64,000 bases of DNA. Origin: Sandaracinus amylolyticus. Lineage in GTDB: Bacteria > Myxococcota_A > Polyangia > Polyangiales > Sandaracinaceae. The stretch spans positions 1,984,001 to 2,048,000 of the forward strand of contig NZ_CP011125.1 of assembly GCF_000737325.1 (NCBI RefSeq), read 5' to 3'. Shown one piece after another: positions 1-64,000 of this stretch. Both the position numbers and the translations under genes were made by a program. Below the pieces are notes generated by a model. The model saw only the letters and a list, made by a program, of their open reading frames with translations. It searched no databases and had not been told where the DNA came from. Within the stretch, counting starts at the first letter, position 1. Each line of letters begins with the position of its first letter.

Positions 1-471
1 CGACAGGCCCACGTGCCGCACGTATCCCGCCTTCACGAGGTCCGCGATCGCGCCGATCGTCTCCTCGATCGGCACGCTCGGATCGAGGCGCGCCGGGCGG
101 TACACGTCGATCACCTCGACGCCGAGCCGCTTCAGCGAGTACGCCGCGAACGTCGCGACCGCCGCCGGTCGCGTGTCGACGCCGATCCAGCGCCCGTCGG
201 GCGCCCGCAGCGCGCCGAACTTCACCGAGATCACCGCGCGCTCTCGCCGCCCACCACCGGCGAGCGCGCGCCCGATCAGCATCTCGTTGTGGCCCATCCC
301 GTAGAAGTCGCCGGTGTCGATCAGCATCGGTGCCCGCTCGAGCGCGGCGTGGATCGTCCGGATGCTCTCGGCGTCGTCGGTCGCGCCGTACATCCCGGAC
401 ATGCCCATGCATCCGAGACCGATGGAGAGGACCTCGGGACCCGTCGCGCCCAGCTTCGTCGTGTTCGTCAT
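1..471 (-). CDS. Aldo/keto reductase, 3' end beyond window
   Basis: This is the first 157 residues of an NAD(P)H-dependent aldo/keto reductase; the gene runs off the left edge. The protein starts MTNTTKLGATG, has GLGCMGMSG at residues 18-26, the AKR Asp-Tyr pair (IDTGDFYG, D52 and Y57) and the catalytic-type Lys83 (VKFG). Where most members of this class have the His of a YxQHRVDP-type motif, this protein reads DVYRPARLDP, so Ala replaces the fourth tetrad residue; this looks like a subfamily feature rather than decay. The ATG faces the LysR gene across 48 bp, an arrangement in which the regulator often controls the enzyme. The substrate cannot be predicted. Confidence 0.85.
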   Translation of the reverse strand, partial: MTNTTKLGATGPEVLSIGLGCMGMSGMYGATDDAESIRTIHAALERAPMLIDTGDFYGMGHNEMLIGRALAGGGRRERAVISVKFGALRAPDGRWIGVDTRPAAVATFAAYSLKRLGVEVIDVYRPARLDPSVPIEETIGAIADLVKAGYVRHVGLS

Positions 472-519
472 GCGCCCACACTGGCCGTTCGCGTCCCATC
501 CAACCAGCGAATAGGATGC

Positions 520-1470
520 ATGCGACCCATGAACGAGATTTATGCGCGCGACCTCGATCTCAACCTGCTGCGCGTGTTCGTGGTCGTCGCGGAGAGCGGC
601 AGCGTGACCAGCGCAGCCGCGCGCCTCTATCTGACCCAGCCCGCGATCAGCGCGGCGCTCAAGCGCCTGACCGACGCGGTCGGCGCGCCGCTCTTCGCGC
701 GACAAGGGCGCGGCCTCGCGCTCACCGCGCGCGGCGAGCGGCTCCACGCCGAGGTGAAGCCGCACCTCTCCGCGCTCGTCGCGGCCGCGCTCTCACCGCC
801 GTCGTTCGATCCCGCGACCAGCGAGCGCACGGTGCGCCTCGGCCTCTCCGACGCGAACGAAGCGACGCTCCTGCCGCCGCTCCTGCGCGTGCTCGCCGAC
901 GAAGCGCCGCGCATGCGGGTGGTCGTGCTGCCGGTGCAGTTCCGCACCGTCGGCGACGCGCTCGCGTCCGGTCGCATCGACCTCGCGGTCACGGTTGCCG
1001 ACGAGCTCCCCGCCGGCACCCATCGCGAGGCGCTCTTCACCGGCGGCTTCTGTGCGCTCTTCGATCCCCGGCACGCGCGCCTCGGATCGCGTCCCTCGCT
1101 CGCGAAGTACCTCGCGCAGGATCACGTGATCGTCTCGTACAACGGCGATCTGCGCGGCGTCGTCGAGGACTTCGCGAAGGTCACGCGCCGCGTGCGCTGC
1201 TCGGTCAGCACGTTTCACGTGCTCGGCGCGATCGTCGAGGGCAGCGCGCTCGTCGCCACGATCCCCGAGGTCGTCGCGCACGACATCCGCAGCACGCGCC
1301 CGGCGCTGCGCACCGCGAAGCTCCCGTTCGAGCTACGCGGCTCGGCCGTCGAGCTCATCACGCGCAGCGCGATCGCGGACGATCCCGCGATCCGCTTCGT
1401 GCGCGATCACCTGGTCCGCATCGCGCGCGCGAGCGTGCGGCTCACGCGACGCGCAGGACGACGACCGTGA
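520..1470 (+). CDS. LysR-family transcriptional regulator
   Basis: A 316-residue LysR regulator. The N-terminal winged helix-turn-helix is clear (LRVFVVVAESGSVTSAAARL, then TQPAISAALKRL), followed by a substrate-binding-like effector domain from about residue 95 (VRLGLSDANEATLLPPLLR onward). ATG 520 and ATG 529 are both possible starts; AGGA at 513-516 is too close to 520 and a little far from 529. It is divergent from the aldo/keto reductase and may regulate it and itself from the 48-bp gap. Its last 29 bases overlap the convergent phosphatase gene. The effector is unknown. Confidence 0.9.
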   Translation: MRPMNEIYARDLDLNLLRVFVVVAESGSVTSAAARLYLTQPAISAALKRLTDAVGAPLFARQGRGLALTARGERLHAEVKPHLSALVAAALSPPSFDPATSERTVRLGLSDANEATLLPPLLRVLADEAPRMRVVVLPVQFRTVGDALASGRIDLAVTVADELPAGTHREALFTGGFCALFDPRHARLGSRPSLAKYLAQDHVIVSYNGDLRGVVEDFAKVTRRVRCSVSTFHVLGAIVEGSALVATIPEVVAHDIRSTRPALRTAKLPFELRGSAVELITRSAIADDPAIRFVRDHLVRIARASVRLTRRAGRRP

Positions 1471-2206
1471 CGTTGTCCTCGCCGCCGTGCTCGTTCGCGC
1501 GCTGCACCAGGAGCTGCGACATCTTCTCGACGTCGGCGCCGCTGCTCTGCACGGTCTCGAGGATCTGCTCGTCGGTGATCATCCCGCTCAGCCCGTCCGA
1601 GCACAGCACGTAGACGTCGCCGGGCTGCGGCTGCTCGGGCACCAGATCGACCACCACCGAGTCCTGCATGCCGAGCGCGCGCGTGATGACGTTCTTCGGC
1701 AGCTCCTCGCGCTGCTCCGGCGTCATGTCGGGCATCACGAGCAGGTAGTCGTTCAGCAGCGAGTGATCGCGCGTGAGCAGCGTGATGTGCCCGCCGCGGA
1801 CGCGATAGCAGCGGCTGTCACCGACGTGCGCGACGTACATCCGCCCGCGCTCGCGCGCGACCAGCGCGCCGACCACCGTCGTGCCCATCCCGTGCACCTC
1901 GCGATAGCGCGTCGATGCCTCGAAGATGCGCTTGTTCGCGACCTTGATGCCGGTGATGAGGCGGTTCTCCTCGACCGACAGGTGCGGGTCGAAGTGGAAC
2001 GGCCAGGTCGCGTCTTCCTTCGCCGTCGCTTGGAAGAACGACGCGATGGTGTGCGTGGCCATCTTGCTCGCGACGTCTCCGGCGCGGTGCCCGCCCATGC
2101 CGTCGGCGACGATGTACAGGTCGAACTCCGGCAGGATCACGAAGCTGTCTTCGTTGTGCTCCCGCTGCTGGCCGACGTCGGAGAGCCCTGCGGCGACGAT
2201 TTGCAT
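1442..2206 (-). CDS. PP2C-family serine/threonine protein phosphatase
   Basis: A 254-residue metal-dependent protein phosphatase (PPM/PP2C, Stp type) that would reverse Ser/Thr kinase phosphorylation in the cytosol. Metal-site motifs are visible: REHNEDSF with D20, VADGMGGH with D35-G36, an SDGLSGM motif, and the C-terminal GGEDNVTVVVL motif. ATG 2206 is chosen because the family normally starts just before this first beta-strand; an upstream in-frame extension reads as shadow sequence. It lies 53 bp after the zinc-ribbon membrane protein on the same strand, so the two may be cotranscribed. No kinase is adjacent. Confidence 0.92.
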   Translation of the reverse strand: MQIVAAGLSDVGQQREHNEDSFVILPEFDLYIVADGMGGHRAGDVASKMATHTIASFFQATAKEDATWPFHFDPHLSVEENRLITGIKVANKRIFEASTRYREVHGMGTTVVGALVARERGRMYVAHVGDSRCYRVRGGHITLLTRDHSLLNDYLLVMPDMTPEQREELPKNVITRALGMQDSVVVDLVPEQPQPGDVYVLCSDGLSGMITDEQILETVQSSGADVEKMSQLLVQRANEHGGEDNVTVVVLRVA

Positions 2207-2259
2207 GCGCTTGGACCCCGGAGCCTCGGTGAGAAACCTCGCCGGGATGTCACGCGGTG

Positions 2260-3123
2260 TCAAGCGTTCGACGCGCTCGGACGCGCGAGAACCGGCGGGG
2301 GGCAACGCACGATCAGGGGTGAGCCGGGCAGGTCGGCGAGCACGTCGCGGGTGCGCGCGCCGCGATAGCCGTCCGCTTTCGTCTCGGTGCGCGCGCTCGC
2401 CGCGACCTCGACGAGCGCGCCCGGCTCGACGATCGCCTCGCGCACGCGCAGCGACTCGGGGCGATGCACGCCGCGCGCGAGCAGCCATCGCGCGAGTGTC
2501 TCGTCGACGCGCGGCAGCGGCTCGGGATCGCGCTCGGGCGCGGGCAGATCGATCGTCGCGATCGCCGCATCGACCTCCACGTCGGGCTCACCGCCGCCGA
2601 TCGCGACGGCGAACGGAACCGCCATCGCGTCGTCGATCGCGCCGTACGGGCCCTCGCCCCAGAGCCGCCACGCGACGCACTCGCGCCCCGAGAGCGGCGC
2701 GCGCAGCATCCCGCGCGCCTTCACGCTGCCGGTGTGCACCACACGCTCGGCGCGCGCGCGCACGATCGGCGACTCGAGCACCCGGTAGCGCAGATCGCCG
2801 GGCGGCGAGTCGGGCGCGTTCTTCATGCGCGCCGCGCCGATCACCATGAGCGGGATCGACACGAAGAAGCCGACCTCGCTGATCGCGATCGCGCCGATGC
2901 CGAGCGCGATCACGGAGCCGAGCAGGCCCGCACCGCCGAGCATCGTCGTGAGCGCGGCGCCGCTCGGCGGCTCGCTCGTCGGAACGCGCGGCCCGCGCGC
3001 GATCGCGTCGGGGTGCTGCTCGAGATCGACCAGCGACGTCGTCTCGCCGCACGCCGGGCAACGGCGCACCGGCCACGAGCGCACGCGGCAGTGGGTGCAC
3101 ACGAAGGTTCGATCGGTGCGCAT
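2260..3123 (-). CDS. Zinc-ribbon membrane protein, possible GIDE/BAM-like domain
   Basis: A 287-residue protein. A zinc ribbon opens it (CTHCRVRSWPVRRCPAC, residues 9-25). A hydrophobic pair of helices at about 57-93 follows (GAGLLGSVIALGIGAIAI, then VGFFVSIPLMVIG). The remaining 190 residues are soluble and include VHTGSVKARGMLRAPLSGRE, which resembles the beside-a-membrane (GIDE) domain of some membrane proteins; this assignment is tentative. The protein probably sits in the inner membrane with a cytoplasmic ribbon. It is the likely first gene of a pair with the PP2C phosphatase. The precise function is unknown. Confidence 0.7.
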   Translation of the reverse strand: MRTDRTFVCTHCRVRSWPVRRCPACGETTSLVDLEQHPDAIARGPRVPTSEPPSGAALTTMLGGAGLLGSVIALGIGAIAISEVGFFVSIPLMVIGAARMKNAPDSPPGDLRYRVLESPIVRARAERVVHTGSVKARGMLRAPLSGRECVAWRLWGEGPYGAIDDAMAVPFAVAIGGGEPDVEVDAAIATIDLPAPERDPEPLPRVDETLARWLLARGVHRPESLRVREAIVEPGALVEVAASARTETKADGYRGARTRDVLADLPGSPLIVRCPPPVLARPSASNA

Positions 3124-3167
3124 GCTCTCAGCGTCCCCCCGATGCCGGTGATAGCGTCGCGGGCACC

Positions 3168-4229
3168 ATGAGCAAGAAGCGCATCGCGATCATCCCTGGT
3201 GACGGCATCGGCAAGGAGGTGGTCGCGATCGGCGTCCAGCTGCTCGAGACGCTGCGCGAGGTGCGCGGGTATGCGATCGAGCTCGTGCCGTTCGACCTCG
3301 GTGCGGATCGTTTCCTGCGCGACGGCGCGACGTTCCCCGCGGACGACCAGAGGACGATCCGCGAGACCTGCGACGCGGTGCTGCTCGGCGCGATCGGCGA
3401 TCCGCGCGTGCCCTCGCTCGACTATGCGCGCGACATCTTGTTCGGGCTGCGCTTCGGGCTCGATCTCTACTGCAACGTGCGCCCGATCCAGTGCCTCGAC
3501 GATCGCCTCATGCCCATCAAGGGCAAGGGCGCGAAGGACTGCGACATGGTGGTGTTCCGCGAGAACACCGAGGGCGTCTACGTCGGCGTCGGCGGCAACT
3601 TCAAGAAGGGCACGCCGGACGAGGTCGCGATCACCGAGGACGTGAACACGCGCAAGGGCGTGGAGCGCGTGATCCGCGCCGCGTTCGAGTTCGCGGTGAA
3701 GCACGGCCGCAAGCGCGTGCTGATGAGCGACAAGAACAACGCGATGCCGCACGCGCACGGCCTGTGGAAGCGCGTGTTCGAGGAAGTGCGCGGCGAGTAC
3801 GCGGGCATCGAGTCGCGTCACATGTACGTCGACGCGCTGTGCATGCAGATGGTGCGCGCGCCCGAGACGCTCGACGTGATCGTCACGAACAACCTGTTCG
3901 GCGACATCGTGACCGACCTCGGCGCGGCGCTGCAGGGCGGGCTCGGCATGGCGGCGAGCGCGAACATCCATCCGGGCCGCATCGGCATGTTCGAGCCGGT
4001 GCACGGCAGCGCGCCCGACATCGCGGGCAAGGACATGGCGAACCCGCTCGCGACGGTGCTGACGATCGGCATGATGTGCACGCACCTCGGCTTCGAGGGC
4101 GAAGAGGCGCGCCTCGTCGAGATCGTGCGCGAGGCAGTGCGCACCGGACGCTGCACCCGCGACGTCGGCGGCGAGATGGGGACCCGCGCGGTCGGCGACT
4201 GGGTGCTCGCGCAGGTGCGGGGGAGCTGA
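3168..4229 (+). CDS. Isopropylmalate/isocitrate dehydrogenase family protein (LeuB-like)
   Basis: A 353-residue beta-hydroxyacid oxidative decarboxylase that uses NAD(P) to oxidise and decarboxylate a malate-type substrate. The N-terminus has the family start IAIIPGDGIGKEV; the substrate and metal region shows FRENTEGVY and the key KNNAMPH and NLFGDIVTDL segments; the C-terminal block carries EPVHGSAPDIAGK, which binds cofactor. Length and motifs fit 3-isopropylmalate dehydrogenase best, but no other leucine gene is nearby, so isocitrate, homoisocitrate or tartrate dehydrogenase activity cannot be ruled out. Divergent from the zinc-ribbon gene over a 44-bp gap. Confidence 0.9.
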   Translation: MSKKRIAIIPGDGIGKEVVAIGVQLLETLREVRGYAIELVPFDLGADRFLRDGATFPADDQRTIRETCDAVLLGAIGDPRVPSLDYARDILFGLRFGLDLYCNVRPIQCLDDRLMPIKGKGAKDCDMVVFRENTEGVYVGVGGNFKKGTPDEVAITEDVNTRKGVERVIRAAFEFAVKHGRKRVLMSDKNNAMPHAHGLWKRVFEEVRGEYAGIESRHMYVDALCMQMVRAPETLDVIVTNNLFGDIVTDLGAALQGGLGMAASANIHPGRIGMFEPVHGSAPDIAGKDMANPLATVLTIGMMCTHLGFEGEEARLVEIVREAVRTGRCTRDVGGEMGTRAVGDWVLAQVRGS

Positions 4230-4245
4230 TCACGCCATGATCAGC
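4225..4245. terminator. Bidirectional hairpin between convergent genes
   Basis: A perfect 8-bp stem (GCTGATCA / TGATCAGC) with a 5-nt loop spans the stop codons of the two convergent genes. There is no T-run, so termination strength is uncertain. Confidence 0.45.
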
Positions 4246-5032
4246 GGCGCGACGTGAATCGGATCCCTCGCAGGATCTGCTGACGCGTCTCGATCATCGA
4301 TGCGATCCCGATCGCGACCTGATCGGTGCGCATGCACGCCCAATCCGGGATCACCACGTCGATCGCGAACGGTGTTCTCGGGCAGTCGACGCGAGCCCGC
4401 ACGTGCACGCCTCCATGCACCAGCTCGAGCTCGATCTCGGCCACCGGGAGCCAGTCACGGTACGAGCGCACCTGAGCCTCGACGGCGCGCCAGTCGATCG
4501 GCTCGCGTCGCAGCAGCTCCTCGGGGACGACGCGCTTGCCGCCGGTCTCCGCGACCGCGCCATCGCTGCGCAGCACCGCGTCGACGAACGCCTGCGGAGG
4601 CGCGTAGGAATGGTGCGCGACGTAGTGCGCGATCAACGTCGGCGCGGCGTAGACCACGCCGTCACCCTGCACCCGGATCTCCGCCGACGCGACGGGTGAC
4701 CGAAGATCGCAGAACGGACACCCATGATGGCCGCGGGTCTGGTGGAGCCGGTGCTCGTCCGACTCGCACATCGTCGTGAGCAGCGCCACGAACCGCGGGC
4801 TCGGTCGCGCAGTCGGCACCGGGTGCGCGGCGTCGAGCCAGCCGACGTTCACCTCGGGATCCGAGTAGGTGCATCGCTCGTCGCCGCCGTGTCCGAACAG
4901 ATGCTCGGGGCGCGATCCTGGTGGTCCGGTCTCGGACCAGCCGATCGGCATGATCTCGAAGTACGAGTAGGGCGTGAGGTCTTCGAACCACGTCACGCCC
5001 CGATGATGGCACGCGCTCGCGATCACTCGCAC
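4241..5032 (-). CDS. Conserved hypothetical protein beginning TWFEDLTPYSY
   Basis: A 263-residue protein of unknown function. The region around residue 14 (VTWFEDLTPYSYF) looks like the true N-terminus of an uncharacterised family that begins WFEDLTPY; the GTG giving that start lies about 39 bp inside the annotated frame. A CPFCD motif near residue 106 and several His/Cys residues in the first half could bind metal. The second half has no recognisable domain. It converges on the dehydrogenase gene and stands alone. Confidence 0.65.
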   Translation of the reverse strand: MRVIASACHHRGVTWFEDLTPYSYFEIMPIGWSETGPPGSRPEHLFGHGGDERCTYSDPEVNVGWLDAAHPVPTARPSPRFVALLTTMCESDEHRLHQTRGHHGCPFCDLRSPVASAEIRVQGDGVVYAAPTLIAHYVAHHSYAPPQAFVDAVLRSDGAVAETGGKRVVPEELLRREPIDWRAVEAQVRSYRDWLPVAEIELELVHGGVHVRARVDCPRTPFAIDVVIPDWACMRTDQVAIGIASMIETRQQILRGIRFTSRR

Positions 5033-5083
5033 CGAGGAAGCGCGAGCGCGATGCCGCCCTGACTCGTCACGACCGTCGAGCGA

Positions 5084-7120
5084 TCAGATCGCTCTGCGGC
5101 ACTCGTTCGACTCGCAGTGGAACGTCTCGCTCGGATAGCCGAGCTCGACGCAGTCCTGGTCGGCGTCGCACTCGTCGACGCAGTCGCCGTCGCGGCACAC
5201 GAGCCCCTGCTGGAAGCACTGCTCCGCCTCGAGCGCCGAGCAGAGGCTGTCGATGCAGCGCCCGCCCGTCGGGTGGTCCTGCAGACACGTCGCGTGGTCG
5301 TCGTCGAACAGCCGCTGGCAGTCCGCGAGGCACGCCCAGCTCGGCGGGTCCTGCGGATAGCAGTGCCCGGTCCCCCCGATGCCGTGCGTGTCTGTGCCGA
5401 AGCAGAAGAGGCCCGGCGCGCACTGCTCGGTGTCGGTGCACTCGCACCCGCCGGCGCGCTCGAATCCCTCGCATCGAGTGCAGATGCCCACGACCTGCAC
5501 GCCGAACTCCGTCGCTGCGCACGACATCTCGCCGTCGTGATCGGAGCACGTCATTCCGATCTCCGAGTCTCCGTCCGGCACGTCGTCGTACACCGCGTCG
5601 GCGCACTGGCATCCTTCCTCACCCAGCGTGCAGCTCCCCGGCGCGGGCGGCTGCGGCGTAGGCTCGGGCGGAGGGGGCGGCGGCGGCCACGACGGCCAGC
5701 GCACCATGTCGCCGCGCCAGAACGCGTCGCCGAAGTGACGAATGAAGCCGTCGTAGTTCGAGACGTTGCGGACTGCCTTGCTGCGATGGCTGCAGTCACC
5801 CCCGTCGTCCGCCTCGTACTGCGCGAGGTGCTCGGCCGCCGCGGTGCCGTACTGCGCGCCGTTCTGGAGGTCCGCGATGCACAGATTGCCGTGCCAGTGC
5901 GAGTGACGATCGCGGATCGAGCGCAGGATTCCTCCGAGCTCGACGAACACGTGGTGCAGCGGCTCGTGGATCGTCGTCTCCACCTGCGCGAGATCGCCGT
6001 TGTCGAAGTACGTCGGACAATAATTCACGTACCCGAGCACGCTGTGGTGCGCCGACGGATTGCCGATCGCGGTGAAGCACGCATTGCCGCCGTTCTGCGG
6101 CTGGTGCGGACAGCGATGGCGCAGCGTCACGAGCCCGTGCTCGCCAGTGCTGAACGTCCTCCAGAGATGATTGATCGCCTGGCGCACCGCGCCGAATCGA
6201 TCGGCGTCGTACTCACCGAACCAGTTCGCGAAGCTCGAGTCGCGCGCCGACAGGCGCGTTCCGTCGCCGCGCTCGCCGCGCAGGGCCCACGCCTGGGCGC
6301 GCACGCCGGGGCTCGCTGCGTTCAGCGCCTCGATCGCGCGATGCACCATCCACACGTGATGGTGGGCCTGGATCCACGAGCGCTTGATCGTCACGCACTC
6401 GTCCTGGTGGCAGTCGCTCATCGGCGGGAAGCGCACCGGCGGCATCTCCGCCGGGAAGACGTGATCGAGATCGTCGAACGCCTCGCTCTCGCAGGGATCG
6501 AGATCCGCGATCAGGTCGAGCTCGTCGAGCACGATCCCGGTGCTCCGCTGCGCGAGCGCGACGCGCTCGATGCGCCGCGTCGTGCCCTCGAGCGCGACCG
6601 TGCGGACGACGTCGACGTCGTCGAGCGGCGTGCGGCCCGGGTCGAGCGTGCGCGTCGTGCTCGTGACGCGCGTGGCCGTGCTCCCGATCACGATCCGCGT
6701 GCCGCCGACCACGAGCGCGCTCCGCGTCGTGATCGTCCCGTCCTCGTCCTGCGCCTGCACGCTCTCGGCGAGCCGCACGGTCCTGCGCCGTGCCGGCGCC
6801 GGCCCGACGAGCACCGCCTCACCGCGCTCGCCACGCGCGACGAGCTCGCGCAGATCGGGCGGTGGCAGCGGCGCCGCCGCGATCCAGTCGCTCGGCGGAT
6901 CGCCCTCCTCGGGCTCGACGCACTCGACCTCGTCGGGCGCGGTGATCGTCCCCGGCCCGGTCAGCCCGCCGTCGCTCGTCGCCGCGACGAACGTCAGCGA
7001 CTCGCTGCTCGACGCTCCCTCGCTCGACGCTCCCTCGGTCGACGCTCCCTCGCTCGACGCCACGCACCCGAGGCACACGAGCGCGCCGAGCAAGAGGCCC
7101 TTGCTCCTCCACGTTCTCAT
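5084..7120 (-). CDS. Secreted lipoprotein with HExxH zincin motif and Cys-rich tail
   Basis: A 678-residue lipoprotein. ATG 7120 is supported by a GGAGGAG ribosome site 4-5 nt upstream and by the signal peptide it gives, with lipobox VCLGC (Cys19). A short EGAS-type repeat follows. The middle contains HEPLH at 385-389, a HExxH zinc-peptidase motif, followed by a GTAAAEHLAQYEADD segment, reminiscent of lysine-specific (M35/deuterolysin-like) metallopeptidases. A proline run links to a tail of about 180 residues with many cysteines. It is divergent from the CHAT gene. The 34-nt element at 7161-7194 lies just upstream. Peptidase activity is predicted, not shown. Confidence 0.8.
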   Translation of the reverse strand: MRTWRSKGLLLGALVCLGCVASSEGASTEGASSEGASSSESLTFVAATSDGGLTGPGTITAPDEVECVEPEEGDPPSDWIAAAPLPPPDLRELVARGERGEAVLVGPAPARRRTVRLAESVQAQDEDGTITTRSALVVGGTRIVIGSTATRVTSTTRTLDPGRTPLDDVDVVRTVALEGTTRRIERVALAQRSTGIVLDELDLIADLDPCESEAFDDLDHVFPAEMPPVRFPPMSDCHQDECVTIKRSWIQAHHHVWMVHRAIEALNAASPGVRAQAWALRGERGDGTRLSARDSSFANWFGEYDADRFGAVRQAINHLWRTFSTGEHGLVTLRHRCPHQPQNGGNACFTAIGNPSAHHSVLGYVNYCPTYFDNGDLAQVETTIHEPLHHVFVELGGILRSIRDRHSHWHGNLCIADLQNGAQYGTAAAEHLAQYEADDGGDCSHRSKAVRNVSNYDGFIRHFGDAFWRGDMVRWPSWPPPPPPPEPTPQPPAPGSCTLGEEGCQCADAVYDDVPDGDSEIGMTCSDHDGEMSCAATEFGVQVVGICTRCEGFERAGGCECTDTEQCAPGLFCFGTDTHGIGGTGHCYPQDPPSWACLADCQRLFDDDHATCLQDHPTGGRCIDSLCSALEAEQCFQQGLVCRDGDCVDECDADQDCVELGYPSETFHCESNECRRAI
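7011..7055. repeat. Three 15-bp units inside lipoprotein gene
   Basis: Three copies of GACGCTCCCTCGCTC (the middle copy with one change) encode the EGASS/EGAST linker repeats just after the lipid-anchor cysteine. Being a multiple of three, the array can change length without breaking the frame. Confidence 0.85.
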
Positions 7121-7160
7121 TCGACTCCTCCCGGCGCTGCGCGTCGGCGCGCGCGCCTCG

Positions 7161-7194
7161 GAGAGGCCTTGGAGGCGAGCTCGCGCGATCTTGC
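7161..7194 (-). promoter_or_regulatory. Shared 34-nt upstream element, copy B
   Basis: On the minus strand this reads GCAAGATC, seven variable bases, then CTCGCCTCCAAGGCCTCTC. The same 27 bases with the same spacer occur at 9901-9934. Here the element ends 40 nt before the start of the metallopeptidase-like lipoprotein. A promoter or activator site for a sigma factor is the simplest reading; see the matching copy. Confidence 0.75.
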
Positions 7195-7233
7195 GCACAC
7201 GCCGCGCGTGCCTCGGCTGCTACACGTGCCCAC

Positions 7234-9891
7234 GTGCCCGACCCCCGCGAGGCCCTCGCCACGATCGCGCTGCTCGCCACGGTGAGCGCGTGCGGGGCCC
7301 CCGATCGCGCGCCTCCACCCGCGCCCGCGCCGCTCGCGATCGAGCTCGCGGGGTGCGCGCAGATCCCGGGCGAGAGCGTCTGCGAGCTCGGCGACGACGC
7401 GCGCGACGTCACGGTCTTCGCGCGCGCGATCTCGGTGCGCGCGAGCGCCGACGGAGCGCCCCTCGAGCCGCTCGAGTCGGTCGCCGCGCAGGGCGGCACG
7501 CGCCTCCGCCTCCGGGTGCCGAGCGGTGCGCGCGAGCTCGTCGTGTCCACCGAAGGCGCGCGCGCTGCGATCGTGGTGCGTCCCCTCCAGGTCCCCGCGC
7601 GCGTCGCGACGCTGCTCGCGATGCGCCGGCGCGGTGAGCTCGACGAGGTCGAGCGCGCCCTCGACGCGTGGGAGCGGGAGCCCTCGCTCGATGACTGCGA
7701 CCGCGCGCGCCTCGTCGGCGTGCAAGCGCGCGTCGCGTTCTCGCGCGGCGAGCCCGAGCGCGTCGACGCGCTCTACGCCGCGTCGATCCCCGCGCTCCTC
7801 GCGTGCGGTCGCGTCTCGGAGGCCGTCAACGACGCACTGGCCCGCGCGTACACCCAGAACATGCAGCTCCGCGACTTCGCGGCGGCGCGCGCGACGCTCG
7901 ACGCGATCGCGCCGCGCAGCGCGCCGTTCGCCGAGGGCGCGGCGTGGATCGCCTACCAGCGCGCGTCGCTCGCGATGCGCCTCGGCGAGCTCGGCGCCGC
8001 GATGCAGCACCTCGACGACGCCGAGCAGCGCACCGAGCGGATCGCCCTCGCCGGGCTCCGCTCCGACCTGCTCCAGATGCGCGGCTGGATCTACGGGCTG
8101 CTCGGCCGACACGACCGCGCCGCGTCGTCGGTCTCCGAGGCGAGCGCGTCGTGGGACGCGGAGGCGCCCTGCGATCGCGCGCGCCTGCTCGGCAACCTCG
8201 GCTGGCAGCGCTTGCTCGCCGCGGAGGCGGGGCAGGGCGCGCCGTCCGACGCGCGCGCGCCGCTCGCCCTCGCGCTCGAGATCCCCGACGCGGCGTGTCC
8301 CGACGGCGCGTGGCGCTCGCAGGTGCACCTCACGCTCGCGCGCGTCGCGGTGCTCGAGGGCGCGCTCGCCGAGGCCGAGCGTGCGCTGCAGCGCGCCGGG
8401 GAGGGCGCGTCGAGCGCCGACGGATCGCTGGCGATCGCGCTGCTCGACGTGCGCGGCCGGCTCGCGCTCGACGCGGGCGACGCGCGCGGCGCGCTCGTCA
8501 TCTACGACGAGCTCGTCTCGCGTGCGCGCGCGGCAGGAGAGAGCGTGCCCGTCGGCGCGCTCGGTCGTGCCCGCGCGCTGCTGGCGCTCGGTCGCGAGGA
8601 CGATGCGATCGACGCGCTCGCGGAGAGCGAGGACGAGCTCGACCGACAGATCGCCAGCGTGTCGCTCGGCATGGGCCGCGCCTCGCTCTCGGTCGGTCGC
8701 AGCGAGAGCGCGCGCCTGCTCGTGGAGGCGCTGATCGATCGCGGGCGCGCCGACGACGCGTTCCTCGCCGCGCGGCGCGCGCGGGCCCGTGTGCTGGGCT
8801 CGTTGCCGCGGCTCGCGTCGACGCTCACCGCGCTGCCCGACGACGAGCGCCGTGCGCGCGAGCGCGCGATCGCCGACTACTGGGCGGTCCGCCAGCGCAT
8901 CGAGTCGCTCGCGCGCCAGGCGTTCACGGTGCCCGCCGACGAGCTGCCCGCGATCGAGCGCGCCCAGGCCGAGCAGCGCGCGCGCCTCGCCGCCCAGCTC
9001 GAGCGGCTGTTCCCCGCCATCCACACCCGCCCGCGGCCGCTCGTCGTCGCGCCCGGCGAGGTCGTCCTCGGCCTCTTCCCGCTCGGCGATCGCACCTTCG
9101 TGTTCGTGCAGGACGCGTCGGGCGTGCGCGCGTCCACGCACCCCGGCGACGCGCCGCCCGCGTCGATGCTCGCGGACGTCGCGCGCGCCGCGCCGCGCTC
9201 GCTGCGTGTGATCGCACCCACCGAAGGACCGCTCGCGCGCGTGCACGAGCTCGCGCTCGGCGATCGCGGCCCGCTCGGCCTCGCGATGCCGATCGAGCAC
9301 GTCGTCGATCTCCCGCGCACGACGAGCGCCCCCCGCGATCGCGGCGCCGGCGTCTTCGTCTTCGACCCGCGCGGCGATCTCCCGGGCGCGCGCCGCGAGG
9401 CGGCGTGGCTGCGCGAGCACCTCGGCGACGCGAGCCCGCACACGTGGCTGCTCGGGCGCGACGCGACCCGCGCCGCGGTCCTCGCTGCGCTCGAGCGCGC
9501 GCGCTTCCTCCACTACGCGGGGCATGCGGTGCATGTGCGCGACGTATGGTGGGAGAGTGGCCTGCTCCTCGGCGAGCGCTCGATGCTGACGGTGAGCGAC
9601 GTCCTCGCGGCGCGCGCGGTGCCCGAAGAGATCGTCCTCGCCGCGTGCGACACCGCGCGCAGCGATCCCGCGCGCCACGTCGCGACCGTCGGCATCGCGC
9701 AGGCGTTCGTCGTCGCGGGCGCCGATCACGTCGTCGCGACCCTCGACGCGGTCGAGGACGCCGCGGCGCTCGCCTTCAGCCGCGCCTACCACGCGACGTC
9801 GGGCCGCGCGCCCGAGCGCGTCCACCACGCGTCGCGCGCGCTCGCCGCCGCCGGCCACCCCTGGTCCACGTTCGTCCTGCTCGCGCCGTGA
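7234..9891 (+). CDS. TPR-CHAT domain lipoprotein (caspase-like protease fold)
   Basis: An 885-residue protein with a short signal sequence and probable lipobox (LLATVSACG). The central part, roughly residues 120-560, is a chain of alpha-hairpins of TPR type. The C-terminal part is a CHAT domain: the His-containing FLHYAGHAVH (H760 and H764) and the Cys-containing IVLAACDTA (C805) form the expected His/Cys dyad of caspase-like peptidases (clan CD). A GTG start at 7234 is used. CHAT proteins are often proteolytic switches; an exported, lipid-anchored one is less usual. It lies between two lipoprotein genes that share an upstream element and may act on them or their targets, which is an inference. 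Confidence 0.85.
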   Translation: MPDPREALATIALLATVSACGAPDRAPPPAPAPLAIELAGCAQIPGESVCELGDDARDVTVFARAISVRASADGAPLEPLESVAAQGGTRLRLRVPSGARELVVSTEGARAAIVVRPLQVPARVATLLAMRRRGELDEVERALDAWEREPSLDDCDRARLVGVQARVAFSRGEPERVDALYAASIPALLACGRVSEAVNDALARAYTQNMQLRDFAAARATLDAIAPRSAPFAEGAAWIAYQRASLAMRLGELGAAMQHLDDAEQRTERIALAGLRSDLLQMRGWIYGLLGRHDRAASSVSEASASWDAEAPCDRARLLGNLGWQRLLAAEAGQGAPSDARAPLALALEIPDAACPDGAWRSQVHLTLARVAVLEGALAEAERALQRAGEGASSADGSLAIALLDVRGRLALDAGDARGALVIYDELVSRARAAGESVPVGALGRARALLALGREDDAIDALAESEDELDRQIASVSLGMGRASLSVGRSESARLLVEALIDRGRADDAFLAARRARARVLGSLPRLASTLTALPDDERRARERAIADYWAVRQRIESLARQAFTVPADELPAIERAQAEQRARLAAQLERLFPAIHTRPRPLVVAPGEVVLGLFPLGDRTFVFVQDASGVRASTHPGDAPPASMLADVARAAPRSLRVIAPTEGPLARVHELALGDRGPLGLAMPIEHVVDLPRTTSAPRDRGAGVFVFDPRGDLPGARREAAWLREHLGDASPHTWLLGRDATRAAVLAALERARFLHYAGHAVHVRDVWWESGLLLGERSMLTVSDVLAARAVPEEIVLAACDTARSDPARHVATVGIAQAFVVAGADHVVATLDAVEDAAALAFSRAYHATSGRAPERVHHASRALAAAGHPWSTFVLLAP

Positions 9892-9900
9892 CGGGCCGCT

Positions 9901-9934
9901 GCAAGATCTCGCCGCCTCGCCTCCAAGGCCTCTC
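9901..9934 (+). promoter_or_regulatory. Shared 34-nt upstream element, copy A
   Basis: GCAAGATC, a 7-nt spacer, then CTCGCCTCCAAGGCCTCTC, identical in its 27 fixed bases to the copy at 7161-7194. It ends 31 nt before the ATG of the small lipoprotein that heads the sigma/anti-sigma operon. Because extracytoplasmic sigma factors commonly transcribe their own operon, this may be the autoregulated promoter of the sigma gene at 10692. Confidence 0.75.
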
Positions 9935-9965
9935 TCGAAGGCCCTTCTCGTTCCCCGGAGCACGC

Positions 9966-10685
9966 ATGCACGACGTCACGAGCTCGACTCGCCGCACGAT
10001 CCTCCTCCTCTCGCTCGCCCTCGCGATCACGCCGGGCTGCGCCGCGGAGGTCGTCCCAGCCGGCGTCACCGAGGCCGACCTCGACTTCGCCGCGCCCACG
10101 CCCGATCTCCCGGACACCGAGATCCCCGAGTGCTGGTGGGTGCCCGAGGACCAGCCGGAGCTCTGCGGCGTCGAGCCCAACTGCGTTCCGCGCCAGCCCG
10201 CGCCGCGCACCCCGCCGCGGCGCGTCGCGTCGAGCACCACGCCGCCTATCACCATCACGACCACGACGACGCCCACGACGCCGCGCTCCTCGAGCCCGTT
10301 CGGTGGGCCGACCGATCTCGCCGCGCCGCCGGTCTGTCCGCCGACCGACGGCATCGTCGCGTGCCCGCAGTGCCTCCAGCGCGACACGCTCGATCCGCGC
10401 GTGCTCACCTTCGACATCCCGCAGCTCTCGCCGTACGTGCTGCTCTCGAACGGCGCCTCGAGCTGGCAGGTGAAGGACATGCTGATCCCGCGCAGCGGGG
10501 ACCTCGGCGAGGTCACCGTCGATCTCGACCTCGCCGCCGTCGTCGATCAGTCGGGCAGCGTCGATCTCGACGAGCCGCTCTACGTGTTCGTCAGCCGCGA
10601 GTACGAGACCGGCCCCTATCCGTTCTGGAGCTGGTTCTACTGTCCCGCGGGCGGCGGCGAGTGCGTCGTCCTTCCGAGCGAGTGA
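9966..10685 (+). CDS. Small secreted lipoprotein preceding sigma factor
   Basis: A 239-residue lipoprotein with an obvious signal peptide and lipobox (TPGCA, Cys near residue 25). A Pro/Thr-rich low-complexity stretch (about residues 75-115, including a run of threonines) separates a short Cys-containing N-terminal part from a C-terminal globular segment with paired cysteines (CPQC and a YCPAGGGEC region). ATG 9966 follows GGAG by 5 nt. It ends 6 nt before the sigma factor gene, so the three downstream genes form an operon. It might be the periplasmic or surface sensor of that sigma system; no known domain is recognised. Confidence 0.75.
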   Translation: MHDVTSSTRRTILLLSLALAITPGCAAEVVPAGVTEADLDFAAPTPDLPDTEIPECWWVPEDQPELCGVEPNCVPRQPAPRTPPRRVASSTTPPITITTTTTPTTPRSSSPFGGPTDLAAPPVCPPTDGIVACPQCLQRDTLDPRVLTFDIPQLSPYVLLSNGASSWQVKDMLIPRSGDLGEVTVDLDLAAVVDQSGSVDLDEPLYVFVSREYETGPYPFWSWFYCPAGGGECVVLPSE

Positions 10686-10691
10686 CGTCCG

Positions 10692-11324
10692 TTGGACGAC
10701 GACCGCACGCTCGTCGAGGCCGCGCTCGCTCGTGATCCCGCGGCGTGCCGCGCGCTGATCACGCGCCTCACCCCGATCCTCCGCGCTCGCGTCGCGCGCG
10801 TGCTGGGCAAGCACGCCGCGCGGCGCGGTCGGCCCGCGGAGCGGCAGGAGGTGCTCGATCTGATCCAGGAGATCTTCGTGGTGCTCCTCGATCGCGACGG
10901 GCGCGTGCTGCGCAGCTGGGATCCCGAGCGCGGGCTCTCGCTCGCGAACTTCGTCGGGCTCGTCGCCGAGCGCGAGGCGAGCGCGTTCCTCAAGAGCGGT
11001 CGCCGCAGCGCGTGGGCCGAGGCGCCGACCGAGGATCTCGCGCTCCACGGCGAGACCGAGGCCGACGCCGGACCGGAGCCGAGCCTCGCGGCGCGACAGC
11101 TGCTCGAGCGGCTGGCCGAGCGCCTCCGCGAGCGCCTCAGCGCGCGCGACTTCGCGCTGTTCCACGCGCTCTACGTGCAGGAGCGGGAGATCGACGACGT
11201 GGCCGAGACCTTCTCGATGACCTCGAACGCGCTGTACACGTTCCGGAGTCGGCTGCGCCGCGACCTCGGCGAGATCCAGCGCGAGCTCTCGTCGCCGCCG
11301 GTGCGCGCGGGAGGGCTCGCGTGA
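10692..11324 (+). CDS. Sigma-70 family RNA polymerase sigma factor (ECF-like)
   Basis: A 210-residue sigma factor with region 2 in the first 110 residues (LIQEIFVVLLDRDGRVLRSW) and a C-terminal helix-turn-helix, region 4 (LYVQEREIDDVAETFSMTSN followed by ALYTFRSRLRR). The TTG start at 10692 is only 6 nt from the preceding stop. Its stop overlaps the next start as GTGA, typical of a sigma factor coupled to its anti-sigma factor. It may recognise the paired upstream elements at 7161-7194 and 9901-9934. The family subgroup is uncertain because region 2 is divergent. Confidence 0.85.
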   Translation: MDDDRTLVEAALARDPAACRALITRLTPILRARVARVLGKHAARRGRPAERQEVLDLIQEIFVVLLDRDGRVLRSWDPERGLSLANFVGLVAEREASAFLKSGRRSAWAEAPTEDLALHGETEADAGPEPSLAARQLLERLAERLRERLSARDFALFHALYVQEREIDDVAETFSMTSNALYTFRSRLRRDLGEIQRELSSPPVRAGGLA

Positions 11325-11974
11325 CCACGCGACGTGACGACGAGGACGACGACGCGCTGCTCCGCGACATCGGGGCGCTGCTTCGCGAAGAAGAACAGGA
11401 GACCTCGATGGACGCGTTCGGGCCGCTCTCGCCCGACGAGGAGCGCGCGCTCGCCGACGGCGTGCTCGATCGCATCGGGCGCGCCACGGAGGAGCCCGGC
11501 GCGAACGTGGTGCCGCTCGCGCCGCGGCGGCGCGTGCGGACGTGGCCGGCGATCGCCGGCGCGGTCGCGGTCGCCGCGGCGCTGGTGCTCGTGCTGCTGC
11601 CGCGCCGCGGCCCCGAGCTCCCGGCGTACGAGCTGGTGCCGCCGCGACCCGACGCGACGCACCGCGGCGACGAGCAGCCGGCGAGCGAAGAAGGCTACGC
11701 GCTCGGCCGCGAGCTCGAGGTCGTGCTGCGCCCCGCGCGCCGCGTGGAGCGCGTCGGCGCGCAGGTGCTCGTGGAGCGCAGCGAGGCGCTCACGCCGCTC
11801 GATGCGTCGGTCGAGCCGGCCGACGGAGGCACGCTCGTCGTGCGCGTGCCCACGGGCGAAGGCACCGCGCTCGATCGTGCGGGCACTGCGCGCCTGGTGT
11901 TCGTGGTCGCGCCCGAGGGCGAGACCTCCGAGGGCGCGCAGCGCCTCGTGTGGTCGGTGCGCCTCGTCGAGTGA
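11321..11974 (+). CDS. Probable transmembrane anti-sigma factor
   Basis: A 217-residue protein with an acidic cytoplasmic N-terminus (TTRRDDEDDDALLRDIGALL), one transmembrane helix at about residues 72-92 (AIAGAVAVAAALVLVLLP), and an extracytoplasmic C-terminal domain of about 120 residues rich in beta-strand. The layout fits a membrane anti-sigma factor, though no canonical zinc-binding anti-sigma motif (HxxxCxxC) is present. The GTG start overlaps the sigma stop by 4 nt. The role is inferred from position and topology. Confidence 0.7.
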   Translation: MTTRRDDEDDDALLRDIGALLREEEQETSMDAFGPLSPDEERALADGVLDRIGRATEEPGANVVPLAPRRRVRTWPAIAGAVAVAAALVLVLLPRRGPELPAYELVPPRPDATHRGDEQPASEEGYALGRELEVVLRPARRVERVGAQVLVERSEALTPLDASVEPADGGTLVVRVPTGEGTALDRAGTARLVFVVAPEGETSEGAQRLVWSVRLVE

Positions 11975-11978
11975 GCGC

Positions 11979-12536
11979 TCAGCGCGTCGGGAACTGCATC
12001 AGCAGCACCATGCGGGTGCCGCGGCGCAGGCCTTGATAGACGTGCGGCCACGTCGGGCTCATCCGCACGTAGTCGCCGGGGCCGAGATCGACCGGCGCGT
12101 CGATCGGCCCCACGCGCAGCCGGCCCGACGTGCACACGAGGTGCTCGACCACGCCGCGCGCGTGGGCCGGTGACTCCTGGCGCTTCTGCAGCACCTCGGC
12201 CTCGAACATCTCGCAGCGCATCCCGCCGCTCTCGAACGCGTCGATCAGCCGGCCCACCACCGCGTCGCCGCGCACCTTCGTGCCCTCGGTCGCGCGCACC
12301 ACCGTCATCGAGGGCGCGGGCGGATCCACCAGCTCCCCGAGCGACACCTCGAGGGGCACCGCGAGCGCCCAGAGCGTCTCGAGCGTCGGGTTCGCGCGGC
12401 CCGCCTCGAGCTCGGAGAGCGTGGCCTTGGCGATGCCCGAGCGGCGCGCGAGCTCGGACACGGTGAGCCCCTTGCTCTCGCGCGCGCGGCGCAGCGCGGC
12501 GCCGAGGTGGGCGCGGACGGCGTTCGGTTCCTTCAC
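11979..12536 (-). CDS. XRE-family regulator with C-terminal cupin domain
   Basis: A 185-residue regulator. Residues 10-65 are a Cro/C1 helix-turn-helix (LTVSELARRSGIAKATLSEL, then EAGRANPTLETLWALA); residues 105-180 are a cupin beta-barrel (EHLVCTSGRLRVG and LGPGDYVRMSPTWPHVY). Proteins of this layout bind a small molecule in the cupin and control a neighbouring enzyme or transporter. GTG is the start. It diverges from the GNAT gene across about 58 bp that holds two direct repeats, the probable operator. The ligand is unknown. Confidence 0.9.
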   Translation of the reverse strand: MKEPNAVRAHLGAALRRARESKGLTVSELARRSGIAKATLSELEAGRANPTLETLWALAVPLEVSLGELVDPPAPSMTVVRATEGTKVRGDAVVGRLIDAFESGGMRCEMFEAEVLQKRQESPAHARGVVEHLVCTSGRLRVGPIDAPVDLGPGDYVRMSPTWPHVYQGLRRGTRMVLLMQFPTR

Positions 12537-12545
12537 GCGTTCGTT

Positions 12546-12580
12546 ATACCGGACGATCGTTGCTCATACCGAACGGTCCA
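12546..12580. promoter_or_regulatory. Probable XRE operator: two direct repeats
   Basis: ATACCGGACG at 12546-12555 and ATACCGAACG at 12566-12575 are spaced 20 bp apart, two helical turns. They fill the gap between the divergent XRE-cupin and GNAT genes. On the minus strand the first repeat overlaps TATAAC, a possible -10 box for the regulator gene, which would fit autorepression. Confidence 0.5.
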
Positions 12581-12594
12581 GTAGACTGGAACGA

Positions 12595-13122
12595 GTGACC
12601 AGCATGCCGAACGACGTTCCGGTGCTCCGCGTGGCCCGCACCCGCGAGCTCGACGCGCTCCGAGCCCTCGTCGCGCGCTCGTGGCGCGCCCTCGCCGCGC
12701 GCAGCTACGCGCCCGACGTGATCGAGGCCGCGCTCGGCGTCGCGATCCGCGTCGACCCCGCGCTCGTCGAGGACGGCACGTACTTCGTCGCCGAGATCGA
12801 CGGCCAGCTCGCGGCGTGCGGCGGCTGGAGCGCGCGGGTGCCGACCGTGAAGGGCGCGGACCTCCCGACGCCTCGCGCGGAGGTGCGCGCGATGTTCGTC
12901 GCGTCGGAGCACACGCGGCGCGGGCTCGGTCGCGCGCTGCTCGAGCGCGCGGAGCGCGCGATCCGCGACGCGGGCTTCGACTCCGCGTACCTCGTCGCGA
13001 CCCACAGCGGCCTCGAGCTCTATCGCGCCGCGGGCTACGTCGAGCGCGGCGCGCACGTCGCGATGCTCCCCGGCGGCGTCGCGTTCCCGCTGACGCTGAT
13101 GTCGCGATCGCTCGCGCGCTGA
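12595..13122 (+). CDS. GNAT-family N-acetyltransferase
   Basis: A 175-residue GNAT enzyme, transferring an acetyl group from acetyl-CoA to an unknown amine. Beta-strand YFVAEIDGQLAACGGW, then VRAMFVASEHTRRGLGRALL with the acetyl-CoA-binding motif A (R-R-G-L-G-R), and the C-terminal LYRAAGYVERG typical of the fold. GTG 12595 and ATG 12604 are both possible starts; GGA at 12588-12590 favours the former. It faces the XRE-cupin gene, which probably regulates it. Confidence 0.88.
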   Translation: MTSMPNDVPVLRVARTRELDALRALVARSWRALAARSYAPDVIEAALGVAIRVDPALVEDGTYFVAEIDGQLAACGGWSARVPTVKGADLPTPRAEVRAMFVASEHTRRGLGRALLERAERAIRDAGFDSAYLVATHSGLELYRAAGYVERGAHVAMLPGGVAFPLTLMSRSLAR

Positions 13123-13133
13123 GCGCGAAGGAC

Positions 13134-13169
13134 GACGAAGGCCAGCACGTCACCGTCGTGGCCTTCGTC
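13134..13169. terminator. Hairpin between convergent genes
   Basis: An 11-bp perfect stem (GACGAAGGCCA / TGGCCTTCGTC) around a 14-nt loop sits between the converging GNAT gene and the next minus-strand gene, a good place for bidirectional termination. A T-run is lacking. Confidence 0.6.
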
Positions 13170-13188
13170 TCGTATCCCTGGCTGGCGC

Positions 13189-13959
13189 TCAGTCTGCGCT
13201 CGGCTCGACCGGCGCGGGCGTCACCGGTTCGATCGGCTCGACTCCGGGGGCTTCGGGCTCGCTCGGCGCGGCGCGTCCCTCCGCCCTCGCCTCGAGCGCG
13301 CGCACGCGCCCGAGGATCGGGGCCTCGTCGGTGCCGGTCGCGGCGAGCACCATCGCGAGCGCGTTGACGACGCGGATCCACTGGTTGCGCGCGCGCACCG
13401 TGCTCGAGCCGGTGATCGTCTCTGCGACCATCGCAGCGCGCGACTTCTCGTTCGCGTCGATGGTCGTCGCGACCTGCTGCAGCGCCCGATAGCGATCGAG
13501 CAGCGTGGTGCCGTCGTGGATCTTGAGCTTCGCGAGCAGTCGTTCGTCGCTCTCGGTCACGCGCCCCGCCCGGAGCTTCGCTTCACCCCCCTGCTCGGTC
13601 CACGAGAGGTTCACGACGGCGACGCCGGTGGGAAAGAGGCGATCGCGCAGCTGCGTGTACTTCGCGCGCTCGTCGTCGGCCTGCGCGAACCGACGCTCCG
13701 ACTCGAGGCGTCCGAACATCGCGTGAACGAGCTCGTCGTGGACGACGTCGTCGGCGTGGAGCTGCGCCGTGAGCTTTGCGACGGCGGCGTTGGTGATCGG
13801 CTGCGACTCGATCAGCCCCCGGTTGGCTGCCTCGATATCGGGGAGCAGCGCCGCGGCGGCGGGCACCGCCTCGATCGCGATGCGCTCGGGCGATCCGCGG
13901 CGGATCAGGTCGGCGCCCAGGGTCGCCATGTTCTCGGTGCTCAGTCTCTTCAGGGCCAT
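13189..13959 (-). CDS. Hypothetical helical protein
   Basis: A 256-residue cytosolic protein of unknown function. ATG 13959 follows GAGGAGA by about 9 nt and gives MALKRLSTENMATL. The sequence is mostly amphipathic helix (for example VHDELVHAMFGRLESERRF and LLDRYRALQQVATTIDANEK) and ends in a Pro/Glu-rich tail. There is no signal peptide or known motif. The upstream region is the 42-43-bp tandem array at 14030-14327, which begins about 70 bp before its start and may influence its expression. Confidence 0.65.
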   Translation of the reverse strand: MALKRLSTENMATLGADLIRRGSPERIAIEAVPAAAALLPDIEAANRGLIESQPITNAAVAKLTAQLHADDVVHDELVHAMFGRLESERRFAQADDERAKYTQLRDRLFPTGVAVVNLSWTEQGGEAKLRAGRVTESDERLLAKLKIHDGTTLLDRYRALQQVATTIDANEKSRAAMVAETITGSSTVRARNQWIRVVNALAMVLAATGTDEAPILGRVRALEARAEGRAAPSEPEAPGVEPIEPVTPAPVEPSAD

Positions 13960-14029
13960 CGTTCGTTTCTCCTCGGGATCTCGGTGGTCGGGAGCGCTCG
14001 CGAGACGTTCGCGACGCGCGGCCCTGGTC

Positions 14030-14327
14030 TCGACCACTCGCGACCGCCGTTGCGTGGTGTCGCGCGCTCACCGAACCACGGGGCGACACCTCGCGAGGTG
14101 GTCGCGACGCCTCCGAACCACGGCCGACCTCCTCGCGGAGGTGGTCTCGGGCGCTCCAGACCACGGCGAGGTGCCTCGTCGAGGTGGTCCGTCGCGCTCC
14201 GGACCACGGCGAGGCGCCTCGACGAGGTGGTCTCGGGCCATCGAACCACGAGCGACCACCGCGTCGAGGTGGTCGTCCATGGTTCGGTGGCCGGCGACCG
14301 CCTCGACGAGGTGGCCGCCGGTGGTTG
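14030..14327. repeat. Tandem array of 42-43-bp units with inner dyads
   Basis: About seven units follow one another with boundaries near 14030, 14073, 14115, 14158, 14201, 14243 and 14286. Each starts with a form of GAACCACGG and contains a short dyad such as CCTCGACGAGG followed by TGGTC. Unit lengths of 42 and 43 break every reading frame, so conservation is at the DNA or RNA level. The first and last units are degenerate. It separates the helical-protein gene from the pseudogene at the island boundary. No spacers of CRISPR type are present. Confidence 0.85.
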
Positions 14328-14494
14328 GGCGCGCGGGTCGCCACCCCGGGGCGGTGGCTTGGTATGGTCGCCTCTTCCTGCTCCGCCATCGTCGCCGCCT
14401 AGCCCCCGCACCGCGTCAGTCGTGGTCTTCGCTGCGTCCGATGAGCATCGCAGCAGGCCACGTGGTCGGAAGGAGCACGATGCGGAACGTGCGG

Positions 14495-14842
14495 GCGACG
14501 ATCAGTGCGACGAGTACTCGCAGGCCGCGCTCGACTACCACGTCGCGCTGTACGACCTGCGCACCGGCGCGTTGCGCGAGGCGATGAGCGCGTCGTCGAC
14601 GCCGCGATGACGATCGACGTGCTGATCCTGGACAGGATCGAAGTCGTCCGCAGCGCGCGTGGCATCGGCTCGGCCTGGCAGCGGCCGATGCGGACATCGA
14701 GGCGTTCGGCCGGGGACGAGGGCTGGTCGCGTGCAAGCCGTTCCCGCTTCAATTCGAGGGAGTCGGCGACGAGCTCGAGCAGCTCTCACCGGCGGCGAGG
14801 GCGCAACGTGACAGCATCGTCGCGCCGCGACGCGCAAGCTGA
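14495..14842 (+). pseudogene. Frameshifted GNAT-type acetyltransferase remnant
   Basis: Protein-like sequence continues through three frames. Frame one gives DEYSQAALDYHVALYDL to about 14580. A second frame gives DVLILDRIEVVRSARGIG to about 14665. A third frame gives LGLAAADADIEAFG and VACKPFPLQFEGV, ending at TGA 14840-14842. Joined, RGIG-LGLA makes a GNAT motif A (RGxGLG), and the order of blocks matches small GNAT-like proteins. At least two frameshifts are needed, so the gene is broken unless the sequence has errors. The original start is not identifiable. Confidence 0.65.
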
Positions 14843-14986
14843 CTCGGTAATGGAGTCAGCTCGGATTCGAGCGCCTTCCGAGATCGCCCTATTTGATCTT
14901 GAACCTCGCGTACGAGCGCCCGTCGCGTCATGACCTCGGGCTGGAGTGAGCCTCCTGCGGCTCGAAGTGGACACCTCGGGGATGAA

Positions 14987-15001
14987 CGCTCAGCCTGAGC
15001 G
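14987..15001. promoter_or_regulatory. Short dyad upstream of island cassette
   Basis: CGCTCA-GCC-TGAGCG, a perfect 6-bp dyad, ends 12 bp before the ATG at 15014 and just before its GGAG ribosome site. It could be an operator or a translational hairpin. The 170 bp between the pseudogene and this gene hold nothing else recognisable. Confidence 0.35.
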
Positions 15002-15013
15002 GTTGGAGCCCCG

Positions 15014-16153
15014 ATGAGCCGCGTTCCGTTCAGCACCTTCGTGTTCCGAGGCAAGCGCTTCGAGGACGCTGCCATGCCCCTAGAAGTCCTCGTGGAGCTC
15101 GAGACGTATCGCGAGCTCGTTTTGGCCGTCGCCATGTCGCTCTTCCGGCAGGAGAACCCGGACCGCGTCCGTCTGCCCAAGAACTTCGCCGAGTCACTCA
15201 GGCTCGTGCTCGGGAGTCAGGAGCGCGGGAGCACCGTTCCGAATGTCGAGCGAGTGCTGCGGCCGCGCAACGAGATGCTGCCGGGCGTCGAGAGCCCCCT
15301 CGATCTGTTCGACCGCGCTGCCGACATCGTGCGTGTCGCGTTCGAGCAGGCAGCGCACGATTCGCGGCCGACGGTCGTGTCGGCGGCGTTGATCCCGCGA
15401 ATGCTGGCGTTCGGAAAGACGCTGCGGGACGACGAGTCCGTCATCATCGCCCCGCCTGGAGGGCGCGAAGGTCCCGTCGTCGACAGGAAGCTCCGCCGGC
15501 GGCTCCAGCAGGAAGTCGGCGGCCCCTACGAAGAGGCGGTGGAGCTCGTCGGACGCGTTCGCGCCGCCGATCGCGATCGCGAGGGCTTCCGGCTGCGCAC
15601 GCTCGATGGTCGTGCAGTGCACGTCGTGTCGACCGGGCCACTGTTCGAGACGGCGCTGGATTCACTCGCCGAGGAGAGCGTCGTCCGCGTGCGCGGCACG
15701 GGCGTGTACGACCCGTCGGGCGCCTTGCTCCGGGTGATCGGAGCGGCGGATGTCACGCTCGCCGAAGAGGGCGACGAGGGGTGCTCGATTTCGATCGTGG
15801 AACAGATCTCGCGCCTGAGGGAGCTTGGCGACGGCTGGCTCGACGGGGAAGGGAAGGCCCTCGATCCCACGGCGCTCGATCGCGCGGGCGGGTTGCTGCG
15901 AGCGCTCGTCGAGCCGGACGGGCTTCCCACTCCGTACCTTTATCCCAAGCCCGAGTGCGACCTGCAGGCGGAGTGGTCGCTCGCCGGTGTGGAGGTCGCC
16001 GTCGTCTTCGATCTCGTGGCGTGGACGGCGCATTGCCTGCTCACTTCGCTCGACAGTGACGACTTCGAAGAGCTGGAGATCGATCTGAAGCAGCCTGGTG
16101 CCGAGCTTCGTCTCGGACGTCAGCTCGAACGCTGGCTGCGAGGCGAGCGGTGA
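15014..16153 (+). CDS. Uncharacterised protein, first gene of island cassette
   Basis: A 379-residue soluble protein without signal peptide. The N-terminal 80 residues (MPLEVLVELETYRELVLAVA, then GSTVPNVERV) form one helical domain; residues about 180-240 (LRTLDGRAVHVVSTG, VRVRGTGVYDPSG) look like a small beta domain; the C-terminal 110 residues include WLDGEGKALDP, PTPYLYPKPE and EWSLAGVEV, blocks I associate with an uncharacterised family found in accessory DNA. GGAG at 15005-15008 supports ATG 15014. Its stop overlaps the next start as GTGA, so the two products probably work together. GC content is visibly lower than in neighbouring genes, which suggests transfer. Confidence 0.75.
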   Translation: MSRVPFSTFVFRGKRFEDAAMPLEVLVELETYRELVLAVAMSLFRQENPDRVRLPKNFAESLRLVLGSQERGSTVPNVERVLRPRNEMLPGVESPLDLFDRAADIVRVAFEQAAHDSRPTVVSAALIPRMLAFGKTLRDDESVIIAPPGGREGPVVDRKLRRRLQQEVGGPYEEAVELVGRVRAADRDREGFRLRTLDGRAVHVVSTGPLFETALDSLAEESVVRVRGTGVYDPSGALLRVIGAADVTLAEEGDEGCSISIVEQISRLRELGDGWLDGEGKALDPTALDRAGGLLRALVEPDGLPTPYLYPKPECDLQAEWSLAGVEVAVVFDLVAWTAHCLLTSLDSDDFEELEIDLKQPGAELRLGRQLERWLRGER

Positions 16154-16782
16154 GCGCGCGACTCGAGGATCCCGAGGAGCTTCTCTTTCGTCAGGTCCCA
16201 TCGGCGTTTCTCGTCGACGGACGCCTCTCGAGCCAAGCGTTCAACCCGAGCCGCAAGGACGAGCAGAGACTGTCGGTCAGTCGTGGCTCGCTGACCACCG
16301 CGCAGGCTGCGTACGACCACCACACGCTGCGTCTTGGGCATCAATCGCTCGGCACGTGGGCCGTGACAGTTGGGGAGGTCGTTCAGGTCGGGTTGCACGC
16401 GACGGGCGATCCCGTGATGAGCCCGCCAGCGCCCACCCCCGACCCGGCCCACGCCTTCATCGACTTCACGGGGCTGTCGCTTGGGCAGACGAAGAACAAG
16501 GCGACGCGGCTCGCGGAGCTGGCTCGTGCGCGTGGTCGGTTGTGGCCGCCGTCCGGAGGTGAAACGCCTGCGCGCGACGACGCCTCGAACGAGCGCGATG
16601 CAGACGGGAGTCCTCGATCCGAGCCGAGCGCTCAGGCTTTCGCGCTGGCCGCGCTGGAATCGGAGCGAGCGGAGCTGGAACGGTTGATCGCCGCGTGTGC
16701 GGCCGATGACGTGTCGCGCCTCGGGCTCGAAGCCCGGCTGGACGAGGTCAGGCGCGCGCTCGAACGCGCCGCCGCGCCGTAG
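16150..16782 (+). CDS. Uncharacterised protein, second gene of island cassette
   Basis: A 210-residue protein translated from GTG 16150 inside the previous stop. The first 110 residues carry LLFRQVPSAFLVDGRLSSQA, then KDEQRLSVSRGSLTTAQAAY and VTVGEVVQVGL, with HAFIDFTGL after a Pro-rich strand. These blocks resemble an uncharacterised family commonly found paired with a partner gene. The last 60 residues (LAALESERAELERLIAAC) form a coiled coil that could mediate oligomerisation. No catalytic motif is evident. The linkage to an HsdR relic and a Doc-like pair hints at a defence or mobile context. Confidence 0.75.
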   Translation: MSARLEDPEELLFRQVPSAFLVDGRLSSQAFNPSRKDEQRLSVSRGSLTTAQAAYDHHTLRLGHQSLGTWAVTVGEVVQVGLHATGDPVMSPPAPTPDPAHAFIDFTGLSLGQTKNKATRLAELARARGRLWPPSGGETPARDDASNERDADGSPRSEPSAQAFALAALESERAELERLIAACAADDVSRLGLEARLDEVRRALERAAAP

Positions 16783-17050
16783 GAACGCTGAGCCACGCTC
16801 GGACCGGCTCGCTGATGCGCTCGACGGCAGGAGCTGTCGCACTCGCATACGGTGGCGATCCACACCGAGGCGGCTCGAGGATGCAATCGAGCGGGACTCC
16901 TCGAATGCAGCCGGGTCGACGCGACGCGGGCGGACGAGGTGCGCGCGCCGTTGGAGCGGCTGCCGCGCCGCGAGATCCTTTGGACCTGGATGGCGAGGTC
17001 GATCTCCACCGCAATCGCCTGTGCATGTATCGGCGAGACGCACATCGCGC
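16783..17050. other. Gene-poor stretch in accessory island
   Basis: No convincing gene is seen in these 268 bp. Short open frames in both strands have no plausible start signal, domain or codon bias. The stretch may be decayed sequence upstream of the HsdR-like fragment. Confidence 0.5.
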
Positions 17051-17254
17051 TCGTACTCGGATAGCGCTTACGCGAACATCTTCGACAATTTCGCCCTGCC
17101 GACCAAGGACAAGATCGAAGGGCTGATGATCGATCGCATGGACCGGAGCGCGAGCATCGTGACGAATTTCCTCAACGAAGACGACTTCAAGCGATATCTG
17201 TCCGAGTATCTCGCGCGCAGGATCTACGAGGACTTGCGCGGGACCGGCAGTTGA
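17051..17254 (+). pseudogene. C-terminal fragment of type I restriction HsdR-like protein
   Basis: An open frame of 67 residues without a start codon ends at TGA 17254. It reads NIFDNFALPTKDKIEGLMID, then RMDRSASIVTNFLNEDDF and EYLARRIYEDLRG, matching my memory of the extreme C-terminus of the motor/nuclease subunit (HsdR) of some type I restriction enzymes. All catalytic regions are missing, so it can only be a relic of a deleted defence locus or an insertion scar. The family match should be confirmed by a profile search. Confidence 0.55.
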
Positions 17255-17300
17255 ACGACCGCGGGCCTCGCGCCAAGCGCGAGCGCCGTGAGGGGGACGG

Positions 17301-17588
17301 ATGAGCGCGCGAGTGATGAGCGTCAGTGCCATGATCGACGACGTCGGCGACGACGACGTTTCGCTGCGACTCGGCGCCAAGCTGCACACCCTCGCCGCGA
17401 CCCCGGCGCTCGTCGAGCGCGCCCGCGCGCTCCGCGCGCAGCCGGTGCGCGTGACGTTCCTCGACGTCGATCCGCCGCGCCTCTTGCGCGTCGACCCCAT
17501 CGGCGCGCCGCTCGGTGGCACGCCCGAGCAGCGCTGGGAGGCGATCTCGACGCGCTGGGCCGACACCTTCGCGGAGCTCGCGAAGTGA
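17301..17588 (+). CDS. Small protein coupled to Doc-like gene, possible antitoxin
   Basis: A 95-residue protein. ATG 17301 follows GGGGGA by about 4 nt. Position and size suit an antitoxin: it precedes a Doc/Fic-like gene and its stop overlaps that gene's start (GTGA at 17585-17588). However, the sequence (SLRLGAKLHTLAATPALVER, then TFLDVDPPRLLRVDP) does not look like Phd or another known antitoxin, and no DNA-binding fold is clear. The role is inferred only from arrangement. Confidence 0.6.
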   Translation: MSARVMSVSAMIDDVGDDDVSLRLGAKLHTLAATPALVERARALRAQPVRVTFLDVDPPRLLRVDPIGAPLGGTPEQRWEAISTRWADTFAELAK

Positions 17589-18001
17589 ACGCCGACGAGC
17601 TGATCGCGCCGGCGCGCGTCTGGGAGCTCCACGCGACGATCATCGCGCGCTGGGGCGGTCTCCCCGGCGAGCGCGAGCGCGGATGCGTCGACGCGAAGAT
17701 CGACGGCGCGCTCACCGCCGCGCTCTACGCGTGCGACGAGGGCGAGGAGCCCGACGTCCTGAGCGTCGCGGTGCACCTCCTCGTGTACTTCGCGCAGAGC
17801 CAGTGCTTCGTCGACGGCTCGAAGCGCGTCGCGTGGGCCGCGATGAACGAGCAGCTCCACGCGGCCGGGCTCCAGATCGTCGCGACGCCGCAGGAGGCCG
17901 CCGAGCTCGTGCTCGCGGTCTCGAACAAGCGGATCGGCGCGAGCGACGTGCTCGCCTGGCTCGCCGCGCCCGATCGTCTCGTCGCCTGGGATCCGAGCTG
18001 A
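17585..18001 (+). CDS. Doc/Fic-like protein with altered Fic motif
   Basis: A 138-residue protein of death-on-curing type. Residues 14-43 (ELHATIIARWGGLPGERERG, then VDAKIDGAL) match the Doc N-terminal region, and residues 62-95 match the Fic core. The core reads QCFVDGSKRVAWAAM (Q73 to K80, R81 and on), where active Doc/Fic proteins have HxFxD(A/G)NKR. The catalytic His is Gln and the Asn is Ser, so classical nucleotidyl or phosphate transfer to a target is unlikely; it may be an inactive or repurposed member. Translation is coupled to the preceding small gene. Confidence 0.75.
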   Translation: MNADELIAPARVWELHATIIARWGGLPGERERGCVDAKIDGALTAALYACDEGEEPDVLSVAVHLLVYFAQSQCFVDGSKRVAWAAMNEQLHAAGLQIVATPQEAAELVLAVSNKRIGASDVLAWLAAPDRLVAWDPS

Positions 18002-18002
18002 C

Positions 18003-18032
18003 GCGCCGCACCGATCGTTCTCGGTGCGGCGC
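18003..18032. terminator. Strong bidirectional hairpin
   Basis: A perfect 12-bp stem (GCGCCGCACCGA / TCGGTGCGGCGC) with a 6-nt TCGTTC loop lies between the Doc-like stop and the convergent hydrolase stop. No T-run follows on either side. Confidence 0.7.
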
Positions 18033-18041
18033 ATCCGACGC

Positions 18042-18920
18042 TCACGCCGTCGTCACGACCGCGCGCGGGATGCGCGCGAGCATCCACTTCACGACGTCGT
18101 CGAGCACCTGCTCGCGGCCGATGTCGTTGAGCAGGTCGTGGTAGTGCCCCTCGTAGACCTTGAGCGTCTTGTCGCCCGAGCCCCCCATCTGCTCGAAGCG
18201 CCGGCTGCCGCTCGGCTTGGTCACCCGATCCGCGCTGCCGTGCAGGATGAGGACGGGCAGCGTGATCTTCGCGAAGTCGCCCTTCTTGAGGCGCTCGTCG
18301 GCGCGCACCAGCTCCGCGACGCTGTGCGCGGGGTAGCCCTGGCGATCGATCAGCGGATCGCTCTTCATGCGCGCGACGAACGCGGGATCGCGCGAGAACG
18401 CCTCGTCCTCGAGCTTCAGGAGGTGGAGGGCCGGCGCGATGCGATCGAGGCCCTTGATGACCGTGAGCGCGACGTCGGGCGCGGGGATCTCGTGCGCGAA
18501 GCTCTCGCAGACGAACCCTGCGAGCTCGCGTTGGTGCTCGAGCACGTAGCCGCACGAGATGACGCCCCCGGCGCTGTGTCCGAGCACGAAGATCGGCAGT
18601 CCCGGCTCGCGCCCGCGCGCCATCTGCACCAGCGCGTCGACGTCCTCGAGGTACTTCGAGAACGACTCGACCCAGAGCCGCGCGCCCTCGGAGCGACCGT
18701 GGCCGCGCAGGTCGAGCGCGTACGCGGCGATGCCGCGCTTCGCGAGCTCGATGCCGGCCCACTCGTAGAGCCCGCCGTGCGCCTTGAAGCCGTGCACCAG
18801 CGCGACGACGGCGCGCGCCGGGCCGGAGGGCCGCCACGCGCGCGTGAAGATGTTCGTGCCGTCGTTGCTGCGGATCATCTCGTCCCTCATGCGCACGGCG
18901 GGCTGCATCGCAGGTGCCAT
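18042..18920 (-). CDS. Alpha/beta hydrolase, monoacylglycerol-lipase-like
   Basis: A 292-residue serine hydrolase. VVALVHGFKAHGGLYEW forms the oxyanion region, VLGHSAGG holds the nucleophile Ser116, HGSADRVT supplies the acid Asp, and YEGHYHDLLND supplies the His. The sequence and length fit the monoglyceride lipase/lysophospholipase group that releases fatty acids from glycerolipids. There is no signal peptide, so it is cytosolic. It lies 24 bp after the transglycosylase gene on the same strand and is probably cotranscribed. Substrate specificity cannot be fixed. Confidence 0.88.
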   Translation of the reverse strand: MAPAMQPAVRMRDEMIRSNDGTNIFTRAWRPSGPARAVVALVHGFKAHGGLYEWAGIELAKRGIAAYALDLRGHGRSEGARLWVESFSKYLEDVDALVQMARGREPGLPIFVLGHSAGGVISCGYVLEHQRELAGFVCESFAHEIPAPDVALTVIKGLDRIAPALHLLKLEDEAFSRDPAFVARMKSDPLIDRQGYPAHSVAELVRADERLKKGDFAKITLPVLILHGSADRVTKPSGSRRFEQMGGSGDKTLKVYEGHYHDLLNDIGREQVLDDVVKWMLARIPRAVVTTA

Positions 18921-18944
18921 GCGCGAGGCGCGAGGCGCATCGCG

Positions 18945-21098
18945 TCAGCGCGGGGCGACGCGCTCGGGCAGCTCGATCGCGGGCCAGCCGCGCGACGGAT
19001 CGCGCAGGTAGAGGTAGTGCGCGTAGTGCGTGGTGACGCGGCGCACGTAGTTGCGCGTCTGATCGAACGGAATCTCCTCGACGAAGAGATCCAATTCCAC
19101 ACCGCGCGCTCCGGCCCGCTCGAGCCACTCCTGCACGCGATGGCCGCCCGCGTTGAACGCGGCGAAGCAGAGCGGCACGCCGTGCGCGTCGACCAGGCCG
19201 CGCACGTACGCGGCGCCGAGCCGCGCGTTCCACTCGGGCACGAAGAGCATCTCGCGCTCGAAGCGCACGCCGAGCCCGCGCGCGACGCGCGACGCGGTCG
19301 ACGGCAACATCTGCAAGAGGCCGATCGCGTCGGCGTACGAGAGCGCGTCGGGATCGTAGGCGCTCTCCTGCCGCATGATGCCCCAGAGGAGCTCGGGCTC
19401 GAGGCGCTGCGCGCGCGCCGCTTCGCTCACCGCGCTCTCGAACGCGCGCGGGTACGCGGCCTCCCACGCCCATCGCTCGCCGCGCAGCGCCGGGCGCGCG
19501 AGCGACTCGTGCTGCGCGGTGAGTCGGTACGCGCGGTTCGCATCACCGATGCGCACGAACGCGTCGGCGACCTGACGCAGATCGCCCTGCGCGCGCAGCG
19601 CGCGCTCTTCGGAGCGCAGGCGCTCGCGCGCATCGCGATCGAGGCCGAGCGCGAGCAGGAGCGACACCTCCGCGGGCAGCGCGAGGGCGGTGGTCTCGGT
19701 GGCGTCGCCGCGCGCCTCGCGCGCGAAGGGCGAGCCGGGCTCTTCGCCCAGCGCGATCAGCCGCTGTCGCGCGAGCAGCGCGTACCAGTGGAGCGGCTCG
19801 ACGTGCAGGGCCTGTCGGTACGCCGCGATCGCGCCTGCTCGATCACCGCCCTCGGCGAGCGCTCGCGCGCGCCAGTACGTCCCGCGGCCACGCACGAGCA
19901 CGTCGGCGTCCATCCGCGCGTACGCCTCGAAGCGCGCCGCCGCGCGCAGGTACGCGCGGCGATCCCGCGCGCGCCGGAACGCGTCGATCGCGAGCTGCCA
20001 CGCGCCTTCGCGCGCGAGGCGCGGAGCGCGCGCGGCGCGGGGGCCCGACACGAAGCGCTCCATCGCGCGGGCGCCGGTGCGACGACCGAGGCGCAGCTCG
20101 AGCCACGCCGCGAGGTACTCGGCCTCCGCGGCTTGATCGCTCTGCGGGGCGCGACGCACCAGCGCGCGATACGCGCGGATCGCGCCGGCGTCGTCGCCGG
20201 CGCGCGATCGCGCGCGCGCGGCGTGGAACGCGTCGGCGACCGCGGTGGGGCCGGGCAGCGCGGCCGCCTGGGTGAGCACGTCGGCGGCCTCGGCGTAGGC
20301 GTGGCGCGACTGGAAGAGCGCCATGCCCCGCACGTGGAGGAGACGCGCGGCGAGCGCGCGATCGCGCGGGCGCGCGATGCCCTCGAGCGCGCGCACCGCG
20401 TCGTCGTGCAGCAGCGCGCGCGAGAGCCGCTCGGCGCGATCGACACGCTCCTCGACGCTCGGCTCGATCGTGCTCCCGGTGATCGCGACGTACGCCTCTT
20501 CGGCGCGCGGCGCGTCGGGGTGCTCGGGCCGCTCGAGCCACAGCGCGCGCAGCGTGTCGCGCGCACGATCGCGATGGCCGGCGCGGAGCTGTGCCTCGGC
20601 GAGCGCCATGCGCAGCGCGAACGCGTCGACGTCGCGCTCGTCGGCGCTCGCCTCGCGCGCGAGCTGTGCTTCGGCGCCCGCGAGATCACCACGCACCAGC
20701 GCGCACTCGGCGCGCACGGCGCGCTCGATCGCATCGGGCCGCTCGAGCGCCGCGAGCAGCGCCTCGGCCTCGTCACAGCGCCCACGGCGCGCGAGCAGCC
20801 GGGCCCGGCGGCCGCGCGCATCGCGCAGGATCGCCGGAGGCAGCGTGTCTCCGCCGGTGAGCGCATCGATCGCGGCGTCGAGCGCGCCGGTGCGCTCGGC
20901 GAGCCGGCCCTCGAGGTAGCGCACCGCGGGATGCGCGCGCGTCTCCTCGGGCAGGGCTCGCAGCGCGGCGAGCGCGCCCGCCTCGTCGCCGCGCCGCACC
21001 ATCGCGGCAATCGGGCGGATCGCGTCGGGCACCTCCTGCGCGCGCGCGGCGCTCGTCACCGAGAGCACGACGAGGATCGTGAGCACGCACGCGCGCAT
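18945..21098 (-). CDS. Soluble lytic murein transglycosylase (Slt70-like)
   Basis: A 717-residue periplasmic enzyme that cleaves peptidoglycan glycan strands to 1,6-anhydro products. ATG 21098 yields a clean signal peptide (VLTILVVLSVTSAARAQ). About 500 residues of alpha-helical repeats (many A-x-R/L-A hairpins of TPR/superhelix type) precede a C-terminal SLT domain with catalytic Glu578 in GIMRQESAYDP, then GLLQMLPSTA and FAAFNAGGHRVQEW. The layout matches E. coli Slt70. The downstream hydrolase may share its transcript. Wall turnover fits the elongation genes elsewhere in the window. Confidence 0.9.
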   Translation of the reverse strand: MRACVLTILVVLSVTSAARAQEVPDAIRPIAAMVRRGDEAGALAALRALPEETRAHPAVRYLEGRLAERTGALDAAIDALTGGDTLPPAILRDARGRRARLLARRGRCDEAEALLAALERPDAIERAVRAECALVRGDLAGAEAQLAREASADERDVDAFALRMALAEAQLRAGHRDRARDTLRALWLERPEHPDAPRAEEAYVAITGSTIEPSVEERVDRAERLSRALLHDDAVRALEGIARPRDRALAARLLHVRGMALFQSRHAYAEAADVLTQAAALPGPTAVADAFHAARARSRAGDDAGAIRAYRALVRRAPQSDQAAEAEYLAAWLELRLGRRTGARAMERFVSGPRAARAPRLAREGAWQLAIDAFRRARDRRAYLRAAARFEAYARMDADVLVRGRGTYWRARALAEGGDRAGAIAAYRQALHVEPLHWYALLARQRLIALGEEPGSPFAREARGDATETTALALPAEVSLLLALGLDRDARERLRSEERALRAQGDLRQVADAFVRIGDANRAYRLTAQHESLARPALRGERWAWEAAYPRAFESAVSEAARAQRLEPELLWGIMRQESAYDPDALSYADAIGLLQMLPSTASRVARGLGVRFEREMLFVPEWNARLGAAYVRGLVDAHGVPLCFAAFNAGGHRVQEWLERAGARGVELDLFVEEIPFDQTRNYVRRVTTHYAHYLYLRDPSRGWPAIELPERVAPR

Positions 21099-21205
21099 CG
21101 CGCCTCGAACGCGACCGCGCGGCGGCGCGATTCCCCGATGGTATGAGCTCCAACGATCCACGATCCGAGGCGCGCATCGTGATCGAGGCCCCGCCCGGTC
21201 GTCAC

Positions 21206-21229
21206 GTTCTCGGAGTACCTTTGGAGAAC
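21206..21229. promoter_or_regulatory. Hyphenated dyad in divergent promoter region
   Basis: GTTCTC and GAGAAC, 12 bp apart, lie between the divergent transglycosylase and di-haem lipoprotein genes, 62 bp before the latter. It could be a regulator site; nothing more can be said from one copy. Confidence 0.3.
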
Positions 21230-21291
21230 GCGGTGCCGGCCGACGACGCACCGCGTGCGGGCGCGACGCGCCCGTGAGAGGGGGACGGACG

Positions 21292-23187
21292 ATGCGGACG
21301 AGGACGGTCGCGATCGCGGTCGCGCTGGTGGGTCTCGCGGCGTGTGCGAGGAACGAGGACGGCCCGGCGCGGCCGACGCCGGGCACACCGCCGATCGACC
21401 GGCCGCGCGTGGACTCGGGTGTCTCGCCCCCGCCGGTGCACGACGGCGGCACGATCATCCAGGCCGCCGAGCCACCGCCGCCGATCTCGGGTGGCACGCT
21501 CGCGCTCACCCCCGACGGAACGTGGCTCGTCGCGGCGGATCCCGAGCTCGACACGATCTCGATCGTCGACGTCGAGACCGCGACCTTGCGCGACACGATC
21601 GAGCTCACCGACGGAGACGAGCCGGGCCGCGTGGTGATCGACGGCGCGGGCCGCGGGCACGTCGTGCTGCGCAGCGCGGGCGCGATCGCCGACGTCGATC
21701 TCGCGAGCGGCGCCCTGATCGCGCGGCGACCGGTGTGCGCGGTGCCGCGCGGCATCGCGTGGCGGGCGAGCGACGACAGCCTCCACGTCGCGTGCACCGA
21801 GGGCACGCTGGTGTCGCTCCCCGCGTCGGGCGGCGAGCCCACGCGGCGCGTGCACGTCGCCGACGATCTGCGCGACGTGGTGGTCGACGGCAGCGATCTC
21901 TACGTCACGACGTTCCGCACCGCGCACCTGCTGCGGCTCGACGCGGCCGGCACGATCGTGTCCGACGCGGCGCCGCGCGAGATCGCGATCGAGGGACTCA
22001 TCCCGATGCGGCTCACCGCGCCCGGGCCGTTCCAGCCGGCGGTCGCGTGGCGCGCGCTGTCGAGCGGGGAGGGCGTGATGATGCTGCACCAGCGCGCGCT
22101 CTCCGCGGAGTTCGTCGCGGAGGGCGGCTACGGAGGCGGCGGCTGCGGCGGCGCGATCGTGCACACGTCGGTGTCCGAGCTGGTGGCCGGCGAGATGCGC
22201 AGCGGCGATCCGCTGGGCGGAGTGGTGCTCGGCGTCGACGTCGCGCTGTCGCCCGACGGGCTGCGCATCGCGGTCGCGGCGCCGGCCAACGCGTACCCGC
22301 GCAACGGCGGGATCACGACGGTCACGCGGTCGAGCGGCGACGTGCTCGTCTACTCGCGCAGCGAGGCGACGACCTCCTCGGAGACGCCGACCTGCGCCAA
22401 CGGGAGCATGCCGCGCCTCGAGGACGTCGGCGCCGCGATCGCGGTGCTCTTCCTGCCCGACGGGCGTGTCGTCGCGCAGACGCGCGCGCCCTCGCGCGTG
22501 CTCTTCGAGGCGCCCGATCCCGACGCGCTCGTCGGGCCGGTCGTCGCGCTCGGCGACGAGGACACGTACGACACCGGCCACATGCTCTTCCACGCCGCGG
22601 CGGGCGGCGGCATCGCGTGCGCGTCGTGTCACCCCGAGGGCGGCGACGACGCGCGCACCTGGCGCTTCGCCGGCATCGGTCCGCGACGCACCCAGACGAT
22701 GCGCGGCGGTCTGCTCGACACCGCGCCGTTCCACTGGGACGGCGACATGCGCGAGTTCCGCGACCTCGTGCACGGCGTGTTCGTGGGCCGCATGGGCGGC
22801 GCGGTGTTCGAGGAGGGCGAGATCGGCGCGTTCGGCGCGTGGATGGACGCGCTGCCCGCGCTGCCGCGCCCCGCGGACGCCGACACCGATCGCGTCGAGC
22901 GCGGCCGCGCGCTCTTCCACGACGCGACGGTCGCGTGCGCGACGTGCCACGCCGGCAGCGCGCTCACGAACAGCGCGACCGTCGACGTCGGCACCGGCAA
23001 GGCGCTGCAGGTCCCGACGCTGCTCGGCATCGTGTACCGCGCGCCCTACATGCACGACGGCTGCGCGCCCACGCTGCGCGATCGCTTCACGCCGGGCGCG
23101 TGCACCGGCGGCGATGCGCACGGCCGCACCAGCCACCTGACCAGCGCGCAGATCGACGATCTCGTCGCGTACCTGCAGACGCTGTGA
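21292..23187 (+). CDS. Di-haem cytochrome c peroxidase-like lipoprotein with propeller
   Basis: A 631-residue lipoprotein (lipobox LAACA; ATG 21292 after a GAGAGGGGGA ribosome site). Residues about 65-400 form a YVTN-type beta-propeller (GTLALTPDGTWLVAADPELD). The C-terminal 200 residues hold two c-type haem sites, CASCH at 443-447 and CATCH at 549-553, with GPRRTQTMRGGLLDTAPFHW and VPTLLGIVYRAPYMHDG, as in the cytochrome c peroxidase/MauG superfamily. It should sit in the periplasm or outer membrane and reduce peroxide or oxidise a partner. The substrate is unknown. Confidence 0.87.
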   Translation: MRTRTVAIAVALVGLAACARNEDGPARPTPGTPPIDRPRVDSGVSPPPVHDGGTIIQAAEPPPPISGGTLALTPDGTWLVAADPELDTISIVDVETATLRDTIELTDGDEPGRVVIDGAGRGHVVLRSAGAIADVDLASGALIARRPVCAVPRGIAWRASDDSLHVACTEGTLVSLPASGGEPTRRVHVADDLRDVVVDGSDLYVTTFRTAHLLRLDAAGTIVSDAAPREIAIEGLIPMRLTAPGPFQPAVAWRALSSGEGVMMLHQRALSAEFVAEGGYGGGGCGGAIVHTSVSELVAGEMRSGDPLGGVVLGVDVALSPDGLRIAVAAPANAYPRNGGITTVTRSSGDVLVYSRSEATTSSETPTCANGSMPRLEDVGAAIAVLFLPDGRVVAQTRAPSRVLFEAPDPDALVGPVVALGDEDTYDTGHMLFHAAAGGGIACASCHPEGGDDARTWRFAGIGPRRTQTMRGGLLDTAPFHWDGDMREFRDLVHGVFVGRMGGAVFEEGEIGAFGAWMDALPALPRPADADTDRVERGRALFHDATVACATCHAGSALTNSATVDVGTGKALQVPTLLGIVYRAPYMHDGCAPTLRDRFTPGACTGGDAHGRTSHLTSAQIDDLVAYLQTL

Positions 23188-23227
23188 ACGCGGGCTCGTC
23201 GCGCGCTCGAGCGATACGATGCGCGCG

Positions 23228-24046
23228 ATGTGCACCATCGTCGTGCTGCACGACGTGCTCCCCGAGCATCCGCTCGCGATCGTGGCGAACCGGGACGAGT
23301 GGCACGCGCGTGCGTCGAGCGCGCCGCGCGTGCTGCACGAGCATCCGCGCGCGATCGGCGGCGTCGATCTGGTCTCGGGCGGCACCTGGATGGGCGCGAA
23401 CGCGCTCGGGCTCTTCGTCGGGCTGACCAACCAGCGCGGCGCGGAGGCGCCCGATCGCACGCGGCGCTCGCGCGGCGACGTGGTGCTGCGCGCGCTCGCG
23501 CTGCGCGATCCGAGCGAGGTCGCGTCGTTCCTCCGCACGATCGATGCGCGCGCGTACAACGCGTTCAACCTGATCTTCGGCGTACCCGGCGACGTGCGCG
23601 TCGCCTATGCGCGCGACGATCGCGCCGCGATCGACATCGAGCCCGTCGCGCCGGGCGTGATCGTGCTGCCGAACGATCGCCTCGGCTCGCCCGAGTTCCC
23701 GAAGATCGCGCGCGCCGAGGCCCGCACCCGCGACGCGATGTGCGCGAGCCAGATCGAGCCCGCGCTGCTGCGCGTGCTCGCCGATCACGACAGGCCCGAC
23801 GACGCCGCGATCCCGGAGACGACGTCGCGCTTCCCGCGCGAGGTGCTGCGCGAGCTCCAGGCGCTGTGCATCCACCTGCCCGAGTACGGCACCGTCTCGT
23901 CGACGGCGATCCTGTACGGCGCCGATCGCCACATCGCGCGGTACCTCTTCGCGCCCGGACCGCCCTGTCGCGTGGCGTTCGACGACGTCACGTCGCTGTT
24001 GGTGGGCGCAGAACCCCGATCGAACCTCGATTCGTCGGCCGAATAG
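23228..24046 (+). CDS. NRDE-family protein
   Basis: A 272-residue member of the NRDE (T10/TANGO2-like) family. These proteins begin MCTI and carry NRDE near residue 20; here MCTIVVLHDV and IVANRDEWHAR are seen, and GGTWMGANALGLFVGLTN follows. Starting at ATG 23228 rather than 23219 places the Cys at position 2, as in N-terminal-nucleophile proteins and TANGO2 relatives. The biochemical role of the family is unsettled; links to haem handling have been proposed for TANGO2. Monocistronic or with the previous gene (40-bp gap). Confidence 0.85.
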   Translation: MCTIVVLHDVLPEHPLAIVANRDEWHARASSAPRVLHEHPRAIGGVDLVSGGTWMGANALGLFVGLTNQRGAEAPDRTRRSRGDVVLRALALRDPSEVASFLRTIDARAYNAFNLIFGVPGDVRVAYARDDRAAIDIEPVAPGVIVLPNDRLGSPEFPKIARAEARTRDAMCASQIEPALLRVLADHDRPDDAAIPETTSRFPREVLRELQALCIHLPEYGTVSSTAILYGADRHIARYLFAPGPPCRVAFDDVTSLLVGAEPRSNLDSSAE

Positions 24047-24117
24047 CCGGAATCGCATCGGAATTCTGGCAACAAGTCCGTTTCTGAGCGACAGTGTTGG
24101 AGTCACGGAGGCCCGCC

Positions 24118-24918
24118 GTGCCCCATCGGTCGCGTCTCGCGCTCGCGCTCTCTTCGCTCGCGCTCGTGCTCGTGGTCCTCGCATCGCCCGCGGCCGCGCG
24201 CCTACGCGCCGGCATCCCGCGCGCGCAGCCGATCCACGTGCTGTTCATCGGCAACAGCTACACACGCTCGAACAACCTGCCGTACATGGTGCGGCGCATC
24301 GCCGAGACGATCCCCGACACCGCGCCGTTCCGCGTGACGAAGATCGCGAACCCGGGGTGGGATCTGCAGCGCCACTGGTACGTCGACGAGACGCGCCACG
24401 CGCTCGCGCAGGGCGGCTTCACGCACGTCGTGCTGCAGGGCCACTCGCTCACGGCGCTGCAGCACCGCGACGAGTTCGAGGGGTACGCGCGGCTCTTCGA
24501 CGGCGAGATCGACCGCATCGGGGCGCGCTCGGTGCTGTTCGAGACGTGGGCCCGCTCGCCGCGCTCCGGCGCGTACCGCCGTCGCCGCGACGTGCCGCAC
24601 ATCGCGGAGAGCCCGGTCGACATGCAGGCGCGCGTCAGCGAGTGCTACCTGCAGCTCGCGCGCGACATCGACGCGGACCTCGCGCCCGCTGGCCGCGCGT
24701 TCCTGCTCGCGCAGCAGCGCCTGCGCGATCCCGATCTGTATCGAAGCGACGGCGCGCACCCGAGCCCGAACGGGACGTTCCTCGCGGCGGCGGTGCTGTA
24801 CGCGACGATCGCGCACGACGATCCGCGCCGCAGCCCGTGGCGCCCGCACCGCATGTCGCGCGACCTCGCGGAGGAGCTGCGAGACATCGCGTACATCTCG
24901 GTCACGAACGGGCACTAG
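24118..24918 (+). CDS. Secreted SGNH/GDSL-type hydrolase
   Basis: A 266-residue exported protein. GTG 24118 follows a perfect GGAGG by 6 nt and gives the signal peptide LALALSSLALVLVVLASPAA. LFIGNSYTRSNNLP is the block I serine motif, VVLQGHSLTAL a later block, and SDGAHPSPNGTFLAA the Asp-x-x-His block V, so this is an SGNH-fold esterase or acetylhydrolase. The physiological ester is unknown. The stop borders the inverted repeat array at 24930. Confidence 0.8.
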   Translation: MPHRSRLALALSSLALVLVVLASPAAARLRAGIPRAQPIHVLFIGNSYTRSNNLPYMVRRIAETIPDTAPFRVTKIANPGWDLQRHWYVDETRHALAQGGFTHVVLQGHSLTALQHRDEFEGYARLFDGEIDRIGARSVLFETWARSPRSGAYRRRRDVPHIAESPVDMQARVSECYLQLARDIDADLAPAGRAFLLAQQRLRDPDLYRSDGAHPSPNGTFLAAAVLYATIAHDDPRRSPWRPHRMSRDLAEELRDIAYISVTNGH

Positions 24919-24929
24919 GAGCGCAGGAA

Positions 24930-25440
24930 GCCGAGGAACACCACGTCGCTGCGCACGAGGTGCGACTCGACTCGCGCGCCGTGCCTGCTTCGGAGTTTTT
25001 GAGGAAAGCAGGAGGGTTAGGAAGGCCACGTCGCTGTGCGCGTGGTGGGACTCGAATGGCGCGTCGTGCCCACTCCTGAGTTTTTTGAGGAAAGCAGGAG
25101 GGTTAGGAAGACCACGTCGCCGTGCGCGTGGTGGGACTCGAGTCGCGCGCAGCGCTCGAACGAAGAACCTCGTTCGAGTAAATCGGTGCACGGTGAGTCG
25201 ACAGGAAGACGCTTCGACGTGGTCTTCCTAACCCTCCTACCTTCCTTGGATGTCCGGAATGCGTGGAGGCAATTCGCGTCGCGCTGAGTCGACAGGAAGA
25301 CGCTTCGCCGTGGTCTTCCTAACCCTCCTGCTTTCCTTAGATGTCCGGAATCCGTGGAGGCATTCGTCGCTCGGTGAGTCGACAGGAAGACCCGTCGACG
25401 TGGTGTTCCGAAACCCGCTTGCCCTCCTCAGAGGGTCGGA
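24930..25440. repeat. Inverted array of 85-91-bp repeats centred on a hairpin
   Basis: Left side: about two and a half direct copies with period 85-86 bp (landmark CCACGTCG at 24941, 25026, 25112). Right side: three copies in the opposite orientation with period 90-91 bp (landmark GAGTCGACAGGAAGAC at 25195, 25286, 25376). Both sides share a 29-nt core that starts AGGAAAGCAGGAGGG and ends AAGACCACG, found at 25088-25116 and reversed at 25310-25338. A perfect 9-bp hairpin (CTCGAACGA / TCGTTCGAG, 25155-25178) marks the centre. The periods are mostly not multiples of three, so it is not a protein repeat. It fills the gap between two convergent genes. Confidence 0.85.
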
Positions 25441-25443
25441 TGC

Positions 25444-25980
25444 TCAGCGGTTCGTGGCGGCGCGTTCGAGGTTCGCGAGGCCTTCGTCGAAGTCCTTGCC
25501 GATCATCGCATCCATGTCGGCGAAGACCGAGAACAGCTTGCCCATGAACGTGTTCTCGCCCTCCATCGTCCACGAGACCTCGGTGCCTTCGCCGCTCGGC
25601 GTGAGCGTGAAGACCGTGGTGTTCGTCGCAGGGAAGGGCTTGATGAACTGGAGCTTCAGCGCGACGCGCTCGCTCGGCTGGCTCTCGACGATCTCCATGC
25701 GGCCTTCGCCCGCTTTGTTGTTTCCCTTCCACGCGTAGGTCGCGCCGACGCCGCGCTCCGAGCCGCCGTACGTGCGCTGCAGCGCGGGATCGAGCTTCTC
25801 CCACGGGGACCACTCGGTCCATCGATGCAGGTCTTCGAGCTTCGGGAAGATCACGTCGGGCTTCGCCGCGATCAGCTTCTTGCGTTCGATCCGGAACGAC
25901 GACGGTTTGCGCGACGCGAGCGCGACGACGACCGCCGCGCCGAGCCCGATCACACCCAACGCACCATAGAGGAGAGGCAT
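25444..25980 (-). CDS. Membrane-anchored SRPBCC (polyketide cyclase-like) protein
   Basis: A 178-residue protein: an N-terminal membrane helix (LLYGALGVIGLGAAVVVALA) followed by a START/SRPBCC fold (IAAKPDVIFPKLEDLHRW, WSPWEKLDPALQRTYGG, then FTLTPSGEGTEVSWTMEG). Such domains bind hydrophobic ligands in a deep pocket; the ligand is not predictable. ATG 25980 is chosen because the helix begins there; ATG 25995 is an alternative and neither has a clear ribosome site. It diverges from the DJ-1-like gene. Confidence 0.82.
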   Translation of the reverse strand: MPLLYGALGVIGLGAAVVVALASRKPSSFRIERKKLIAAKPDVIFPKLEDLHRWTEWSPWEKLDPALQRTYGGSERGVGATYAWKGNNKAGEGRMEIVESQPSERVALKLQFIKPFPATNTTVFTLTPSGEGTEVSWTMEGENTFMGKLFSVFADMDAMIGKDFDEGLANLERAATNR

Positions 25981-26099
25981 GCGCGCAGGGTGCATAGGCG
26001 CTGCGCGCGTTGTCGAGAGTCCACGCGCATGGAGCTGGCTCGACGTCATCGCACCGTTGGCTCGCTGCGCGCGATCACGCGCGTGCTAGCGATGCGCGC

Positions 26100-26702
26100 A
26101 TGGAGATCGCGATCGTCGCGTTCGACGGGTTCACCGACGTCGACGTGTTCCTGCCGTGGGATCTGCTGAACCGCGTCGACGCGCCCGGATGGCGCGTGCG
26201 CATCGTCGCCGACGCGACGACCGTCACGTCGATCGCGGGCCTGCCGATCGCGACGCACGGCACGCTGGACGACGCCTCGCGCGCCGACGCGGTCGTGATC
26301 GCGAGCGGCCCCGGCCTCCGCGCGAAGCTGCTCGAGCCCGCGTGGCTCGACGCGCTCGCGCTCGATCCGTCGCGCCAGCGCATCGGCTCGATGTGCTCGG
26401 GCGCGCTCGTGCTCGCCGCGAAGGGCCTCTTGCGCGGCGCACGCGCGACGACCTATCCGACCCAGCGCGAGCGCCTCGCCGCGATGGACGTCGACGTCGT
26501 CGAAGAGCCCTTCGTGCAGCAGGGCCACGTCGCGACGGCCGCGGGCTGTCTCGCCGCGCTCGATCTCGTCGGCTGGATCATCGAAGAGCTCGCGGGCGCG
26601 GAGCAGCGCGAGATCGTCCTGCGCTCGGTGCAGCCGGTCGGGCGCGGCCTCGGGTTCGACGCGCGCCCGCTGCCGAGCCGACAGTACGCGGTGGCGCGTT
26701 AG
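26100..26702 (+). CDS. DJ-1/PfpI-family protein
   Basis: A 200-residue class I glutamine amidotransferase-like protein. AIVAFDGFTDVDVFLPWDLL is the typical N-terminus, VVIASGPGLR the acidic strand, and IGSMCSGALVLAAKG the nucleophile elbow with Cys99. The neighbouring TYPTQRERLAAM and QQGHVATAAGCLAALDL match the isonitrile hydratase/AraC-associated subgroup of DJ-1/PfpI. Exact reaction unknown. Its end overlaps the convergent UbiB-like gene by 4 bp. Confidence 0.87.
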   Translation: MEIAIVAFDGFTDVDVFLPWDLLNRVDAPGWRVRIVADATTVTSIAGLPIATHGTLDDASRADAVVIASGPGLRAKLLEPAWLDALALDPSRQRIGSMCSGALVLAAKGLLRGARATTYPTQRERLAAMDVDVVEEPFVQQGHVATAAGCLAALDLVGWIIEELAGAEQREIVLRSVQPVGRGLGFDARPLPSRQYAVAR

Positions 26703-28021
26703 GCGGGCGGGCCGCCCGCGAGCATCGCGCGCAGGAAGTGCGGCTTCGCGAGCGCGAACGCGTCGACGGTCGGATCGATCGCGCGCGACAGCCCCGCGAG
26801 CAGCGCGAACGTGCGGCCGTAGAGGACGAGCTCCTGCGGGATGACGATCCCGCGCACCGACGAGATCTGCGAGAGCACTTCCTCGCGCACCCACGTGAAG
26901 TCCATCGCCTGCGTCTGCTCGGGCGTCATCGTCGCGTAGCGCCCGAGGATCTTCTCGAGCAGCGGCTTCACGCGCGGGATGTCCTTCTCTCCGAAGAGCC
27001 CGAGCTCGCTGAGCGTCGCCGCGAACCCGTCGACGTCCTGGGTCACGAAGCACATCACGCTGCGCACCAGCGTCTGGTGGAACGCGCGCGTCAGGATCTT
27101 CACCTGACCGAAGTCGACGATGCAGACCTCGGGGCGACCGTCCGCGCCGATGCGCGCGAGCAGGTTCCCGGGGTGCGGGTCGCTCTGGAACACGCCGTCG
27201 ACGTACATCATCTTCACCCACGCCTCGATCACGAGCTCGAGCAGCGCGCGGCGATCCATGCGCTCGTCCGAGAGCAGCGCGGGGTCGGTGATCTTCTTGC
27301 CCTCGAACCACGTGGTGCAGATCACGTCGCGCCGCGTGTACTCGGTGAGCACGCGCGGCACGTGGATGCGCTCCACGTCGCGGAAGTTCTCGTGAACGGT
27401 CTGCGTGAAGCGCGCCTCCTGCTCGTAGTCGAGCTCGGTGAACAGCGCGCGCCGCACCTCCTCGAAGATCGGACGCAGCGACATCTGCGGCACGAACACC
27501 GAGAAGAGCGGCAGCATCATCCGCAGCGTGAACATGTCCGCCGCGAGCTTCGCCTCGGCGTCGGGATAGCGGATCTTGAGCGCGACGCGCTCGCCGTCGG
27601 GCGTGACCGCCTTGTGCACCTGACCGAAGCTCGCGGCCGCGGTGGGCTGCGTGTCGATCGTCTCGAAGAGCTCGTGCGGCGAGCGCCCGTACGCGCGCCG
27701 GACGTGCGGCTCGAGCTCGATCCACGGCAGCGGATCGACACGATCCTGGAGACCGCTGAGGGTGCTGGTCCACTCGACGGGCAGGATGTCGACGCGCGTC
27801 GACAGGATCTGCCCGACCTTGATGAGCCCGCCGCGCATGTGCACCGCGAGGCGGTAGAACCGCGGCGCGTGCTTCTCGTGCAGCGCCCTCCATCGCTCGC
27901 TCGGGATCGTGGCGCCGCGTCGCATCCGCACGAACGGGACGACGTAGGCGATCCAGATCGGCAAGAGCGTCAGCGACGCGATCAGGGCGCGAGAGACCAA
28001 CAACCAGGCGCGCTTCAGCAC
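26699..28021 (-). CDS. UbiB/ABC1/AarF-family atypical kinase
   Basis: A 440-residue protein-kinase-like protein of the UbiB family, involved in ubiquinone or other prenyl-lipid metabolism in many bacteria. An N-terminal hydrophobic stretch (LIASLTLLPIWIAYVVP) is followed by the invariant KVGQ motif (GGLIKVGQIL), the Ala-rich nucleotide loop (TAAASFGQVHKA), ALKIRYP with the catalytic Lys, ELDYEQEA, DPHPGNLL and VDFGQV. All ADCK-type hallmark residues are present, so ATPase activity is likely. It stands alone between a convergent gene and a same-strand receiver-like gene 46 bp upstream. Confidence 0.92.
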   Translation of the reverse strand: MLKRAWLLVSRALIASLTLLPIWIAYVVPFVRMRRGATIPSERWRALHEKHAPRFYRLAVHMRGGLIKVGQILSTRVDILPVEWTSTLSGLQDRVDPLPWIELEPHVRRAYGRSPHELFETIDTQPTAAASFGQVHKAVTPDGERVALKIRYPDAEAKLAADMFTLRMMLPLFSVFVPQMSLRPIFEEVRRALFTELDYEQEARFTQTVHENFRDVERIHVPRVLTEYTRRDVICTTWFEGKKITDPALLSDERMDRRALLELVIEAWVKMMYVDGVFQSDPHPGNLLARIGADGRPEVCIVDFGQVKILTRAFHQTLVRSVMCFVTQDVDGFAATLSELGLFGEKDIPRVKPLLEKILGRYATMTPEQTQAMDFTWVREEVLSQISSVRGIVIPQELVLYGRTFALLAGLSRAIDPTVDAFALAKPHFLRAMLAGGPPA

Positions 28022-28067
28022 ACCGGGAGTATGGGGCCGTGCACGCCGGATCGCGACGGGCGCTCGA

Positions 28068-28835
28068 TCAGCCCGCCGCGCGGGCCCGCGCGAGCTCGCG
28101 CACCGCGATGTCGGCGGCGTGCTCGATCTCGCACGCGACCCAGCGATGGCTCGCCGCGATCTGGTAGCGGATGCGTCGCAGCTGCCCGCCGGTCGCGCCG
28201 ACGAGCACGACGTCGAAGGGCGCGTCGGGACGCGTCGCGAGCGCCGCGATCGTCGTGAGATCGACCGAGGGAAGCAGCGCGTCGACGACCGCGATCGCCG
28301 CCAGGCCCGACGCGTGCGCGCGCTGCGAGCGCGTGACGAGATCGATCGCGCGCTCGACCGGCGCGACCTCGATGGTGTCGGTGGTCGCCGCGCGCATCCG
28401 CTCGACGAACGCGGGGTCGCGCGTGACGACGAGCATCGAGTCGACGCCGCGGGGAGGGCGGATCGTCTCCCGCTCGCGCGCTCTCTCGACGTTCACGACG
28501 CCGCTCTCCTCGTGCCACGTGCGGTGGCGCGGGCGCACGCCGCTGCTCGCCATCAGCAGGAGCGGCGAGAGGCGATCGGACACCGCGTCGTACGCGACCG
28601 ATCCGACGCACTCCTCGACGGCCTCGCGCAGCGGGCCGATCACGAAGCGCGACATCGCCTCGGGATCGCGGGGGAGCGCGGCGCGCTCGGCGTAACGCAG
28701 CGCGGTGAGCACCACGCGCATCGCGGTCGCGGGCGACATCACACCCTCGAGCGCGTCGAGCACCGCGGCCTCGAGGTTCACCTCGCCGCTCTCGGGCGAC
28801 GAGCCAGCGTCGTGCATCGGGACCCCGGACCGCAT
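28068..28835 (-). CDS. Receiver-like protein of unknown function
   Basis: A 255-residue cytosolic protein. ATG 28835 lies 5 nt after GGGGAGG. The C-terminal 120 residues (SMLVVTRDPAFVERMRAA, AIAVVDALLPSVDLTTIA, DVVLVGATGG) have the alternating hydrophobic strands of a response-regulator receiver domain, but the usual acidic pocket is poorly conserved, so phosphorylation is doubtful. The N-terminal half is helical (LDALEGVMSPATAMRVVLTA) and also occurs in myxobacterial regulatory proteins in my recollection. The role is not assigned. Confidence 0.6.
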   Translation of the reverse strand: MRSGVPMHDAGSSPESGEVNLEAAVLDALEGVMSPATAMRVVLTALRYAERAALPRDPEAMSRFVIGPLREAVEECVGSVAYDAVSDRLSPLLLMASSGVRPRHRTWHEESGVVNVERARERETIRPPRGVDSMLVVTRDPAFVERMRAATTDTIEVAPVERAIDLVTRSQRAHASGLAAIAVVDALLPSVDLTTIAALATRPDAPFDVVLVGATGGQLRRIRYQIAASHRWVACEIEHAADIAVRELARARAAG

Positions 28836-28904
28836 CGGCACCTCCCCGACGCAGAGGCTGTGCTCTGGGAGGTGCGGTCGGTGATTAATCAGGGGTTAAT
28901 CGGC

Positions 28905-28930
28905 GCGCGTCGGGGATCTCCCCGACGCGC
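28905..28930. terminator. 12-bp perfect hairpin after sigma gene
   Basis: GCGCGTCGGGGA and TCCCCGACGCGC pair around a 2-nt centre (effective 4-nt loop), 5 bp after the sigma-gene stop on the minus strand. AT-rich sequence (GATTAATCAGGGGTTAATC, 28882-28900) follows and could also carry the promoter of the next minus-strand gene. Confidence 0.7.
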
Positions 28931-28934
28931 TCGA

Positions 28935-30041
28935 TCACACCGAGGGCGCGAGCAGCGCGAGCGCCATCTCGAGCGCGGGCGGCGGCTGCGCCTCGGCCTC
29001 GCCCTTTGCGCGCGCCTCGGCGGCGGCCTTGCGCGCGCGCTCGAGCTCCGCGGGACGGAGCGCCGAGGGGTCCTTGAACATCGCGTCGAGCGCGTTGCGC
29101 ATCTGCTTGCGCGACTCGTGGATGCGCCACGCGATGGTGCCCTCGGTGGTCTCGAGCACGACGGCGGCCTCGGGATAGCTGAGGCCCTGCATCATCGTGA
29201 GCGCGACCGTCGTCTTGAGCAGCGGCGAGAGGCGATCGAACGCGCGCACGAGATAGACGTAGGTCTGACGCAGCTCGAGCGCGCGATGCGGATCACCGCC
29301 CGAGTCGACCGCGACCGCGACGGTGACGCGCGGATCGTCGAGGTCCGCGGTGCGACGGCGGTTGCGATCGCGACGCACGTTGAGCGCGCGGTTCAGCGCG
29401 ATGCGGTAGAGCCACGTGAAGAACTCGCTGCGGCCCTCGAAGCGGTCGATGTTGCGGTACGCGCGCACGAACGCGTCCTGCGTGATGTCGTCCGCGTCGC
29501 TCGGGCTGCCCGTCATGTGGAGGGCGAGCGCGAAGATGCGGTGGCGATAGCGCTTCACCAGCGCCTCGAACGCGCGCGGATCGCCGCTCTTCGCGGCCTC
29601 GACGAGCTCGTGGGCCTCGCGGGCGCGCGCCTCGCTGCTCTCTTCTTCGACGAGCGGCGCGGCGACCTTCGCCTCGAGCGCGTCGAGCGCGGCGGCGAGC
29701 TCGGCGCGCGGATCGGCGGTCGGCGCGTCGGTCGTGGCGGCCTTCTTGGCCGGCGGACGCGGCGCCTTGGGACGCACCAGCGTGACGTCCTCGGGGCGCG
29801 GCGCTTTCGGGACCGGCGGCGGACCGGCCGGTCGCGCGACGCGGGCGCTCGGCGGCAGCGGCGGGACGGCGCGCGCAGCGGCGGACGGCGGCGCGGGCTG
29901 CGACGGCGTGCGCGCCGGGGGCGCGACGTGCGCAGGAGTGGGAGCAGCTTTCGTGGCTTCGGCGCCGTGGGCGGCGCTCATCGTAGCCACCGCGGCGTCT
30001 CGCCTCGGAGGCAGAGGCGGAGGGCGTCGCGTCGAGTGCAT
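28935..30041 (-). CDS. Sigma-70 family factor with long Pro/Ala-rich N-terminus
   Basis: A 368-residue protein. ATG 30041 follows AGAGG by 6 nt. The first 140 residues are disordered and rich in Pro and Ala. Sigma region 2 follows (FEALVKRYRHRIFALALHMT, then DADDITQDAFVRAYRNIDRF and SEFFTWLYRIALNRALN) and region 4 (LTMMQGLSYPEAAVVLETTE, TIAWRIHESRKQMR). The C-terminus adds a short Ala/Glu-rich tail. The fold is ECF-like (RpoE/SigW group), but the N-terminal extension is unusual. No anti-sigma gene is adjacent. It diverges from mreB. Confidence 0.87.
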   Translation of the reverse strand: MHSTRRPPPLPPRRDAAVATMSAAHGAEATKAAPTPAHVAPPARTPSQPAPPSAAARAVPPLPPSARVARPAGPPPVPKAPRPEDVTLVRPKAPRPPAKKAATTDAPTADPRAELAAALDALEAKVAAPLVEEESSEARAREAHELVEAAKSGDPRAFEALVKRYRHRIFALALHMTGSPSDADDITQDAFVRAYRNIDRFEGRSEFFTWLYRIALNRALNVRRDRNRRRTADLDDPRVTVAVAVDSGGDPHRALELRQTYVYLVRAFDRLSPLLKTTVALTMMQGLSYPEAAVVLETTEGTIAWRIHESRKQMRNALDAMFKDPSALRPAELERARKAAAEARAKGEAEAQPPPALEMALALLAPSV

Positions 30042-30305
30042 GTCGGGCCTCTGAACCCCTCGAAGGGGCGGTCCTTGGGTGACTCGGGAGAAAGCCAGGC
30101 GAGCTGAAGTGGGTCGAACCGAGGGAGAGGCGAAGCGGACCAAAGTTGATGCAGGCGGACGAGAGTGACGGATCGATCGTGAGCTGTCCACCTCTCTCTT
30201 CCCTGCTGTTTCGCCGCGGCTGGTCGGACGCCGCCGGCCCTCTCCGCGGGCGCGGCATCTCGCGATGGCGCTCCGCTCCGCCCGTCCGGTCGCTCGGACA
30301 CACGC

Positions 30306-31413
<1,108 letters not shown>

Positions 31414-31424
31414 GAGCAGTTCCA

Positions 31425-32006
31425 ATGAAGATCCATCCGTCGGTGCGCCTCGCGGCGCTCGCGCTCCTGTCGGCATGTGGCTCGTCGCCGTGTGATCGCG
31501 CCGCCGAGGCGTGCGAGAGCCCCGATCCAGTCGTCGTCTCGCTGTTCGGGACCGAGCGCATCGACGCGTGTCGTGCGACCGCGAGCGGTGGGTCGGACGC
31601 CGAGTGCAACGAGTGCCAGGACGTCTGCGGTGCGCCCACCGAGACGACCGAGCTCGAGGTGCTCGGTTGTTTCGCGACCGCGCCGTCGGGCGCATCGCGT
31701 CGCGTGCTCTGCCTCGGCGAGGACTACGTGCCGAACGAGGTCACGGACGCGGGCAACGGCGCGTTCGCGTTCCAGCTGTGGCGCGGCGAGCCGGGCGAGG
31801 AAGTGCGCGATCTCTCCGGCGAATTCGAGATCGTCGAGGACGAAGGCATCATCCGCTTCTTCCTCGACGAGATGCCCGGCGAGCAGCTGTGCGCCGCGGT
31901 GCGGCTCGCTCGCGGGAACGGCATCGCGACCGGCGATCTCGACCGCGAGTGCGAAGCGGATGCGCCGCTGGTGCTCGGCTGGGCGAACGCCGAGCAGCCT
32001 CGCTGA
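31425..32006 (+). CDS. Small Cys-rich lipoprotein
   Basis: A 193-residue protein with signal peptide and lipobox (ALLSACG, Cys near residue 18), located 11 bp after mreB and possibly cotranscribed. It has many cysteines in the first 110 residues (CDRAAEACES, CNECQDVCG, GCFATAP, VLCLGED), and an acidic C-terminus. No known domain is recognised. A role in the envelope is likely; a link to MreB function is only suggested by position. Confidence 0.75.
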   Translation: MKIHPSVRLAALALLSACGSSPCDRAAEACESPDPVVVSLFGTERIDACRATASGGSDAECNECQDVCGAPTETTELEVLGCFATAPSGASRRVLCLGEDYVPNEVTDAGNGAFAFQLWRGEPGEEVRDLSGEFEIVEDEGIIRFFLDEMPGEQLCAAVRLARGNGIATGDLDRECEADAPLVLGWANAEQPR

Positions 32007-32046
32007 CCGCTCGACGCGCGATCGCCGCGAGGGTAGGGCTCGCGCC

Positions 32047-32643
32047 ATGAGCGAGACACTCCCGATCCGCTGTGCCTGCGGTCAGGTCCGCGGGCACGTC
32101 GACGTCGTGCCCGGCGGTGGCCAGCGCCTCGTCTGCTACTGCGACGACTGCCAGGCGTACGGGCGGTTCCTCGGGCGCGACGACGTGCTCGACGCGCGGG
32201 GCGGCACCGACATCTGGCAGACGCGTCCCTCGCTCGTCCGGATCACCGAGGGCGAGCTCGCGTCGATGCGCCTCTCGGATCGCGGGATGATCCGGTGGTA
32301 CGCGCGCTGCTGCCGCACGCCGATCGCGAACACGATGGTGTCGGCGGGCGCGCCGTTCGTCGGGATGCACCAGCGGTGCATCGGGGACGCGGACGGACGC
32401 AGGCGCGACGACGTGCTCGGCGCGCCGATCGCGAAGGTGCAGGGGCGCTTCGCGATCGGCGGCGTGCCCGAGGGCGTCGCGCCGACGGTGGGCGTCGGGA
32501 CGATCGCGCGGACGCTGCTGATGCTCGCGCGGTCGGCTCTGGCCCGAGGTGCGACACCGTCGCCGTTCTTCGATGCGCACACGAAGAAGCCGCGGATCGA
32601 GCCCGAGGTGCTGAGCGCCGCGGCGCGCGACGCGCTGCGCTGA
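32047..32643 (+). CDS. DUF6151-like protein (GFA-related, Cys-rich)
   Basis: A 198-residue cytosolic protein. IRCACGQVRGHV, then LVCYCDDCQAYGRFLG, and ARCCRTPIANTM provide paired cysteines arranged as in the Mss4/GFA fold, which binds zinc. I place it in the DUF6151 group rather than true glutathione-dependent formaldehyde-activating enzymes. The function is unknown. ATG 32047 gives MSETLPIRC. It sits 40 bp after the small lipoprotein. Confidence 0.8.
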   Translation: MSETLPIRCACGQVRGHVDVVPGGGQRLVCYCDDCQAYGRFLGRDDVLDARGGTDIWQTRPSLVRITEGELASMRLSDRGMIRWYARCCRTPIANTMVSAGAPFVGMHQRCIGDADGRRRDDVLGAPIAKVQGRFAIGGVPEGVAPTVGVGTIARTLLMLARSALARGATPSPFFDAHTKKPRIEPEVLSAAARDALR

Positions 32644-32670
32644 CCGGATTCGGCCGGCCCCGTGGGTCGT

Positions 32671-32694
32671 TGCCGCGCCGCGCCAGGCGCGGCA
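32671..32694 (+). terminator. 9-bp hairpin after DUF6151-like gene
   Basis: TGCCGCGCC and GGCGCGGCA pair perfectly around a 6-nt loop, 28 bp after the stop and before the sigma operon. No T-run, so strength is uncertain. Confidence 0.5.
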
Positions 32695-32754
32695 CGGTCT
32701 CGACGTGGTGCTCGCAAAAGAGTTGAGCCGGTCGGGGTGGGTCGCGCGCACTCC

Positions 32755-33345
32755 ATGAGCGACTCCGAGCCCATGAGCGCTGCCGCCGCCAAGATCGCCG
32801 CCGTCCCGGAGGACGACGCCACGCTCGCCACGCGCGCCGCGAGCGGCGACGAGCGCGCCTTCACGGCGATCTATCGCAAGCACTCGCGCTACGTGGCGGG
32901 CGTCGTCTATCGGCTCATGGGCGACGACGGAGAGCTCGACGACGTGGTGCAGGAGACGTTCGTCGCGGCGTCGGAAGGGCTCGCGAGCCTGAAGGAAGGC
33001 GGGACGCTGCGGGCCTGGCTCGTGACGATCGCGGTGCGCAAGGTCGCGCGCCGGCTCGCGCGGCGTCAGCGGCAGCGCTGGCTCGCGGGCATCTTCGGGC
33101 GCACCGAGCCGCGCGCGGTGACGCCGGAGGTGGAGGGCGAGGCGTACGCGCTCTACCAGGCGCTGGGAACGCTCTCGACCGAGCGGCGCGTGCCGTGGAC
33201 GCTCCATCACGTCGAAGGCCTGACGCTGCCGGAGGTCGCGGAGCACTGCGGCGTGTCGCTCGCGACGGTGAAGCGAAGGATCGCGGAAGCGGCGGCGCTG
33301 CTCGCGAAGCGAGGCTACGTGGTGAGCGCGGGAGGCCGCGAATGA
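32755..33345 (+). CDS. ECF-type RNA polymerase sigma factor
   Basis: A 196-residue ECF sigma factor from ATG 32755 (ATG 32773 also possible). Region 2: FTAIYRKHSRYVAGVVYRLM, ELDDVVQETFVAASEGLASL; region 4: WTLHHVEGLTLPEVAEHCGV, SLATVKRRIAEAAALL. Its stop overlaps the next start (ATGA), coupling it to a FecR-domain protein. The three-gene operon 32755-35488 would form a sigma, membrane anti-sigma/regulator and envelope protein unit, similar in order to the module at 59003-61760. The inducing signal is unknown. Confidence 0.92.
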   Translation: MSDSEPMSAAAAKIAAVPEDDATLATRAASGDERAFTAIYRKHSRYVAGVVYRLMGDDGELDDVVQETFVAASEGLASLKEGGTLRAWLVTIAVRKVARRLARRQRQRWLAGIFGRTEPRAVTPEVEGEAYALYQALGTLSTERRVPWTLHHVEGLTLPEVAEHCGVSLATVKRRIAEAAALLAKRGYVVSAGGRE

Positions 33346-34403
33346 GCGTCGAGCTCGAGCAGGCTCGGCGCGCCGAGCCGGACTGGGACGAGCTGCGCGA
33401 GCGGCGTGTGCTGGCGCGCGTGCTCGCGGCGCGCGGAGAGGGCGCGGCGCGGCGTCGTCGCGCGCGAGTCGCGGTCGCGTTCGGCGCGGGCGTGGCGGTC
33501 GCGGCGGCTGCGCTGCTCGTGTGGATGCGCCCGGCGACGACGCAGCCTTCGAGCGGCGGTGCGGTCGCGACGGTCGCGGTCGAGGGCGAGGCGGGCACGT
33601 CGCGCCCGGCGCGGCTGTCGCTGCGCGACGGATCCGAGGTGTTCCTCGCGGCGTCGGCCGACGTGCGCGTCGAGTCGGAGTCGGAGGGCGCGGTGCGCAT
33701 CGCGCAGCTCGCGGGCGAGGCGCGCTACGTGGTGAGCCATCGCCCGGAGCGCTCGTTCGTCGTGGTGGTCGAGGCCGTCGAGGTGCGGGTGCGCGGCACG
33801 CAGTTCGTCGTGCGGCGCGGCGAGCTCGAGGTGGAGGTCGAGGTCGAGGAAGGGCGCGTCGAGGTCGCGCGCGGTGACGACGCGAGCATGCTCGGCGCCG
33901 GTGATGCGCTGCGGGTGCGGATGCGCGCCGACGAGCCCACGCCCGAGCCCGAGATCGTGCCGGAGCCCGAGATCGCCCCGAGCGAGCCCGAGCCCGAGAC
34001 GTCGTCGGCGGAGCGCTCGCCGCGCCCCTCGCGTCGCGAGAGCATCGAGGAGCTGACCGCGCAGGCCGACGAGGCGCGTCGCGCCGGGCGGCTCGACGAT
34101 GCGGCGCGCGCGCTGCGTGCGGCGACGATCGCCGAGCCTCGCGATCCGCGGGTCGCGACCGCGTTCTTCACGCTGGGCCGGGTCGAGCGCGCGCGGGCGC
34201 GCGACGTCGCGGCCGCGGAGGCGTTCGAGGCGGCGTTCGCGCGCGCTCCGCACGGTGCGCTCGCCGAGGACGCGCTCGCGGAGGCGGCCGTGTCGTGGTC
34301 GGCCGCGGGGCGTCGCGAGCGGGCGCGCGCGTCGGCGCGACGCTATCTCGAGCTGCACCCCTCTGGCCTCTACGCAGAACGTGTGCGTCACTTGGCCGAG
34401 TGA
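33342..34403 (+). CDS. FecR-domain anti-sigma regulator with TPR tail
   Basis: A 353-residue membrane protein. The N-terminal 40 residues are cytoplasmic and basic; a transmembrane helix follows at about 46-61 (VAVAFGAGVAVAAAALLVWM). Residues about 75-195 form a FecR-type periplasmic domain (LSLRDGSEVFLAASADVRVE, AVEVRVRGTQFVVRRGELEV). A Pro/Glu linker leads to TPR-like helices at about 240-350 (ARRAGRLDDAARALRAAT). FecR proteins pass an envelope signal to the partner sigma factor. Translation is coupled on both sides (ATGA at the start, GTGA at the end). Confidence 0.85.
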   Translation: MSVELEQARRAEPDWDELRERRVLARVLAARGEGAARRRRARVAVAFGAGVAVAAAALLVWMRPATTQPSSGGAVATVAVEGEAGTSRPARLSLRDGSEVFLAASADVRVESESEGAVRIAQLAGEARYVVSHRPERSFVVVVEAVEVRVRGTQFVVRRGELEVEVEVEEGRVEVARGDDASMLGAGDALRVRMRADEPTPEPEIVPEPEIAPSEPEPETSSAERSPRPSRRESIEELTAQADEARRAGRLDDAARALRAATIAEPRDPRVATAFFTLGRVERARARDVAAAEAFEAAFARAPHGALAEDALAEAAVSWSAAGRRERARASARRYLELHPSGLYAERVRHLAE

Positions 34404-35488
34404 TCGGACCCGGTGAGGCGTGGCGTCGAAGTCCCGTCGTGGGCGCGGCGCTCGTGCTCGCGGCCTGGACGATCGCGCCGTCGACGGCGCGCGCGGATCT
34501 GACGATCGCTGCGCCGTCGTGCAGCGAGGTCGATCTCGCCGAGGTGCAGCGGCTGCTCGAGGTGGAGCTCGCCGACGTGACGCTCGCGTGGCGCGAGGCG
34601 TCGACGCCGGTGGTCCTGCTCGGGTGCACCGGCGACCGCGTGCGGATCGAGATCACCGATCCGATCACCGACAAGAGCGTCGCGCGCACGCTCGTGTGGC
34701 CGAGCGTCGATCGCGAGCGGGTGCTCGCGCTGGCGATCGCGCAGCTCTTCCTCACGTCGTGGCTCGAGCTGCTGATCGACGGTGACGCGGCGGTCGAGGG
34801 CGCGCCGGGCGCGGAGGAAGCCGAGCGGATGGCGCGCGGCGCGATGGAAGACGCGCAGCAGGCGCAGACGTCGCCACCACCCGAGCCGGTCGTCGAGGCG
34901 CCACGGCCGGAGCCCGTCGACGTCGTCGCGCCGCCCGTCACGCCGCCGGCCGAGGCGCCAGCGCCGCGGACCGACGCCGAGATCTCGCTCGAGGGAGGCA
35001 CGCGCATGCGCCTCGACGGCGAGACGCTCGCGACCGCGAGCGCCGGGCTCCGCGGTGCGATGGTGATCGACGACGCGATCGTCGTCGGGCTGCGCCTCGC
35101 GACCGAGTTCGCGCGCACCTCGCGGATGCGCGGCGACATCGACGTCTACGCCGCGACGCTCGGCATCGGCGCTGCCTGGCGCACGCCCAACCTCGGTCCG
35201 CTCTTCGCCGACCTCGGCGTGTGGGTCGCGGGTGACCTGCTCGTGCTCGAGGGGCGTCCGGCCTCCCTGGAGGTCGAGGGCGGCACCACGATCGCGATCG
35301 CGGCCGAGGCGCAGGTCGAGGTCGCGCCGTCGCTGCGCGTCGGGCCCGTGGTGATCTCGGTGCCGCTGGGGCTCGGCGTGCTCGCGTTCGCGCCCGATGG
35401 AGAGGTCACCGACGAGCCTCCCGTCATCGTCGGCGGGCCGTTTTTCGCGGCAGCGCTGCGCGTCGCCATCACGCCTTCACAATTCTGA
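34400..35488 (+). CDS. Secreted envelope protein of sigma/FecR operon
   Basis: A 362-residue exported protein starting at GTG 34400 within the FecR stop. A signal peptide (VVGAALVLAAWTIAPSTARA) is followed by a domain of about 120 residues with two cysteines (APSCSEVDLAEV, LLGCTGDRVRI), a Pro-rich linker (about 155-195) and a C-terminal half rich in alternating beta-strands (LRGAMVIDDAIVVGLRL, VGPVVISVPLGLGVLAF) that ends in Phe (PSQF), as outer-membrane barrels often do. A partner of the sigma system is likely. The protein at 57893-58984 has the same three-part plan. Confidence 0.72.
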   Translation: MIGPGEAWRRSPVVGAALVLAAWTIAPSTARADLTIAAPSCSEVDLAEVQRLLEVELADVTLAWREASTPVVLLGCTGDRVRIEITDPITDKSVARTLVWPSVDRERVLALAIAQLFLTSWLELLIDGDAAVEGAPGAEEAERMARGAMEDAQQAQTSPPPEPVVEAPRPEPVDVVAPPVTPPAEAPAPRTDAEISLEGGTRMRLDGETLATASAGLRGAMVIDDAIVVGLRLATEFARTSRMRGDIDVYAATLGIGAAWRTPNLGPLFADLGVWVAGDLLVLEGRPASLEVEGGTTIAIAAEAQVEVAPSLRVGPVVISVPLGLGVLAFAPDGEVTDEPPVIVGGPFFAAALRVAITPSQF

Positions 35489-35523
35489 GCCGGTCTCGAG
35501 CGGTGCGCGTCACTCCATCACCG
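35476..35523 (+). promoter_or_regulatory. Upstream element of surface cassette, copy 1
   Basis: Two blocks, TTCACAWTTCTGAGCCGGTC and CGTCACYCCATCACSG, separated by 12 variable bases, end at the base before the ATG at 35524. The same 48-bp layout recurs at 42030-42077. Here it overlaps the stop of the preceding gene. It is either a conserved promoter or a footprint of the duplication. Confidence 0.65.
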
Positions 35524-37932
35524 ATGACGTTCACTCGACGCTTCGTTCCCGTGTCCATCGCGGTCGCGCTGAGTGCGTGCGGCAGCGATCCCGTGCTCAC
35601 CGACCGCGACGGGGGCGCGGGCGACGCGTCCATCGGCGACGCGGAGGTGGTCGTCGACGGCGGTCGCGGTGATGCGGGGCCGCCCCCGGTCGACGGTGGA
35701 CCGGCGTGCGCGACGCGCGATCCGGAGTTCCCCGAAGATCCGACCGCGGGCGCGTGGCGGCAGGGGTACGGCAATCCCGGCGTCGGCGGCGACCTGCCGA
35801 ACGTGAACTCGATCGGCTTCGCGGCGGACGGCACCGTCTACATCGGCGGTGAGTTCACGACCGCCGGCTACCAGGCCGCGCGCAACATCGCGGCGTGGGA
35901 CGGCGCGACCGGCTGGCGCCCGATGGGCGAGGGCCTGAGCGGGCGCGTGCGATCGATCGCGGTCGCGTCCGACGGGCGCGTGTTCGCGGCCTACGCCGGC
36001 AACGATGATTGGGAGGCGCGCCGCATCGCGAGCTGGGACGGCACCGCGTGGACCGACCTCGCTGCGACGGACGATCCGGAGCTCGACTCGAGCGGGTTTC
36101 CGCTCGAGAACGACGCGATCGAGGAGATCGCGTTCGTCGGCGACACGCTGTTCGCGGTCGGGTCGTTCGACACGATCGAGGGCGTCGAGGCGCACGGCGT
36201 CGCGCGCCTCGACGGGACCACGTGGTCCGGTTACGCCGGGCTCGCGCCCGACAGAACGGTGGAAGCGATCTCCGCGACGTCGCTGACCGACGTGTGCATC
36301 GGCGGCAGCTTCTCGACGCTCGGCGTCGTCGCGTCACGCGGCGCGGCGTGCTGGAACGGCACGGCGTGGCAGGCGCGCCCGCTGCCGTTCGAGCACTACA
36401 TCGGCTTCTACGATCTCCAGCGTGATCCCGCCGACGGTTCGCTGGTCGGCGCGGGCGACTTCATGCTCGACGACACCGGCACGAACGGCGGCAGCATCGC
36501 GCGCTGGGTGGGCGATCGCTGGGAGCTGGTCGGTCGCGGCGTGATGAGCGTGTTCGGGCCCGGGAGCACGAGCGGGGTGCGCGGCGTCGCGTTCGTGCCG
36601 AGCGGCATGTACGTCGGGGGCGCGTTCCGCGCGATCGACGCGGAGGAGCCGCGGCCGGTCAACGCGGTCGCGCGGTGGCGCGACGGCGAGTGGGACGACA
36701 TCGGCGGCGTCTACGCCGAGGTCGGCTTCATCGGCGGCGACGACAACGTCTATCTCGTCGCGGGAGGCCCGGACGGCAGCGTGTACTTCGGCGGGCTCTT
36801 CACGCGCTCGGACAGCGTCGCCGTCTCGCACATCGTTCGCTACGACGGCACGTACTGGTCGGCGCTGCGCACGCCCGGCGAGGAGTACGAAGGCGTCGCG
36901 GGGTCGGTCGCCGCGCTCGAGCGCGAGGCGTCGTGCGCGATCTACGTCGGCGGCACGTTCAGCTACGCCGGCCCGATCCGCGCGAACAGCATCGCGCGCT
37001 ACACGCGCGATGGTGGCTACCAGGCGCTCGGCCAGGGCGTGAGCGGCAGCGTGCGCGCCATCGAGTCGCTCGGTGAAGGTCGCATCGTCGCGGGCGGCGC
37101 GTTCTCCGACGAGAGCGGCACCGTCTTCCGCAACGTCGCGCTCTGGGACGGATCGCAGTGGCGCGCGCTCGGCGGCAGCGTCGACGGCGAGGTGGCCGCG
37201 CTCGAGAGCGTGCCGATGGACTCGCCCGACTCGCGCGAGCTGATCTACGTCGGAGGCGACTTCGAGAACGCCGGTGAGGTGCCTGCGGAGGATTTCGCGA
37301 TGTGGGACGGCGAGGTCTGGACCGCGGTCGGCGGCGGATTCACCGGACACCTCGACGTCTGGGGCGAGGAGACGGGCACGTCGGTGCGCGCGTTGCTCCG
37401 AGATCCCGCCACCGGCGATCTCATCGTCGCGGGTGATTTCCGGGCCGCCGGGCCCGACGGGCTCGTGGTGAACAACATCGCACGCTGGGACGGCGAGCAG
37501 TGGCACGCCTACGGCGACGGCCTCGGGGCGCGCTCGCAGGTCCCGAACGCGCTGACCTTCTGGAACGGTCGCCTCGTCGCGGTCGGCGATTTCCAGAGCA
37601 GCGGCGAGACGACCGTCCGCCACGTCGCGGCGTGGAACGGCACGGCGTGGGAGGCGGTCGGCGAGCTCACGCTCGAGGGCTTCCCGCACGTGATCGCGGT
37701 CGAGGCGGTCGGCAGCGCGCTCTACGTCGGCGGCAGCATGCAGTTCGGCGAGGGCCAGGGCACGCACGTCGCGGTCTACGACGGCACGACGTGGGCGCCG
37801 CTCTCCGACGGCGCGAGCGATCTCGTCGAGGCGCTCGTCGGGATGGACGAGGGCGTGTACGTCGGCGGCACGTTCGACCGTACCGGTACGTCTCCGTCGG
37901 TCGGCCTCTCGCTCTGGCAGTTCGCGCCCTGA
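35524..37932 (+). CDS. WDG-repeat surface lipoprotein, cassette copy 1
   Basis: An 802-residue lipoprotein (lipobox VALSACG). A DGGAGDASIGDAE linker follows. The body is made of about a dozen repeats with the pattern YIGGEFTTAGYQ, then IAAWDGATGWRPMGEGL, which form a beta-propeller of kelch or delta-60-like type. ATG 35524 is preferred; GTG 35503 is an alternative. It is the first gene of the three-gene cassette, 26 bp before the CxxCH propeller gene. It closely resembles the protein from 42100. Surface display is likely; the ligand is unknown. Confidence 0.82.
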   Translation: MTFTRRFVPVSIAVALSACGSDPVLTDRDGGAGDASIGDAEVVVDGGRGDAGPPPVDGGPACATRDPEFPEDPTAGAWRQGYGNPGVGGDLPNVNSIGFAADGTVYIGGEFTTAGYQAARNIAAWDGATGWRPMGEGLSGRVRSIAVASDGRVFAAYAGNDDWEARRIASWDGTAWTDLAATDDPELDSSGFPLENDAIEEIAFVGDTLFAVGSFDTIEGVEAHGVARLDGTTWSGYAGLAPDRTVEAISATSLTDVCIGGSFSTLGVVASRGAACWNGTAWQARPLPFEHYIGFYDLQRDPADGSLVGAGDFMLDDTGTNGGSIARWVGDRWELVGRGVMSVFGPGSTSGVRGVAFVPSGMYVGGAFRAIDAEEPRPVNAVARWRDGEWDDIGGVYAEVGFIGGDDNVYLVAGGPDGSVYFGGLFTRSDSVAVSHIVRYDGTYWSALRTPGEEYEGVAGSVAALEREASCAIYVGGTFSYAGPIRANSIARYTRDGGYQALGQGVSGSVRAIESLGEGRIVAGGAFSDESGTVFRNVALWDGSQWRALGGSVDGEVAALESVPMDSPDSRELIYVGGDFENAGEVPAEDFAMWDGEVWTAVGGGFTGHLDVWGEETGTSVRALLRDPATGDLIVAGDFRAAGPDGLVVNNIARWDGEQWHAYGDGLGARSQVPNALTFWNGRLVAVGDFQSSGETTVRHVAAWNGTAWEAVGELTLEGFPHVIAVEAVGSALYVGGSMQFGEGQGTHVAVYDGTTWAPLSDGASDLVEALVGMDEGVYVGGTFDRTGTSPSVGLSLWQFAP

Positions 37933-37958
37933 AGCCGCAGAACGAGGAGCATGCCTCA

Positions 37959-40004
37959 ATGACTCTCCTCTCGAGACACGCGCAGTGGCTCGTGCCGCTC
38001 GCGCTCGCCTTCGGTGCATGCACCGAGCGCGGCGGCGATCCGCCGGACACGAGCGATGGCGGCAACGAGGTCGTCTCGCTCGAGCTCGATCCCGCGGAGG
38101 TCGAGCTGACGAGCGGCGACGGCTCGACGCCGACGGTCACGCTCCGCGCGTTCGCGCGCACGGTGCAGGGCGAGCGCGTCGAGGTCTCGCCGGAGAGCTG
38201 GACGCTCGCGCACGATCGCATCGGCTCGATCGACGAGCACGGGACGTTCACGGCGAGCGGGCGCGCCGGCGGCGAGGTGCAGGTCACCGCGCGTGTGCCC
38301 GGCGTGATCGCGCCGGTGGTCGGCCACGCGACGATCCGCGTGCGCCTGACGCTCTCGGTCCCGCTCGATCCGATGGTGCCGCCGACGCTCCCCGAGCGGT
38401 TCGACACGCTGCCCGAGGTCGAAGAGCCCTTCGAGTCGCCCGCGCTGCTCTATCCCCTCGAGGGCGCTCGCATGCCGAACAACGTCGGCGCGCCCGAGCT
38501 GCAGTGGGAGCCGTTCGCGCAGGCGGGCGACGCGTTCCGCGTCGTCATCGAGACGCCGCACGCGACCGTGCGCGCGTACACCTACGACGACGGGCGCACG
38601 TTCCGCGCGAGCTATCCGATCGATCGCAACACGTGGCGCGTCGTCGCGGACAGCGCGCTCGGCGAGGAGATCACGATCCGCGTCGATCGCATCCCGAGCG
38701 GCGGCAGCGAGGTCGTGCGCGGCACGCCGGTGACGATCTGGCTGAGCGAGGACGGCGTCTTCGGCACCGTCTACTACTGGCAGGTGCGCGTCGATCCGCA
38801 GGGCAGCGACGTGCTGCGCCTCGATGCGGCGAGCGGCACGCGCCAGAGCGTATTCGGCACCGAGTCGGGCGGCTGCGTCGGATGCCACGCGCTGTCGCAC
38901 GACGGACGCCAGCTCTCCGCGACGCTCGACTCGCGCGGCGTGCAGTGGACCACCGCAGTGGTCGACACGACGAGCGCCAGCGCGCCCCCGCCCGACGTGA
39001 TGGGCCCGTTCACGCCGGCCTATCACTTCATGGCGTTCTCGCCCGACGCGACGCGCATCCTCGCGAGCCGCCCGCTCGCGCCCGCGACGCGCGACGTGAC
39101 CGCGCTCTTCCTGCTCGACGGAGCGACCGGCGCGGAGATGGCCGCGAGCGGTCTGCCCACCGGTCAGGCGGGCTACCCGACGTGGTCGCCCGACGGCGCG
39201 CGCGTCGCGTGGATGGACGGCGGCAGTGACGGTCCGAGCGGCACGCGCAGCCCGACGCGCATCGTCGTGAGCGACGTCGCCGAGGGCGACGCGTTCGGCG
39301 AAGCGCGCGTGGTGCACGACGGCGCGAGCCTCGCGTCGGCGCCCGAGGGCGGGAGCACGGACTCGCGCCCGACGTGGTCGCCGGACTCGCGCTTCCTCGC
39401 GTTCGCGCACGGCACGAGCTCGGTGTCGTCGGTGCAGTTCGACGGTGAGCCGCCGACCGCGTCGCTCTATCTGGTCTCGCGCGACGGCGGCACGCCGATC
39501 CGGCTCGTGCGCGGCATGGGCGACGGCGGTCCCGTCGATGCGTTCTGGCCCGTGTTCTCGCCGTTCGTGACCGAGGAGCGCGATGGGTCGCGGCTCTTCT
39601 GGCTCGCGTTCTACTCGCGCCAGGACTTCGGGAACGCGCGCGCCGGGACGGCGGGCACGTCGCGACGCCAGCTCTGGGTCATGGCGATCGATCCCGCGGC
39701 CGCCGAGCGTGGTGAAGATCCGAGCTCGCCTCCGTACTGGCTGACGGGCCAGGACACGCGCGCCGACGACATCGCGGCGCTCTGGGCGCCGACGAGCTGC
39801 CGCGGTCGCGACGAGTCGTGCAGCACGTCGTCGGAGTGCTGCTCGGGCGAGTGCGCGGCGGCGGACCCGTCGATGCCCGACGTGCTCACGTGCCGCCCTC
39901 CGACGGTGTGTCGTCGCTCGGGCGACTCGTGCGAGGACGCGAGCGACTGCTGCGACGGCCTCGAGTGCAACCTCGGCGTCTGCGGATACGTCCCCCCGAT
40001 TTGA
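37959..40004 (+). CDS. Propeller lipoprotein with CxxCH haem motif, cassette copy 1
   Basis: A 681-residue lipoprotein (lipobox LAFGACT). The first 130 residues look like an Ig-like domain (LDPAEVELTSGDGSTPTVTL). Residues about 280-580 are TolB/WD40-type propeller blades (SPDATRILASRP, YPTWSPDGARVAWMDGG). A single CVGCH at 306-310, followed by ALSHDG, would bind haem c. The C-terminal 60 residues are Cys-rich (CSTSSECCSGECAAADP). GAGGAG at 37944-37949 precedes ATG 37959. The paralogue is the gene at 44496. Electron transfer is possible, but one haem site alone does not prove it. Confidence 0.85.
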   Translation: MTLLSRHAQWLVPLALAFGACTERGGDPPDTSDGGNEVVSLELDPAEVELTSGDGSTPTVTLRAFARTVQGERVEVSPESWTLAHDRIGSIDEHGTFTASGRAGGEVQVTARVPGVIAPVVGHATIRVRLTLSVPLDPMVPPTLPERFDTLPEVEEPFESPALLYPLEGARMPNNVGAPELQWEPFAQAGDAFRVVIETPHATVRAYTYDDGRTFRASYPIDRNTWRVVADSALGEEITIRVDRIPSGGSEVVRGTPVTIWLSEDGVFGTVYYWQVRVDPQGSDVLRLDAASGTRQSVFGTESGGCVGCHALSHDGRQLSATLDSRGVQWTTAVVDTTSASAPPPDVMGPFTPAYHFMAFSPDATRILASRPLAPATRDVTALFLLDGATGAEMAASGLPTGQAGYPTWSPDGARVAWMDGGSDGPSGTRSPTRIVVSDVAEGDAFGEARVVHDGASLASAPEGGSTDSRPTWSPDSRFLAFAHGTSSVSSVQFDGEPPTASLYLVSRDGGTPIRLVRGMGDGGPVDAFWPVFSPFVTEERDGSRLFWLAFYSRQDFGNARAGTAGTSRRQLWVMAIDPAAAERGEDPSSPPYWLTGQDTRADDIAALWAPTSCRGRDESCSTSSECCSGECAAADPSMPDVLTCRPPTVCRRSGDSCEDASDCCDGLECNLGVCGYVPPI

Positions 40005-40097
40005 TCCGACTCGCACCTTCGCTTGGTGGACGTGCACGCGTGCCGGTGCGCGCGCTCGTGCACGTCTTGTCTTCGAGCCTCGTTGCGTGAGGTCCCC

Positions 40098-41978
40098 ATG
40101 CGTCGTCTCGCTGCTCTGCTCCCGATCGCGCTCTCGCTCGTGACGTCCGCGTGCATCGTCGAGGAGGGTCCTCTCCTCCCGATGCGCGACGCGGGCGTCG
40201 ACGCGCCGATGCCCGACGCCGGCCCGATCGACGGCGGCTTCTCGTGCACGCCCGACGCGCCCGGCTGCTTCGGGTACGTGCACTACGTGTGCGGCGACGA
40301 CGGCGCGTCGCGCGAGGACGAGCAGGTCTGCGAAGGCGGGTGCGATCCCGCGATGGGCTGCATCGAGTGCGTGCCCGGCTCGTTCCGGTGCGACGGAACC
40401 GTCTCGACGCGCTGCGACGAGGACCACCGCTGGCAGCCGGTGCGCGACTGCAGCGAGTGGAGCTCGGTGTGCGGCGGCTCGGGCATCTGCGACGACGCGT
40501 GCGGCCTCGCGGAGGCGGTGCGCTCCAACGTCGGCTGCGAGTACTGGCCGGTGCCGCTCGCGAACATCCGCGAGCTGAACTCGCGCGCGTACGACTTCCG
40601 CGTCGTCGTCGCGAACCCCGGCGCGACCCGCGCGACGGTCTCGATCTCGCGCGCGGGCCGCACGATCGAGACGACGCAGGTCACGCCCGGCGGCGTCGCC
40701 GAGATCTCGCTGCCGTGGATCGAGGGCGTGTCGTTCCCGTTCGCGACGAACGATTGGGAGAGCGTCGTCACCGCGAACGGCGCGTACCGCCTGACCTCGT
40801 CGGTGCCGGTGATCGTCACGCAGTTCAACCCGTTCCACTACGCGTCGGCGAGCGCCGACTACTCGTTCACGAACGACGCGTCGCTGCTGCTCCCCTCGCA
40901 CGTGCTCGGTCGCGAGCACGTCGGCACCTCGTACGTGCCGTTCTCGATCAGCGACGACTTCGATCCCACCGACGAGCATCCGGCCGAGAGCGCGCGCTAT
41001 CCGGGCTACCTCGCGGTGATCGGCGTCTCCGCGGAGCCCACCGCGGTCGAGATCGAGGTCGCGGGCGACGTCGCCGCGGACGCGGGTGGACGCTGGGAGG
41101 CGACCGCGCGTGGCGGCACGATCCGCTTCACGCTCGCGCGAGGCGAGGTCGCGCAGATCGCGGCCGCGGTGCCGCCCGTGTGCGCGCCGGATCGCCCCGG
41201 CTTCCGCGACGCCGAGCCCGACGAGCCGCGCGTCACCGCGTACTGCCGCGAGGAGCAGTTCGACCTCACGGGGTCGCGCGTGCACAGCGATCGCCCCGTC
41301 GCGGTGTTCGGCGGCCACACGTGCACGAACATCCCGTACGACATCGTCGCGTGCGATCACCTCGAGACGCAGCTCGCGCCCGTCGAGACCTGGGGCAAGC
41401 GCTTCTCGACGATGCCGATGCGCGATCCCGACACCGCGATCGCGAACCTGCTGCGCATCACCGCCGCGCACGACGGCACGACCGTCACGCTCGATCCTCC
41501 GCCGCGCAGCGGCGGCGAGGTGGCGCTCGCCGCGGGCGAGCACGTCGAGATCGAATTCGATCGCGCGATGACGATCACCTCGTCGCTCCCGGTGCAGGTC
41601 GCGCAGCTGCTCGTCGGGCAGAACATCACCGACCCGCCGCTCGAGCGCGGTGATCCCGGGATGACGACGCTCGTGCCCGAGGAGCAGTACCGGCGCGACT
41701 ACGTGTTCGCGATGCCGTCGTCGTACACGCCGCTCGCGCGCGGTCAGTCGTATCTGCTCGTCTCCCGCGAGCCGGGCGCGGAGATCACGCTCGACGGACG
41801 CACGCTCGAGGCCGAGTGGACGCGCGTCGGTGATCGAGAGCTCGCGATCGTTCCGGTGCCCGCGGGCAATCATCGTCTCACCGCGGCGTCGCCCGTCGGG
41901 CTCATCGCGTACGGCCTCGGGCTCTACACGTCGTACGCGTATCCCGCGGGCCTCGACCTGCGCGTCATCCCGATCTGA
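40098..41978 (+). CDS. IgGFc-binding-domain lipoprotein, cassette copy 1
   Basis: A 626-residue lipoprotein: ATG 40098 after GAGG gives the lipobox VTSACIV. A Cys-rich head follows (PGCFGYVHYVCGDDG, CIECVPGSFRCDG). From about residue 150 the IgGFc-binding-protein domain begins (GCEYWPVPLANI, FRVVVANPG, NPFHYASASADY, TNDASLLLPSHVLG) and continues to the C-terminal YTSYAYPAGLDLRVIPI. This domain is common in secreted proteins of myxobacteria and may bind glycans or proteins on the cell surface. It ends the first cassette; a terminator follows at 42006. The paralogue lies at 46750. Confidence 0.88.
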   Translation: MRRLAALLPIALSLVTSACIVEEGPLLPMRDAGVDAPMPDAGPIDGGFSCTPDAPGCFGYVHYVCGDDGASREDEQVCEGGCDPAMGCIECVPGSFRCDGTVSTRCDEDHRWQPVRDCSEWSSVCGGSGICDDACGLAEAVRSNVGCEYWPVPLANIRELNSRAYDFRVVVANPGATRATVSISRAGRTIETTQVTPGGVAEISLPWIEGVSFPFATNDWESVVTANGAYRLTSSVPVIVTQFNPFHYASASADYSFTNDASLLLPSHVLGREHVGTSYVPFSISDDFDPTDEHPAESARYPGYLAVIGVSAEPTAVEIEVAGDVAADAGGRWEATARGGTIRFTLARGEVAQIAAAVPPVCAPDRPGFRDAEPDEPRVTAYCREEQFDLTGSRVHSDRPVAVFGGHTCTNIPYDIVACDHLETQLAPVETWGKRFSTMPMRDPDTAIANLLRITAAHDGTTVTLDPPPRSGGEVALAAGEHVEIEFDRAMTITSSLPVQVAQLLVGQNITDPPLERGDPGMTTLVPEEQYRRDYVFAMPSSYTPLARGQSYLLVSREPGAEITLDGRTLEAEWTRVGDRELAIVPVPAGNHRLTAASPVGLIAYGLGLYTSYAYPAGLDLRVIPI

Positions 41979-42005
41979 TCGCCGCGTCATCGTGAGCGCG
42001 TGGAG

Positions 42006-42031
42006 AGAGCGGCGCATCGCGCCGCTCTTTT
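42006..42031 (+). terminator. Intrinsic terminator after first surface cassette
   Basis: AGAGCGGCGC and GCGCCGCTCT form a perfect 10-bp stem with a 3-nt ATC loop, followed by TTTT. It is 27 bp after the IgGFc-domain stop and just before the second cassette's upstream element. This is the clearest rho-independent terminator in the window. Confidence 0.85.
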
Positions 42032-42077
42032 CACATTTCTGAGCCGGTCGTGTCGGGTCTCCGTCACCCCATCACGG
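42030..42077 (+). promoter_or_regulatory. Upstream element of surface cassette, copy 2
   Basis: The same two blocks and 12-bp spacing as at 35476-35523 (TTCACATTTCTGAGCCGGTC, then CGTCACCCCATCACGG). It ends 22 bp before the ATG at 42100 because a stretch including GAGGAGG has been added. Conservation outside coding DNA argues for a shared promoter or operator. Confidence 0.65.
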
Positions 42078-42099
42078 CTCGCGAGGAGGCGGCATCTCC

Positions 42100-44499
42100 A
42101 TGACGCTCGTTCGCTCTCTGCTTTTCTTCTCCGCTGCCGTCGCGCTCTGTGCGTGCAACGACGGCCCCTTGCTCTCCGACCGCGACGGCGGCGTGACCGG
42201 AGACGCGCAGCTCTTCGACGCAGAGGTCGCGCCGGTCGACGGCGGCGACGGCGGATCGCGCGTCGACGCCGGCCCGCCGTGCGTGGATCTCGAGCCCGAC
42301 GCGCCGACCGATCCGACGCAGGGCGAGTGGGAGAGTCGCTTCGCCGTCCCGGGCGTCGGCGGTGATCTCCCGAACGTCAGCGAGATCGCGTTCGGGCCGA
42401 GCGGCGAGGTGTACATCGCGGGCACGTTCGACGCGGCCGGCTACGCGCCCGCGAAGAACGTCGCCGTGTGGACCGCGGCCGGCGGCTGGCGCGCGCTCGG
42501 TGAGGGGCTCGACGGACTCGTCCGCGCGCTCGCGGTCGACGGCGCGACCGTGTGGGCCGCGTGGTCGGCGCAGGGCGAGTGGGACACCACGCGCCTGTCG
42601 CGCTGGGACGGAACGTCGTGGAGCGAGGTCGCGATCAGCGAGGGCGCGATCGTCGATCTCGCGATCGTCGAGTCCACGCTGATCGCCGCCGGCCACTTCA
42701 CGCGCATCGGCGGCATCGACGCGCACTTCCTCGCGCGCTTCGACGGAACGACGTGGAGCGGGTGGGCCGATCTCGCGCCCGACCAGGGCTTCGAGACGAT
42801 CTCGGCGCGCTCGCTCGAAGACATCTGCGTCGGCGGCGCGTTCACGTCGCTCGGCGCGATCGAGGCGCGCTCCGTCGCGTGCTGGAACGGCGTCGCGTGG
42901 AGCGCGCGCAGCATGCCGATGTCGTACTGGATGGTGAACCAGCTCACGCGCGACCGCGACGGCGTGACGCTGATCGCCGGGGGCAACTTCGCCCTCACGA
43001 CGCGCGGCGAGCTGATGGAGCCCGCGATGGAAGGCAGCATCGCGCGCTGGACCGGCGATCGCTGGGAGCTGATCGGCAACGGCGTGTCGGATCTCTTCGG
43101 CGGGCCTGGTCTCGTGCGCGGCGTCGCGGTCGTCGATCACGGTCTCTACGTCGGCGGCTCGTTCGACTGGGCCGGCGGGTACGAGACGCTCGCGACGCAG
43201 CACGTCGCGCGCTGGGACGGGACGCGCTGGCACGACATCGGGGGCCTCTGGAAGGACATCGGCGCGTCGATCGACGAGAACGTCTGGTTCGTCGCCGCGG
43301 GGCCCGACGGCAGCGTGTACTTCGGCGGTCTGTTCACGCACGCGGGCAGCACGCGCGCGTCGCACGTCGTGCGCTACGACGGCACGTACTGGTCTTCGCT
43401 GCGCACGCCCGGAGAGCGCACCGAGGGCATCGCCGGCAACGTGTTCGCGATGGATCGAGTCGGCACGTGCGCGCTCTATCTCGGCGGTGACTTCGAGTAC
43501 GTCGGCGACGTGCGCGCCGACAACGTCGCGCGCTACACGCGCGAGGGCGGGTTCGAGACGCTCGGCCGCGGCGTGCTCGGCGTGGTGAACGCGATCGAGG
43601 CGACCGCCGACGGCGCGCGTGTGTACGCCGGCGGCGAGTTCGTCGACAACGACACCGGGACGCTGTTCGCGAACCTCGCGTCGTGGGACGGCGCACGCTG
43701 GAGCGAGGTCGGCGGCGGCACCAACGGGCCGGTGCGCGCGCTGCTGCACATGCTCGGCGAAGGCGCGGACGATCCCGATCTGCTCTTCGTGGGCGGCGAC
43801 TTCACCGAGGTCGGCGGAGGCACGCCGGCGAACGGTCTCGCGGTGTGGGACGGCGAGTCGTGGACCGGCATCACCGGGCTCGTCGGCTGGCACTTCGACG
43901 GAGCCGAGGAGCCGAATGCGGCGAGCGTCTTCGCGATCGCGCGCGATGCCGACACCGAGGATCTCTACGTCGCGGGCTCGTTCGCGCGCGCCGGAGAGCT
44001 CGAGCTCATGAACGTGGCGCGCTGGGACGGCGAGGCGTGGCACGCGCTCGGCGCCGGGCTCGCGCGGCCGTTCGAGGTCGTGTGGTCGCTCGTGTGGTGG
44101 CGCGACCGTCTCGTCGCGGGCGGCACGATCCATGGCAGCGGCGAGGAGCCGATCGAAGCGGTCGCCGCGTGGAACGGCACGGCGTGGGAGAACGTCGGCG
44201 CGGGCCTCTCGAGCCGCACCGCGCCCGAGCACTCTGGCCGCGCGGTCTACTCGCTCCACGTGCACGGTGATCACCTCTACGCGGGCGGCTCGTTCAGCAT
44301 CGCGCCCGGCGAGCCGAACGAGTCGATCGGCGTGTTCGACGGCACCACGTGGCGCGGCTTCGCGGGCGGCGTGAGCGACCTGGTGCACGGGCTCGTCGTG
44401 ATGGACGACGGCCTCTACGTGGGCGGCGGGTTCGCGCGCGCGGGCACGGGACCGAGCGTCGGCCTCGCGCACTTCGCGTTCGGCGGAGGCGAGCGATGA
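42100..44499 (+). CDS. WDG-repeat surface lipoprotein, cassette copy 2
   Basis: A 799-residue lipoprotein, start ATG 42100 after GAGGAGG. The signal sequence (SLLFFSAAVALCACN) precedes an Asp/Gly-rich linker and about a dozen WDG repeats (VYIAGTFDAAGYAPAKNVAV, GWRALGEGLDGLVRALAV), colinear with the protein at 35524. Its stop overlaps the next start (ATGA), tighter than in the first copy. The paralogues differ along their whole length, so the duplication is not recent. A cell-surface role is inferred. Confidence 0.82.
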   Translation: MTLVRSLLFFSAAVALCACNDGPLLSDRDGGVTGDAQLFDAEVAPVDGGDGGSRVDAGPPCVDLEPDAPTDPTQGEWESRFAVPGVGGDLPNVSEIAFGPSGEVYIAGTFDAAGYAPAKNVAVWTAAGGWRALGEGLDGLVRALAVDGATVWAAWSAQGEWDTTRLSRWDGTSWSEVAISEGAIVDLAIVESTLIAAGHFTRIGGIDAHFLARFDGTTWSGWADLAPDQGFETISARSLEDICVGGAFTSLGAIEARSVACWNGVAWSARSMPMSYWMVNQLTRDRDGVTLIAGGNFALTTRGELMEPAMEGSIARWTGDRWELIGNGVSDLFGGPGLVRGVAVVDHGLYVGGSFDWAGGYETLATQHVARWDGTRWHDIGGLWKDIGASIDENVWFVAAGPDGSVYFGGLFTHAGSTRASHVVRYDGTYWSSLRTPGERTEGIAGNVFAMDRVGTCALYLGGDFEYVGDVRADNVARYTREGGFETLGRGVLGVVNAIEATADGARVYAGGEFVDNDTGTLFANLASWDGARWSEVGGGTNGPVRALLHMLGEGADDPDLLFVGGDFTEVGGGTPANGLAVWDGESWTGITGLVGWHFDGAEEPNAASVFAIARDADTEDLYVAGSFARAGELELMNVARWDGEAWHALGAGLARPFEVVWSLVWWRDRLVAGGTIHGSGEEPIEAVAAWNGTAWENVGAGLSSRTAPEHSGRAVYSLHVHGDHLYAGGSFSIAPGEPNESIGVFDGTTWRGFAGGVSDLVHGLVVMDDGLYVGGGFARAGTGPSVGLAHFAFGGGER

Positions 44500-46532
44500 C
44501 GGCGAGGATCTCGATCTCCATCGGCGTGGCGCTCGCGCTCGCGGCGTGCACGACCGGCGAGGCGCCGCTCGGTGAGCCCGACGGAGGCCTGCAGACCGCG
44601 AGCCTCGTGCTCGAGCCCGCCGAGGTCGAGCTCACCAGCGTCGAAGGCGCGATGCCGACCGCCAGCTTCCGCGCGTACGCGCGCACGCTCGACGGCGAGA
44701 TGGTCGAGGTGACGCCCGAGTCGTGGCGGCTCACGCACGACCGCATCGGCGCGGTCGACACCAGCGGCACGTTCACCGCGAACGGGCGCGCCGGCGGCAT
44801 GGTCGAGGTCGTCGCGCGCGCGCCCGGCGCGATCGCCGCGATCGAGGGTCGCGCGACGATCCGCGTGCACATCGAGCGCGAGGCCCCGCTCGATCCGAGC
44901 GTGCCTCCGAGCGTGCGCGACCGCTTCGACCTCCCCGAGGTGGAAGATCCGTTCGAGAGCGTGCTCCTCGAGTACCCGCTCGACGGCGCGCGCATGCCGA
45001 ACAACGTCGCGCCGCCGGTCGTGCAGTGGGATCCGCTCCCGCGCGGCGGCGCCGACGACGCGTATCGCATCGTGCTCTCGAGCCCCTACGCGACGGTGCG
45101 CGCCTACGCCTACGACAGCGGGCGCGGCTTCACGTCGAGCTGGGCGAGCGATCGCGAGACGTGGCGCATCCTCGCGGACAGCGCGCGCGGCGAGGAGCTC
45201 GCGCTGCGCGTCGATCGTGTCGCGTCCGGCGGCACCACCGTCTTCCGAGGCCAGCCGGTGCGCGTCTGGCTCAGCGAGGACGGCCTCTACGGCACCGTCT
45301 ACTACTGGCAGGTCCGACCCGACCCGCAGTCGAGCGACGTGTTCCGGCTCGACGCCGCGACCGGCGCGCGCGCGAGCGTGTTCGGCACCGAGAGCGGCGC
45401 GTGCGTGGGCTGTCACTCGCTCTCGCACGACGGGCGCCGCCTCGCGTCGACGCTCGACTCGCGCGCCGCGACGTGGGCGACGACGATCGTCGACACCGCG
45501 AGCAGCAGCGCGCCCCCGCCGGATCTGCTCGGGCCCTTCGAGCCCTCGTATCACTTCCTCGCGTTCCGACCCGACGGCGCGCGCATCCTCGCGAGCCGCG
45601 CCGAGGGCACCGAGGCGAGCGGCGTCTCGCGCCTCGTGATGCTCGACGGAGCGACCGGTCTGCCGGCCGCGGCGTCGGGCATCCCCGAGGGCGAAGCGGG
45701 CTATCCCGCGTGGTCGCCGGACGCCGAGTGGGTCGCGTGGATGCAGGGCGGCGGCGACGGTCCGCGCGGCACGCGCGCGCCGACGAGCATCGTGGTCGCG
45801 CCCGTCGAAGGCGACGACGCGCTCGGCGCACCGCGCGCCGTGCACGAGGGCGCGTCGCTCTCGGAGTCGTTCGAAGGCGGATCGACCGACTCGCGCCCGA
45901 CGTGGTCGCCCGACTCGCGCTTCCTCGCGTTCGCGCACGGCACGAGCTCGGTGTCCGCGACGGAATTCGGCAGCGAGCCGCCGCGCGCCGCGCTCTACGT
46001 CGTCTCGCGCGACGGTGGCGATCCGATCCGCCTCGAGCGCGGCATGGGCGTCGAGGGCCAGATCGACGCGTTCTGGCCCGTCTTCTCGCCCTTCGTCACC
46101 GAAGAGGCCGACGGCACGCGCCTCTACTGGCTCGCGTTCTACTCGCGCCAGGACTACGGCAACGCGTACGCCGGCACGCGCGGCACCGGACGTCGTCAGC
46201 TCTGGGTGACCGCGATCGATCCGACGCTCGTCGAGCGCGGCGAGGACCCGAGCTCGCCGCCGTACTGGCTGCCGGGCCAGGACACGCGCGCCGACGACAT
46301 CGCCGCGCTGTGGGCGCCCACCGGGTGCCGCGGGCAGGGCGAGTCGTGCAGCACGTCGAGCGAGTGCTGCTCGGGCGAGTGCGCGGCGGCGGACCCGTCG
46401 ATGCCCGACGTGCTCACCTGCCGGCCGCCGAGCGTGTGCCGTCGCGGCGGCGAGTCGTGCGAGACCGCGGCCGACTGCTGCAGCGGCCTCGAGTGCAACC
46501 TCGGCGTCTGCGGATACGTCCCGCCGATCTGA
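44496..46532 (+). CDS. Propeller lipoprotein with CxxCH haem motif, cassette copy 2
   Basis: A 678-residue lipoprotein (lipobox LALAACT) colinear with the one at 37959: Ig-like head, propeller blades (WSPDAEWVAWMQGG), haem motif CVGCH at 303-307 followed by SLSHDG, and a Cys-rich tail (CSTSSECCSGECAAADPSMP). Keeping CxxCH in both diverged paralogues suggests the haem site is functional. Translation is coupled to the previous gene. The exact partner and redox role are unknown. Confidence 0.86.
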   Translation: MTARISISIGVALALAACTTGEAPLGEPDGGLQTASLVLEPAEVELTSVEGAMPTASFRAYARTLDGEMVEVTPESWRLTHDRIGAVDTSGTFTANGRAGGMVEVVARAPGAIAAIEGRATIRVHIEREAPLDPSVPPSVRDRFDLPEVEDPFESVLLEYPLDGARMPNNVAPPVVQWDPLPRGGADDAYRIVLSSPYATVRAYAYDSGRGFTSSWASDRETWRILADSARGEELALRVDRVASGGTTVFRGQPVRVWLSEDGLYGTVYYWQVRPDPQSSDVFRLDAATGARASVFGTESGACVGCHSLSHDGRRLASTLDSRAATWATTIVDTASSSAPPPDLLGPFEPSYHFLAFRPDGARILASRAEGTEASGVSRLVMLDGATGLPAAASGIPEGEAGYPAWSPDAEWVAWMQGGGDGPRGTRAPTSIVVAPVEGDDALGAPRAVHEGASLSESFEGGSTDSRPTWSPDSRFLAFAHGTSSVSATEFGSEPPRAALYVVSRDGGDPIRLERGMGVEGQIDAFWPVFSPFVTEEADGTRLYWLAFYSRQDYGNAYAGTRGTGRRQLWVTAIDPTLVERGEDPSSPPYWLPGQDTRADDIAALWAPTGCRGQGESCSTSSECCSGECAAADPSMPDVLTCRPPSVCRRGGESCETAADCCSGLECNLGVCGYVPPI

Positions 46533-46538
46533 GCTTGC

Positions 46539-46640
46539 GGGAGGGGTCTTGGAAGACCCCTCCCCCCGACCGGCAAAGCCGGATCGGGGCCCCCCTCCCC
46601 AAACGCTGCGCGCGGGGCCCCAGCCCCGCTTGCTCTCGCG
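46539..46640. repeat. Cluster of GC-rich hairpins, REP-like element or terminator
   Basis: First hairpin: GGGAGGGGTCTT / AAGACCCCTCCC (46539-46564), perfect 12-bp stem. Second: CCCGACCGGC-AAA-GCCGG-A-TCGGG (46565-46588), one bulged A. Third, near 46617-46640: GCGGGG / CCCCGC. Such composite hairpins are typical of dispersed intergenic repeats in GC-rich genomes and could stop transcription after the propeller gene. The first cassette has only 93 bp here and no such hairpin. Confidence 0.7.
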
Positions 46641-46749
46641 CGCGAGCGCGGCCTGGGCTCGCTCGCTCGACGGAACGCGCGCTCGCGTGAGCGCGACGGC
46701 CGCTCGTGCGCGCTCTTGCACGTCTCGAGCTTCGCTTCGTGAGGTCCTC

Positions 46750-48606
46750 ATGCGTCGTCTCGCTTGCCTTCTGCTCTCGCTCGCCACCTCCGCGTGCGTC
46801 GTCGACGACGGCCCGCTCCTCCCGAGCCGCGACGCCGGCACCGACGCGCCGCAGCCCGACACCGGTCCCGGCGACGCCGGCTTCGCCTGCGAGCCCGATG
46901 CGCCCGGCTGCTTCGGCTACGTCCACTACGTCTGCGGCGCCGACGGCCACTCGCGCACCGACGAGGAGCTCTGCGAAGGCGGCTGCGATCCCGCGACGGG
47001 CTGCATCGAGTGCGTCCCCGGCTCGTTCCGCTGCGACGGCGACGTCTCGATGCGCTGCGACGAGGAGCATCGATGGCTGCCCGTCCGCGACTGCTCCGAG
47101 TGGGACGTCGCGTGCGGCGGCTCCGGCCTCTGCGACGACGCGTGCGGTCTCGCCGAGGCCGTGCGCTCGAACGTCGGCTGCGAGTACTGGGCGGTGCCGC
47201 TCGCGAACACCCTCGAGCTCGATCGCGACGTGTTCGACTTCCGCGTCGTCGTGGCGAACCCGAGCGCCGCGCCCGCGGACGTCACGATCACGCGCGGCGC
47301 GCGCCTGATCGCGCGCGAGCGCGTCGCGCCCGGAGGTCTCACCGAGATCCCGCTGCCCTGGGTCGACGGCGTGTCGTTCCCGATCGAGCCCAACGACTGG
47401 GAGAGCGTCACGACCGCCGACGGCGCGTACCGCGTGATGTCGTCGCGCCCCGTGATCGTCTCGCAGTTCAACCCGTTCCACTACGCGCGCCTGACGCGCA
47501 ACTCGTTCAGCAACGACGCGTCGCTGCTGCTCCCCTCGCACGTCCTCGGCCGCGATCACGTCGCTGCCTCGTACGTGCCGATCTCGACCGTCGGCACCAA
47601 CTTCGACGGCGAGCGCGTCTACCACCGCGCGCCCGGCTACGTCGCGCTCGTGGGCACCTCGAGCGAGCCGACGAACGTCGAGATCGTCGTCGGCGCGCAC
47701 GTCGCCGCCGACTCCGGCGGTCGCTGGCCCGAAACGCCGCGCGGCGGGACGATTCGCTTCACGCTCGCGCGCGGCGAGGTCGCGCAGGTCGCGGCCGCGG
47801 TCCCGCCCGACTGCGGCCCCGAGCGCCCCGTGTTCAGCAACGCCAGCCCCGAGCCCGAGATCGTCGCCGGCGCGTGCCGCGAGGACGAGTACGACCTCAC
47901 CGGCTCGCGCGTCACGAGCGATCGCCCGATCTCCGTCTTCGGCGGACACGTCTGCGCGTTCGTCCCCTTCGACGTCGGCATGTGCGATCACCTCGAGACG
48001 ACGCTCGCGCCCGTCGAGACCTGGGGCCGCAGCTACCAGACGATGCCGATGCGCGATCCCGACACCGACGTGCCCAACACGCTGCGCATCATCGCCGCGC
48101 ACGACGGCACCGAGATCACGATCGCCCCCGACGTGCGCCTCGAGGACGCGTCGCTCGACGCGGGCGAGTGGATCGAGGTCACGTTCGATCATCCCGTCTC
48201 GATCACCGCGAGCCTGCCGATCCAGGTCGTGCAGCTCTCGGTCGGTCAGATGATCACCGACCCGCCGCTCGAGCGCGGCGATCCGTCGATGACGCACCTC
48301 GTGCCCACCGAGCAGTTCCGCCGCGACTACGTCTTCGTCACGCCGTCCTCGTACACGCCGGTCGTCAACGGCCAGTCGTACCTCGTGATCTCGCGCGAGC
48401 CGAACGAGCCGATCACGCTCGACGGCCGCGCGCTCGAGGCGACGTGGACGACCGTCGGTGAGCGCGAGATCGCGACCGTGCCCGTCCCGGGCGGCACGCA
48501 CGAGGTGCGAGCGGCGACGCCGGTGGGCGTGATGGTGTACGGCCTGGGCCTCTACACGTCGTACGCCTACCCCGCGGGGCTCGATCTCCGCGTGATCCCC
48601 ATCTGA
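46750..48606 (+). CDS. IgGFc-binding-domain lipoprotein, cassette copy 2
   Basis: A 618-residue lipoprotein from ATG 46750 after GAGG, with lipobox LATSACV. Cys-rich head and IgGFc-binding-type domain follow the same order as the protein at 40098 (CFGYVHYVCGADGHS, GCEYWAVPLANT, SNDASLLLPSHVLG, YTSYAYPAGLDLRVIPI). The last 30 residues are almost identical between copies while the middle differs, as expected for a fixed fold with a variable binding face. It is the last gene before mreC. Confidence 0.88.
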   Translation: MRRLACLLLSLATSACVVDDGPLLPSRDAGTDAPQPDTGPGDAGFACEPDAPGCFGYVHYVCGADGHSRTDEELCEGGCDPATGCIECVPGSFRCDGDVSMRCDEEHRWLPVRDCSEWDVACGGSGLCDDACGLAEAVRSNVGCEYWAVPLANTLELDRDVFDFRVVVANPSAAPADVTITRGARLIARERVAPGGLTEIPLPWVDGVSFPIEPNDWESVTTADGAYRVMSSRPVIVSQFNPFHYARLTRNSFSNDASLLLPSHVLGRDHVAASYVPISTVGTNFDGERVYHRAPGYVALVGTSSEPTNVEIVVGAHVAADSGGRWPETPRGGTIRFTLARGEVAQVAAAVPPDCGPERPVFSNASPEPEIVAGACREDEYDLTGSRVTSDRPISVFGGHVCAFVPFDVGMCDHLETTLAPVETWGRSYQTMPMRDPDTDVPNTLRIIAAHDGTEITIAPDVRLEDASLDAGEWIEVTFDHPVSITASLPIQVVQLSVGQMITDPPLERGDPSMTHLVPTEQFRRDYVFVTPSSYTPVVNGQSYLVISREPNEPITLDGRALEATWTTVGEREIATVPVPGGTHEVRAATPVGVMVYGLGLYTSYAYPAGLDLRVIPI

Positions 48607-48699
48607 TCGCGTGACGGCGCGCACGGCGACCCTCTTGGCGCCGCGAAATGCGGGATTGGCGCCCCCCCCGCCCGTCGGTTACACAGTCCGGTCGCTCCG

Positions 48700-48714
48700 G
48701 CCCCTTTCAGGGGC
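48700..48714 (+). promoter_or_regulatory. Small hairpin upstream of mreC
   Basis: GCCCC-TTTCA-GGGGC, 22 bp before the mreC GTG. It may affect translation or be a terminator for the preceding cassette; the 129-bp gap holds no better candidate and the mreC promoter is not obvious. Confidence 0.35.
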
Positions 48715-48735
48715 TGGCCCTGGCGAGACGGTGCC

Positions 48736-49635
48736 GTGAACCAGATCAAGCGCGTGCGCGACGGGATCATCAGCTTCGTGCTGCTGGCGCTCCCGTTCTT
48801 CGTCCTCAGCGCGCACCTGCGCGATCCCGCGCGCATCAACAGCGTCGACGAGTGGATCCTCGGCGGCACGTCGAACTTCCAGTCGGTCGCCGCGACCGCC
48901 GCGCGATGGACCTCCGACGTCTTCGAGGACTACGTCTATCTCGTCGAGGTCCGCGAGGAGAACGACCGCCTGCGCGCGCAGGTCGCGCGCCTCGAGGAAG
49001 AGCGGCAGCGCCTCGCGTCGCAGGGCATCGAGAACCGGCGCCTGCGCTCGCTGCTCCAGCTGCGCGAGCGCCTCGGCGGCGAGGTCCTCGCGGCGCAGGT
49101 GATCGGCAAGGACGTCTCGCCGTTCTTCCGCGTCACGCGCATCGAGATCGATCGCGGCGAGCGCGATCACGTGCGGCCGGGCATGCCGGTCGTCGCCGCG
49201 CAGGGCCTGGTCGGTCAGGTGCGCCGCACCTTCGGTCGCTACTGCGACGTGCTGCTCGTCGTCGACCGCACGAGCGCCGTCGACGTCACGGTCCAGCGCA
49301 CCGGCGCGCGCGGCATGCTGCGCGGCACCGGCGAGAGCGAGCGCTACATGGCGCGCATCCAGTACCTCGGCCGCGAGGACGCGGTGCGCGTCGGCGATCT
49401 CGTGCACACGAGCGGCCTCGGCCAGCGCTTCCCCGCGTCGATCCTCGTCGGTCGCGTCACGCGCATCGTGCGCCAGGAGTTCGGGCTGTGGCAGGAGGTC
49501 GAGGTCACGCCGGCCGTCGACTTCTCGAGCCTCGAGGAAGTGCTCGTGCTGACCGAGGGCTCGCGCGAGCAGAGCCTCGCGCCGGCGCAGGGTGAGGACG
49601 AGCGCGACGCGCGCGCGCGTGCCGCGGAGCTCTGA
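48736..49635 (+). CDS. mreC: Rod-shape-determining protein MreC
   Basis: A 299-residue bitopic inner-membrane protein that activates the elongation complex. A membrane helix lies at about 11-25 (IISFVLLALPFFVLSA), then a coiled coil at about 72-112 (EVREENDRLRAQVARLEEER, RQRLASQGIENRRLR), then two beta-barrel subdomains (GEVLAAQVIGKDVSPFFRVT, IDRGERDHVRPGMPVVAAQG, VGDLVHTSGLGQRFPASILV). The start is GTG. It begins the mreC-mreD-mrdA-rodA operon and should act with MreB encoded at 30379. Confidence 0.95.
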   Translation: MNQIKRVRDGIISFVLLALPFFVLSAHLRDPARINSVDEWILGGTSNFQSVAATAARWTSDVFEDYVYLVEVREENDRLRAQVARLEEERQRLASQGIENRRLRSLLQLRERLGGEVLAAQVIGKDVSPFFRVTRIEIDRGERDHVRPGMPVVAAQGLVGQVRRTFGRYCDVLLVVDRTSAVDVTVQRTGARGMLRGTGESERYMARIQYLGREDAVRVGDLVHTSGLGQRFPASILVGRVTRIVRQEFGLWQEVEVTPAVDFSSLEEVLVLTEGSREQSLAPAQGEDERDARARAAEL

Positions 49636-49647
49636 GGACACGAGGCG

Positions 49648-50271
49648 ATGCGGTTCTTCGCCAACGGAGCGATCCTCGCGTTCGGGTTCGTGCTGCTCGC
49701 GCTGCAGGCCTCGCTCGCCGCGCGCGTCTCGCTGCACCCGTTCACGCCGAACCTCGTGCTCCCGATGGTGATCTTCCTCGGCGTGCAGCCCGACGTCGGC
49801 CTGCTCCGTGGCGCGTCGCTCTCGTTCATCCTCGGCTACCTGCTCGACGCGTTCTGCGGCTCGCCGCTCGGCCTCTCCACGTTCGTGCTCGTCGCGACGT
49901 TCATGGTCGCGCGCGGCGCGGGCATCCGGCTCTTCCTGCGCGGCTCGCTGTTCCAGATCGCGCTGGTGTTCGTCGCGTCGATCCTCGCGGGTGGGACGAT
50001 CCTGGCACTGCGTGCCATTTTCTCGCCGCCCGATCCGTTCCCGCTCGACATGCCCGCGAGCGGCCTCGCCGGCGATCTCGTCGCGCTCTTCACGTCGAGC
50101 GCGGGAGACGATGCGCCCCGCGTGGGCAGCGTCGTCGGCACGATCACGACGATGCTCGGCTCGGCGCTCGCGACCGCGGTGGTCGCGCCCGCGATCTTCG
50201 CGACGATGCGCCGCCTCGACGCCCTCGAGACCCGCCGCCGCGACGCCGCGGAAGGAGCGCCGGCAGAATGA
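49648..50271 (+). CDS. mreD: Rod-shape-determining protein MreD
   Basis: A 207-residue polytopic membrane protein with about five or six helices (AILAFGFVLLALQASLAA, NLVLPMVIFLGV, LSFILGYLLDAFCGSPLGLS, TFVLVATFMVARG, LFQIALVFVASILAGGTILA). The DAFCGSPLG segment is characteristic of MreD. Partner of MreC in the elongasome. Starts 12 bp after mreC and overlaps mrdA by ATGA. The C-terminal 40 residues are soluble and longer than in E. coli. Confidence 0.92.
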   Translation: MRFFANGAILAFGFVLLALQASLAARVSLHPFTPNLVLPMVIFLGVQPDVGLLRGASLSFILGYLLDAFCGSPLGLSTFVLVATFMVARGAGIRLFLRGSLFQIALVFVASILAGGTILALRAIFSPPDPFPLDMPASGLAGDLVALFTSSAGDDAPRVGSVVGTITTMLGSALATAVVAPAIFATMRRLDALETRRRDAAEGAPAE

Positions 50272-52157
50272 ACCTCCTCAGCGTACGTCGCGAGGTCGGC
50301 GAGTTCCGCAAGCGCTACAAGTGGATGGCGCTCTTCGTCATCTGCGCGTTCACGTTCCTGCTCGGCCGCGCGTTCCAGCTCCAGGTCGTCGAGCACGATC
50401 ACTACGGCGCGATCGCGCGCGAGAACATCACGAAGACGCTCACGCTGCCCGCGACGCGCGGCGTGATCCGCGATCGCACCGGGCGCATCGTCGTCACGAA
50501 CCGCCCTGCGTACGACGTCTACGTCACGCCGCGCCTCCTCCGCGAAGGCGACGTCGAGCGCATCGTCGAGCTGATGGGGCTCACCGGCGAGGAGCGCGCC
50601 GAATTCGAGCGCCGCCTCGGGAACGTCCCCGAGCACCGGCTCGCGCACCAGATCCGCTTCTTCACCGACGTGCGCCGGGACCAGCTCGCGTCGCTCGAGA
50701 CCCACGAGCTCGACCTCCCCGCGATCGACGTCGTGGTCTCACCCCTCCGCACGTACCCCTACGAGCACCTCGGCGCGCACGCGATCGGCTACCTCAACGA
50801 GCTCACCGCCGAAGAGCTCGACGAGCTGCGCCCCGCCGGATACCGCCTCGGTGACCGCATCGGGCGAAGCGGCGTCGAGCGCGCGTGGGAGAGCTTCCTG
50901 CGCGGCCGTCGCGGCTATCGCCGCGTCCCCGTCGACGCGCGCGGTCGCATCATGGAGGGCGTCGCGATCGAAGACGGACGTCCGACGCGCGTCGATCCGG
51001 TGCCCGGGCGCGACATGACGCTCACGCTCGACATGGATCTGATGCGCATCGCGGAGCGCGCGTTCCGTGGCCATCCGAGCGGCGCGGTCGTCGTCGTCGA
51101 CGTGAACACCGGCGCGGTGCGCGCGCTCTTCAGCAAGCCGAGCTACGACCTCAACGAGCTCACGAGCGGCATGAGCCGCGATCGCTACGCGGAGATGCGC
51201 GACCCGCGATCGTTCCGTCCGCTGATCGATCGCACGATCTACGAGAGCTACTTCCCGGGCTCGACGTTCAAGCCGATCACCGCGCTCGCCGCGCTCCAGG
51301 ATCAGCTCGTCGATCCCGCGGCGCGCGTCGAGTGCTTCGGCGCGTACACGCTCGGCCGCACGCGCTTCCGGTGCACCGCGCAGCACGGCGAGATGGACAT
51401 GCGCGAGGCGATGGTCCACTCGTGCAACGTCTACTTCTACGTGCTCGCGCAGCAGGTCGGCCTCGATCGTCTCGCGCGCGTCGCGCAGGACTTCGGGCTC
51501 GGCCGCCGCAGCGGCGTCGGAATCAACACGGAAGCGTCGGGCTTCATCCCGACGCGCGAGTGGTACGAGCGCGGCGATCAGCACTGGCGCGCCGGCTACG
51601 CGCTGAACACCGCGATCGGTCAGGGCGACACCCGCGTGACGCTGCTGCAGCTCGCGATGTCGTACGCGGCCATCGCGAACGGCGGGACGCTGTACGTGCC
51701 GCAGCTCGTGGAGACCGTGAGCTCGCCCGACGGATCGATCGTCGAGGAGTTCCAGCCGCGCGTGCGGCGTCGCGTGCACGTCGATCGCGATCACCTCGAG
51801 TACGTCGTCGACTCGCTCTACGGCGCGGTCAACGACCAGGGCGGCACCGCGTACGACGCGCGCATCGACGGCGGCATCATCGTGGCGGGCAAGACCGGCA
51901 CCGCGCAGGTCAGCGAGCGCGCGCGCCACGACATCGATCCCGATCGCGCGTGGTACCTCAACCGGCCGCACGCGTGGTTCGCGGGGTTCGCGCCCGCGGA
52001 TCACCCGGAGGTCGCGATCGTGGTGCTCGTCGAGCACGGCGGCGCGGGTGGTCGACAGGCCGCGCCGATCGCGATCCGCATCCTGCAGGAGTACCTCGGC
52101 GGTCGAGAGCAGACCGTCACCGCGAGCGTGGGAGTGCCCGCGGTCGGAGCGCGATAG
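50268..52157 (+). CDS. mrdA: Penicillin-binding protein 2 (elongation transpeptidase)
   Basis: A 629-residue class B PBP that cross-links new peptidoglycan along the side wall together with RodA. One N-terminal membrane helix (WMALFVICAFTFLLGRAF), a pedestal domain (ATRGVIRDRTGRIVVTNRPA), then the transpeptidase domain with S332-T-F-K, S385-C-N and K542-T-G-T. The order and spacing match PBP2/MrdA, and the gene sits in the usual mreCD-mrdA-rodA order with ATGA coupling to mreD. It is the expected target of mecillinam-type beta-lactams by family. Confidence 0.96.
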   Translation: MNLLSVRREVGEFRKRYKWMALFVICAFTFLLGRAFQLQVVEHDHYGAIARENITKTLTLPATRGVIRDRTGRIVVTNRPAYDVYVTPRLLREGDVERIVELMGLTGEERAEFERRLGNVPEHRLAHQIRFFTDVRRDQLASLETHELDLPAIDVVVSPLRTYPYEHLGAHAIGYLNELTAEELDELRPAGYRLGDRIGRSGVERAWESFLRGRRGYRRVPVDARGRIMEGVAIEDGRPTRVDPVPGRDMTLTLDMDLMRIAERAFRGHPSGAVVVVDVNTGAVRALFSKPSYDLNELTSGMSRDRYAEMRDPRSFRPLIDRTIYESYFPGSTFKPITALAALQDQLVDPAARVECFGAYTLGRTRFRCTAQHGEMDMREAMVHSCNVYFYVLAQQVGLDRLARVAQDFGLGRRSGVGINTEASGFIPTREWYERGDQHWRAGYALNTAIGQGDTRVTLLQLAMSYAAIANGGTLYVPQLVETVSSPDGSIVEEFQPRVRRRVHVDRDHLEYVVDSLYGAVNDQGGTAYDARIDGGIIVAGKTGTAQVSERARHDIDPDRAWYLNRPHAWFAGFAPADHPEVAIVVLVEHGGAGGRQAAPIAIRILQEYLGGREQTVTASVGVPAVGAR

Positions 52158-53276
52158 ATGGCGACGCTGGGCAAGGGCTTCCGTGATCAGTTCGACTGGC
52201 CGCTCTTCGTCGCGGTCGCCGCGTTGTCGGTGATCGGTGTCACGAACCTCTACTCCGCGACCAGCGCGGCGCGCGCCGCGCTCTCCGAGCTCTACATCCA
52301 GCAGATCTACTGGCTCACGCTGGGCGCCGGCGTCGCGGTGCTGATCGTCGCGATCGACTATCGCCACTTCGAGCGCTTCGCGTGGTTCGCGTACGGCGCG
52401 GGGATCGTGCTGTTGATCCTCGTCTTCCTGCTCGCGCCAGAAGTGCGCGGCTCGCAGCGATGGATCCGCATCGGCGCGTTCTCGCTCCAGCCGAGCGAGC
52501 TGATGAAGATGTTCCTGATCGTCGCGCTCGCGAAGTACCTGCACAACGATCCGAAGACCGAGGGACGCACGCTCAAGGATCTCGTGATCCCCGGGATCAT
52601 CCTCGGCGTGCCGATGCTGTTGATCCTGCGTCAGCCCGATCTCGGCACCGCGCTCATGTGCGCGTTCATCTTCACGAGCATCATGATGCTCACGAACCTG
52701 AAGCTGCGTTCGCTCTTCACGCTCGTGATGGCGTTCGTGGTGAGCGCGCCGCTGATCTGGCTCGTGGGGCTCGAGGAGTACCAGCGCGGTCGCTTCCTCT
52801 CGTACTTCGACATGATGTTCGGCGAGAACCCCGACATCCTCGGCGACGGCTGGCACACGTACCAGTCGATGGTCGCGATCGGCAGCGGTGGCTTCTGGGG
52901 CAAGGGGTTCATGCAGGGCACGCAGAACCAGCATCACTTCCTGCCCGACCAGCACTCCGACTTCCCGTTCTCGGTGTGGGCCGAGGAGCACGGCTTCCTC
53001 GGCGTGATGCTGCTCTTCGGGCTCTACGTGTTCCTGATCCTCTGGGGCCTGAAGGTCGCGAGCACGGCGAAGGATCGCTTCGGCGCGGTCATCGCGGTCG
53101 GCGTGAGCGCGTTCTTCTTCTGGCACACCGTGATCAACCTCGGGATGGTGTGCGGGCTCTTGCCGGTCGTCGGGATCACGCTGCCGCTCTTCTCGTATGG
53201 CGGCTCGAGCGTGCTCGTCAGCATGGTGGGGATCGGGCTGCTGATGAACGTGTCGATCCGGCGGTTCAGCTTCTAG
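52158..53276 (+). CDS. rodA: Peptidoglycan glycosyltransferase RodA
   Basis: A 372-residue SEDS-family polymerase that builds glycan strands from lipid II during elongation. About ten membrane helices are visible. SEDS hallmarks: GSQRWIRIGAFSLQPSELMK, ILRQPDLGTALM, GSGGFWGKGFMQGTQNQHHF, LPDQHSDFPFSVWAEEHGFL and LPLFSYGGSSVLVSMVGIGL. Its ATG directly follows the mrdA stop, so the two are cotranscribed. All functional residues expected of an active enzyme, such as the Asp of QPDLG, appear present. Confidence 0.96.
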   Translation: MATLGKGFRDQFDWPLFVAVAALSVIGVTNLYSATSAARAALSELYIQQIYWLTLGAGVAVLIVAIDYRHFERFAWFAYGAGIVLLILVFLLAPEVRGSQRWIRIGAFSLQPSELMKMFLIVALAKYLHNDPKTEGRTLKDLVIPGIILGVPMLLILRQPDLGTALMCAFIFTSIMMLTNLKLRSLFTLVMAFVVSAPLIWLVGLEEYQRGRFLSYFDMMFGENPDILGDGWHTYQSMVAIGSGGFWGKGFMQGTQNQHHFLPDQHSDFPFSVWAEEHGFLGVMLLFGLYVFLILWGLKVASTAKDRFGAVIAVGVSAFFFWHTVINLGMVCGLLPVVGITLPLFSYGGSSVLVSMVGIGLLMNVSIRRFSF

Positions 53277-53293
53277 GCAGCGCTTCGGTGGAA

Positions 53294-53480
53294 GGCGCGG
53301 GGTGGTGGCTCCGCCGCCCTGAGTGCTCCCGGGCTGCCGCTCGATGAGGGCGTGAGCGTCGGGACGCGGTGGTCGCATCGCGGCGCGCGCTTCGCGCTCT
53401 GCCGCGATGCTTCGATCAGCATGTGGTCGGAGTCTGCGAGCCCCCGTCGCACGAGGGCGTCGGAACCACCACCCCGCGCC
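53294..53480. repeat. 187-bp imperfect palindrome (MITE-like or structured RNA)
   Basis: Outer arms at 53294-53312 and 53462-53480 are inverted with one mismatch over 19 bp (left arm GGCGCGGGGTGGTGGCTCC). Homology of the arms continues more weakly to about 53337 and 53437. An inner perfect 10-bp stem (GCATCGCGGC / GCCGCGATGC, 53375-53384 and 53401-53410) caps it. There is no open frame. The remaining part of the 345-bp gap after rodA, 53481-53621, shows no gene and may hold the promoter of the next lipoprotein (TGATATTGG at 53601). Confidence 0.65.
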
Positions 53481-53621
53481 CGATACCGCGGTTCTGCCGC
53501 CTCGATGGGTGGGGATGGAGTGGCTCGCGACTGGTCCGCGCTCGGCCGCGGCGCAGTCGCTCGCGGTTCGGGCTCTGCTTCGCACTCGCCCCGTGTGGCG
53601 TGATATTGGTCTCTGCCGAAC

Positions 53622-54365
53622 ATGAACGTGCTCGTTGGCAGAACCCCGCTGCGCGACGCGGTCGCGGTCTTGACGCTGCTCGTCGTCGGTGCGTGCAACG
53701 AGCGCCACGCGGACTGCGGGGAGCTCGGGCGGCAATGCCTGCGCGGCGAGCTCATGGTCGATCGCTACGTGTGCTGGGACGGAGAGCGTGAGATGGAGTG
53801 GTTCTGCGATGCGCCACGCGACGGCGGCGTCTCGTCGCATGATGCGGGCGTTGACGCAGCGGTCGACTCGTTCGACTCCGGTCCGAGCGTCGATGCCGCG
53901 CCGACATTGGATTCGGGCGTCGAGGACTCCGGTGCTCCCGACTCGGGCATCCCGACCGACTCCGGCGCTCCGTCGGACTCGAGCGTTCCGGTCGACTCGA
54001 GCACGAGCGTCGACTCCGGTCCTCCCGACTCCGGTCCTCCCGACTCCGGTCCTCCCGACTCCGGTCCTCCTGCCGAGATGCGGTATTGCGTCGACATCGA
54101 CGTGTCGAATACGTGCGTGATGTCGGTCTCGCCGCGCGAGATCACGATTCCCGCCGGACAGACTGCGTACTTCTGCTGGCGCAATCGCTCGCGCGACTAC
54201 GAGATCGACGTGTGGCTCTCCTATGGCGGCGGCTACACCGAGCTCGCGCCCGGCGCGACGTGGAACGAGCCCATCGGGCACTGCCTCGGGCCGAATCCGC
54301 ACGACGAGTACGCAGACATCGACACCGCCTGCTCGTCGCACCGCTTCCTGATCCACTGCCTCTGA
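53622..54365 (+). CDS. Cys-containing lipoprotein with Asp/Ser-rich stalk
   Basis: A 247-residue lipoprotein (lipobox LLVVGACN). An N-terminal Cys-rich part (DCGELGRQCLRGE, RYVCWDGEREMEWFC) is followed by a stalk of about 90 residues of Asp, Ser, Gly and Pro, then a C-terminal beta-rich domain of about 95 residues with cysteines (YCVDIDVSNTCVMSVSPRE, TAYFCWRNRSRDYEIDVW, SHRFLIHCL). Cupredoxin-like shape is conceivable, but copper ligands are not evident. Preceded by the palindromic element. Function unknown. Confidence 0.75.
   Translation: MNVLVGRTPLRDAVAVLTLLVVGACNERHADCGELGRQCLRGELMVDRYVCWDGEREMEWFCDAPRDGGVSSHDAGVDAAVDSFDSGPSVDAAPTLDSGVEDSGAPDSGIPTDSGAPSDSSVPVDSSTSVDSGPPDSGPPDSGPPDSGPPAEMRYCVDIDVSNTCVMSVSPREITIPAGQTAYFCWRNRSRDYEIDVWLSYGGGYTELAPGATWNEPIGHCLGPNPHDEYADIDTACSSHRFLIHCL
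54012..54071. repeat. Four 15-bp units in lipoprotein stalk
   Basis: Four consecutive GACTCCGGTCCTCCC units (last with one change) encode repeated DSGPP residues. The exact repeats suggest recent slippage and a stalk of variable length between strains. Confidence 0.88.
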
Positions 54366-54415
54366 CGCTCCCGCCCTCGCGCGACAACTGGCATCCTCCG
54401 CGCACGGAGGTGTCG

Positions 54416-56089
54416 ATGGCGCGGAGATCGGTCCTGGGCATCACGGTGTGCGCGGCGCTCGTCGCGGCAGGCTGCGGCGACGACGCCGTCCCCGCCGCCC
54501 CCGACGCGCACGTCGTGGAGCACGACGCGCACGTCGCGGAGCCGGACGCGAGCACGCCATGTCCGCCTGGCACCGTGCGCGGCGCGAGCGCTTGCGAGCC
54601 GTGCGGACCGGGCGAGCACTGCCCCGGCGGCGATGCGCCGGCCGAGCCCTGCGTCGACGCGTGGGACCACGACGAAGACGCGTCGACCGCGTGCGTCGCG
54701 TGGATCGACTGCGCCCCCGGCGAGCACGTCGGGAGCGTGGGCACCGCGACGTCCGACCGCGCGTGCGCCACGTGCGCCGAAGCGACGTTCAGCACGTCGG
54801 CGAACGCGCCGTCGTGCACGCCGTGGACGACGTGCGCCGAGGGCATGGTCGAAGTGACGCCGGGCTCGAGCACCCGCGATCGCACGTGCGCGGTGGGCGA
54901 GTGGACGCGGCAGCTCGGCTCGACCGCGGGCGATCTGGTCGGCGGCGTCGCGGTCGACGCCGGCGGGAACGTCTACGTCGCGGGCTCCACGTACGGCGCG
55001 CTGCCCGAGCAGACGAGCGCGGGCGGCACCGACGCGTTCCTCGTGCGCTACGACGCGTCGGGAGCGCACGCGTGGACGCGGCAGCTCGGGACGAGCTCCG
55101 GCGACCTCGCCGACGACGTCGCCGTCGACGCGGCCGGCGACGTCTACGTCGCGGGCACGACCCCCGGCGCGCTGCACGGGCAGACCAGCGCGGGCGGCAC
55201 CGACGCGTTCGTCGTTCGCTACGACGCATCGGGGACCGCGGTCTGGACCCGGCAGCTCGGAGCCGTCGCGGGCAACGAGCACGGCCACGCGGTCGCGGTC
55301 GACGCGAGTGGCAACGTGTTCCTCGCGGGCGTCACGTCCGGCACGTTCCCCGGAGAGACGCGCGGCGGGAGCAGCGACGCGTTCGTCGCGAGCTACGACG
55401 CGTCGGGCACGCTGCGCTGGACGCGCCAGCTGGGCTCCACGGGCAACGAGCAAGCGCTCGGCGTCGCCGTCGACGCGAGCGGGAACGCGTACGTCGTGGG
55501 CCACACGGACGGGACGCTCCCGGGCCAGACCCGCGCCGGCGACAACGACCTGTTCGTCGCGCGCTACGACGCGTCGGGCACGCTCGCGTGGACTCGGCAG
55601 CTCGGCTCGACCGACGGCGACTCGGCGCGCGACGTCGCGGTCGACGCCACCGGCCACGCGTACGTCACCGGCTACACGCTCGGGGCGCTCCCCGAGCAGA
55701 CCAGCGTGGGCGGGGCCGACGCGTTCCTGCTGCGCTTCGACGCGTCGGGCACGCTCGTCTGGACGCGTCAGCTCGGCTCGACCGGGTACGACGTCGCCCA
55801 GGCCGTCGCGGTGGACGCGCACGGGAACGCCTACGTCGTCGGCGAGACGCTCGGCGTCTTCCCGGGCCAGACGAACGCGGGCAATTCGGACGCGTTCGTC
55901 GCGCACCACGACGCATCGGGCGCGCTCCTCCGCAGCCAGCAGCTCGGCACCACCGGGCCCGACTACGCGCACGGCGTCGCGGTCGGCAGCGACGGCGGCG
56001 TGCACGTCGCCGGCGACACCGGCGGCACGTTCCCCGATCAGACGAACGCGGGCGGGACCGACCTCTTCGTCGCCCGCATCCTCCCGTGA
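54416..56089 (+). CDS. SBBP-type beta-propeller lipoprotein
   Basis: A 557-residue lipoprotein. ATG 54416 follows GGAGG by 5 nt; lipobox LVAAGCG. A Cys-rich domain of TNFR/EGF-like appearance covers about residues 45-160 (CEPCGPGEHCPGGDAP, CATCAEATFSTSANAP). Seven repeats of about 54 residues then carry the pattern WTRQLGSTAGD, VAVDAGGNVYVAGST and TDAFLVRYDASG, matching the SBBP beta-propeller family. The repeats are very alike at the DNA level. Located on the surface or in the outer membrane; ligand unknown. Confidence 0.86.
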   Translation: MARRSVLGITVCAALVAAGCGDDAVPAAPDAHVVEHDAHVAEPDASTPCPPGTVRGASACEPCGPGEHCPGGDAPAEPCVDAWDHDEDASTACVAWIDCAPGEHVGSVGTATSDRACATCAEATFSTSANAPSCTPWTTCAEGMVEVTPGSSTRDRTCAVGEWTRQLGSTAGDLVGGVAVDAGGNVYVAGSTYGALPEQTSAGGTDAFLVRYDASGAHAWTRQLGTSSGDLADDVAVDAAGDVYVAGTTPGALHGQTSAGGTDAFVVRYDASGTAVWTRQLGAVAGNEHGHAVAVDASGNVFLAGVTSGTFPGETRGGSSDAFVASYDASGTLRWTRQLGSTGNEQALGVAVDASGNAYVVGHTDGTLPGQTRAGDNDLFVARYDASGTLAWTRQLGSTDGDSARDVAVDATGHAYVTGYTLGALPEQTSVGGADAFLLRFDASGTLVWTRQLGSTGYDVAQAVAVDAHGNAYVVGETLGVFPGQTNAGNSDAFVAHHDASGALLRSQQLGTTGPDYAHGVAVGSDGGVHVAGDTGGTFPDQTNAGGTDLFVARILP

Positions 56090-56096
56090 CCCGCGC

Positions 56097-56528
56097 TCAG
56101 CGCGAGTGGATCGGCCACGGCGTCTCGCGCGGGCCGGCCATCCAGTTGTCGTGACGCCCGTCGAAGTAGATGACCTTCGTGTCGTGGTTCGGGTCGACGT
56201 CGTCGAGCGTGTTGCAGTTCACCGAGACGAAGTCACCGCCGAGGTATTCGAGGTGCCCGTCGCCGTACACGTGGATGCCGCACACCTTGCAGAAGTAGCG
56301 CGCGCCGACGTCGCCCCAGCGGTACGTGCTCAGCGAGCTCGAGCCGCTCGTCAGGCGGAACGCGGCGGGCTTCACGTTGGTGCCGGTCTGCGCGACCTTC
56401 GCGCAGATGGAGCAGTTGCAGCGGCTCAGCGGCTGGCTCAGGTCGAGCGCCACCTCGAAGCGCACCGCGCCGCAGTGACATCCGCCCACGTACTTCTTGG
56501 TCTCCGCCGCCTTCTGCGTGTCCGTCAT
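56097..56528 (-). CDS. GFA-family (Mss4-fold) protein
   Basis: A 143-residue zinc protein of the glutathione-dependent formaldehyde-activating (GFA) family. Zinc cysteines occur in GGCHCGAVRF, SRCNCSICAK and YFCKVCGIHVYGDGH. Start ATG 56528 follows GGAGGAG. Most members have no proven formaldehyde activity, so the name indicates fold only. It diverges from the haem oxygenase operon across about 205 bp. Confidence 0.88.
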   Translation of the reverse strand: MTDTQKAAETKKYVGGCHCGAVRFEVALDLSQPLSRCNCSICAKVAQTGTNVKPAAFRLTSGSSSLSTYRWGDVGARYFCKVCGIHVYGDGHLEYLGGDFVSVNCNTLDDVDPNHDTKVIYFDGRHDNWMAGPRETPWPIHSR

Positions 56529-56640
56529 CGAGGTCTCCTCCGCGGGCTCCGTCGCCCACCCAGAAGGTCTATCTCTACCCGATGTCAGCCTTCTGTCATG
56601 TTTTGTCGGCGCTCCCCGCCCGCCGCGCGTTCCGCGACTT

Positions 56641-56655
56641 TGAGAATCGTTCTCA
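56641..56655 (+). promoter_or_regulatory. Probable Fur box upstream of haem oxygenase operon
   Basis: TGAGAATCGTTCTCA, a 6-3-6 dyad (TGAGAA / TTCTCA) resembling the core of Fur-binding sites, lies 78 bp before the first gene of a haem oxygenase operon. Iron-dependent repression fits the role of haem oxygenase in iron release. Confidence 0.7.
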
Positions 56656-56733
56656 TGCGTGGTAGACCGACGAGATGGTGCTCCGCTGCCATCCCAGTCG
56701 TTCGCTCCGTCGTCGCACCTCGCAGGAGGCGCC

Positions 56734-56955
56734 GTGACGAGCGTGCCTTGCCACTACGAGACGCTCGCCGCCGAGGGCGCGTTCTCCGTCCATCGCTGCA
56801 CCGAGTGCGGCGGGCTCACGCTGAACGTCGGCTTCGTCTCGGTGCGCCTCGACGAGCGCGCCTTCCGCGCGGTGCACGACACGATGTCCGCCGCGCGTCG
56901 CGCCCTCGCGACGCGTCGGACCGGCCACCGCGAGGGCATCCGGGGGACCGCGTGA
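56734..56955 (+). CDS. Small CxxC protein upstream of haem oxygenase
   Basis: A 73-residue protein, start GTG 56734 after AGGAGG. It contains HRCTECGGLTLNVGFVSVRL, a possible zinc or iron site with CxxC, followed by a helical part rich in Arg. The stop overlaps the haem oxygenase start (GTGA), so the two should be translated together under the Fur box at 56641. No family is recognised; a role in iron or haem handling is inferred from the operon. Confidence 0.7.
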   Translation: MTSVPCHYETLAAEGAFSVHRCTECGGLTLNVGFVSVRLDERAFRAVHDTMSAARRALATRRTGHREGIRGTA

Positions 56956-57602
56956 CCGCGCTCTCCGCGAGGCTTCGCTCGGAGACGCGTCGCGAGCACG
57001 TCCTCGCGGAGGCCACGCGGCTCGCCCGCGCGTTCTTCGCCGGGCGCCTCGACGCGCACGCGTACGCGCTCGGCCTCGTGCGGATGGAGCCGGTCTACGA
57101 GGCGCTCGAGACGTCGCTCGCCACCAGCGCCGAGCCGCTGCTCCGCGCCTTCGATCGGCCAGAGCTCCACCGGCTCGCCGCGCTGCGCTCCGATCTCGCG
57201 GCGCTCGGCCGACCGTCACCGACGACGCCGAACGCGTACGCCGCGCGTATCCGGCTCGTCGCGCGCGACGAGCCGATCGCGCTGCTCGGGCACTTCTACG
57301 TGCGGTACTTCGCCGACCTCTCGGGCGGTGCGGTCGTCGGACGCGTCGCGCCGCGCCTCTTCCGGCTCCCGCGCGGGCTCGAGCCGGCATACTTCGCGTT
57401 CCCCGCGATCGAGGATCGCACCGCGTACAAGGACGAGCTGCGCGCATACCTCGATGCGATCCCGCGCATGCACCACGACGTCGTCGTCGACGAGGCGCGC
57501 CGCGCGTTCCTCCTCCATCGAGAGCTCGTCGACGCGCTCTTCGACGAGCTCGAGCGCACGAGCACGCCGCCCCGCGCGCTGGTGCCCGACCGACCGCCCT
57601 GA
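56952..57602 (+). CDS. Biliverdin-producing haem oxygenase
   Basis: A 216-residue haem oxygenase (HmuO/HO-1 fold) that opens the haem ring to biliverdin, iron and CO. LRSETRREHVLAEATRLARA places the proximal-type His at 16; LLGHFYVRYFADLSGGAVVG provides the distal-helix Gly-rich motif. Coupled to the small CxxC gene by GTGA and preceded by a Fur box, it probably releases iron from haem when iron is short. The phytochrome-chromophore alternative is possible, but no phytochrome is adjacent. Confidence 0.86.
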   Translation: MTALSARLRSETRREHVLAEATRLARAFFAGRLDAHAYALGLVRMEPVYEALETSLATSAEPLLRAFDRPELHRLAALRSDLAALGRPSPTTPNAYAARIRLVARDEPIALLGHFYVRYFADLSGGAVVGRVAPRLFRLPRGLEPAYFAFPAIEDRTAYKDELRAYLDAIPRMHHDVVVDEARRAFLLHRELVDALFDELERTSTPPRALVPDRPP

Positions 57603-57650
57603 GCCGCGCCGCGGAAGGGTCCGCCTCGGCCTCGCGTAGGGTGCCGAGGC

Positions 57651-57896
57651 ATGCAGCTCGTCGTCGCGATCGCGCTCGCCATCGTCGCGTGCGCGGTGCT
57701 CTACGTCCTCGCGCGCCCTCCGCGTCCGCGCGCACGGAGCGTCGCCGAGCTGCGCGATCAGCTGCGCCGCATGACCCACGACGCCGACGTCGCCGAGCGC
57801 CTCGTCGATCGCATGCGGCGCCGCCATCCCGACGCGAGCGAGCGCACCGTGCTGCGCCTCGCGATCGCGGAGCTCCGCGCGGACCGCCGGCGTTAG
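57651..57896 (+). CDS. Small membrane protein
   Basis: An 81-residue protein: N-terminal membrane helix (LVVAIALAIVACAVLYVLA) and a basic cytoplasmic tail predicted to be helical (VAELRDQLRRMTHDADVAER). No known domain. It ends 4 bp inside the convergent neighbour. Reasonable codon use supports it being real. Confidence 0.6.
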   Translation: MQLVVAIALAIVACAVLYVLARPPRPRARSVAELRDQLRRMTHDADVAERLVDRMRRRHPDASERTVLRLAIAELRADRRR

Positions 57897-58984
57897 GGCG
57901 CGCGGATCACCAGCCCGAGCGAGACCGTCGGCTGCACCGACCACGGCGCGTGCAGCACCTCGAGCCCGTCCGCGCGCTGCACCACGAAGCGCGGCGCGAT
58001 CGCGAGCACGTCCGCGCCCACCGCGAGCTCGAGGCCCACCGGGCCGGCGCCCGGGAACCACTGGCCGCGCACCTCGCCGCTCGCGAGGAACGTCGCGACC
58101 GTCGACGGGCTCGTCGGCTCGAGCGAGTCGTCGCGCACGTCGGTCGAGCGCAGGTGGCCCGCGATGCCGAGCCCCGCGCCGATCGTCGCGCGCCACTCGC
58201 CGTCGTCGATCAGCTCGATCGCCGCGCCCGCGCGCGCCGCGAACCGCGTGACCAGCACCGTGAGCGCGTCGCGATCGAGCTCCTCCTGCACGCCGCTGCG
58301 CCCTTCCACGGCGAGCTCCACGATGCCGACGTCGACCGCGATGCGCGCCGCGGGACCGACGTGCGCGCGCGGCGCCTCGCCGTCGATCGCGATCCCCGCG
58401 CCGAGCGACACGAGCAAGCGAGCGTCGGGCTCCTCGCGCGGCAGCGCCGGTGGCGGCTGGGGCTCGGGCTCCGGCTCGGGGGCCACCGGCGGCGGCGCGG
58501 GCATCACGATCCCGACGTGACCGCCCTGCGCGAGATCCGAGAGCGCGCCGCGCACGACGAGCGCCGCGGCCTCGAGCGCCGCCGACGCCTCGCCCATCGG
58601 CACCTCGATGCTGCGCGCGAAGAGCCGTCGCTCGTCGACCTCGGCGACGTTCACCACGATCGCGCCGCCCTCGCGCTCGAACCACACGACGACCTGCGCG
58701 CGCCGCGCGCGCCCGATCGCGAGCGCGCGCTCGAAGTCGCCCGCGCCGTTCTCCACGCGATCGAGGGCCCAAGGCAGATCGCCGGTCTGTCCGCGAACGC
58801 GTCCGAGCAGGCGTGGCTCGATGTGCCCGAGCAGCACCGCGCGACGCACGTCCTGCGCGTCCGCTCTTCCGGCCATCGCGACGACCGCGAGGACCACGAG
58901 CGCCAACCCAGCGAGAACACGACGATCGCGGGCGCAGGAACGATCCGCTCGCCCGCCGCGCCGCCGTGACCCGATCGAAACCAC
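57893..58984 (-). CDS. Secreted envelope protein near second sigma module
   Basis: A 363-residue exported protein. GTG 58984 gives a signal peptide (VLAGLALVVLAVVAMAGRA). Residues about 45-155 form a globular domain (RRAVLLGHIEPRLLGRVRG, RRAQVVVWFEREGGAIVVNV, LEAAALVVRGALSDL), a Pro/Glu linker follows, and the C-terminal 200 residues are beta-strand-rich (VGLELAVGADVLAIAPRFVV, VQPTVSLGLVIRAP). The plan matches the protein at 34400, also next to a sigma factor. Only 18 bp separate its start from the divergent sigma gene, so promoters must overlap. Confidence 0.68.
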   Translation of the reverse strand: MVSIGSRRRGGRADRSCARDRRVLAGLALVVLAVVAMAGRADAQDVRRAVLLGHIEPRLLGRVRGQTGDLPWALDRVENGAGDFERALAIGRARRAQVVVWFEREGGAIVVNVAEVDERRLFARSIEVPMGEASAALEAAALVVRGALSDLAQGGHVGIVMPAPPPVAPEPEPEPQPPPALPREEPDARLLVSLGAGIAIDGEAPRAHVGPAARIAVDVGIVELAVEGRSGVQEELDRDALTVLVTRFAARAGAAIELIDDGEWRATIGAGLGIAGHLRSTDVRDDSLEPTSPSTVATFLASGEVRGQWFPGAGPVGLELAVGADVLAIAPRFVVQRADGLEVLHAPWSVQPTVSLGLVIRAP

Positions 58985-59002
58985 GCCTGCCACTGTACCC
59001 TC

Positions 59003-59578
59003 GTGAGCGTGGCGGAGCGCATCCCCGAGCAGTCCGAAGCGCCCGATCCGCGGATCGCGGCCGCCGCGTCCGGCGATCGCCGCGCGGCGCAGGAGCTCCT
59101 CTCCGAGCTCCTGCCGCGCGTCCGCAACCTGGTGCGCTACTTGGTGCGCGGAGACGCCGACGTCGACGACATGGCGCAGCAGTCGCTGATCGCGATCCTG
59201 CACGCGCTCCACGGCTACCGCGGCGAGGGCTCGCTCCGCGCGTGGGCCGATCGGATCACGGTGCGCACGACGATGGCGCACCTGCGACGCCGCCGCGCCG
59301 AGGCCGGCGCGCGCGAGCGTCACGCGCCCGATCTCCGTGCGGTGCGCGATCCCGACGCGCCGCCCGACACCTACGTGCAGCGCCGCGACGTCGCGCGCTT
59401 GCTCGACGCGCTGCCCGACGAACAGCGCGAGGCCGTGGTCCTGCATCACGTCGTCGGTCTCAGCGCCCCCGAGCTCGCGGAGACGCTCGGGGTGCCGTTC
59501 GAGACGGCGCGCAGCCGACTGCGGCTCGGGATGAAGAAGCTCCGTGAGGGGATGGGCGTGGGGGGAGAAGCATCATGA
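59003..59578 (+). CDS. ECF-type RNA polymerase sigma factor
   Basis: A 191-residue ECF sigma factor, start GTG 59003 (GTG 59009 also possible). Region 2: VRNLVRYLVRGDADVDDMAQ, QSLIAILHALHGYRGEGSLR, AWADRITVRTTMAHLRR; region 4: LHHVVGLSAPELAETLGVPF, TARSRLRLGMKKLREGM. Its stop overlaps the TPR membrane protein (ATGA). With the following two genes and the divergent envelope protein it forms the second sigma module in the window. Confidence 0.92.
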   Translation: MSVAERIPEQSEAPDPRIAAAASGDRRAAQELLSELLPRVRNLVRYLVRGDADVDDMAQQSLIAILHALHGYRGEGSLRAWADRITVRTTMAHLRRRRAEAGARERHAPDLRAVRDPDAPPDTYVQRRDVARLLDALPDEQREAVVLHHVVGLSAPELAETLGVPFETARSRLRLGMKKLREGMGVGGEAS

Positions 59579-60414
59579 GCCACGACGAATTCGACGACGC
59601 CCTCGCAGCACAGCTCGGCCTGGGCCTCGACGACGAGCCCGGTCCGGCGCGCCGGATCACGCCGCAGCAGAGCGCGGCGCTGATCGCGGGTGCGCTCGAC
59701 GCGTGGCAGGGCACGCCCGCGGCGAACGTGAGCGCGCCGGTGCGCAGCGCGGCGCCGGTGCGTCTCGCGTACCTCGTCGCGGCGATCTCGGCGCTGATCG
59801 CGGTCGGCTCGGTCGCGGCGATGACGATCGTGCTGAGCCGCGGGCCCGAGCGCAGCGAGGAGCCGGTGATGGTGCTCCCGCAGGAGTCGCCGCGCGACGA
59901 GGCGATCGAGGAGCCGGTCGCGCCCGAGCCGCCGCCGGAGCCCGCGATCGAGGCGCCGCCGGTCGTCGAGGAGCCCGAGGAGAACGAGCGCGCCGACGCG
60001 CCCGCGCGCCGTCGTCCCGCGCCGCGCACGCCCGACGATCTGCTCGCCGAGGCGAACGCGCTGCGCAGCGCCGGTCGCTGGCGCGAGGCCGAGGCGACCT
60101 ACGCGCGCGTGCCGCGCGAGCATCCCGACTCGTTCTCGGCGTACGTCGCGCAGGTCGCGGCGGGCGACGTGCGCCTCGCGCACCTGCGTGATCCGCGCGG
60201 CGCGCTGCGCCTCTATCGCCGCGCGCTCGCGGCGCGCCCGGGTGGTCCGCTCGACGCCGAGGCCCGCGAGGGCATCGCGCGCGCGCTGCGCCGCCTCGGC
60301 GATCCGCGCGGCGAGCGCGACACGCTGCGCGCGCTGATCTCGGCGCACCCGACCACGCCCGCGGCGACGAGGGCTCGCGCGAGGCTCGCGGAGCTGGAAT
60401 CCTCGGGGGAGTGA
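59575..60414 (+). CDS. Membrane anti-sigma-like protein with TPR tail
   Basis: A 279-residue protein with a cytoplasmic acidic N-terminus, one membrane helix at about 63-84 (LAYLVAAISALIAVGSVAAM), a Pro/Glu linker and a C-terminal TPR-like helical domain (LLAEANALRSAGRWREAEAT, GALRLYRRALAARPGGP). ATGA coupling to the sigma gene and topology argue for anti-sigma function. Unlike the protein at 33342 it lacks a recognisable FecR domain. Its stop overlaps the next start (GTGA). Confidence 0.78.
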   Translation: MSHDEFDDALAAQLGLGLDDEPGPARRITPQQSAALIAGALDAWQGTPAANVSAPVRSAAPVRLAYLVAAISALIAVGSVAAMTIVLSRGPERSEEPVMVLPQESPRDEAIEEPVAPEPPPEPAIEAPPVVEEPEENERADAPARRRPAPRTPDDLLAEANALRSAGRWREAEATYARVPREHPDSFSAYVAQVAAGDVRLAHLRDPRGALRLYRRALAARPGGPLDAEAREGIARALRRLGDPRGERDTLRALISAHPTTPAATRARARLAELESSGE

Positions 60415-61760
60415 CGCCGCGCGCCCGACTCGCTTCACTCTCTGCCTCGCTGCTGCTCGCGGCGTGCAGCGTCGACGACGTGGTCGCGGTGCAGCGTGGC
60501 CTCGACGCGAACGTCCCACGCGACGCGCCGGTCGACGCGAGGCTCCCGAGCTACTGCGAGGGCGAGGGCCCGCCCGTGCTGGTGTCGGATCGCGGCCTGC
60601 CGCTCTGCAGCGGTGGGCTCGCGGAGGCGACGTTCCGCTTCGCGCTGTGCACCTGCGAGGGCTGGGTCTCCGCGGCGCCGATCACCACCGACTCGTTCGC
60701 GAGCGCCGACGGCCCGTACTCGTCGGATCGCGCCGGTCGCGCGGGCTCGATCGGCAGCAACGGGCGCATCGAGTTCAACGCGGGCGCCGACGTGTCGGGC
60801 GCGCTGTGGACGCTCGGCGGCGTGCACTCGAGCGTCGACCTGAGGGTCGGCTCCGACCTGCGCTCGGGCGCGGCCGTGACCTGCGACAACGGGCTCGACG
60901 TCGGGCGCGACGCGTACGTCGACGTGTCGCTCCGCGCCCGCACGCTGCGCGTCGGCGGAACGCTCACGATGCCCGAGGGCGCGCCGCTCGAGACGACGTT
61001 CCCGCCGACGCTCGGCATGGAGCGACGCGTCCCCGTCGCGACGCCGCCGCCCTGCTCGTGCGCGCCCGGCGATCTGCTCGACGTCGCGGCGCTCGTCGCG
61101 GCGCACGCGACCGACAACGACGACGCGCTCGTCGACTTCGATCCGCGCGAGCTCGACGGCTACACCGGCGACACGACGCTCACGTTGCCCTGCGGTCGCC
61201 TGTACCTCGAGCGCGTCGCCGGGGAGGGCGATCTCACGCTCGTCGTCACCGGCCGCACCGCGCTGTTCATCGCGGGCGATCTCTCGTTCAACGGCGAGTT
61301 CACGGTCCTGCTCGAGGGTCCGGGCGCGGAGATCGACATGTTCGTCGCGGGCGACCTCGGCGCGATGCGCGTGCTGCGCATCGGCGACGCGCTGCGTCCG
61401 GCGCAGGCGCGTCTCTACGTGGGCGGCGCGGGCAACGTGAGCCTCTCCGACAACGGCTTCTTTGGCGGCAACCTCTATGCGCCGCGCGCCGAGCTCGTCG
61501 CGGCGGGCGAGCTCGAGGTGTACGGCAGCGCGTTCGTGCGTCGGGTGTCGGCGTCGGGCCCGGTCACGCTCCACTACGACACCAGCGTCCTGCGCGCCGC
61601 CGATCCGTGTCCGCCTCCGACGCGCCCCGAGTGCACGAGCTGCCTCGACTGCCGCAACCAGGCCTGCGTCGGCGGGACGTGCGGCGCGTGCGTCGTCGAC
61701 ACCGACTGCTGCGCGCCGCTGCTCTGCGCATCGGGCACCTGCGTGCCCGAGCCGTTCTGA
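60411..61760 (+). CDS. Cys-rich lipoprotein with repetitive beta structure
   Basis: A 449-residue lipoprotein (lipobox LLLAACS), start GTG 60411 within the preceding stop. Residues about 120-370 have short regular strands (LRVGSDLRSGAAVTCDNGLD, VGRDAYVDVSLRARTLRVGG, LVVTGRTALFIAGDLSFNGE) suggestive of a right-handed beta-helix of bactofilin or DUF7305 type. The C-terminal 50 residues are Cys-rich (CTSCLDCRNQACVGGTCGAC). It is the third gene of the sigma operon and probably an envelope target or sensor. Confidence 0.78.
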   Translation: MTPRARLASLSASLLLAACSVDDVVAVQRGLDANVPRDAPVDARLPSYCEGEGPPVLVSDRGLPLCSGGLAEATFRFALCTCEGWVSAAPITTDSFASADGPYSSDRAGRAGSIGSNGRIEFNAGADVSGALWTLGGVHSSVDLRVGSDLRSGAAVTCDNGLDVGRDAYVDVSLRARTLRVGGTLTMPEGAPLETTFPPTLGMERRVPVATPPPCSCAPGDLLDVAALVAAHATDNDDALVDFDPRELDGYTGDTTLTLPCGRLYLERVAGEGDLTLVVTGRTALFIAGDLSFNGEFTVLLEGPGAEIDMFVAGDLGAMRVLRIGDALRPAQARLYVGGAGNVSLSDNGFFGGNLYAPRAELVAAGELEVYGSAFVRRVSASGPVTLHYDTSVLRAADPCPPPTRPECTSCLDCRNQACVGGTCGACVVDTDCCAPLLCASGTCVPEPF

Positions 61761-61766
61761 TCGTCG

Positions 61767-63119
61767 CTAGCTCGTCAGCCAGCCGATCGTCAGCGCGATC
61801 GAATTCACGATCGCGTGGATCGCGATCGGCGCGATCAGCGTGCCCGAGCGCAGCCGCGCCCAGCCGAGCACGAGCCCGATCGTCATCGGCCCGATGCGCG
61901 CCATCCCGTGCGCATCGTGCAGCGCGCCGAACAGCAGCGCCGACACCACGATCGCGCTCCACGGCGTGACCACCCGCGCGAGCCACGGCACGAGCAGACC
62001 GCGGAAGAGCAGCTCCTCGCCGAGCGGCGCGAGCACCGCGCCCGCGACGAACGTCATCACCAGCGCGATCGGCGCGCGATCACCCCCCAGCACCTCGCCG
62101 AGCGCCTCCGACCCGCCCTCGACGCCCAGCGCGCGCGCCGCCGCGAAGAGCGGCATCGCGAGCACGAGCACGCGCGGCACCCACGTCGCGACGTACATCA
62201 CGCCGAGCGCCACGACGCGCGGCACCGACATCGGCGGATCGCCGTCGAGCGTCGGCGTGTCGCCTTCCCATCTACGCGATGCCAGCCACACCGCGCCCGC
62301 GGCCATCGCGACGAGCACGATCTCCGAGCCCAGGAGCGCGATCTCGAGCACCAGGTCTTCGCCCCCGAACCGGCACGCGAGCACCGCGATCCCGCTCCCC
62401 ACGAGCGCACCGAGCGGCGGGATCGCCACGAACGGCACGAGGGTGGGCACGCCGCCGCGCACGCCGCGCCGCCATCCGAGCACCGCGAGCGCCATCGCGC
62501 CGAGCAGCACCACGCCGTACGACACCAGCGATCCGAGCCCGGGCACGAGATCGGCCGCGCGCACCTCGCCACATCGCTCGCGCGCGCCGAGCGCGCCTTC
62601 CACCGGCGCGACCTCCACGCGCTCGATCGCATCGCCGCGACGTAGCTCGATCGCGACGTCACCCTCGCTCGCACCCAGCGCGCCTCGCAGCGCCTCGAGC
62701 GACGCGATCGGCGCGCCGTTCGCGCGCAAGAGCACATCGCCCGCGACGATCCCCGCGTCGTCGGCGGGCGACCCTTCCAGCACGTCTGCGACGCGGAGCC
62801 CTTCGCCGGTGTGCGCCTCGTCGATCGCGACCCCGATCCGCGGCCCGCTCGGCGCGAGCGTCTGCTCCGCCGCGGGCAATACGCCGAGCGACGTCGCGAC
62901 CACCACGACCGCCGCGATCACATCGATCGCGAGCAGCCCCGAGAGCCGCTTCGCCCAGCGCCGCTCGCGCGCGTCCCGCCCCTGCGACGCGCGCCACGCG
63001 ACCGCCGTCGCGAGCGCCACGATCGGCAGCCCCAGGACCGGCAGCACCCCCGCGATCAGCGCGGCGTGGAAGAGCCACGACCCCGAGGGCGGCGCGCCCT
63101 CGTCCGCATCGCTCACCAC
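61767..63119 (-). CDS. PDZ-containing CPBP intramembrane metalloprotease
   Basis: A 450-residue polytopic membrane protein. Membrane helices flank a PDZ domain at about residues 95-170 (VADVLEGSPADDAGIVAGDV, LLRANGAPIASLEALRGALG). The C-terminal half is a CPBP (CAAX-processing/bacteriocin-processing, Abi) domain with EELLFRG (E368-E369 and R373), FGALHDAH and IAPIAIHAIVNSIAL, the expected glutamate and histidine motifs. Intramembrane proteolysis of an unknown substrate is predicted. The PDZ fusion is uncommon and may recognise substrate ends. Confidence 0.88.
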   Translation of the reverse strand: MVSDADEGAPPSGSWLFHAALIAGVLPVLGLPIVALATAVAWRASQGRDARERRWAKRLSGLLAIDVIAAVVVVATSLGVLPAAEQTLAPSGPRIGVAIDEAHTGEGLRVADVLEGSPADDAGIVAGDVLLRANGAPIASLEALRGALGASEGDVAIELRRGDAIERVEVAPVEGALGARERCGEVRAADLVPGLGSLVSYGVVLLGAMALAVLGWRRGVRGGVPTLVPFVAIPPLGALVGSGIAVLACRFGGEDLVLEIALLGSEIVLVAMAAGAVWLASRRWEGDTPTLDGDPPMSVPRVVALGVMYVATWVPRVLVLAMPLFAAARALGVEGGSEALGEVLGGDRAPIALVMTFVAGAVLAPLGEELLFRGLLVPWLARVVTPWSAIVVSALLFGALHDAHGMARIGPMTIGLVLGWARLRSGTLIAPIAIHAIVNSIALTIGWLTS

Positions 63120-63164
63120 GCCGCCCTCACTCGACGCGACATAGGCCCAGCGGGCCCGTGTCGC

Positions 63165-64000
63165 TCACCGCGCCCAGCGCGGCGCGCGATCGCTGAACGT
63201 CCCGCTCCACTGGTCCACGAGCGTCGGCGCCGCCGAGCGCGCGTCCCAGCGCACCGAGAGCAGCATCTGCGCGCCCGGATCGGAGCGACGCGAGTCCGGC
63301 GGACGCTCCGCGCGGACCAGCAGCGTCGAGTTCGGCTGCTGCGTCACCGTGACCACCGCATCGCGCGCGATCTCCTGGGGCACGGTGCCCAGCGCGATCT
63401 CGTTGCCGCCGACGCGCGCCGACACGCTCAGCGAGGGACCCGCGGGCGTCACCACGATCTCGATCCGCGGCCCACCGCGCGGGCTCCACACCGCGAACGT
63501 CGCCGACGACATGCCCGGCCCGAACAGCGTGACCGGGATGCGCGGCTGGAGGTCCACCATCGTGACCTCACCGCGCGGCGGCTGCGGCGGAGGCTGGGGC
63601 GGCGGCGCCACCACCACGCCACCACCGCCACCGCCGACCAAGTGCCCCGGACCGACGTGCGGGTACTCGGTCACGCCGAACGTGTACGGCCCGGCGCGAC
63701 CGCTCGAGTAGCTGCCGACCCACACGCGGATCGGTCCCGGCCCGGTCGGCCCCTCGATCAGCGGGTTCAGCGAGCCCGCGCCGTCGTCGTTGCACGCGAT
63801 GCGGCCGTCCGGGTACTGCACGACGAGCGTCGTGTCGTGCCCCGCCGAAACCAGCATGCGCAGGTTCGGGAAGCCCGACTGCGCCATGACCACGTGGCTC
63901 GGCTGAGGGGTGATCCAGCCGCGGCAGCTGCTGTCGAGCATGCTCGCGTCGATCGGCCCGCCCGCCGAGCCCGTCAGCACGACGGGGTCCGGCTGGAAGC
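63165..64000 (-). CDS. Secreted protein with Gly/Pro linker, 5' end beyond window
   Basis: The open frame continues past base 64000, so only the last 277 residues are seen. It contains repeats of a pre-peptidase-like beta domain (FPNLRMLVSAGHDTTLVVQY, GRIACNDDGAGSLNPLI, IRVWVGSYSSGRAGPYTFGV), a Gly/Val/Pro-rich linker, and a C-terminal beta-rich domain (IPVTLFGPGMSSATFAVW). The N-terminal part likely has a signal peptide. The internal ATG/GTG codons are not the true start. Function unknown; extracellular or periplasmic. Confidence 0.75.
   Translation of the reverse strand, partial: FQPDPVVLTGSAGGPIDASMLDSSCRGWITPQPSHVVMAQSGFPNLRMLVSAGHDTTLVVQYPDGRIACNDDGAGSLNPLIEGPTGPGPIRVWVGSYSSGRAGPYTFGVTEYPHVGPGHLVGGGGGGVVVAPPPQPPPQPPRGEVTMVDLQPRIPVTLFGPGMSSATFAVWSPRGGPRIEIVVTPAGPSLSVSARVGGNEIALGTVPQEIARDAVVTVTQQPNSTLLVRAERPPDSRRSDPGAQMLLSVRWDARSAAPTLVDQWSGTFSDRAPRWAR

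What the first reader, a model, noticed from the sequence alone, without database searches (positions are those of the whole stretch)
15014..16782. Translationally coupled two-gene cassette of unknown function in transferred DNA
Two soluble proteins, coupled by GTGA, with blocks that I recall recurring as a pair in unrelated bacteria (PYLYPKPE/EWSLAGVEV in the first; FLVDGRLSSQA and HAFIDFTGL in the second). Lower GC than the surroundings, next to an HsdR relic and a Doc-like pair. This is the best candidate here for an undescribed two-component defence, toxin or mobile-element system. No catalytic motif is visible, so the mechanism is open.
Basis: partly seen in the sequence, partly recalled or inferred. 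Interest (0 to 1): 0.62.

Follow-up and report, generated by a model that had tools for sequence, protein, structure and literature searches.

The report
Mobile two-gene phage-defence candidate cassette
This overlapping gene pair belongs to a widespread but untested family of suspected anti-virus systems that repeatedly travels inside DNA-cutting defence operons and dormant viruses, and its small second protein is predicted to fold like enzymes that attach a piece of NAD to their targets.

Summary
Gene A (15014-16153, 379 aa) and gene B (16150-16782, 210 aa) overlap by GTGA. Both match PADLOC's catalogued but mechanistically open phage-defence candidate PDC-M32 (A 7e-68, B 2.8e-37), so the family is not undescribed.

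All 93 B relatives fetched have an A-type gene directly upstream; 66 of 93 can use the same 4-nt overlap. Contexts point to defence. In 26 of 92 loci a type I restriction gene lies within 3.5 kb, and in 14 the pair sits between hsdM and hsdS/hsdR. In 10 of 13 viral contigs it follows a CI-like repressor.

In the window it lies in a ~3-kb insertion absent from a sister species, beside a genuine HsdR C-terminal relic. The Doc pair is native, not part of it.

B's predicted core matches ADP-ribosyltransferase folds (Tpt1/KptA, Z up to 8.6), with ten invariant residues, but no sequence profile supports this. A's C-terminal domain always accompanies B; its N-terminus is swapped. I propose an A-restrained, ART-like effector guarding restriction as PrrC does. 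Fold and mechanism are inferred.

The parts
15014..16153 (+). Gene A, 379 aa, PDC-M32A: N-terminal domain (about residues 1-80), linker, OB-fold domain (about 170-255), C-terminal domain (about 260-379)
   Evidence: PADLOC PDC-M32A 7e-68; phrog_30544; AlphaFold pLDDT 91.7; OB fold Z 7.5-10.6 over 170-255
15791..16150 (+). C-terminal domain of A (GW..G..P..EW), the only part of A found in all 93 loci with B
   Evidence: (93 of 93 loci); alignment A11
16150..16782 (+). Gene B, 210 aa, PDC-M32B: core 1-135 (16150-16554) with ART-like predicted fold, plus a helical hairpin tail (about 156-210)
   Evidence: PADLOC PDC-M32B 2.8e-37; phrog_31579; AlphaFold pLDDT 88.6; Tpt1/KptA Z up to 8.6; invariant residues
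16150..16153 (+). GTGA overlap: start codon of B inside the end of A
   Evidence: sequence; same 4-nt geometry available in 66 of 93 loci
17024..17251 (+). Relic of the C-terminal end of a type I restriction subunit HsdR
   Evidence: tblastn with HsdR of L037 (7e-9), L072, L048, L086; whole-genome search 1.5e-5, 39%
14354..17350 (.). Insertion of about 3.0 kb (A, B, HsdR relic) replaced by about 0.33 kb in a sister species of the same genus
   Evidence: blastn against G002: 11977-14353 at 92%, 17351-18005 at 89%, 18047-21186 at 89%

Best explanation
A and B form a mobile two-gene anti-phage module, a member of the candidate family PDC-M32. Most likely B is the effector: a small enzyme with an ADP-ribosyltransferase-like fold that, when released, uses NAD to modify or deplete something essential and stops the infected cell (abortive infection). 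A is its partner and restraint: the C-terminal domain binds B, and the rest (N-terminal domain and a nucleic-acid-type OB fold here; other domains elsewhere) sets when B is let go. When embedded between hsdM and hsdS it would act as a second line that fires if the restriction enzyme is inhibited, as PrrC does; downstream of a prophage repressor it would exclude other phages. In the window the pair is intact by sequence but its restriction operon has decayed to an HsdR tail; one HsdR elsewhere in the genome could serve in trans. Shown: pairing, overlap, contexts, insertion, conserved residues. Inferred: fold-based enzyme class, restraint by A, trigger, phage defence itself.
For: PDC-M32A/B matches. 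Pairing 93/93; survey of 377 genomes not selected by B: C-terminal A domain in 13, B in 10, adjacent in 9. 4-nt overlap possible in 66/93. Type I restriction gene within 3.5 kb in 26/92, embedded in 14; PADLOC/Pfam names agree against a far-gene control with single hits. CI-like repressor directly upstream in 10/13 viral loci. Fusion of the C-terminal domain to a ResIII helicase protein with a DNA methylase next door (L097). B core: all 12 structure matches to it are Tpt1/KptA (11) or AvrPphF ORF2 (1); R14, S28, Q29, F31, P33, K36, D37, L41, S42, H101 in 83/83 homologues. Precedents: PrrC silenced by type I R-M and RloC beside an hsdR relic (PMC2610378); DarTG2, an ART toxin-antitoxin pair, inside a type I R-M operon (PMC12255303).
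Against: No sequence-profile support for an ART: hhalign of B against Tpt1/KptA, RES and DarT is at background and 48 of 60 shuffles reach or beat the local Tpt1 score. Foldseek alone found nothing below E 0.3 in PDB or 0.04 in viral models. Z 8.6 is only slightly above the background the tool quotes (7-8). No toxicity, neutralisation or phage data. 66 of 92 loci have no type I gene within 3.5 kb, and L081/L095 lie between HEAT-repeat proteins with no defence link seen. C-terminal A domains without a detected B exist (4 of 13 genomes).
Confidence: 0.45

Rival explanations
1. The pair is a defence module, but B is not an ART; it is a regulatory or targeting subunit (for example a nucleic-acid or nucleotide binder) and A, with its OB fold, does the work.
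For: No sequence link of B to any enzyme family; A carries an OB fold of the SSB/RPA kind; the helicase protein in L097 is fused to A's domain, not to B.
Against: B is the most conserved part (ten residues invariant in 83 homologues, mostly polar) while A's N-terminus is replaceable; every structure match to the B core is an ART-fold protein.
Confidence: 0.25
2. A-B is an accessory part of type I restriction itself (assembly, target or activity control), not an independent system.
For: 14 of 92 loci have it inside the hsd operon, often overlapping hsdM and hsdS; HsdR relic in the window.
Against: 66 of 92 loci lack a type I gene within 3.5 kb; 10 of 13 viral contigs carry it behind a repressor instead; plasmid copies stand next to other genes.
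Confidence: 0.1
3. A plain toxin-antitoxin addiction module that stabilises mobile elements, with defence at most a side effect.
For: Overlapping two-gene layout, a plasmid copy among other toxin-antitoxin genes, AF2212-like domain (antitoxin type, recalled) fused to the C-terminal domain in L081 and L095.
Against: Embedding inside restriction operons and the position behind phage repressors are typical of defence cargo; rarity and patchiness within the phylum.
Confidence: 0.15

Closest known systems
PDC-M32 (PADLOC-DB phage defence candidate)
   Same: Both proteins match both family models, adjacent and in the same order. Also reported by PADLOC in Sinorhizobium prophages (PMC12429752, passages).
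   Different: PADLOC gives no mechanism. The window's B carries a helical C-terminal tail that is absent from nearly all relatives fetched.
Tpt1/KptA RNA 2'-phosphotransferase (ART superfamily)
   Same: Predicted fold of the B core matches the NAD lobe.
   Different: No RNA lobe, no HGT motif, no detectable sequence similarity.
DarTG2 embedded in a type I restriction operon
   Same: Two-gene module with a known ART toxin inside a type I R-M operon (PMC12255303, passages).
   Different: DarTG2 sits between hsdS and hsdR; A-B sits between hsdM and hsdS. No DarT match in A or B.
PrrC / RloC anticodon nucleases
   Same: Genetically linked to type I R-M; RloC also known beside an hsdR C-terminal relic (PMC2610378, abstract and passages).
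   Different: PrrC/RloC are single ABC-ATPase nucleases; A and B match no ATPase or nuclease family.
Lambda RexAB (by position only)
   Same: Two genes behind the prophage repressor (position of RexAB recalled; A-B position).
   Different: No sequence comparison with RexAB was made.

Membership tests
PDC-M32 | Gene matching PDC-M32A models | tested here: met
   7e-68, residues 1-367
PDC-M32 | Adjacent gene matching PDC-M32B models | tested here: met
   2.8e-37, residues 8-132
PDC-M32 | Protection against phage | not testable with these tools
   No assay found in the library; only one paper names PDC-M32
ADP-ribosyltransferase superfamily | ART fold | tested here: inconclusive
   All 12 core matches are ART-fold entries, best Z 8.6, 95 residues, 2.8 A; Foldseek weak
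ADP-ribosyltransferase superfamily | Sequence-profile similarity to a known ART family (Tpt1/KptA, RES, DarT) | tested here: not met
   hhalign at background; no ART family of Pfam for any of 84 B proteins
ADP-ribosyltransferase superfamily | NAD-binding catalytic residues | tested here: inconclusive
   R14 and S42 83/83, E76 75/83 (plus 6 Asp), placed on strands 1, 2 and just after strand 3; no coordinates available to check the pocket
Tpt1/KptA | N-terminal RNA lobe | tested here: not met
   B core is about 130 aa and aligns only to residues 83-182 of Tpt1/KptA
Tpt1/KptA | HGT motif of the NAD lobe | tested here: not met
   Invariant in 10 KptA proteins; no H-G-T among the conserved columns of B, whose first strand has RQ, R14 83/83
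Type II toxin-antitoxin | Two co-translated genes, partner first | tested here: met
   66 of 93 with a possible 4-nt overlap
Type II toxin-antitoxin | Toxicity of one product, neutralised by the other | not testable with these tools
   needs expression experiments
DarTG | DarT domain and macrodomain antitoxin | tested here: not met
   no such Pfam match in A or B
PrrC/RloC | ABC ATPase with nuclease triad | tested here: not met
   no such Pfam match in A or B above chance

The most novel reading that the evidence does not exclude
The C-terminal domain of A plus B is a portable ART toxin-restraint cartridge that evolution plugs onto many different sensors (OB-fold protein, TPR-like repeats, AF2212-like antitoxin domain, zinc-ribbon-like stretch, and even a restriction helicase protein), and in hsdM-A-B-hsdS operons it guards the restriction enzyme itself, an ART counterpart of PrrC.
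Probability: 0.35. Interest if true: 0.7.

Novelty: new member of a known kind. Interest (0 to 1): 0.5.

Why it matters
In the sources seen here PDC-M32 is only a name in a defence database. A concrete, testable mechanism (ART-like effector, swappable sensor, two recurring niches inside type I restriction operons and behind prophage repressors) would make it possible to test whether phages that disable restriction trigger a second, NAD-dependent line of defence. The fusion of the same domain to a restriction helicase protein suggests a physical link between the two lines.

Tried and rejected
Pfam and NCBIfam named neither protein; weak matches above E 0.01 were treated as chance. No match to P0001 in viral contigs with the single protein or in the phage record collection, and none of the Kosakonia copy's DNA in 5,426 E. 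coli genomes. Profile searches of PDB sequences with A and B gave nothing, nor did the HsdR relic. hhalign of B against Tpt1/KptA, RES and DarT, with shuffles for Tpt1, gave nothing. Repeats at the ends of the insertion: only short imperfect ones, no convincing target duplication. No tRNA at the insertion; one tRNA-Met at 21089-21176. The preprint by Payne et al. 2024 on embedded defences was seen only as a reference-list entry; that PDC candidates come from it is recalled. That AvrPphF ORF2 has an ART fold is recalled; that the effector HopF2 is an ADP-ribosyltransferase is in an abstract (PMC4263708).

Limits of the counts: the 93 loci were chosen by a B motif, hold near-duplicates (for example L037/L038, L080/L104, L113/L114) and are the best 80 of 122 genome matches plus 13 viral ones. 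L038 was dropped before the count; L038 and L070 before the neighbour sets; 2 of 142 immediate neighbours were left out for length. The far-gene control was a sample of 148 of the 247 far genes. The hsd profiles were built from neighbour clusters of the same loci. Only 9 of the 13 viral loci were given to the phage-family scan; the CI profile was then run on all. Architecture tally, my reading: 75 of 93 full-length A, 14 with only the C-terminal part or little more (L049 holds a run of N), 3 cut by a contig end (L022, L067, L090), 1 unresolved (L028).

Full report
What is there. Two ORFs at 15014-16153 (A, 379 aa) and 16150-16782 (B, 210 aa) overlap as GTGA. Codon-position GC supports coding and GC3 (0.82, 0.79) is lower than in 7 neighbouring genes (0.887-0.962). 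PADLOC names them PDC-M32A (7e-68) and PDC-M32B (2.8e-37); PHROGs has both as families of unknown function; Pfam and NCBIfam have neither. The only paper in the library that names PDC-M32 reports PADLOC hits in Sinorhizobium prophages (listing and passages).

It is a local insertion. The genome holds one copy of A. None of the 9 other genomes of the same genus or family has A, and 3 of the 86 other genomes of the order in that call do. In the sister species G002 the flanks are colinear at 88-92% DNA identity, but window 14354-17350 (2997 bp) is replaced by about 0.33 kb. That it was gained here rather than lost there is inferred from its low GC3 and its absence in the rest of the family. The Doc-like pair (17301-18001) aligns at 89% from base 17351 and so belongs to the native background. 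Inside the insertion, 17027-17236 encodes the end of an HsdR: it is one of only two matches of a 1059-aa HsdR in the genome (1.5e-5, 39%), and it was first found with HsdR proteins from loci where the pair lies next to or inside hsd genes. One HsdR with an N-terminal HSDR_N domain in a 1245-aa open frame lies elsewhere in the genome.

The pair is a unit. A scan of one genome for each of 84,980 species with a B alignment gave 122 relatives (80 kept) and of viral contigs 13. In all 93 loci an A-type ORF lies directly upstream on the same strand; in 66 a start codon for B gives the same 4-nt overlap. In an independent survey of 377 genomes of the phylum, not selected by B, the C-terminal A domain occurs in 13 and B in 10; in 9 they are adjacent. 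Hosts in the listing include Planctomycetes, Acidobacteria, Chloroflexi, Cyanobium, Bacteroidota, Actinomycetes, Magnetococcales, Spirochaetia and Gammaproteobacteria.

A is modular, B is not. Most loci have the full three-part A, but in 14 only the C-terminal domain or little more remains, alone or joined to something else: AF2212-like (L081, L095), TPR/PPR-like repeats below Pfam's cut-offs (L064), OB only (L051, L061, by alignment), a short cysteine-rich stretch resembling a zinc ribbon (L113, weak), and a 1253-aa ResIII helicase protein with a weak TnsA-like nuclease match (L097), whose upstream neighbour is a DNA methylase. The C-terminal domain with B is thus the constant core, found in 93 of 93 loci.

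Where it lives. Of 140 immediate neighbours of the 78 loci in the set, 10 carry N6_Mtase and 11 Methylase_S, and single PADLOC models hit up to 12 type I specificity and 11 type I methylase proteins; among 148 genes more than 6 kb away, the type I models that appear in the 25 families shown hit one protein each. With profiles built from the neighbour clusters, 26 of 92 loci have a type I gene within 3.5 kb and 14 have hsdM upstream and hsdS or hsdR downstream on the same strand. L025 has BrxL upstream. In 10 of 13 viral contigs, and in the Pseudomonas bharatica locus L080, a CI-like repressor lies upstream on the same strand, next to A or within about 650 bp, a place where temperate phages often keep genes expressed in the lysogen (recalled; papers on prophage-encoded defence seen in the listing).

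What B looks like. AlphaFold models are confident (A 91.7, B 88.6). In the second-look alignment, all 12 rows that align to the core of B are ART-fold proteins: 11 Tpt1/KptA entries (Z 6.0-8.6, 91-99 residues, 2.6-3.2 A) and AvrPphF ORF2 (Z 6.2); the other rows match only the helical tail. The order of strands and helices looks the same as in the NAD lobe of Tpt1, as I read the KptA alignment by eye. Ten residues, R14 S28 Q29 F31 P33 K36 D37 L41 S42 H101, are identical in all 83 homologues and E76 is E in 75, D in 6 and Q in 2, as expected of an active site. Against this, no sequence profile connects B with Tpt1, RES or DarT, shuffled Tpt1 profiles score as well, and Foldseek alone was weak. 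B is not a Tpt1: it lacks the RNA lobe and the HGT motif that PMC6333775 describes (passages). For A only the OB fold is assigned.

How it probably works. Putting this together, A's C-terminal domain most likely holds B in check, the rest of A senses trouble, and B acts on the infected cell through NAD. The insertion into hsd operons recalls PrrC, which a type I enzyme silences and a phage anti-restriction factor activates, and RloC, known beside an hsdR C-terminal relic much as here (PMC2610378). DarTG2 shows that an ART toxin-antitoxin pair can live in such an operon (PMC12255303). Each step after 'pair in defence contexts' is inference. I put about 0.97 on PDC-M32 membership, 0.75 on anti-phage function, 0.6 on an ART-like fold for B and 0.45 on the full mechanism.

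Noticed in passing
17301-18001: Native Doc/Fic-type toxin (PF02661) with a 95-aa partner that matches no Pfam, NCBIfam or PHROGs family at E 1 or better (one weak PADLOC Cas5d match at 0.013); shared with the sister species.
   Followed up: partly
14052-14353: Internally repetitive GC-rich stretch at the left edge of the insertion, also repetitive in the sister species (several self-similar matches); possible insertion-prone site.
   Followed up: partly
L097:6249-10007: 1253-aa ResIII helicase protein (weak TnsA-like nuclease match) fused to the C-terminal domain of A, followed by B and preceded by an N6_N4_Mtase gene: a type III-like restriction system merged with the module.
   Followed up: partly
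L021 (reverse strand, open frame of 709 aa): A protein with only the N-terminal domain of A and other C-terminal parts, so that this domain also travels separately.
   Followed up: no
L081, L095: In two planctomycete contigs the module lies between HEAT-repeat proteins (the L095 one also DUF7133), with an AF2212-like N-terminus on A; no defence gene was seen next to it.
   Followed up: partly
L020:1327-1845 and downstream ORF: A divergent pair (173-aa A-like protein, B-like ORF recognised by eye) below the B profile threshold, suggesting a wider superfamily.
   Followed up: no
25001-26000: Lowest-GC kilobase of the window (63.2%), not examined.
   Followed up: no

Follow-up and report, generated by a model that had tools for sequence, protein, structure and literature searches.

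The soil bacterium Sandaracinus amylolyticus, of the myxobacterial group, has six lipoprotein genes arranged head to tail as two A-B-C cassettes. The arrangement raises the question of whether the three products work as one assembly under common control, or are neighbors that happened to be duplicated together. Myxobacteria-like genomes encode very many lipoproteins without known role, and the group is known for social and predatory behavior. In such organisms a linked trio offers a specific set of proteins that may assemble at the surface, and a motif connecting one identified sigma factor with a delimited group of lipoproteins opens the function of these lipoproteins to direct testing. Positions below refer to the window, i.e., the whole stretch of 64,000 nucleotides that was analyzed.

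The duplicated cassette and its proteins

The two cassettes comprise the following features:
35524..37932, + strand: A1, Rax2/DUF5122 propeller lipoprotein (Pfam, sequence comparison, predicted model)
37959..40004, + strand: B1, lipoprotein with an Ig-like domain, a TolB-type propeller and a Cys-rich, double-knot-like tail
38874..38888, + strand: CVGCH of B1, residues 306-310 (motif search)
40098..41978, + strand: C1, IgGFc_binding (PF17517) lipoprotein (Pfam)
42002..42032, + strand: terminator-like hairpin in the C1-A2 interval, with TTTT (-24.2 kcal/mol, z -5.6)
42100..44499, + strand: A2, second A copy, 48% identical to A1
44496..46532, + strand: B2, second B copy, 69% identical to B1, ATGA overlap with A2
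45402..45416, + strand: CVGCH of B2, residues 303-307 (motif search)
46750..48606, + strand: C2, second C copy, 68% identical to C1

A sequence-only reading of this DNA had described a tandem three-gene cassette with diverged but colinear copies, and all six genes lie where it placed them. Each protein pair aligns over its full length (E = 0.0 in each case), the cassette DNA is colinear at 71-78% identity, and the direct-repeat blocks are spaced 6.52-6.64 kb apart. The lipoboxes that it assigned to all six proteins were recovered with a regular expression (LSAC, FGAC, TSAC, LCAC, LAAC and TSAC), as was the ATGA coupling in the second copy; A1 and B1 are separated by 26 nt. We regard A1-B1-C1 and A2-B2-C2 as independent units because of the hairpin between them, whose sequence is also present 5' of A2 in a congener (G024). 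A search of the window against Rfam gave zero matches. The two copies are diverged paralogues that may differ in specificity.

Both A proteins exceed the Pfam cut-offs for Rax2 (77.9 and 58.1, cut-off 28.8) and DUF5122 (45 and 28.4, cut-off 27). Eukaryotic Rax2 is a fungal polarity protein, whereas A is a lipoprotein of bacteria for which about 14 blades are predicted, seen as four-stranded units in a low-confidence model of A1 (pLDDT 64.5). The B proteins match Pfam PD40 just over its cut-off. The propeller in the B1 model (pLDDT 82.8) superposes on TolB (4pwz; Z 26.8, 2.6 A over 269 residues), which places it in the TolB-type propeller fold, and TolB propellers are the best fold matches of B. 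However, B differs from TolB in its Ig-like domain, its Cys-rich tail and a CxxCH inside the propeller, and the two copies score 18 and 16 bits against the NCBIfam equivalog propeller_TolB, for which 343 are required. C1 and C2 match the whole IgGFc_binding profile (242.5 and 243.4 bits, cut-off 25.6, positions 1-297 of 297); in contrast to this family at large, C is a lipoprotein with a Cys-rich N-terminal part and is linked to A and B. The family name would not by itself imply binding of IgG Fc. A sequence search of solved structures with C returned nothing convincing, and a literature search yielded no publication describing an IgGFc/Rax2 lipoprotein system in bacteria.

The CxxCH had suggested an electron-conducting machine, in which B would carry a c-type haem and the trio would move electrons across the outer membrane. 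All 32 of 32 B-family proteins carry the motif unchanged and exactly once, which fits either the covalent attachment of a single haem or a structural role. Conversely, CxxCH is absent from all 21 A and all 33 C proteins, and electron conduction is unlikely because there is only one such motif per trio. Candidate distal ligands are shared by only part of the B alignment (M172 in 19/32, H453 in 18/32), no gene for a multihaem cytochrome was recognised around the cassette, and the fold of B is closest to TolB propellers. We thus consider the electron-conducting machine highly improbable.

The trio in other genomes

The tandem A-B-C arrangement is kept in the congener at 84-94% identity; therefore, the duplication predates the split between the two species. 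Each copy is nearer to its congener orthologue than to its own paralogue, and no gene conversion between copies was seen. A rearranged trio, with overlapping A-B and a divergent C, is found in two other genera belonging to two families: G041 represents another family, and G002/G036 a further genus within the same family. The three families thus meet as a trio elsewhere, which the earlier reading had made the test of its proposal. That proposal is supported in part: the tandem persists in the congener and the trio recurs. The single complex of all three products is a hypothesis.

The B proteins of trios form one separate clade (SH-aLRT 99), and none of the 55 other B loci has an A or C within 9 kb; linkage to A and C is therefore specific to one B subfamily. 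The C proteins of the trios and of an A-C pair fall into one clade of 15 (support 98), which also includes unlinked C proteins. Four of about 12 A lineages lie within 6 kb of a C, for which a rough binomial estimate gives ~1e-5. A scan of genome contigs with A1 found no relatives, whereas a separate genome search did. The S. amylolyticus genome also holds an A-C pair lacking B and a solo A, both elsewhere in the chromosome (the pair distant from the cassette), and solo A genes occur in many other genomes. These loci rule out the trio as an indivisible unit, and neither B nor C can serve as a trio marker, both families being widespread and mostly unlinked.

The same wide distribution, together with the A-C pairs and solo A genes lacking B, and with the unrelated inserts that the mreB-mreC gap carries in other Sandaracinaceae, would be expected if unrelated lipoprotein genes had accumulated at this permissive gap and been duplicated together with no joint function. 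However, in two further genera the trio lies at other sites, is arranged differently and has its own B clade; the A-B overlap or near-overlap is maintained across three genera; and four A loci share a promoter-like motif (see below). Plain accretion is, in our judgment, quite unlikely. The evidence supports the trio as a real inherited unit beyond local accretion, although not an obligatory one.

The upstream operon and a shared promoter-like motif

Directly 5' of the cassette lies an operon (32755-35488), missed by the sequence-only reading, of an ECF sigma factor, a FecR-domain protein and an exported protein (HYP) whose C-terminal half appears to be barrel-like:
32724..32751, + strand: motif TGAGCC-N16-GCGCAC before the sigma gene, kept in the congener
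32755..33345, + strand: ECF sigma factor gene (Sigma70_r2 and Sigma70_r4_2 over cut-off)
33342..34403, + strand: FecR-domain anti-sigma-like protein with TPR repeats, 4-nt overlap with sigma (FecR PF04773, 50 bits, cut-off 24)
34400..35488, + strand: HYP, exported protein, putative barrel-like C-terminal half ending in Phe, 4-nt overlap with FecR
35486..35513, + strand: motif TGAGCC-N16-CGTCAC before A1, sharing its TGA with the HYP stop codon
42040..42067, + strand: motif TGAGCC-N16-CGTCAC before A2

The sigma protein has regions 2 and 4 only and is paired with a FecR domain, as in ECF sigma/FecR systems. The gene order sigma-FecR-HYP-A is kept in G053 and G391, which belong to another family, with sigma homologues adjoining FecR-HYP-A; the FecR protein shares 47% aligned identity with its G053 counterpart. 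HYP has no Pfam match over cut-off, stays behind FecR in both genomes, and has matches in 25 of 379 genomes of the phylum. As in FecI-FecR, an ECF sigma gene overlaps a FecR-domain gene, with a gene for an exported protein next and surface proteins as targets. Unlike the Fec system, the operon has TPR repeats on FecR, lipoprotein outputs and its own promoter motif, and no TonB-dependent receptor with a signalling domain was matched among the nine genes of 32755-48606. A literature search found no paper joining FecR, ECF and Sorangium, and the S. amylolyticus genome paper mentions neither sigma factors nor lipoproteins. We consider this regulatory operon the best explanation of the cassette coupling.

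The motif TGAGCC-N16-NNNCAC is found 5' of sigma, A1, A2, the A-C pair, solo A and a trypsin-like (S1 protease) lipoprotein. All six sites have the exact 16-nt spacer and are kept in the congener, with 36/36 identical positions in the -35 element, 34/36 in the -10 element and 77/96 in the spacer; the solo-A site has a weaker, near-match -10 (CGCGAC versus NCAC). With a pattern that was written after the sites had been seen, the genome contains six sites that combine TGAGCCGG with a NAC-type -10 and start TGAGCCGGTC, all of them 31-98 bp before a start codon. The motif also occurs 5' of sigma and A in G391, and 5' of A in G053, where the sigma gene has a TGAGCT variant. It recurs at three paralogous sigma-FecR-HYP modules of Polyangia (L225, L226 and L235), in each of which it precedes both the sigma gene and the adjoining large lipoprotein. 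It is absent 5' of two A genes of the genome (L028 and L040) and of C1, C2 and B2, and a scan for sigma-70-type promoters found none. Since A1, A2 and the A genes of the pair and solo loci are paralogous, their sites count only in part as independent, and most of the weight lies on those of sigma, the protease and the other family. Neither the motif nor a sigma-FecR operon close by is found at the trios of G041 and G002, and the regulator is thus not part of the trio everywhere. We infer that this sigma factor recognises the motif as its promoter.

The putative regulon

Taken together, an ECF/FecR-controlled surface-lipoprotein regulon, in which the duplicated operon encodes a recognition or adhesion assembly, appears to us reasonably probable. 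Gene content, duplication, linkage elsewhere, clade structure and motif conservation are its sequence-based parts, and selection on all six cassette genes (dN/dS 0.13-0.32) also speaks for it; the outer-surface location, the physical A-B-C complex and the role in adhesion or recognition are inferred. The FecR-type membrane anti-sigma protein (33342) would hold the ECF sigma factor (32755), probably with input from the exported, barrel-like HYP (34400). Sigma would activate the operon that encodes it, together with a limited number of surface-lipoprotein units sharing one motif: A1-B1-C1, A2-B2-C2 (from its own promoter, after the terminator), the A-C pair, the solo A and one trypsin-like lipoprotein. 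The two cassettes are probably switched on together, because each has a motif like that before the neighboring regulator gene, and are probably part of a small surface-coat programme. A, B and C would be held by lipid anchors and probably exposed on the outer membrane; there A and C, joined by B at loci that have it, may act as a recognition or adhesion assembly.

The same control could instead serve envelope stress, with sigma-FecR sensing outer-membrane damage and the lipoproteins reinforcing or surveying the envelope with no external ligand. The ECF/FecR pair, the trypsin-like lipoprotein with the same motif, the TolB-like propeller of B and a cassette site adjoining mreC-mreD-PBP2-RodA are all consistent with such a function. 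The mre location, which had prompted this connection, is however limited to G000 and G024; in G030, G041 and G053, mreB lies next to mreC, and the connection is probably positional only. Moreover, the sigma-A operon lies at another site in G053 and G391. A also shows faster evolution than either B or C (dN/dS 0.29-0.35), more like an exposed recognition protein, although another lipoprotein (21292) evolves equally fast. An envelope-stress role is accordingly rather unlikely, and we retain the recognition or adhesion regulon.

More tentatively, it is possible that Polyangia have a distinct ECF-FecR-barrel class, autoregulated through TGAGCC-N15..19-CAC, whose members act as parallel switches, each serving a particular set of large surface lipoproteins. 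One such switch, in Sandaracinus, would control the duplicated propeller/propeller/IgGFc complex, which would serve as a variable surface coat. The modules L225, L226 and L235 have the same gene order but lipoproteins other than A, B or C.

Duplicated cassette and its age

The best reading of this locus is a regulon of surface lipoproteins that would be controlled by a sigma/FecR pair, in which a three-gene A-B-C cassette would have been copied along with its promoter. The window comprises bases 1984001-2048000 of one single 10,327,335-base contig, and the six genes of the tandem duplication proposed in the sequence-only reading were recovered at exactly the positions it gave, the duplication being colinear over its full length. 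Pfam names are Rax2/DUF5122 for A, PD40 for B and IgGFc_binding for C.

32755-33345: sigma, ECF sigma factor gene
33342-34403: FecR-TPR gene
34400-35488: HYP, predicted exported, barrel-like protein
35524-37932: A1, propeller lipoprotein
37959-40004: B1, Ig and TolB-like propeller lipoprotein with CxxCH
40098-41978: C1, lipoprotein with IgGFc_binding domain
42100-44499: A2
44496-46532: B2
46750-48606: C2

The repeat unit takes in DNA 5' of A: a matching stretch (TTCACA..TTCTGAGCCGGTC) opens both copies, at about 35476 and about 42030. Because a strong TTTT-containing hairpin (-24.2 kcal/mol, z -5.6) lies in the gap between C1 and A2, A2-B2-C2 is probably a separate transcription unit.

The congener G024 carries all six genes in identical order, with the flanking neighbours kept on both sides. 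Orthologues in the two genomes are 84-94% identical versus 48-69% for paralogues (copy against copy), which argues that the cassette duplication is older than the split from G024 and that the copies have stayed distinct. Between these genomes, dN/dS was 0.29-0.32 for A1/A2, 0.13-0.16 for B and 0.17-0.22 for C; mreC, mreD, PBP2 and RodA gave 0.02-0.07. These ratios indicate purifying selection on all genes compared, with A evolving fastest within the trio.

The entire sigma-cassette block lies in the 17.3 kb mreB-mreC gap (31414-48735); mreB and mreC are adjacent in genomes G030, G041 and G053, and unrelated inserts separate them in G002 and G012.

Sigma-FecR-HYP operon and promoter-like motif

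Predicted sigma/FecR regulation of the lipoprotein genes is well supported by sequence. The sigma, FecR-TPR and HYP genes lie 5' of A1, successive genes overlapping by 4 nt, and the order sigma-FecR-HYP-A recurs in G053 and G391 (another family), with no B or C at that place. No Pfam family matches HYP; an outer-membrane barrel is suggested by its exported start and by a strand-rich C-terminal half that ends in Phe.

Upstream regions share TGAGCC, 16 bases, and a six-base element mostly ending in CAC.

-10 elements of the motif
Before sigma: GCGCAC
Before A1 and A2: CGTCAC
Before the distant A-C pair: GGGCAC
Before solo A: CGCGAC

In G024, 36/36 positions of the -35, 34/36 of the -10 and 77/96 of the spacers are identical. 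A whole-genome scan with a pattern written after the sites had been seen, and thus fitted to them, returned 14 sites, and the reversed pattern 3. All six sites starting TGAGCCGGTC are on the right strand, 31-98 bp upstream of a start codon; the sixth precedes a trypsin-like lipoprotein gene and is also kept in G024. Several of the remaining sites fall within genes and look like background. The motif lies 5' of both sigma and A in G391; G053 has it 5' of A, with a TGAGCT variant at sigma. Among other sigma-FecR-HYP modules, TGAGCC plus CAC was found at sigma in 8 of 13 (hand count) versus about 8 of 1,138 other genes, an approximate comparison, since upstream lengths and background locus sets differ between the counts. 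At three loci (L225, L226 and L235) the motif is also 5' of the adjoining large lipoprotein.

L225:1-6403 and L226:3714-13001, both in the window's own genome, are paralogous sigma-FecR-HYP modules beside lipoproteins of >1,000 residues, each with TGAGCC plus CAC 5' of sigma and of the lipoprotein. A Trypsin_2 (trypsin-like) lipoprotein with the same promoter motif occupies L210:4288-5929 and is conserved in L211, and a trypsin-like lipoprotein lies directly upstream of solo A (L029, 5921-7015). At 58969-60414 and 60411-61760 of the window, a second ECF-sigma-like frame (62 bits, local sigma model) is followed by genes for a small protein and a lipoprotein; the opposite-strand gene call at 57893-59446 may be wrong.

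The trio and its parts elsewhere

The genomes compared were one per species, many of them fragmented, and genes outside the window were called by a simple codon-usage caller, some start sites being uncertain. The phylum search for A scored only two candidates in each genome, so the A counts from that search are lower bounds. A and B overlapping on one strand, with a divergent C alongside, were found in one genome of a different family (G041) and in two (G002 and G036) from another genus within the family. A tree built on 32 B proteins groups the trio members into a single clade (SH-aLRT 99, by a quick support method), with a long branch for G002. Neither A nor C was found near B at any of 55 named B loci of other genomes (up to 9 kb each side, less on short contigs).

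The window's own genome has 10 C, at least 8 B and 6 A loci. Two further A loci adjoin C (A-C at 0.32 Mb, where the genes overlap by 4 nt, and C-A at 1.90 Mb) and at two A stands alone, which makes A and C frequent partners that one B subfamily has joined.

Related genes (30-33% identity) near C in three genomes (L072:13074-14036, L074:17139-17999 and L033:12114-13091, the last a helix-turn-helix protein by Pfam) are a possible regulator of the divergent trio form. L033:2687-11838, in the window's own genome, holds five overlapping genes, mostly for lipoproteins, one IgGFc_binding protein and one VWA protein among their products.

Protein models and possible function

In the B1 model (pLDDT 82.8), residues 38-133 form an Ig-like domain; besides it there are a further beta region, a propeller whose closest match is TolB (Z 26.8) and a Cys-rich tail with spacing like that of double-knot peptides (weak, E 3e-4). 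The A1 model was built from two sequences only (pLDDT 64.5), and its strand pattern fits about 14 four-stranded blades. The single, family-invariant CxxCH of B sits in the first blade region, where model confidence is moderate; the electron-conducting surface machine that had been proposed is judged unlikely. The lipoboxes, the propeller and IgGFc domains, the shared inheritance of the genes and the higher rate at which A evolves lead us to infer surface display, a physical A-B-C complex, and adhesion or recognition.

Residues 614-675 of B1 contain two CC-containing repeats resembling inhibitor cystine knots, which are kept in most B proteins.
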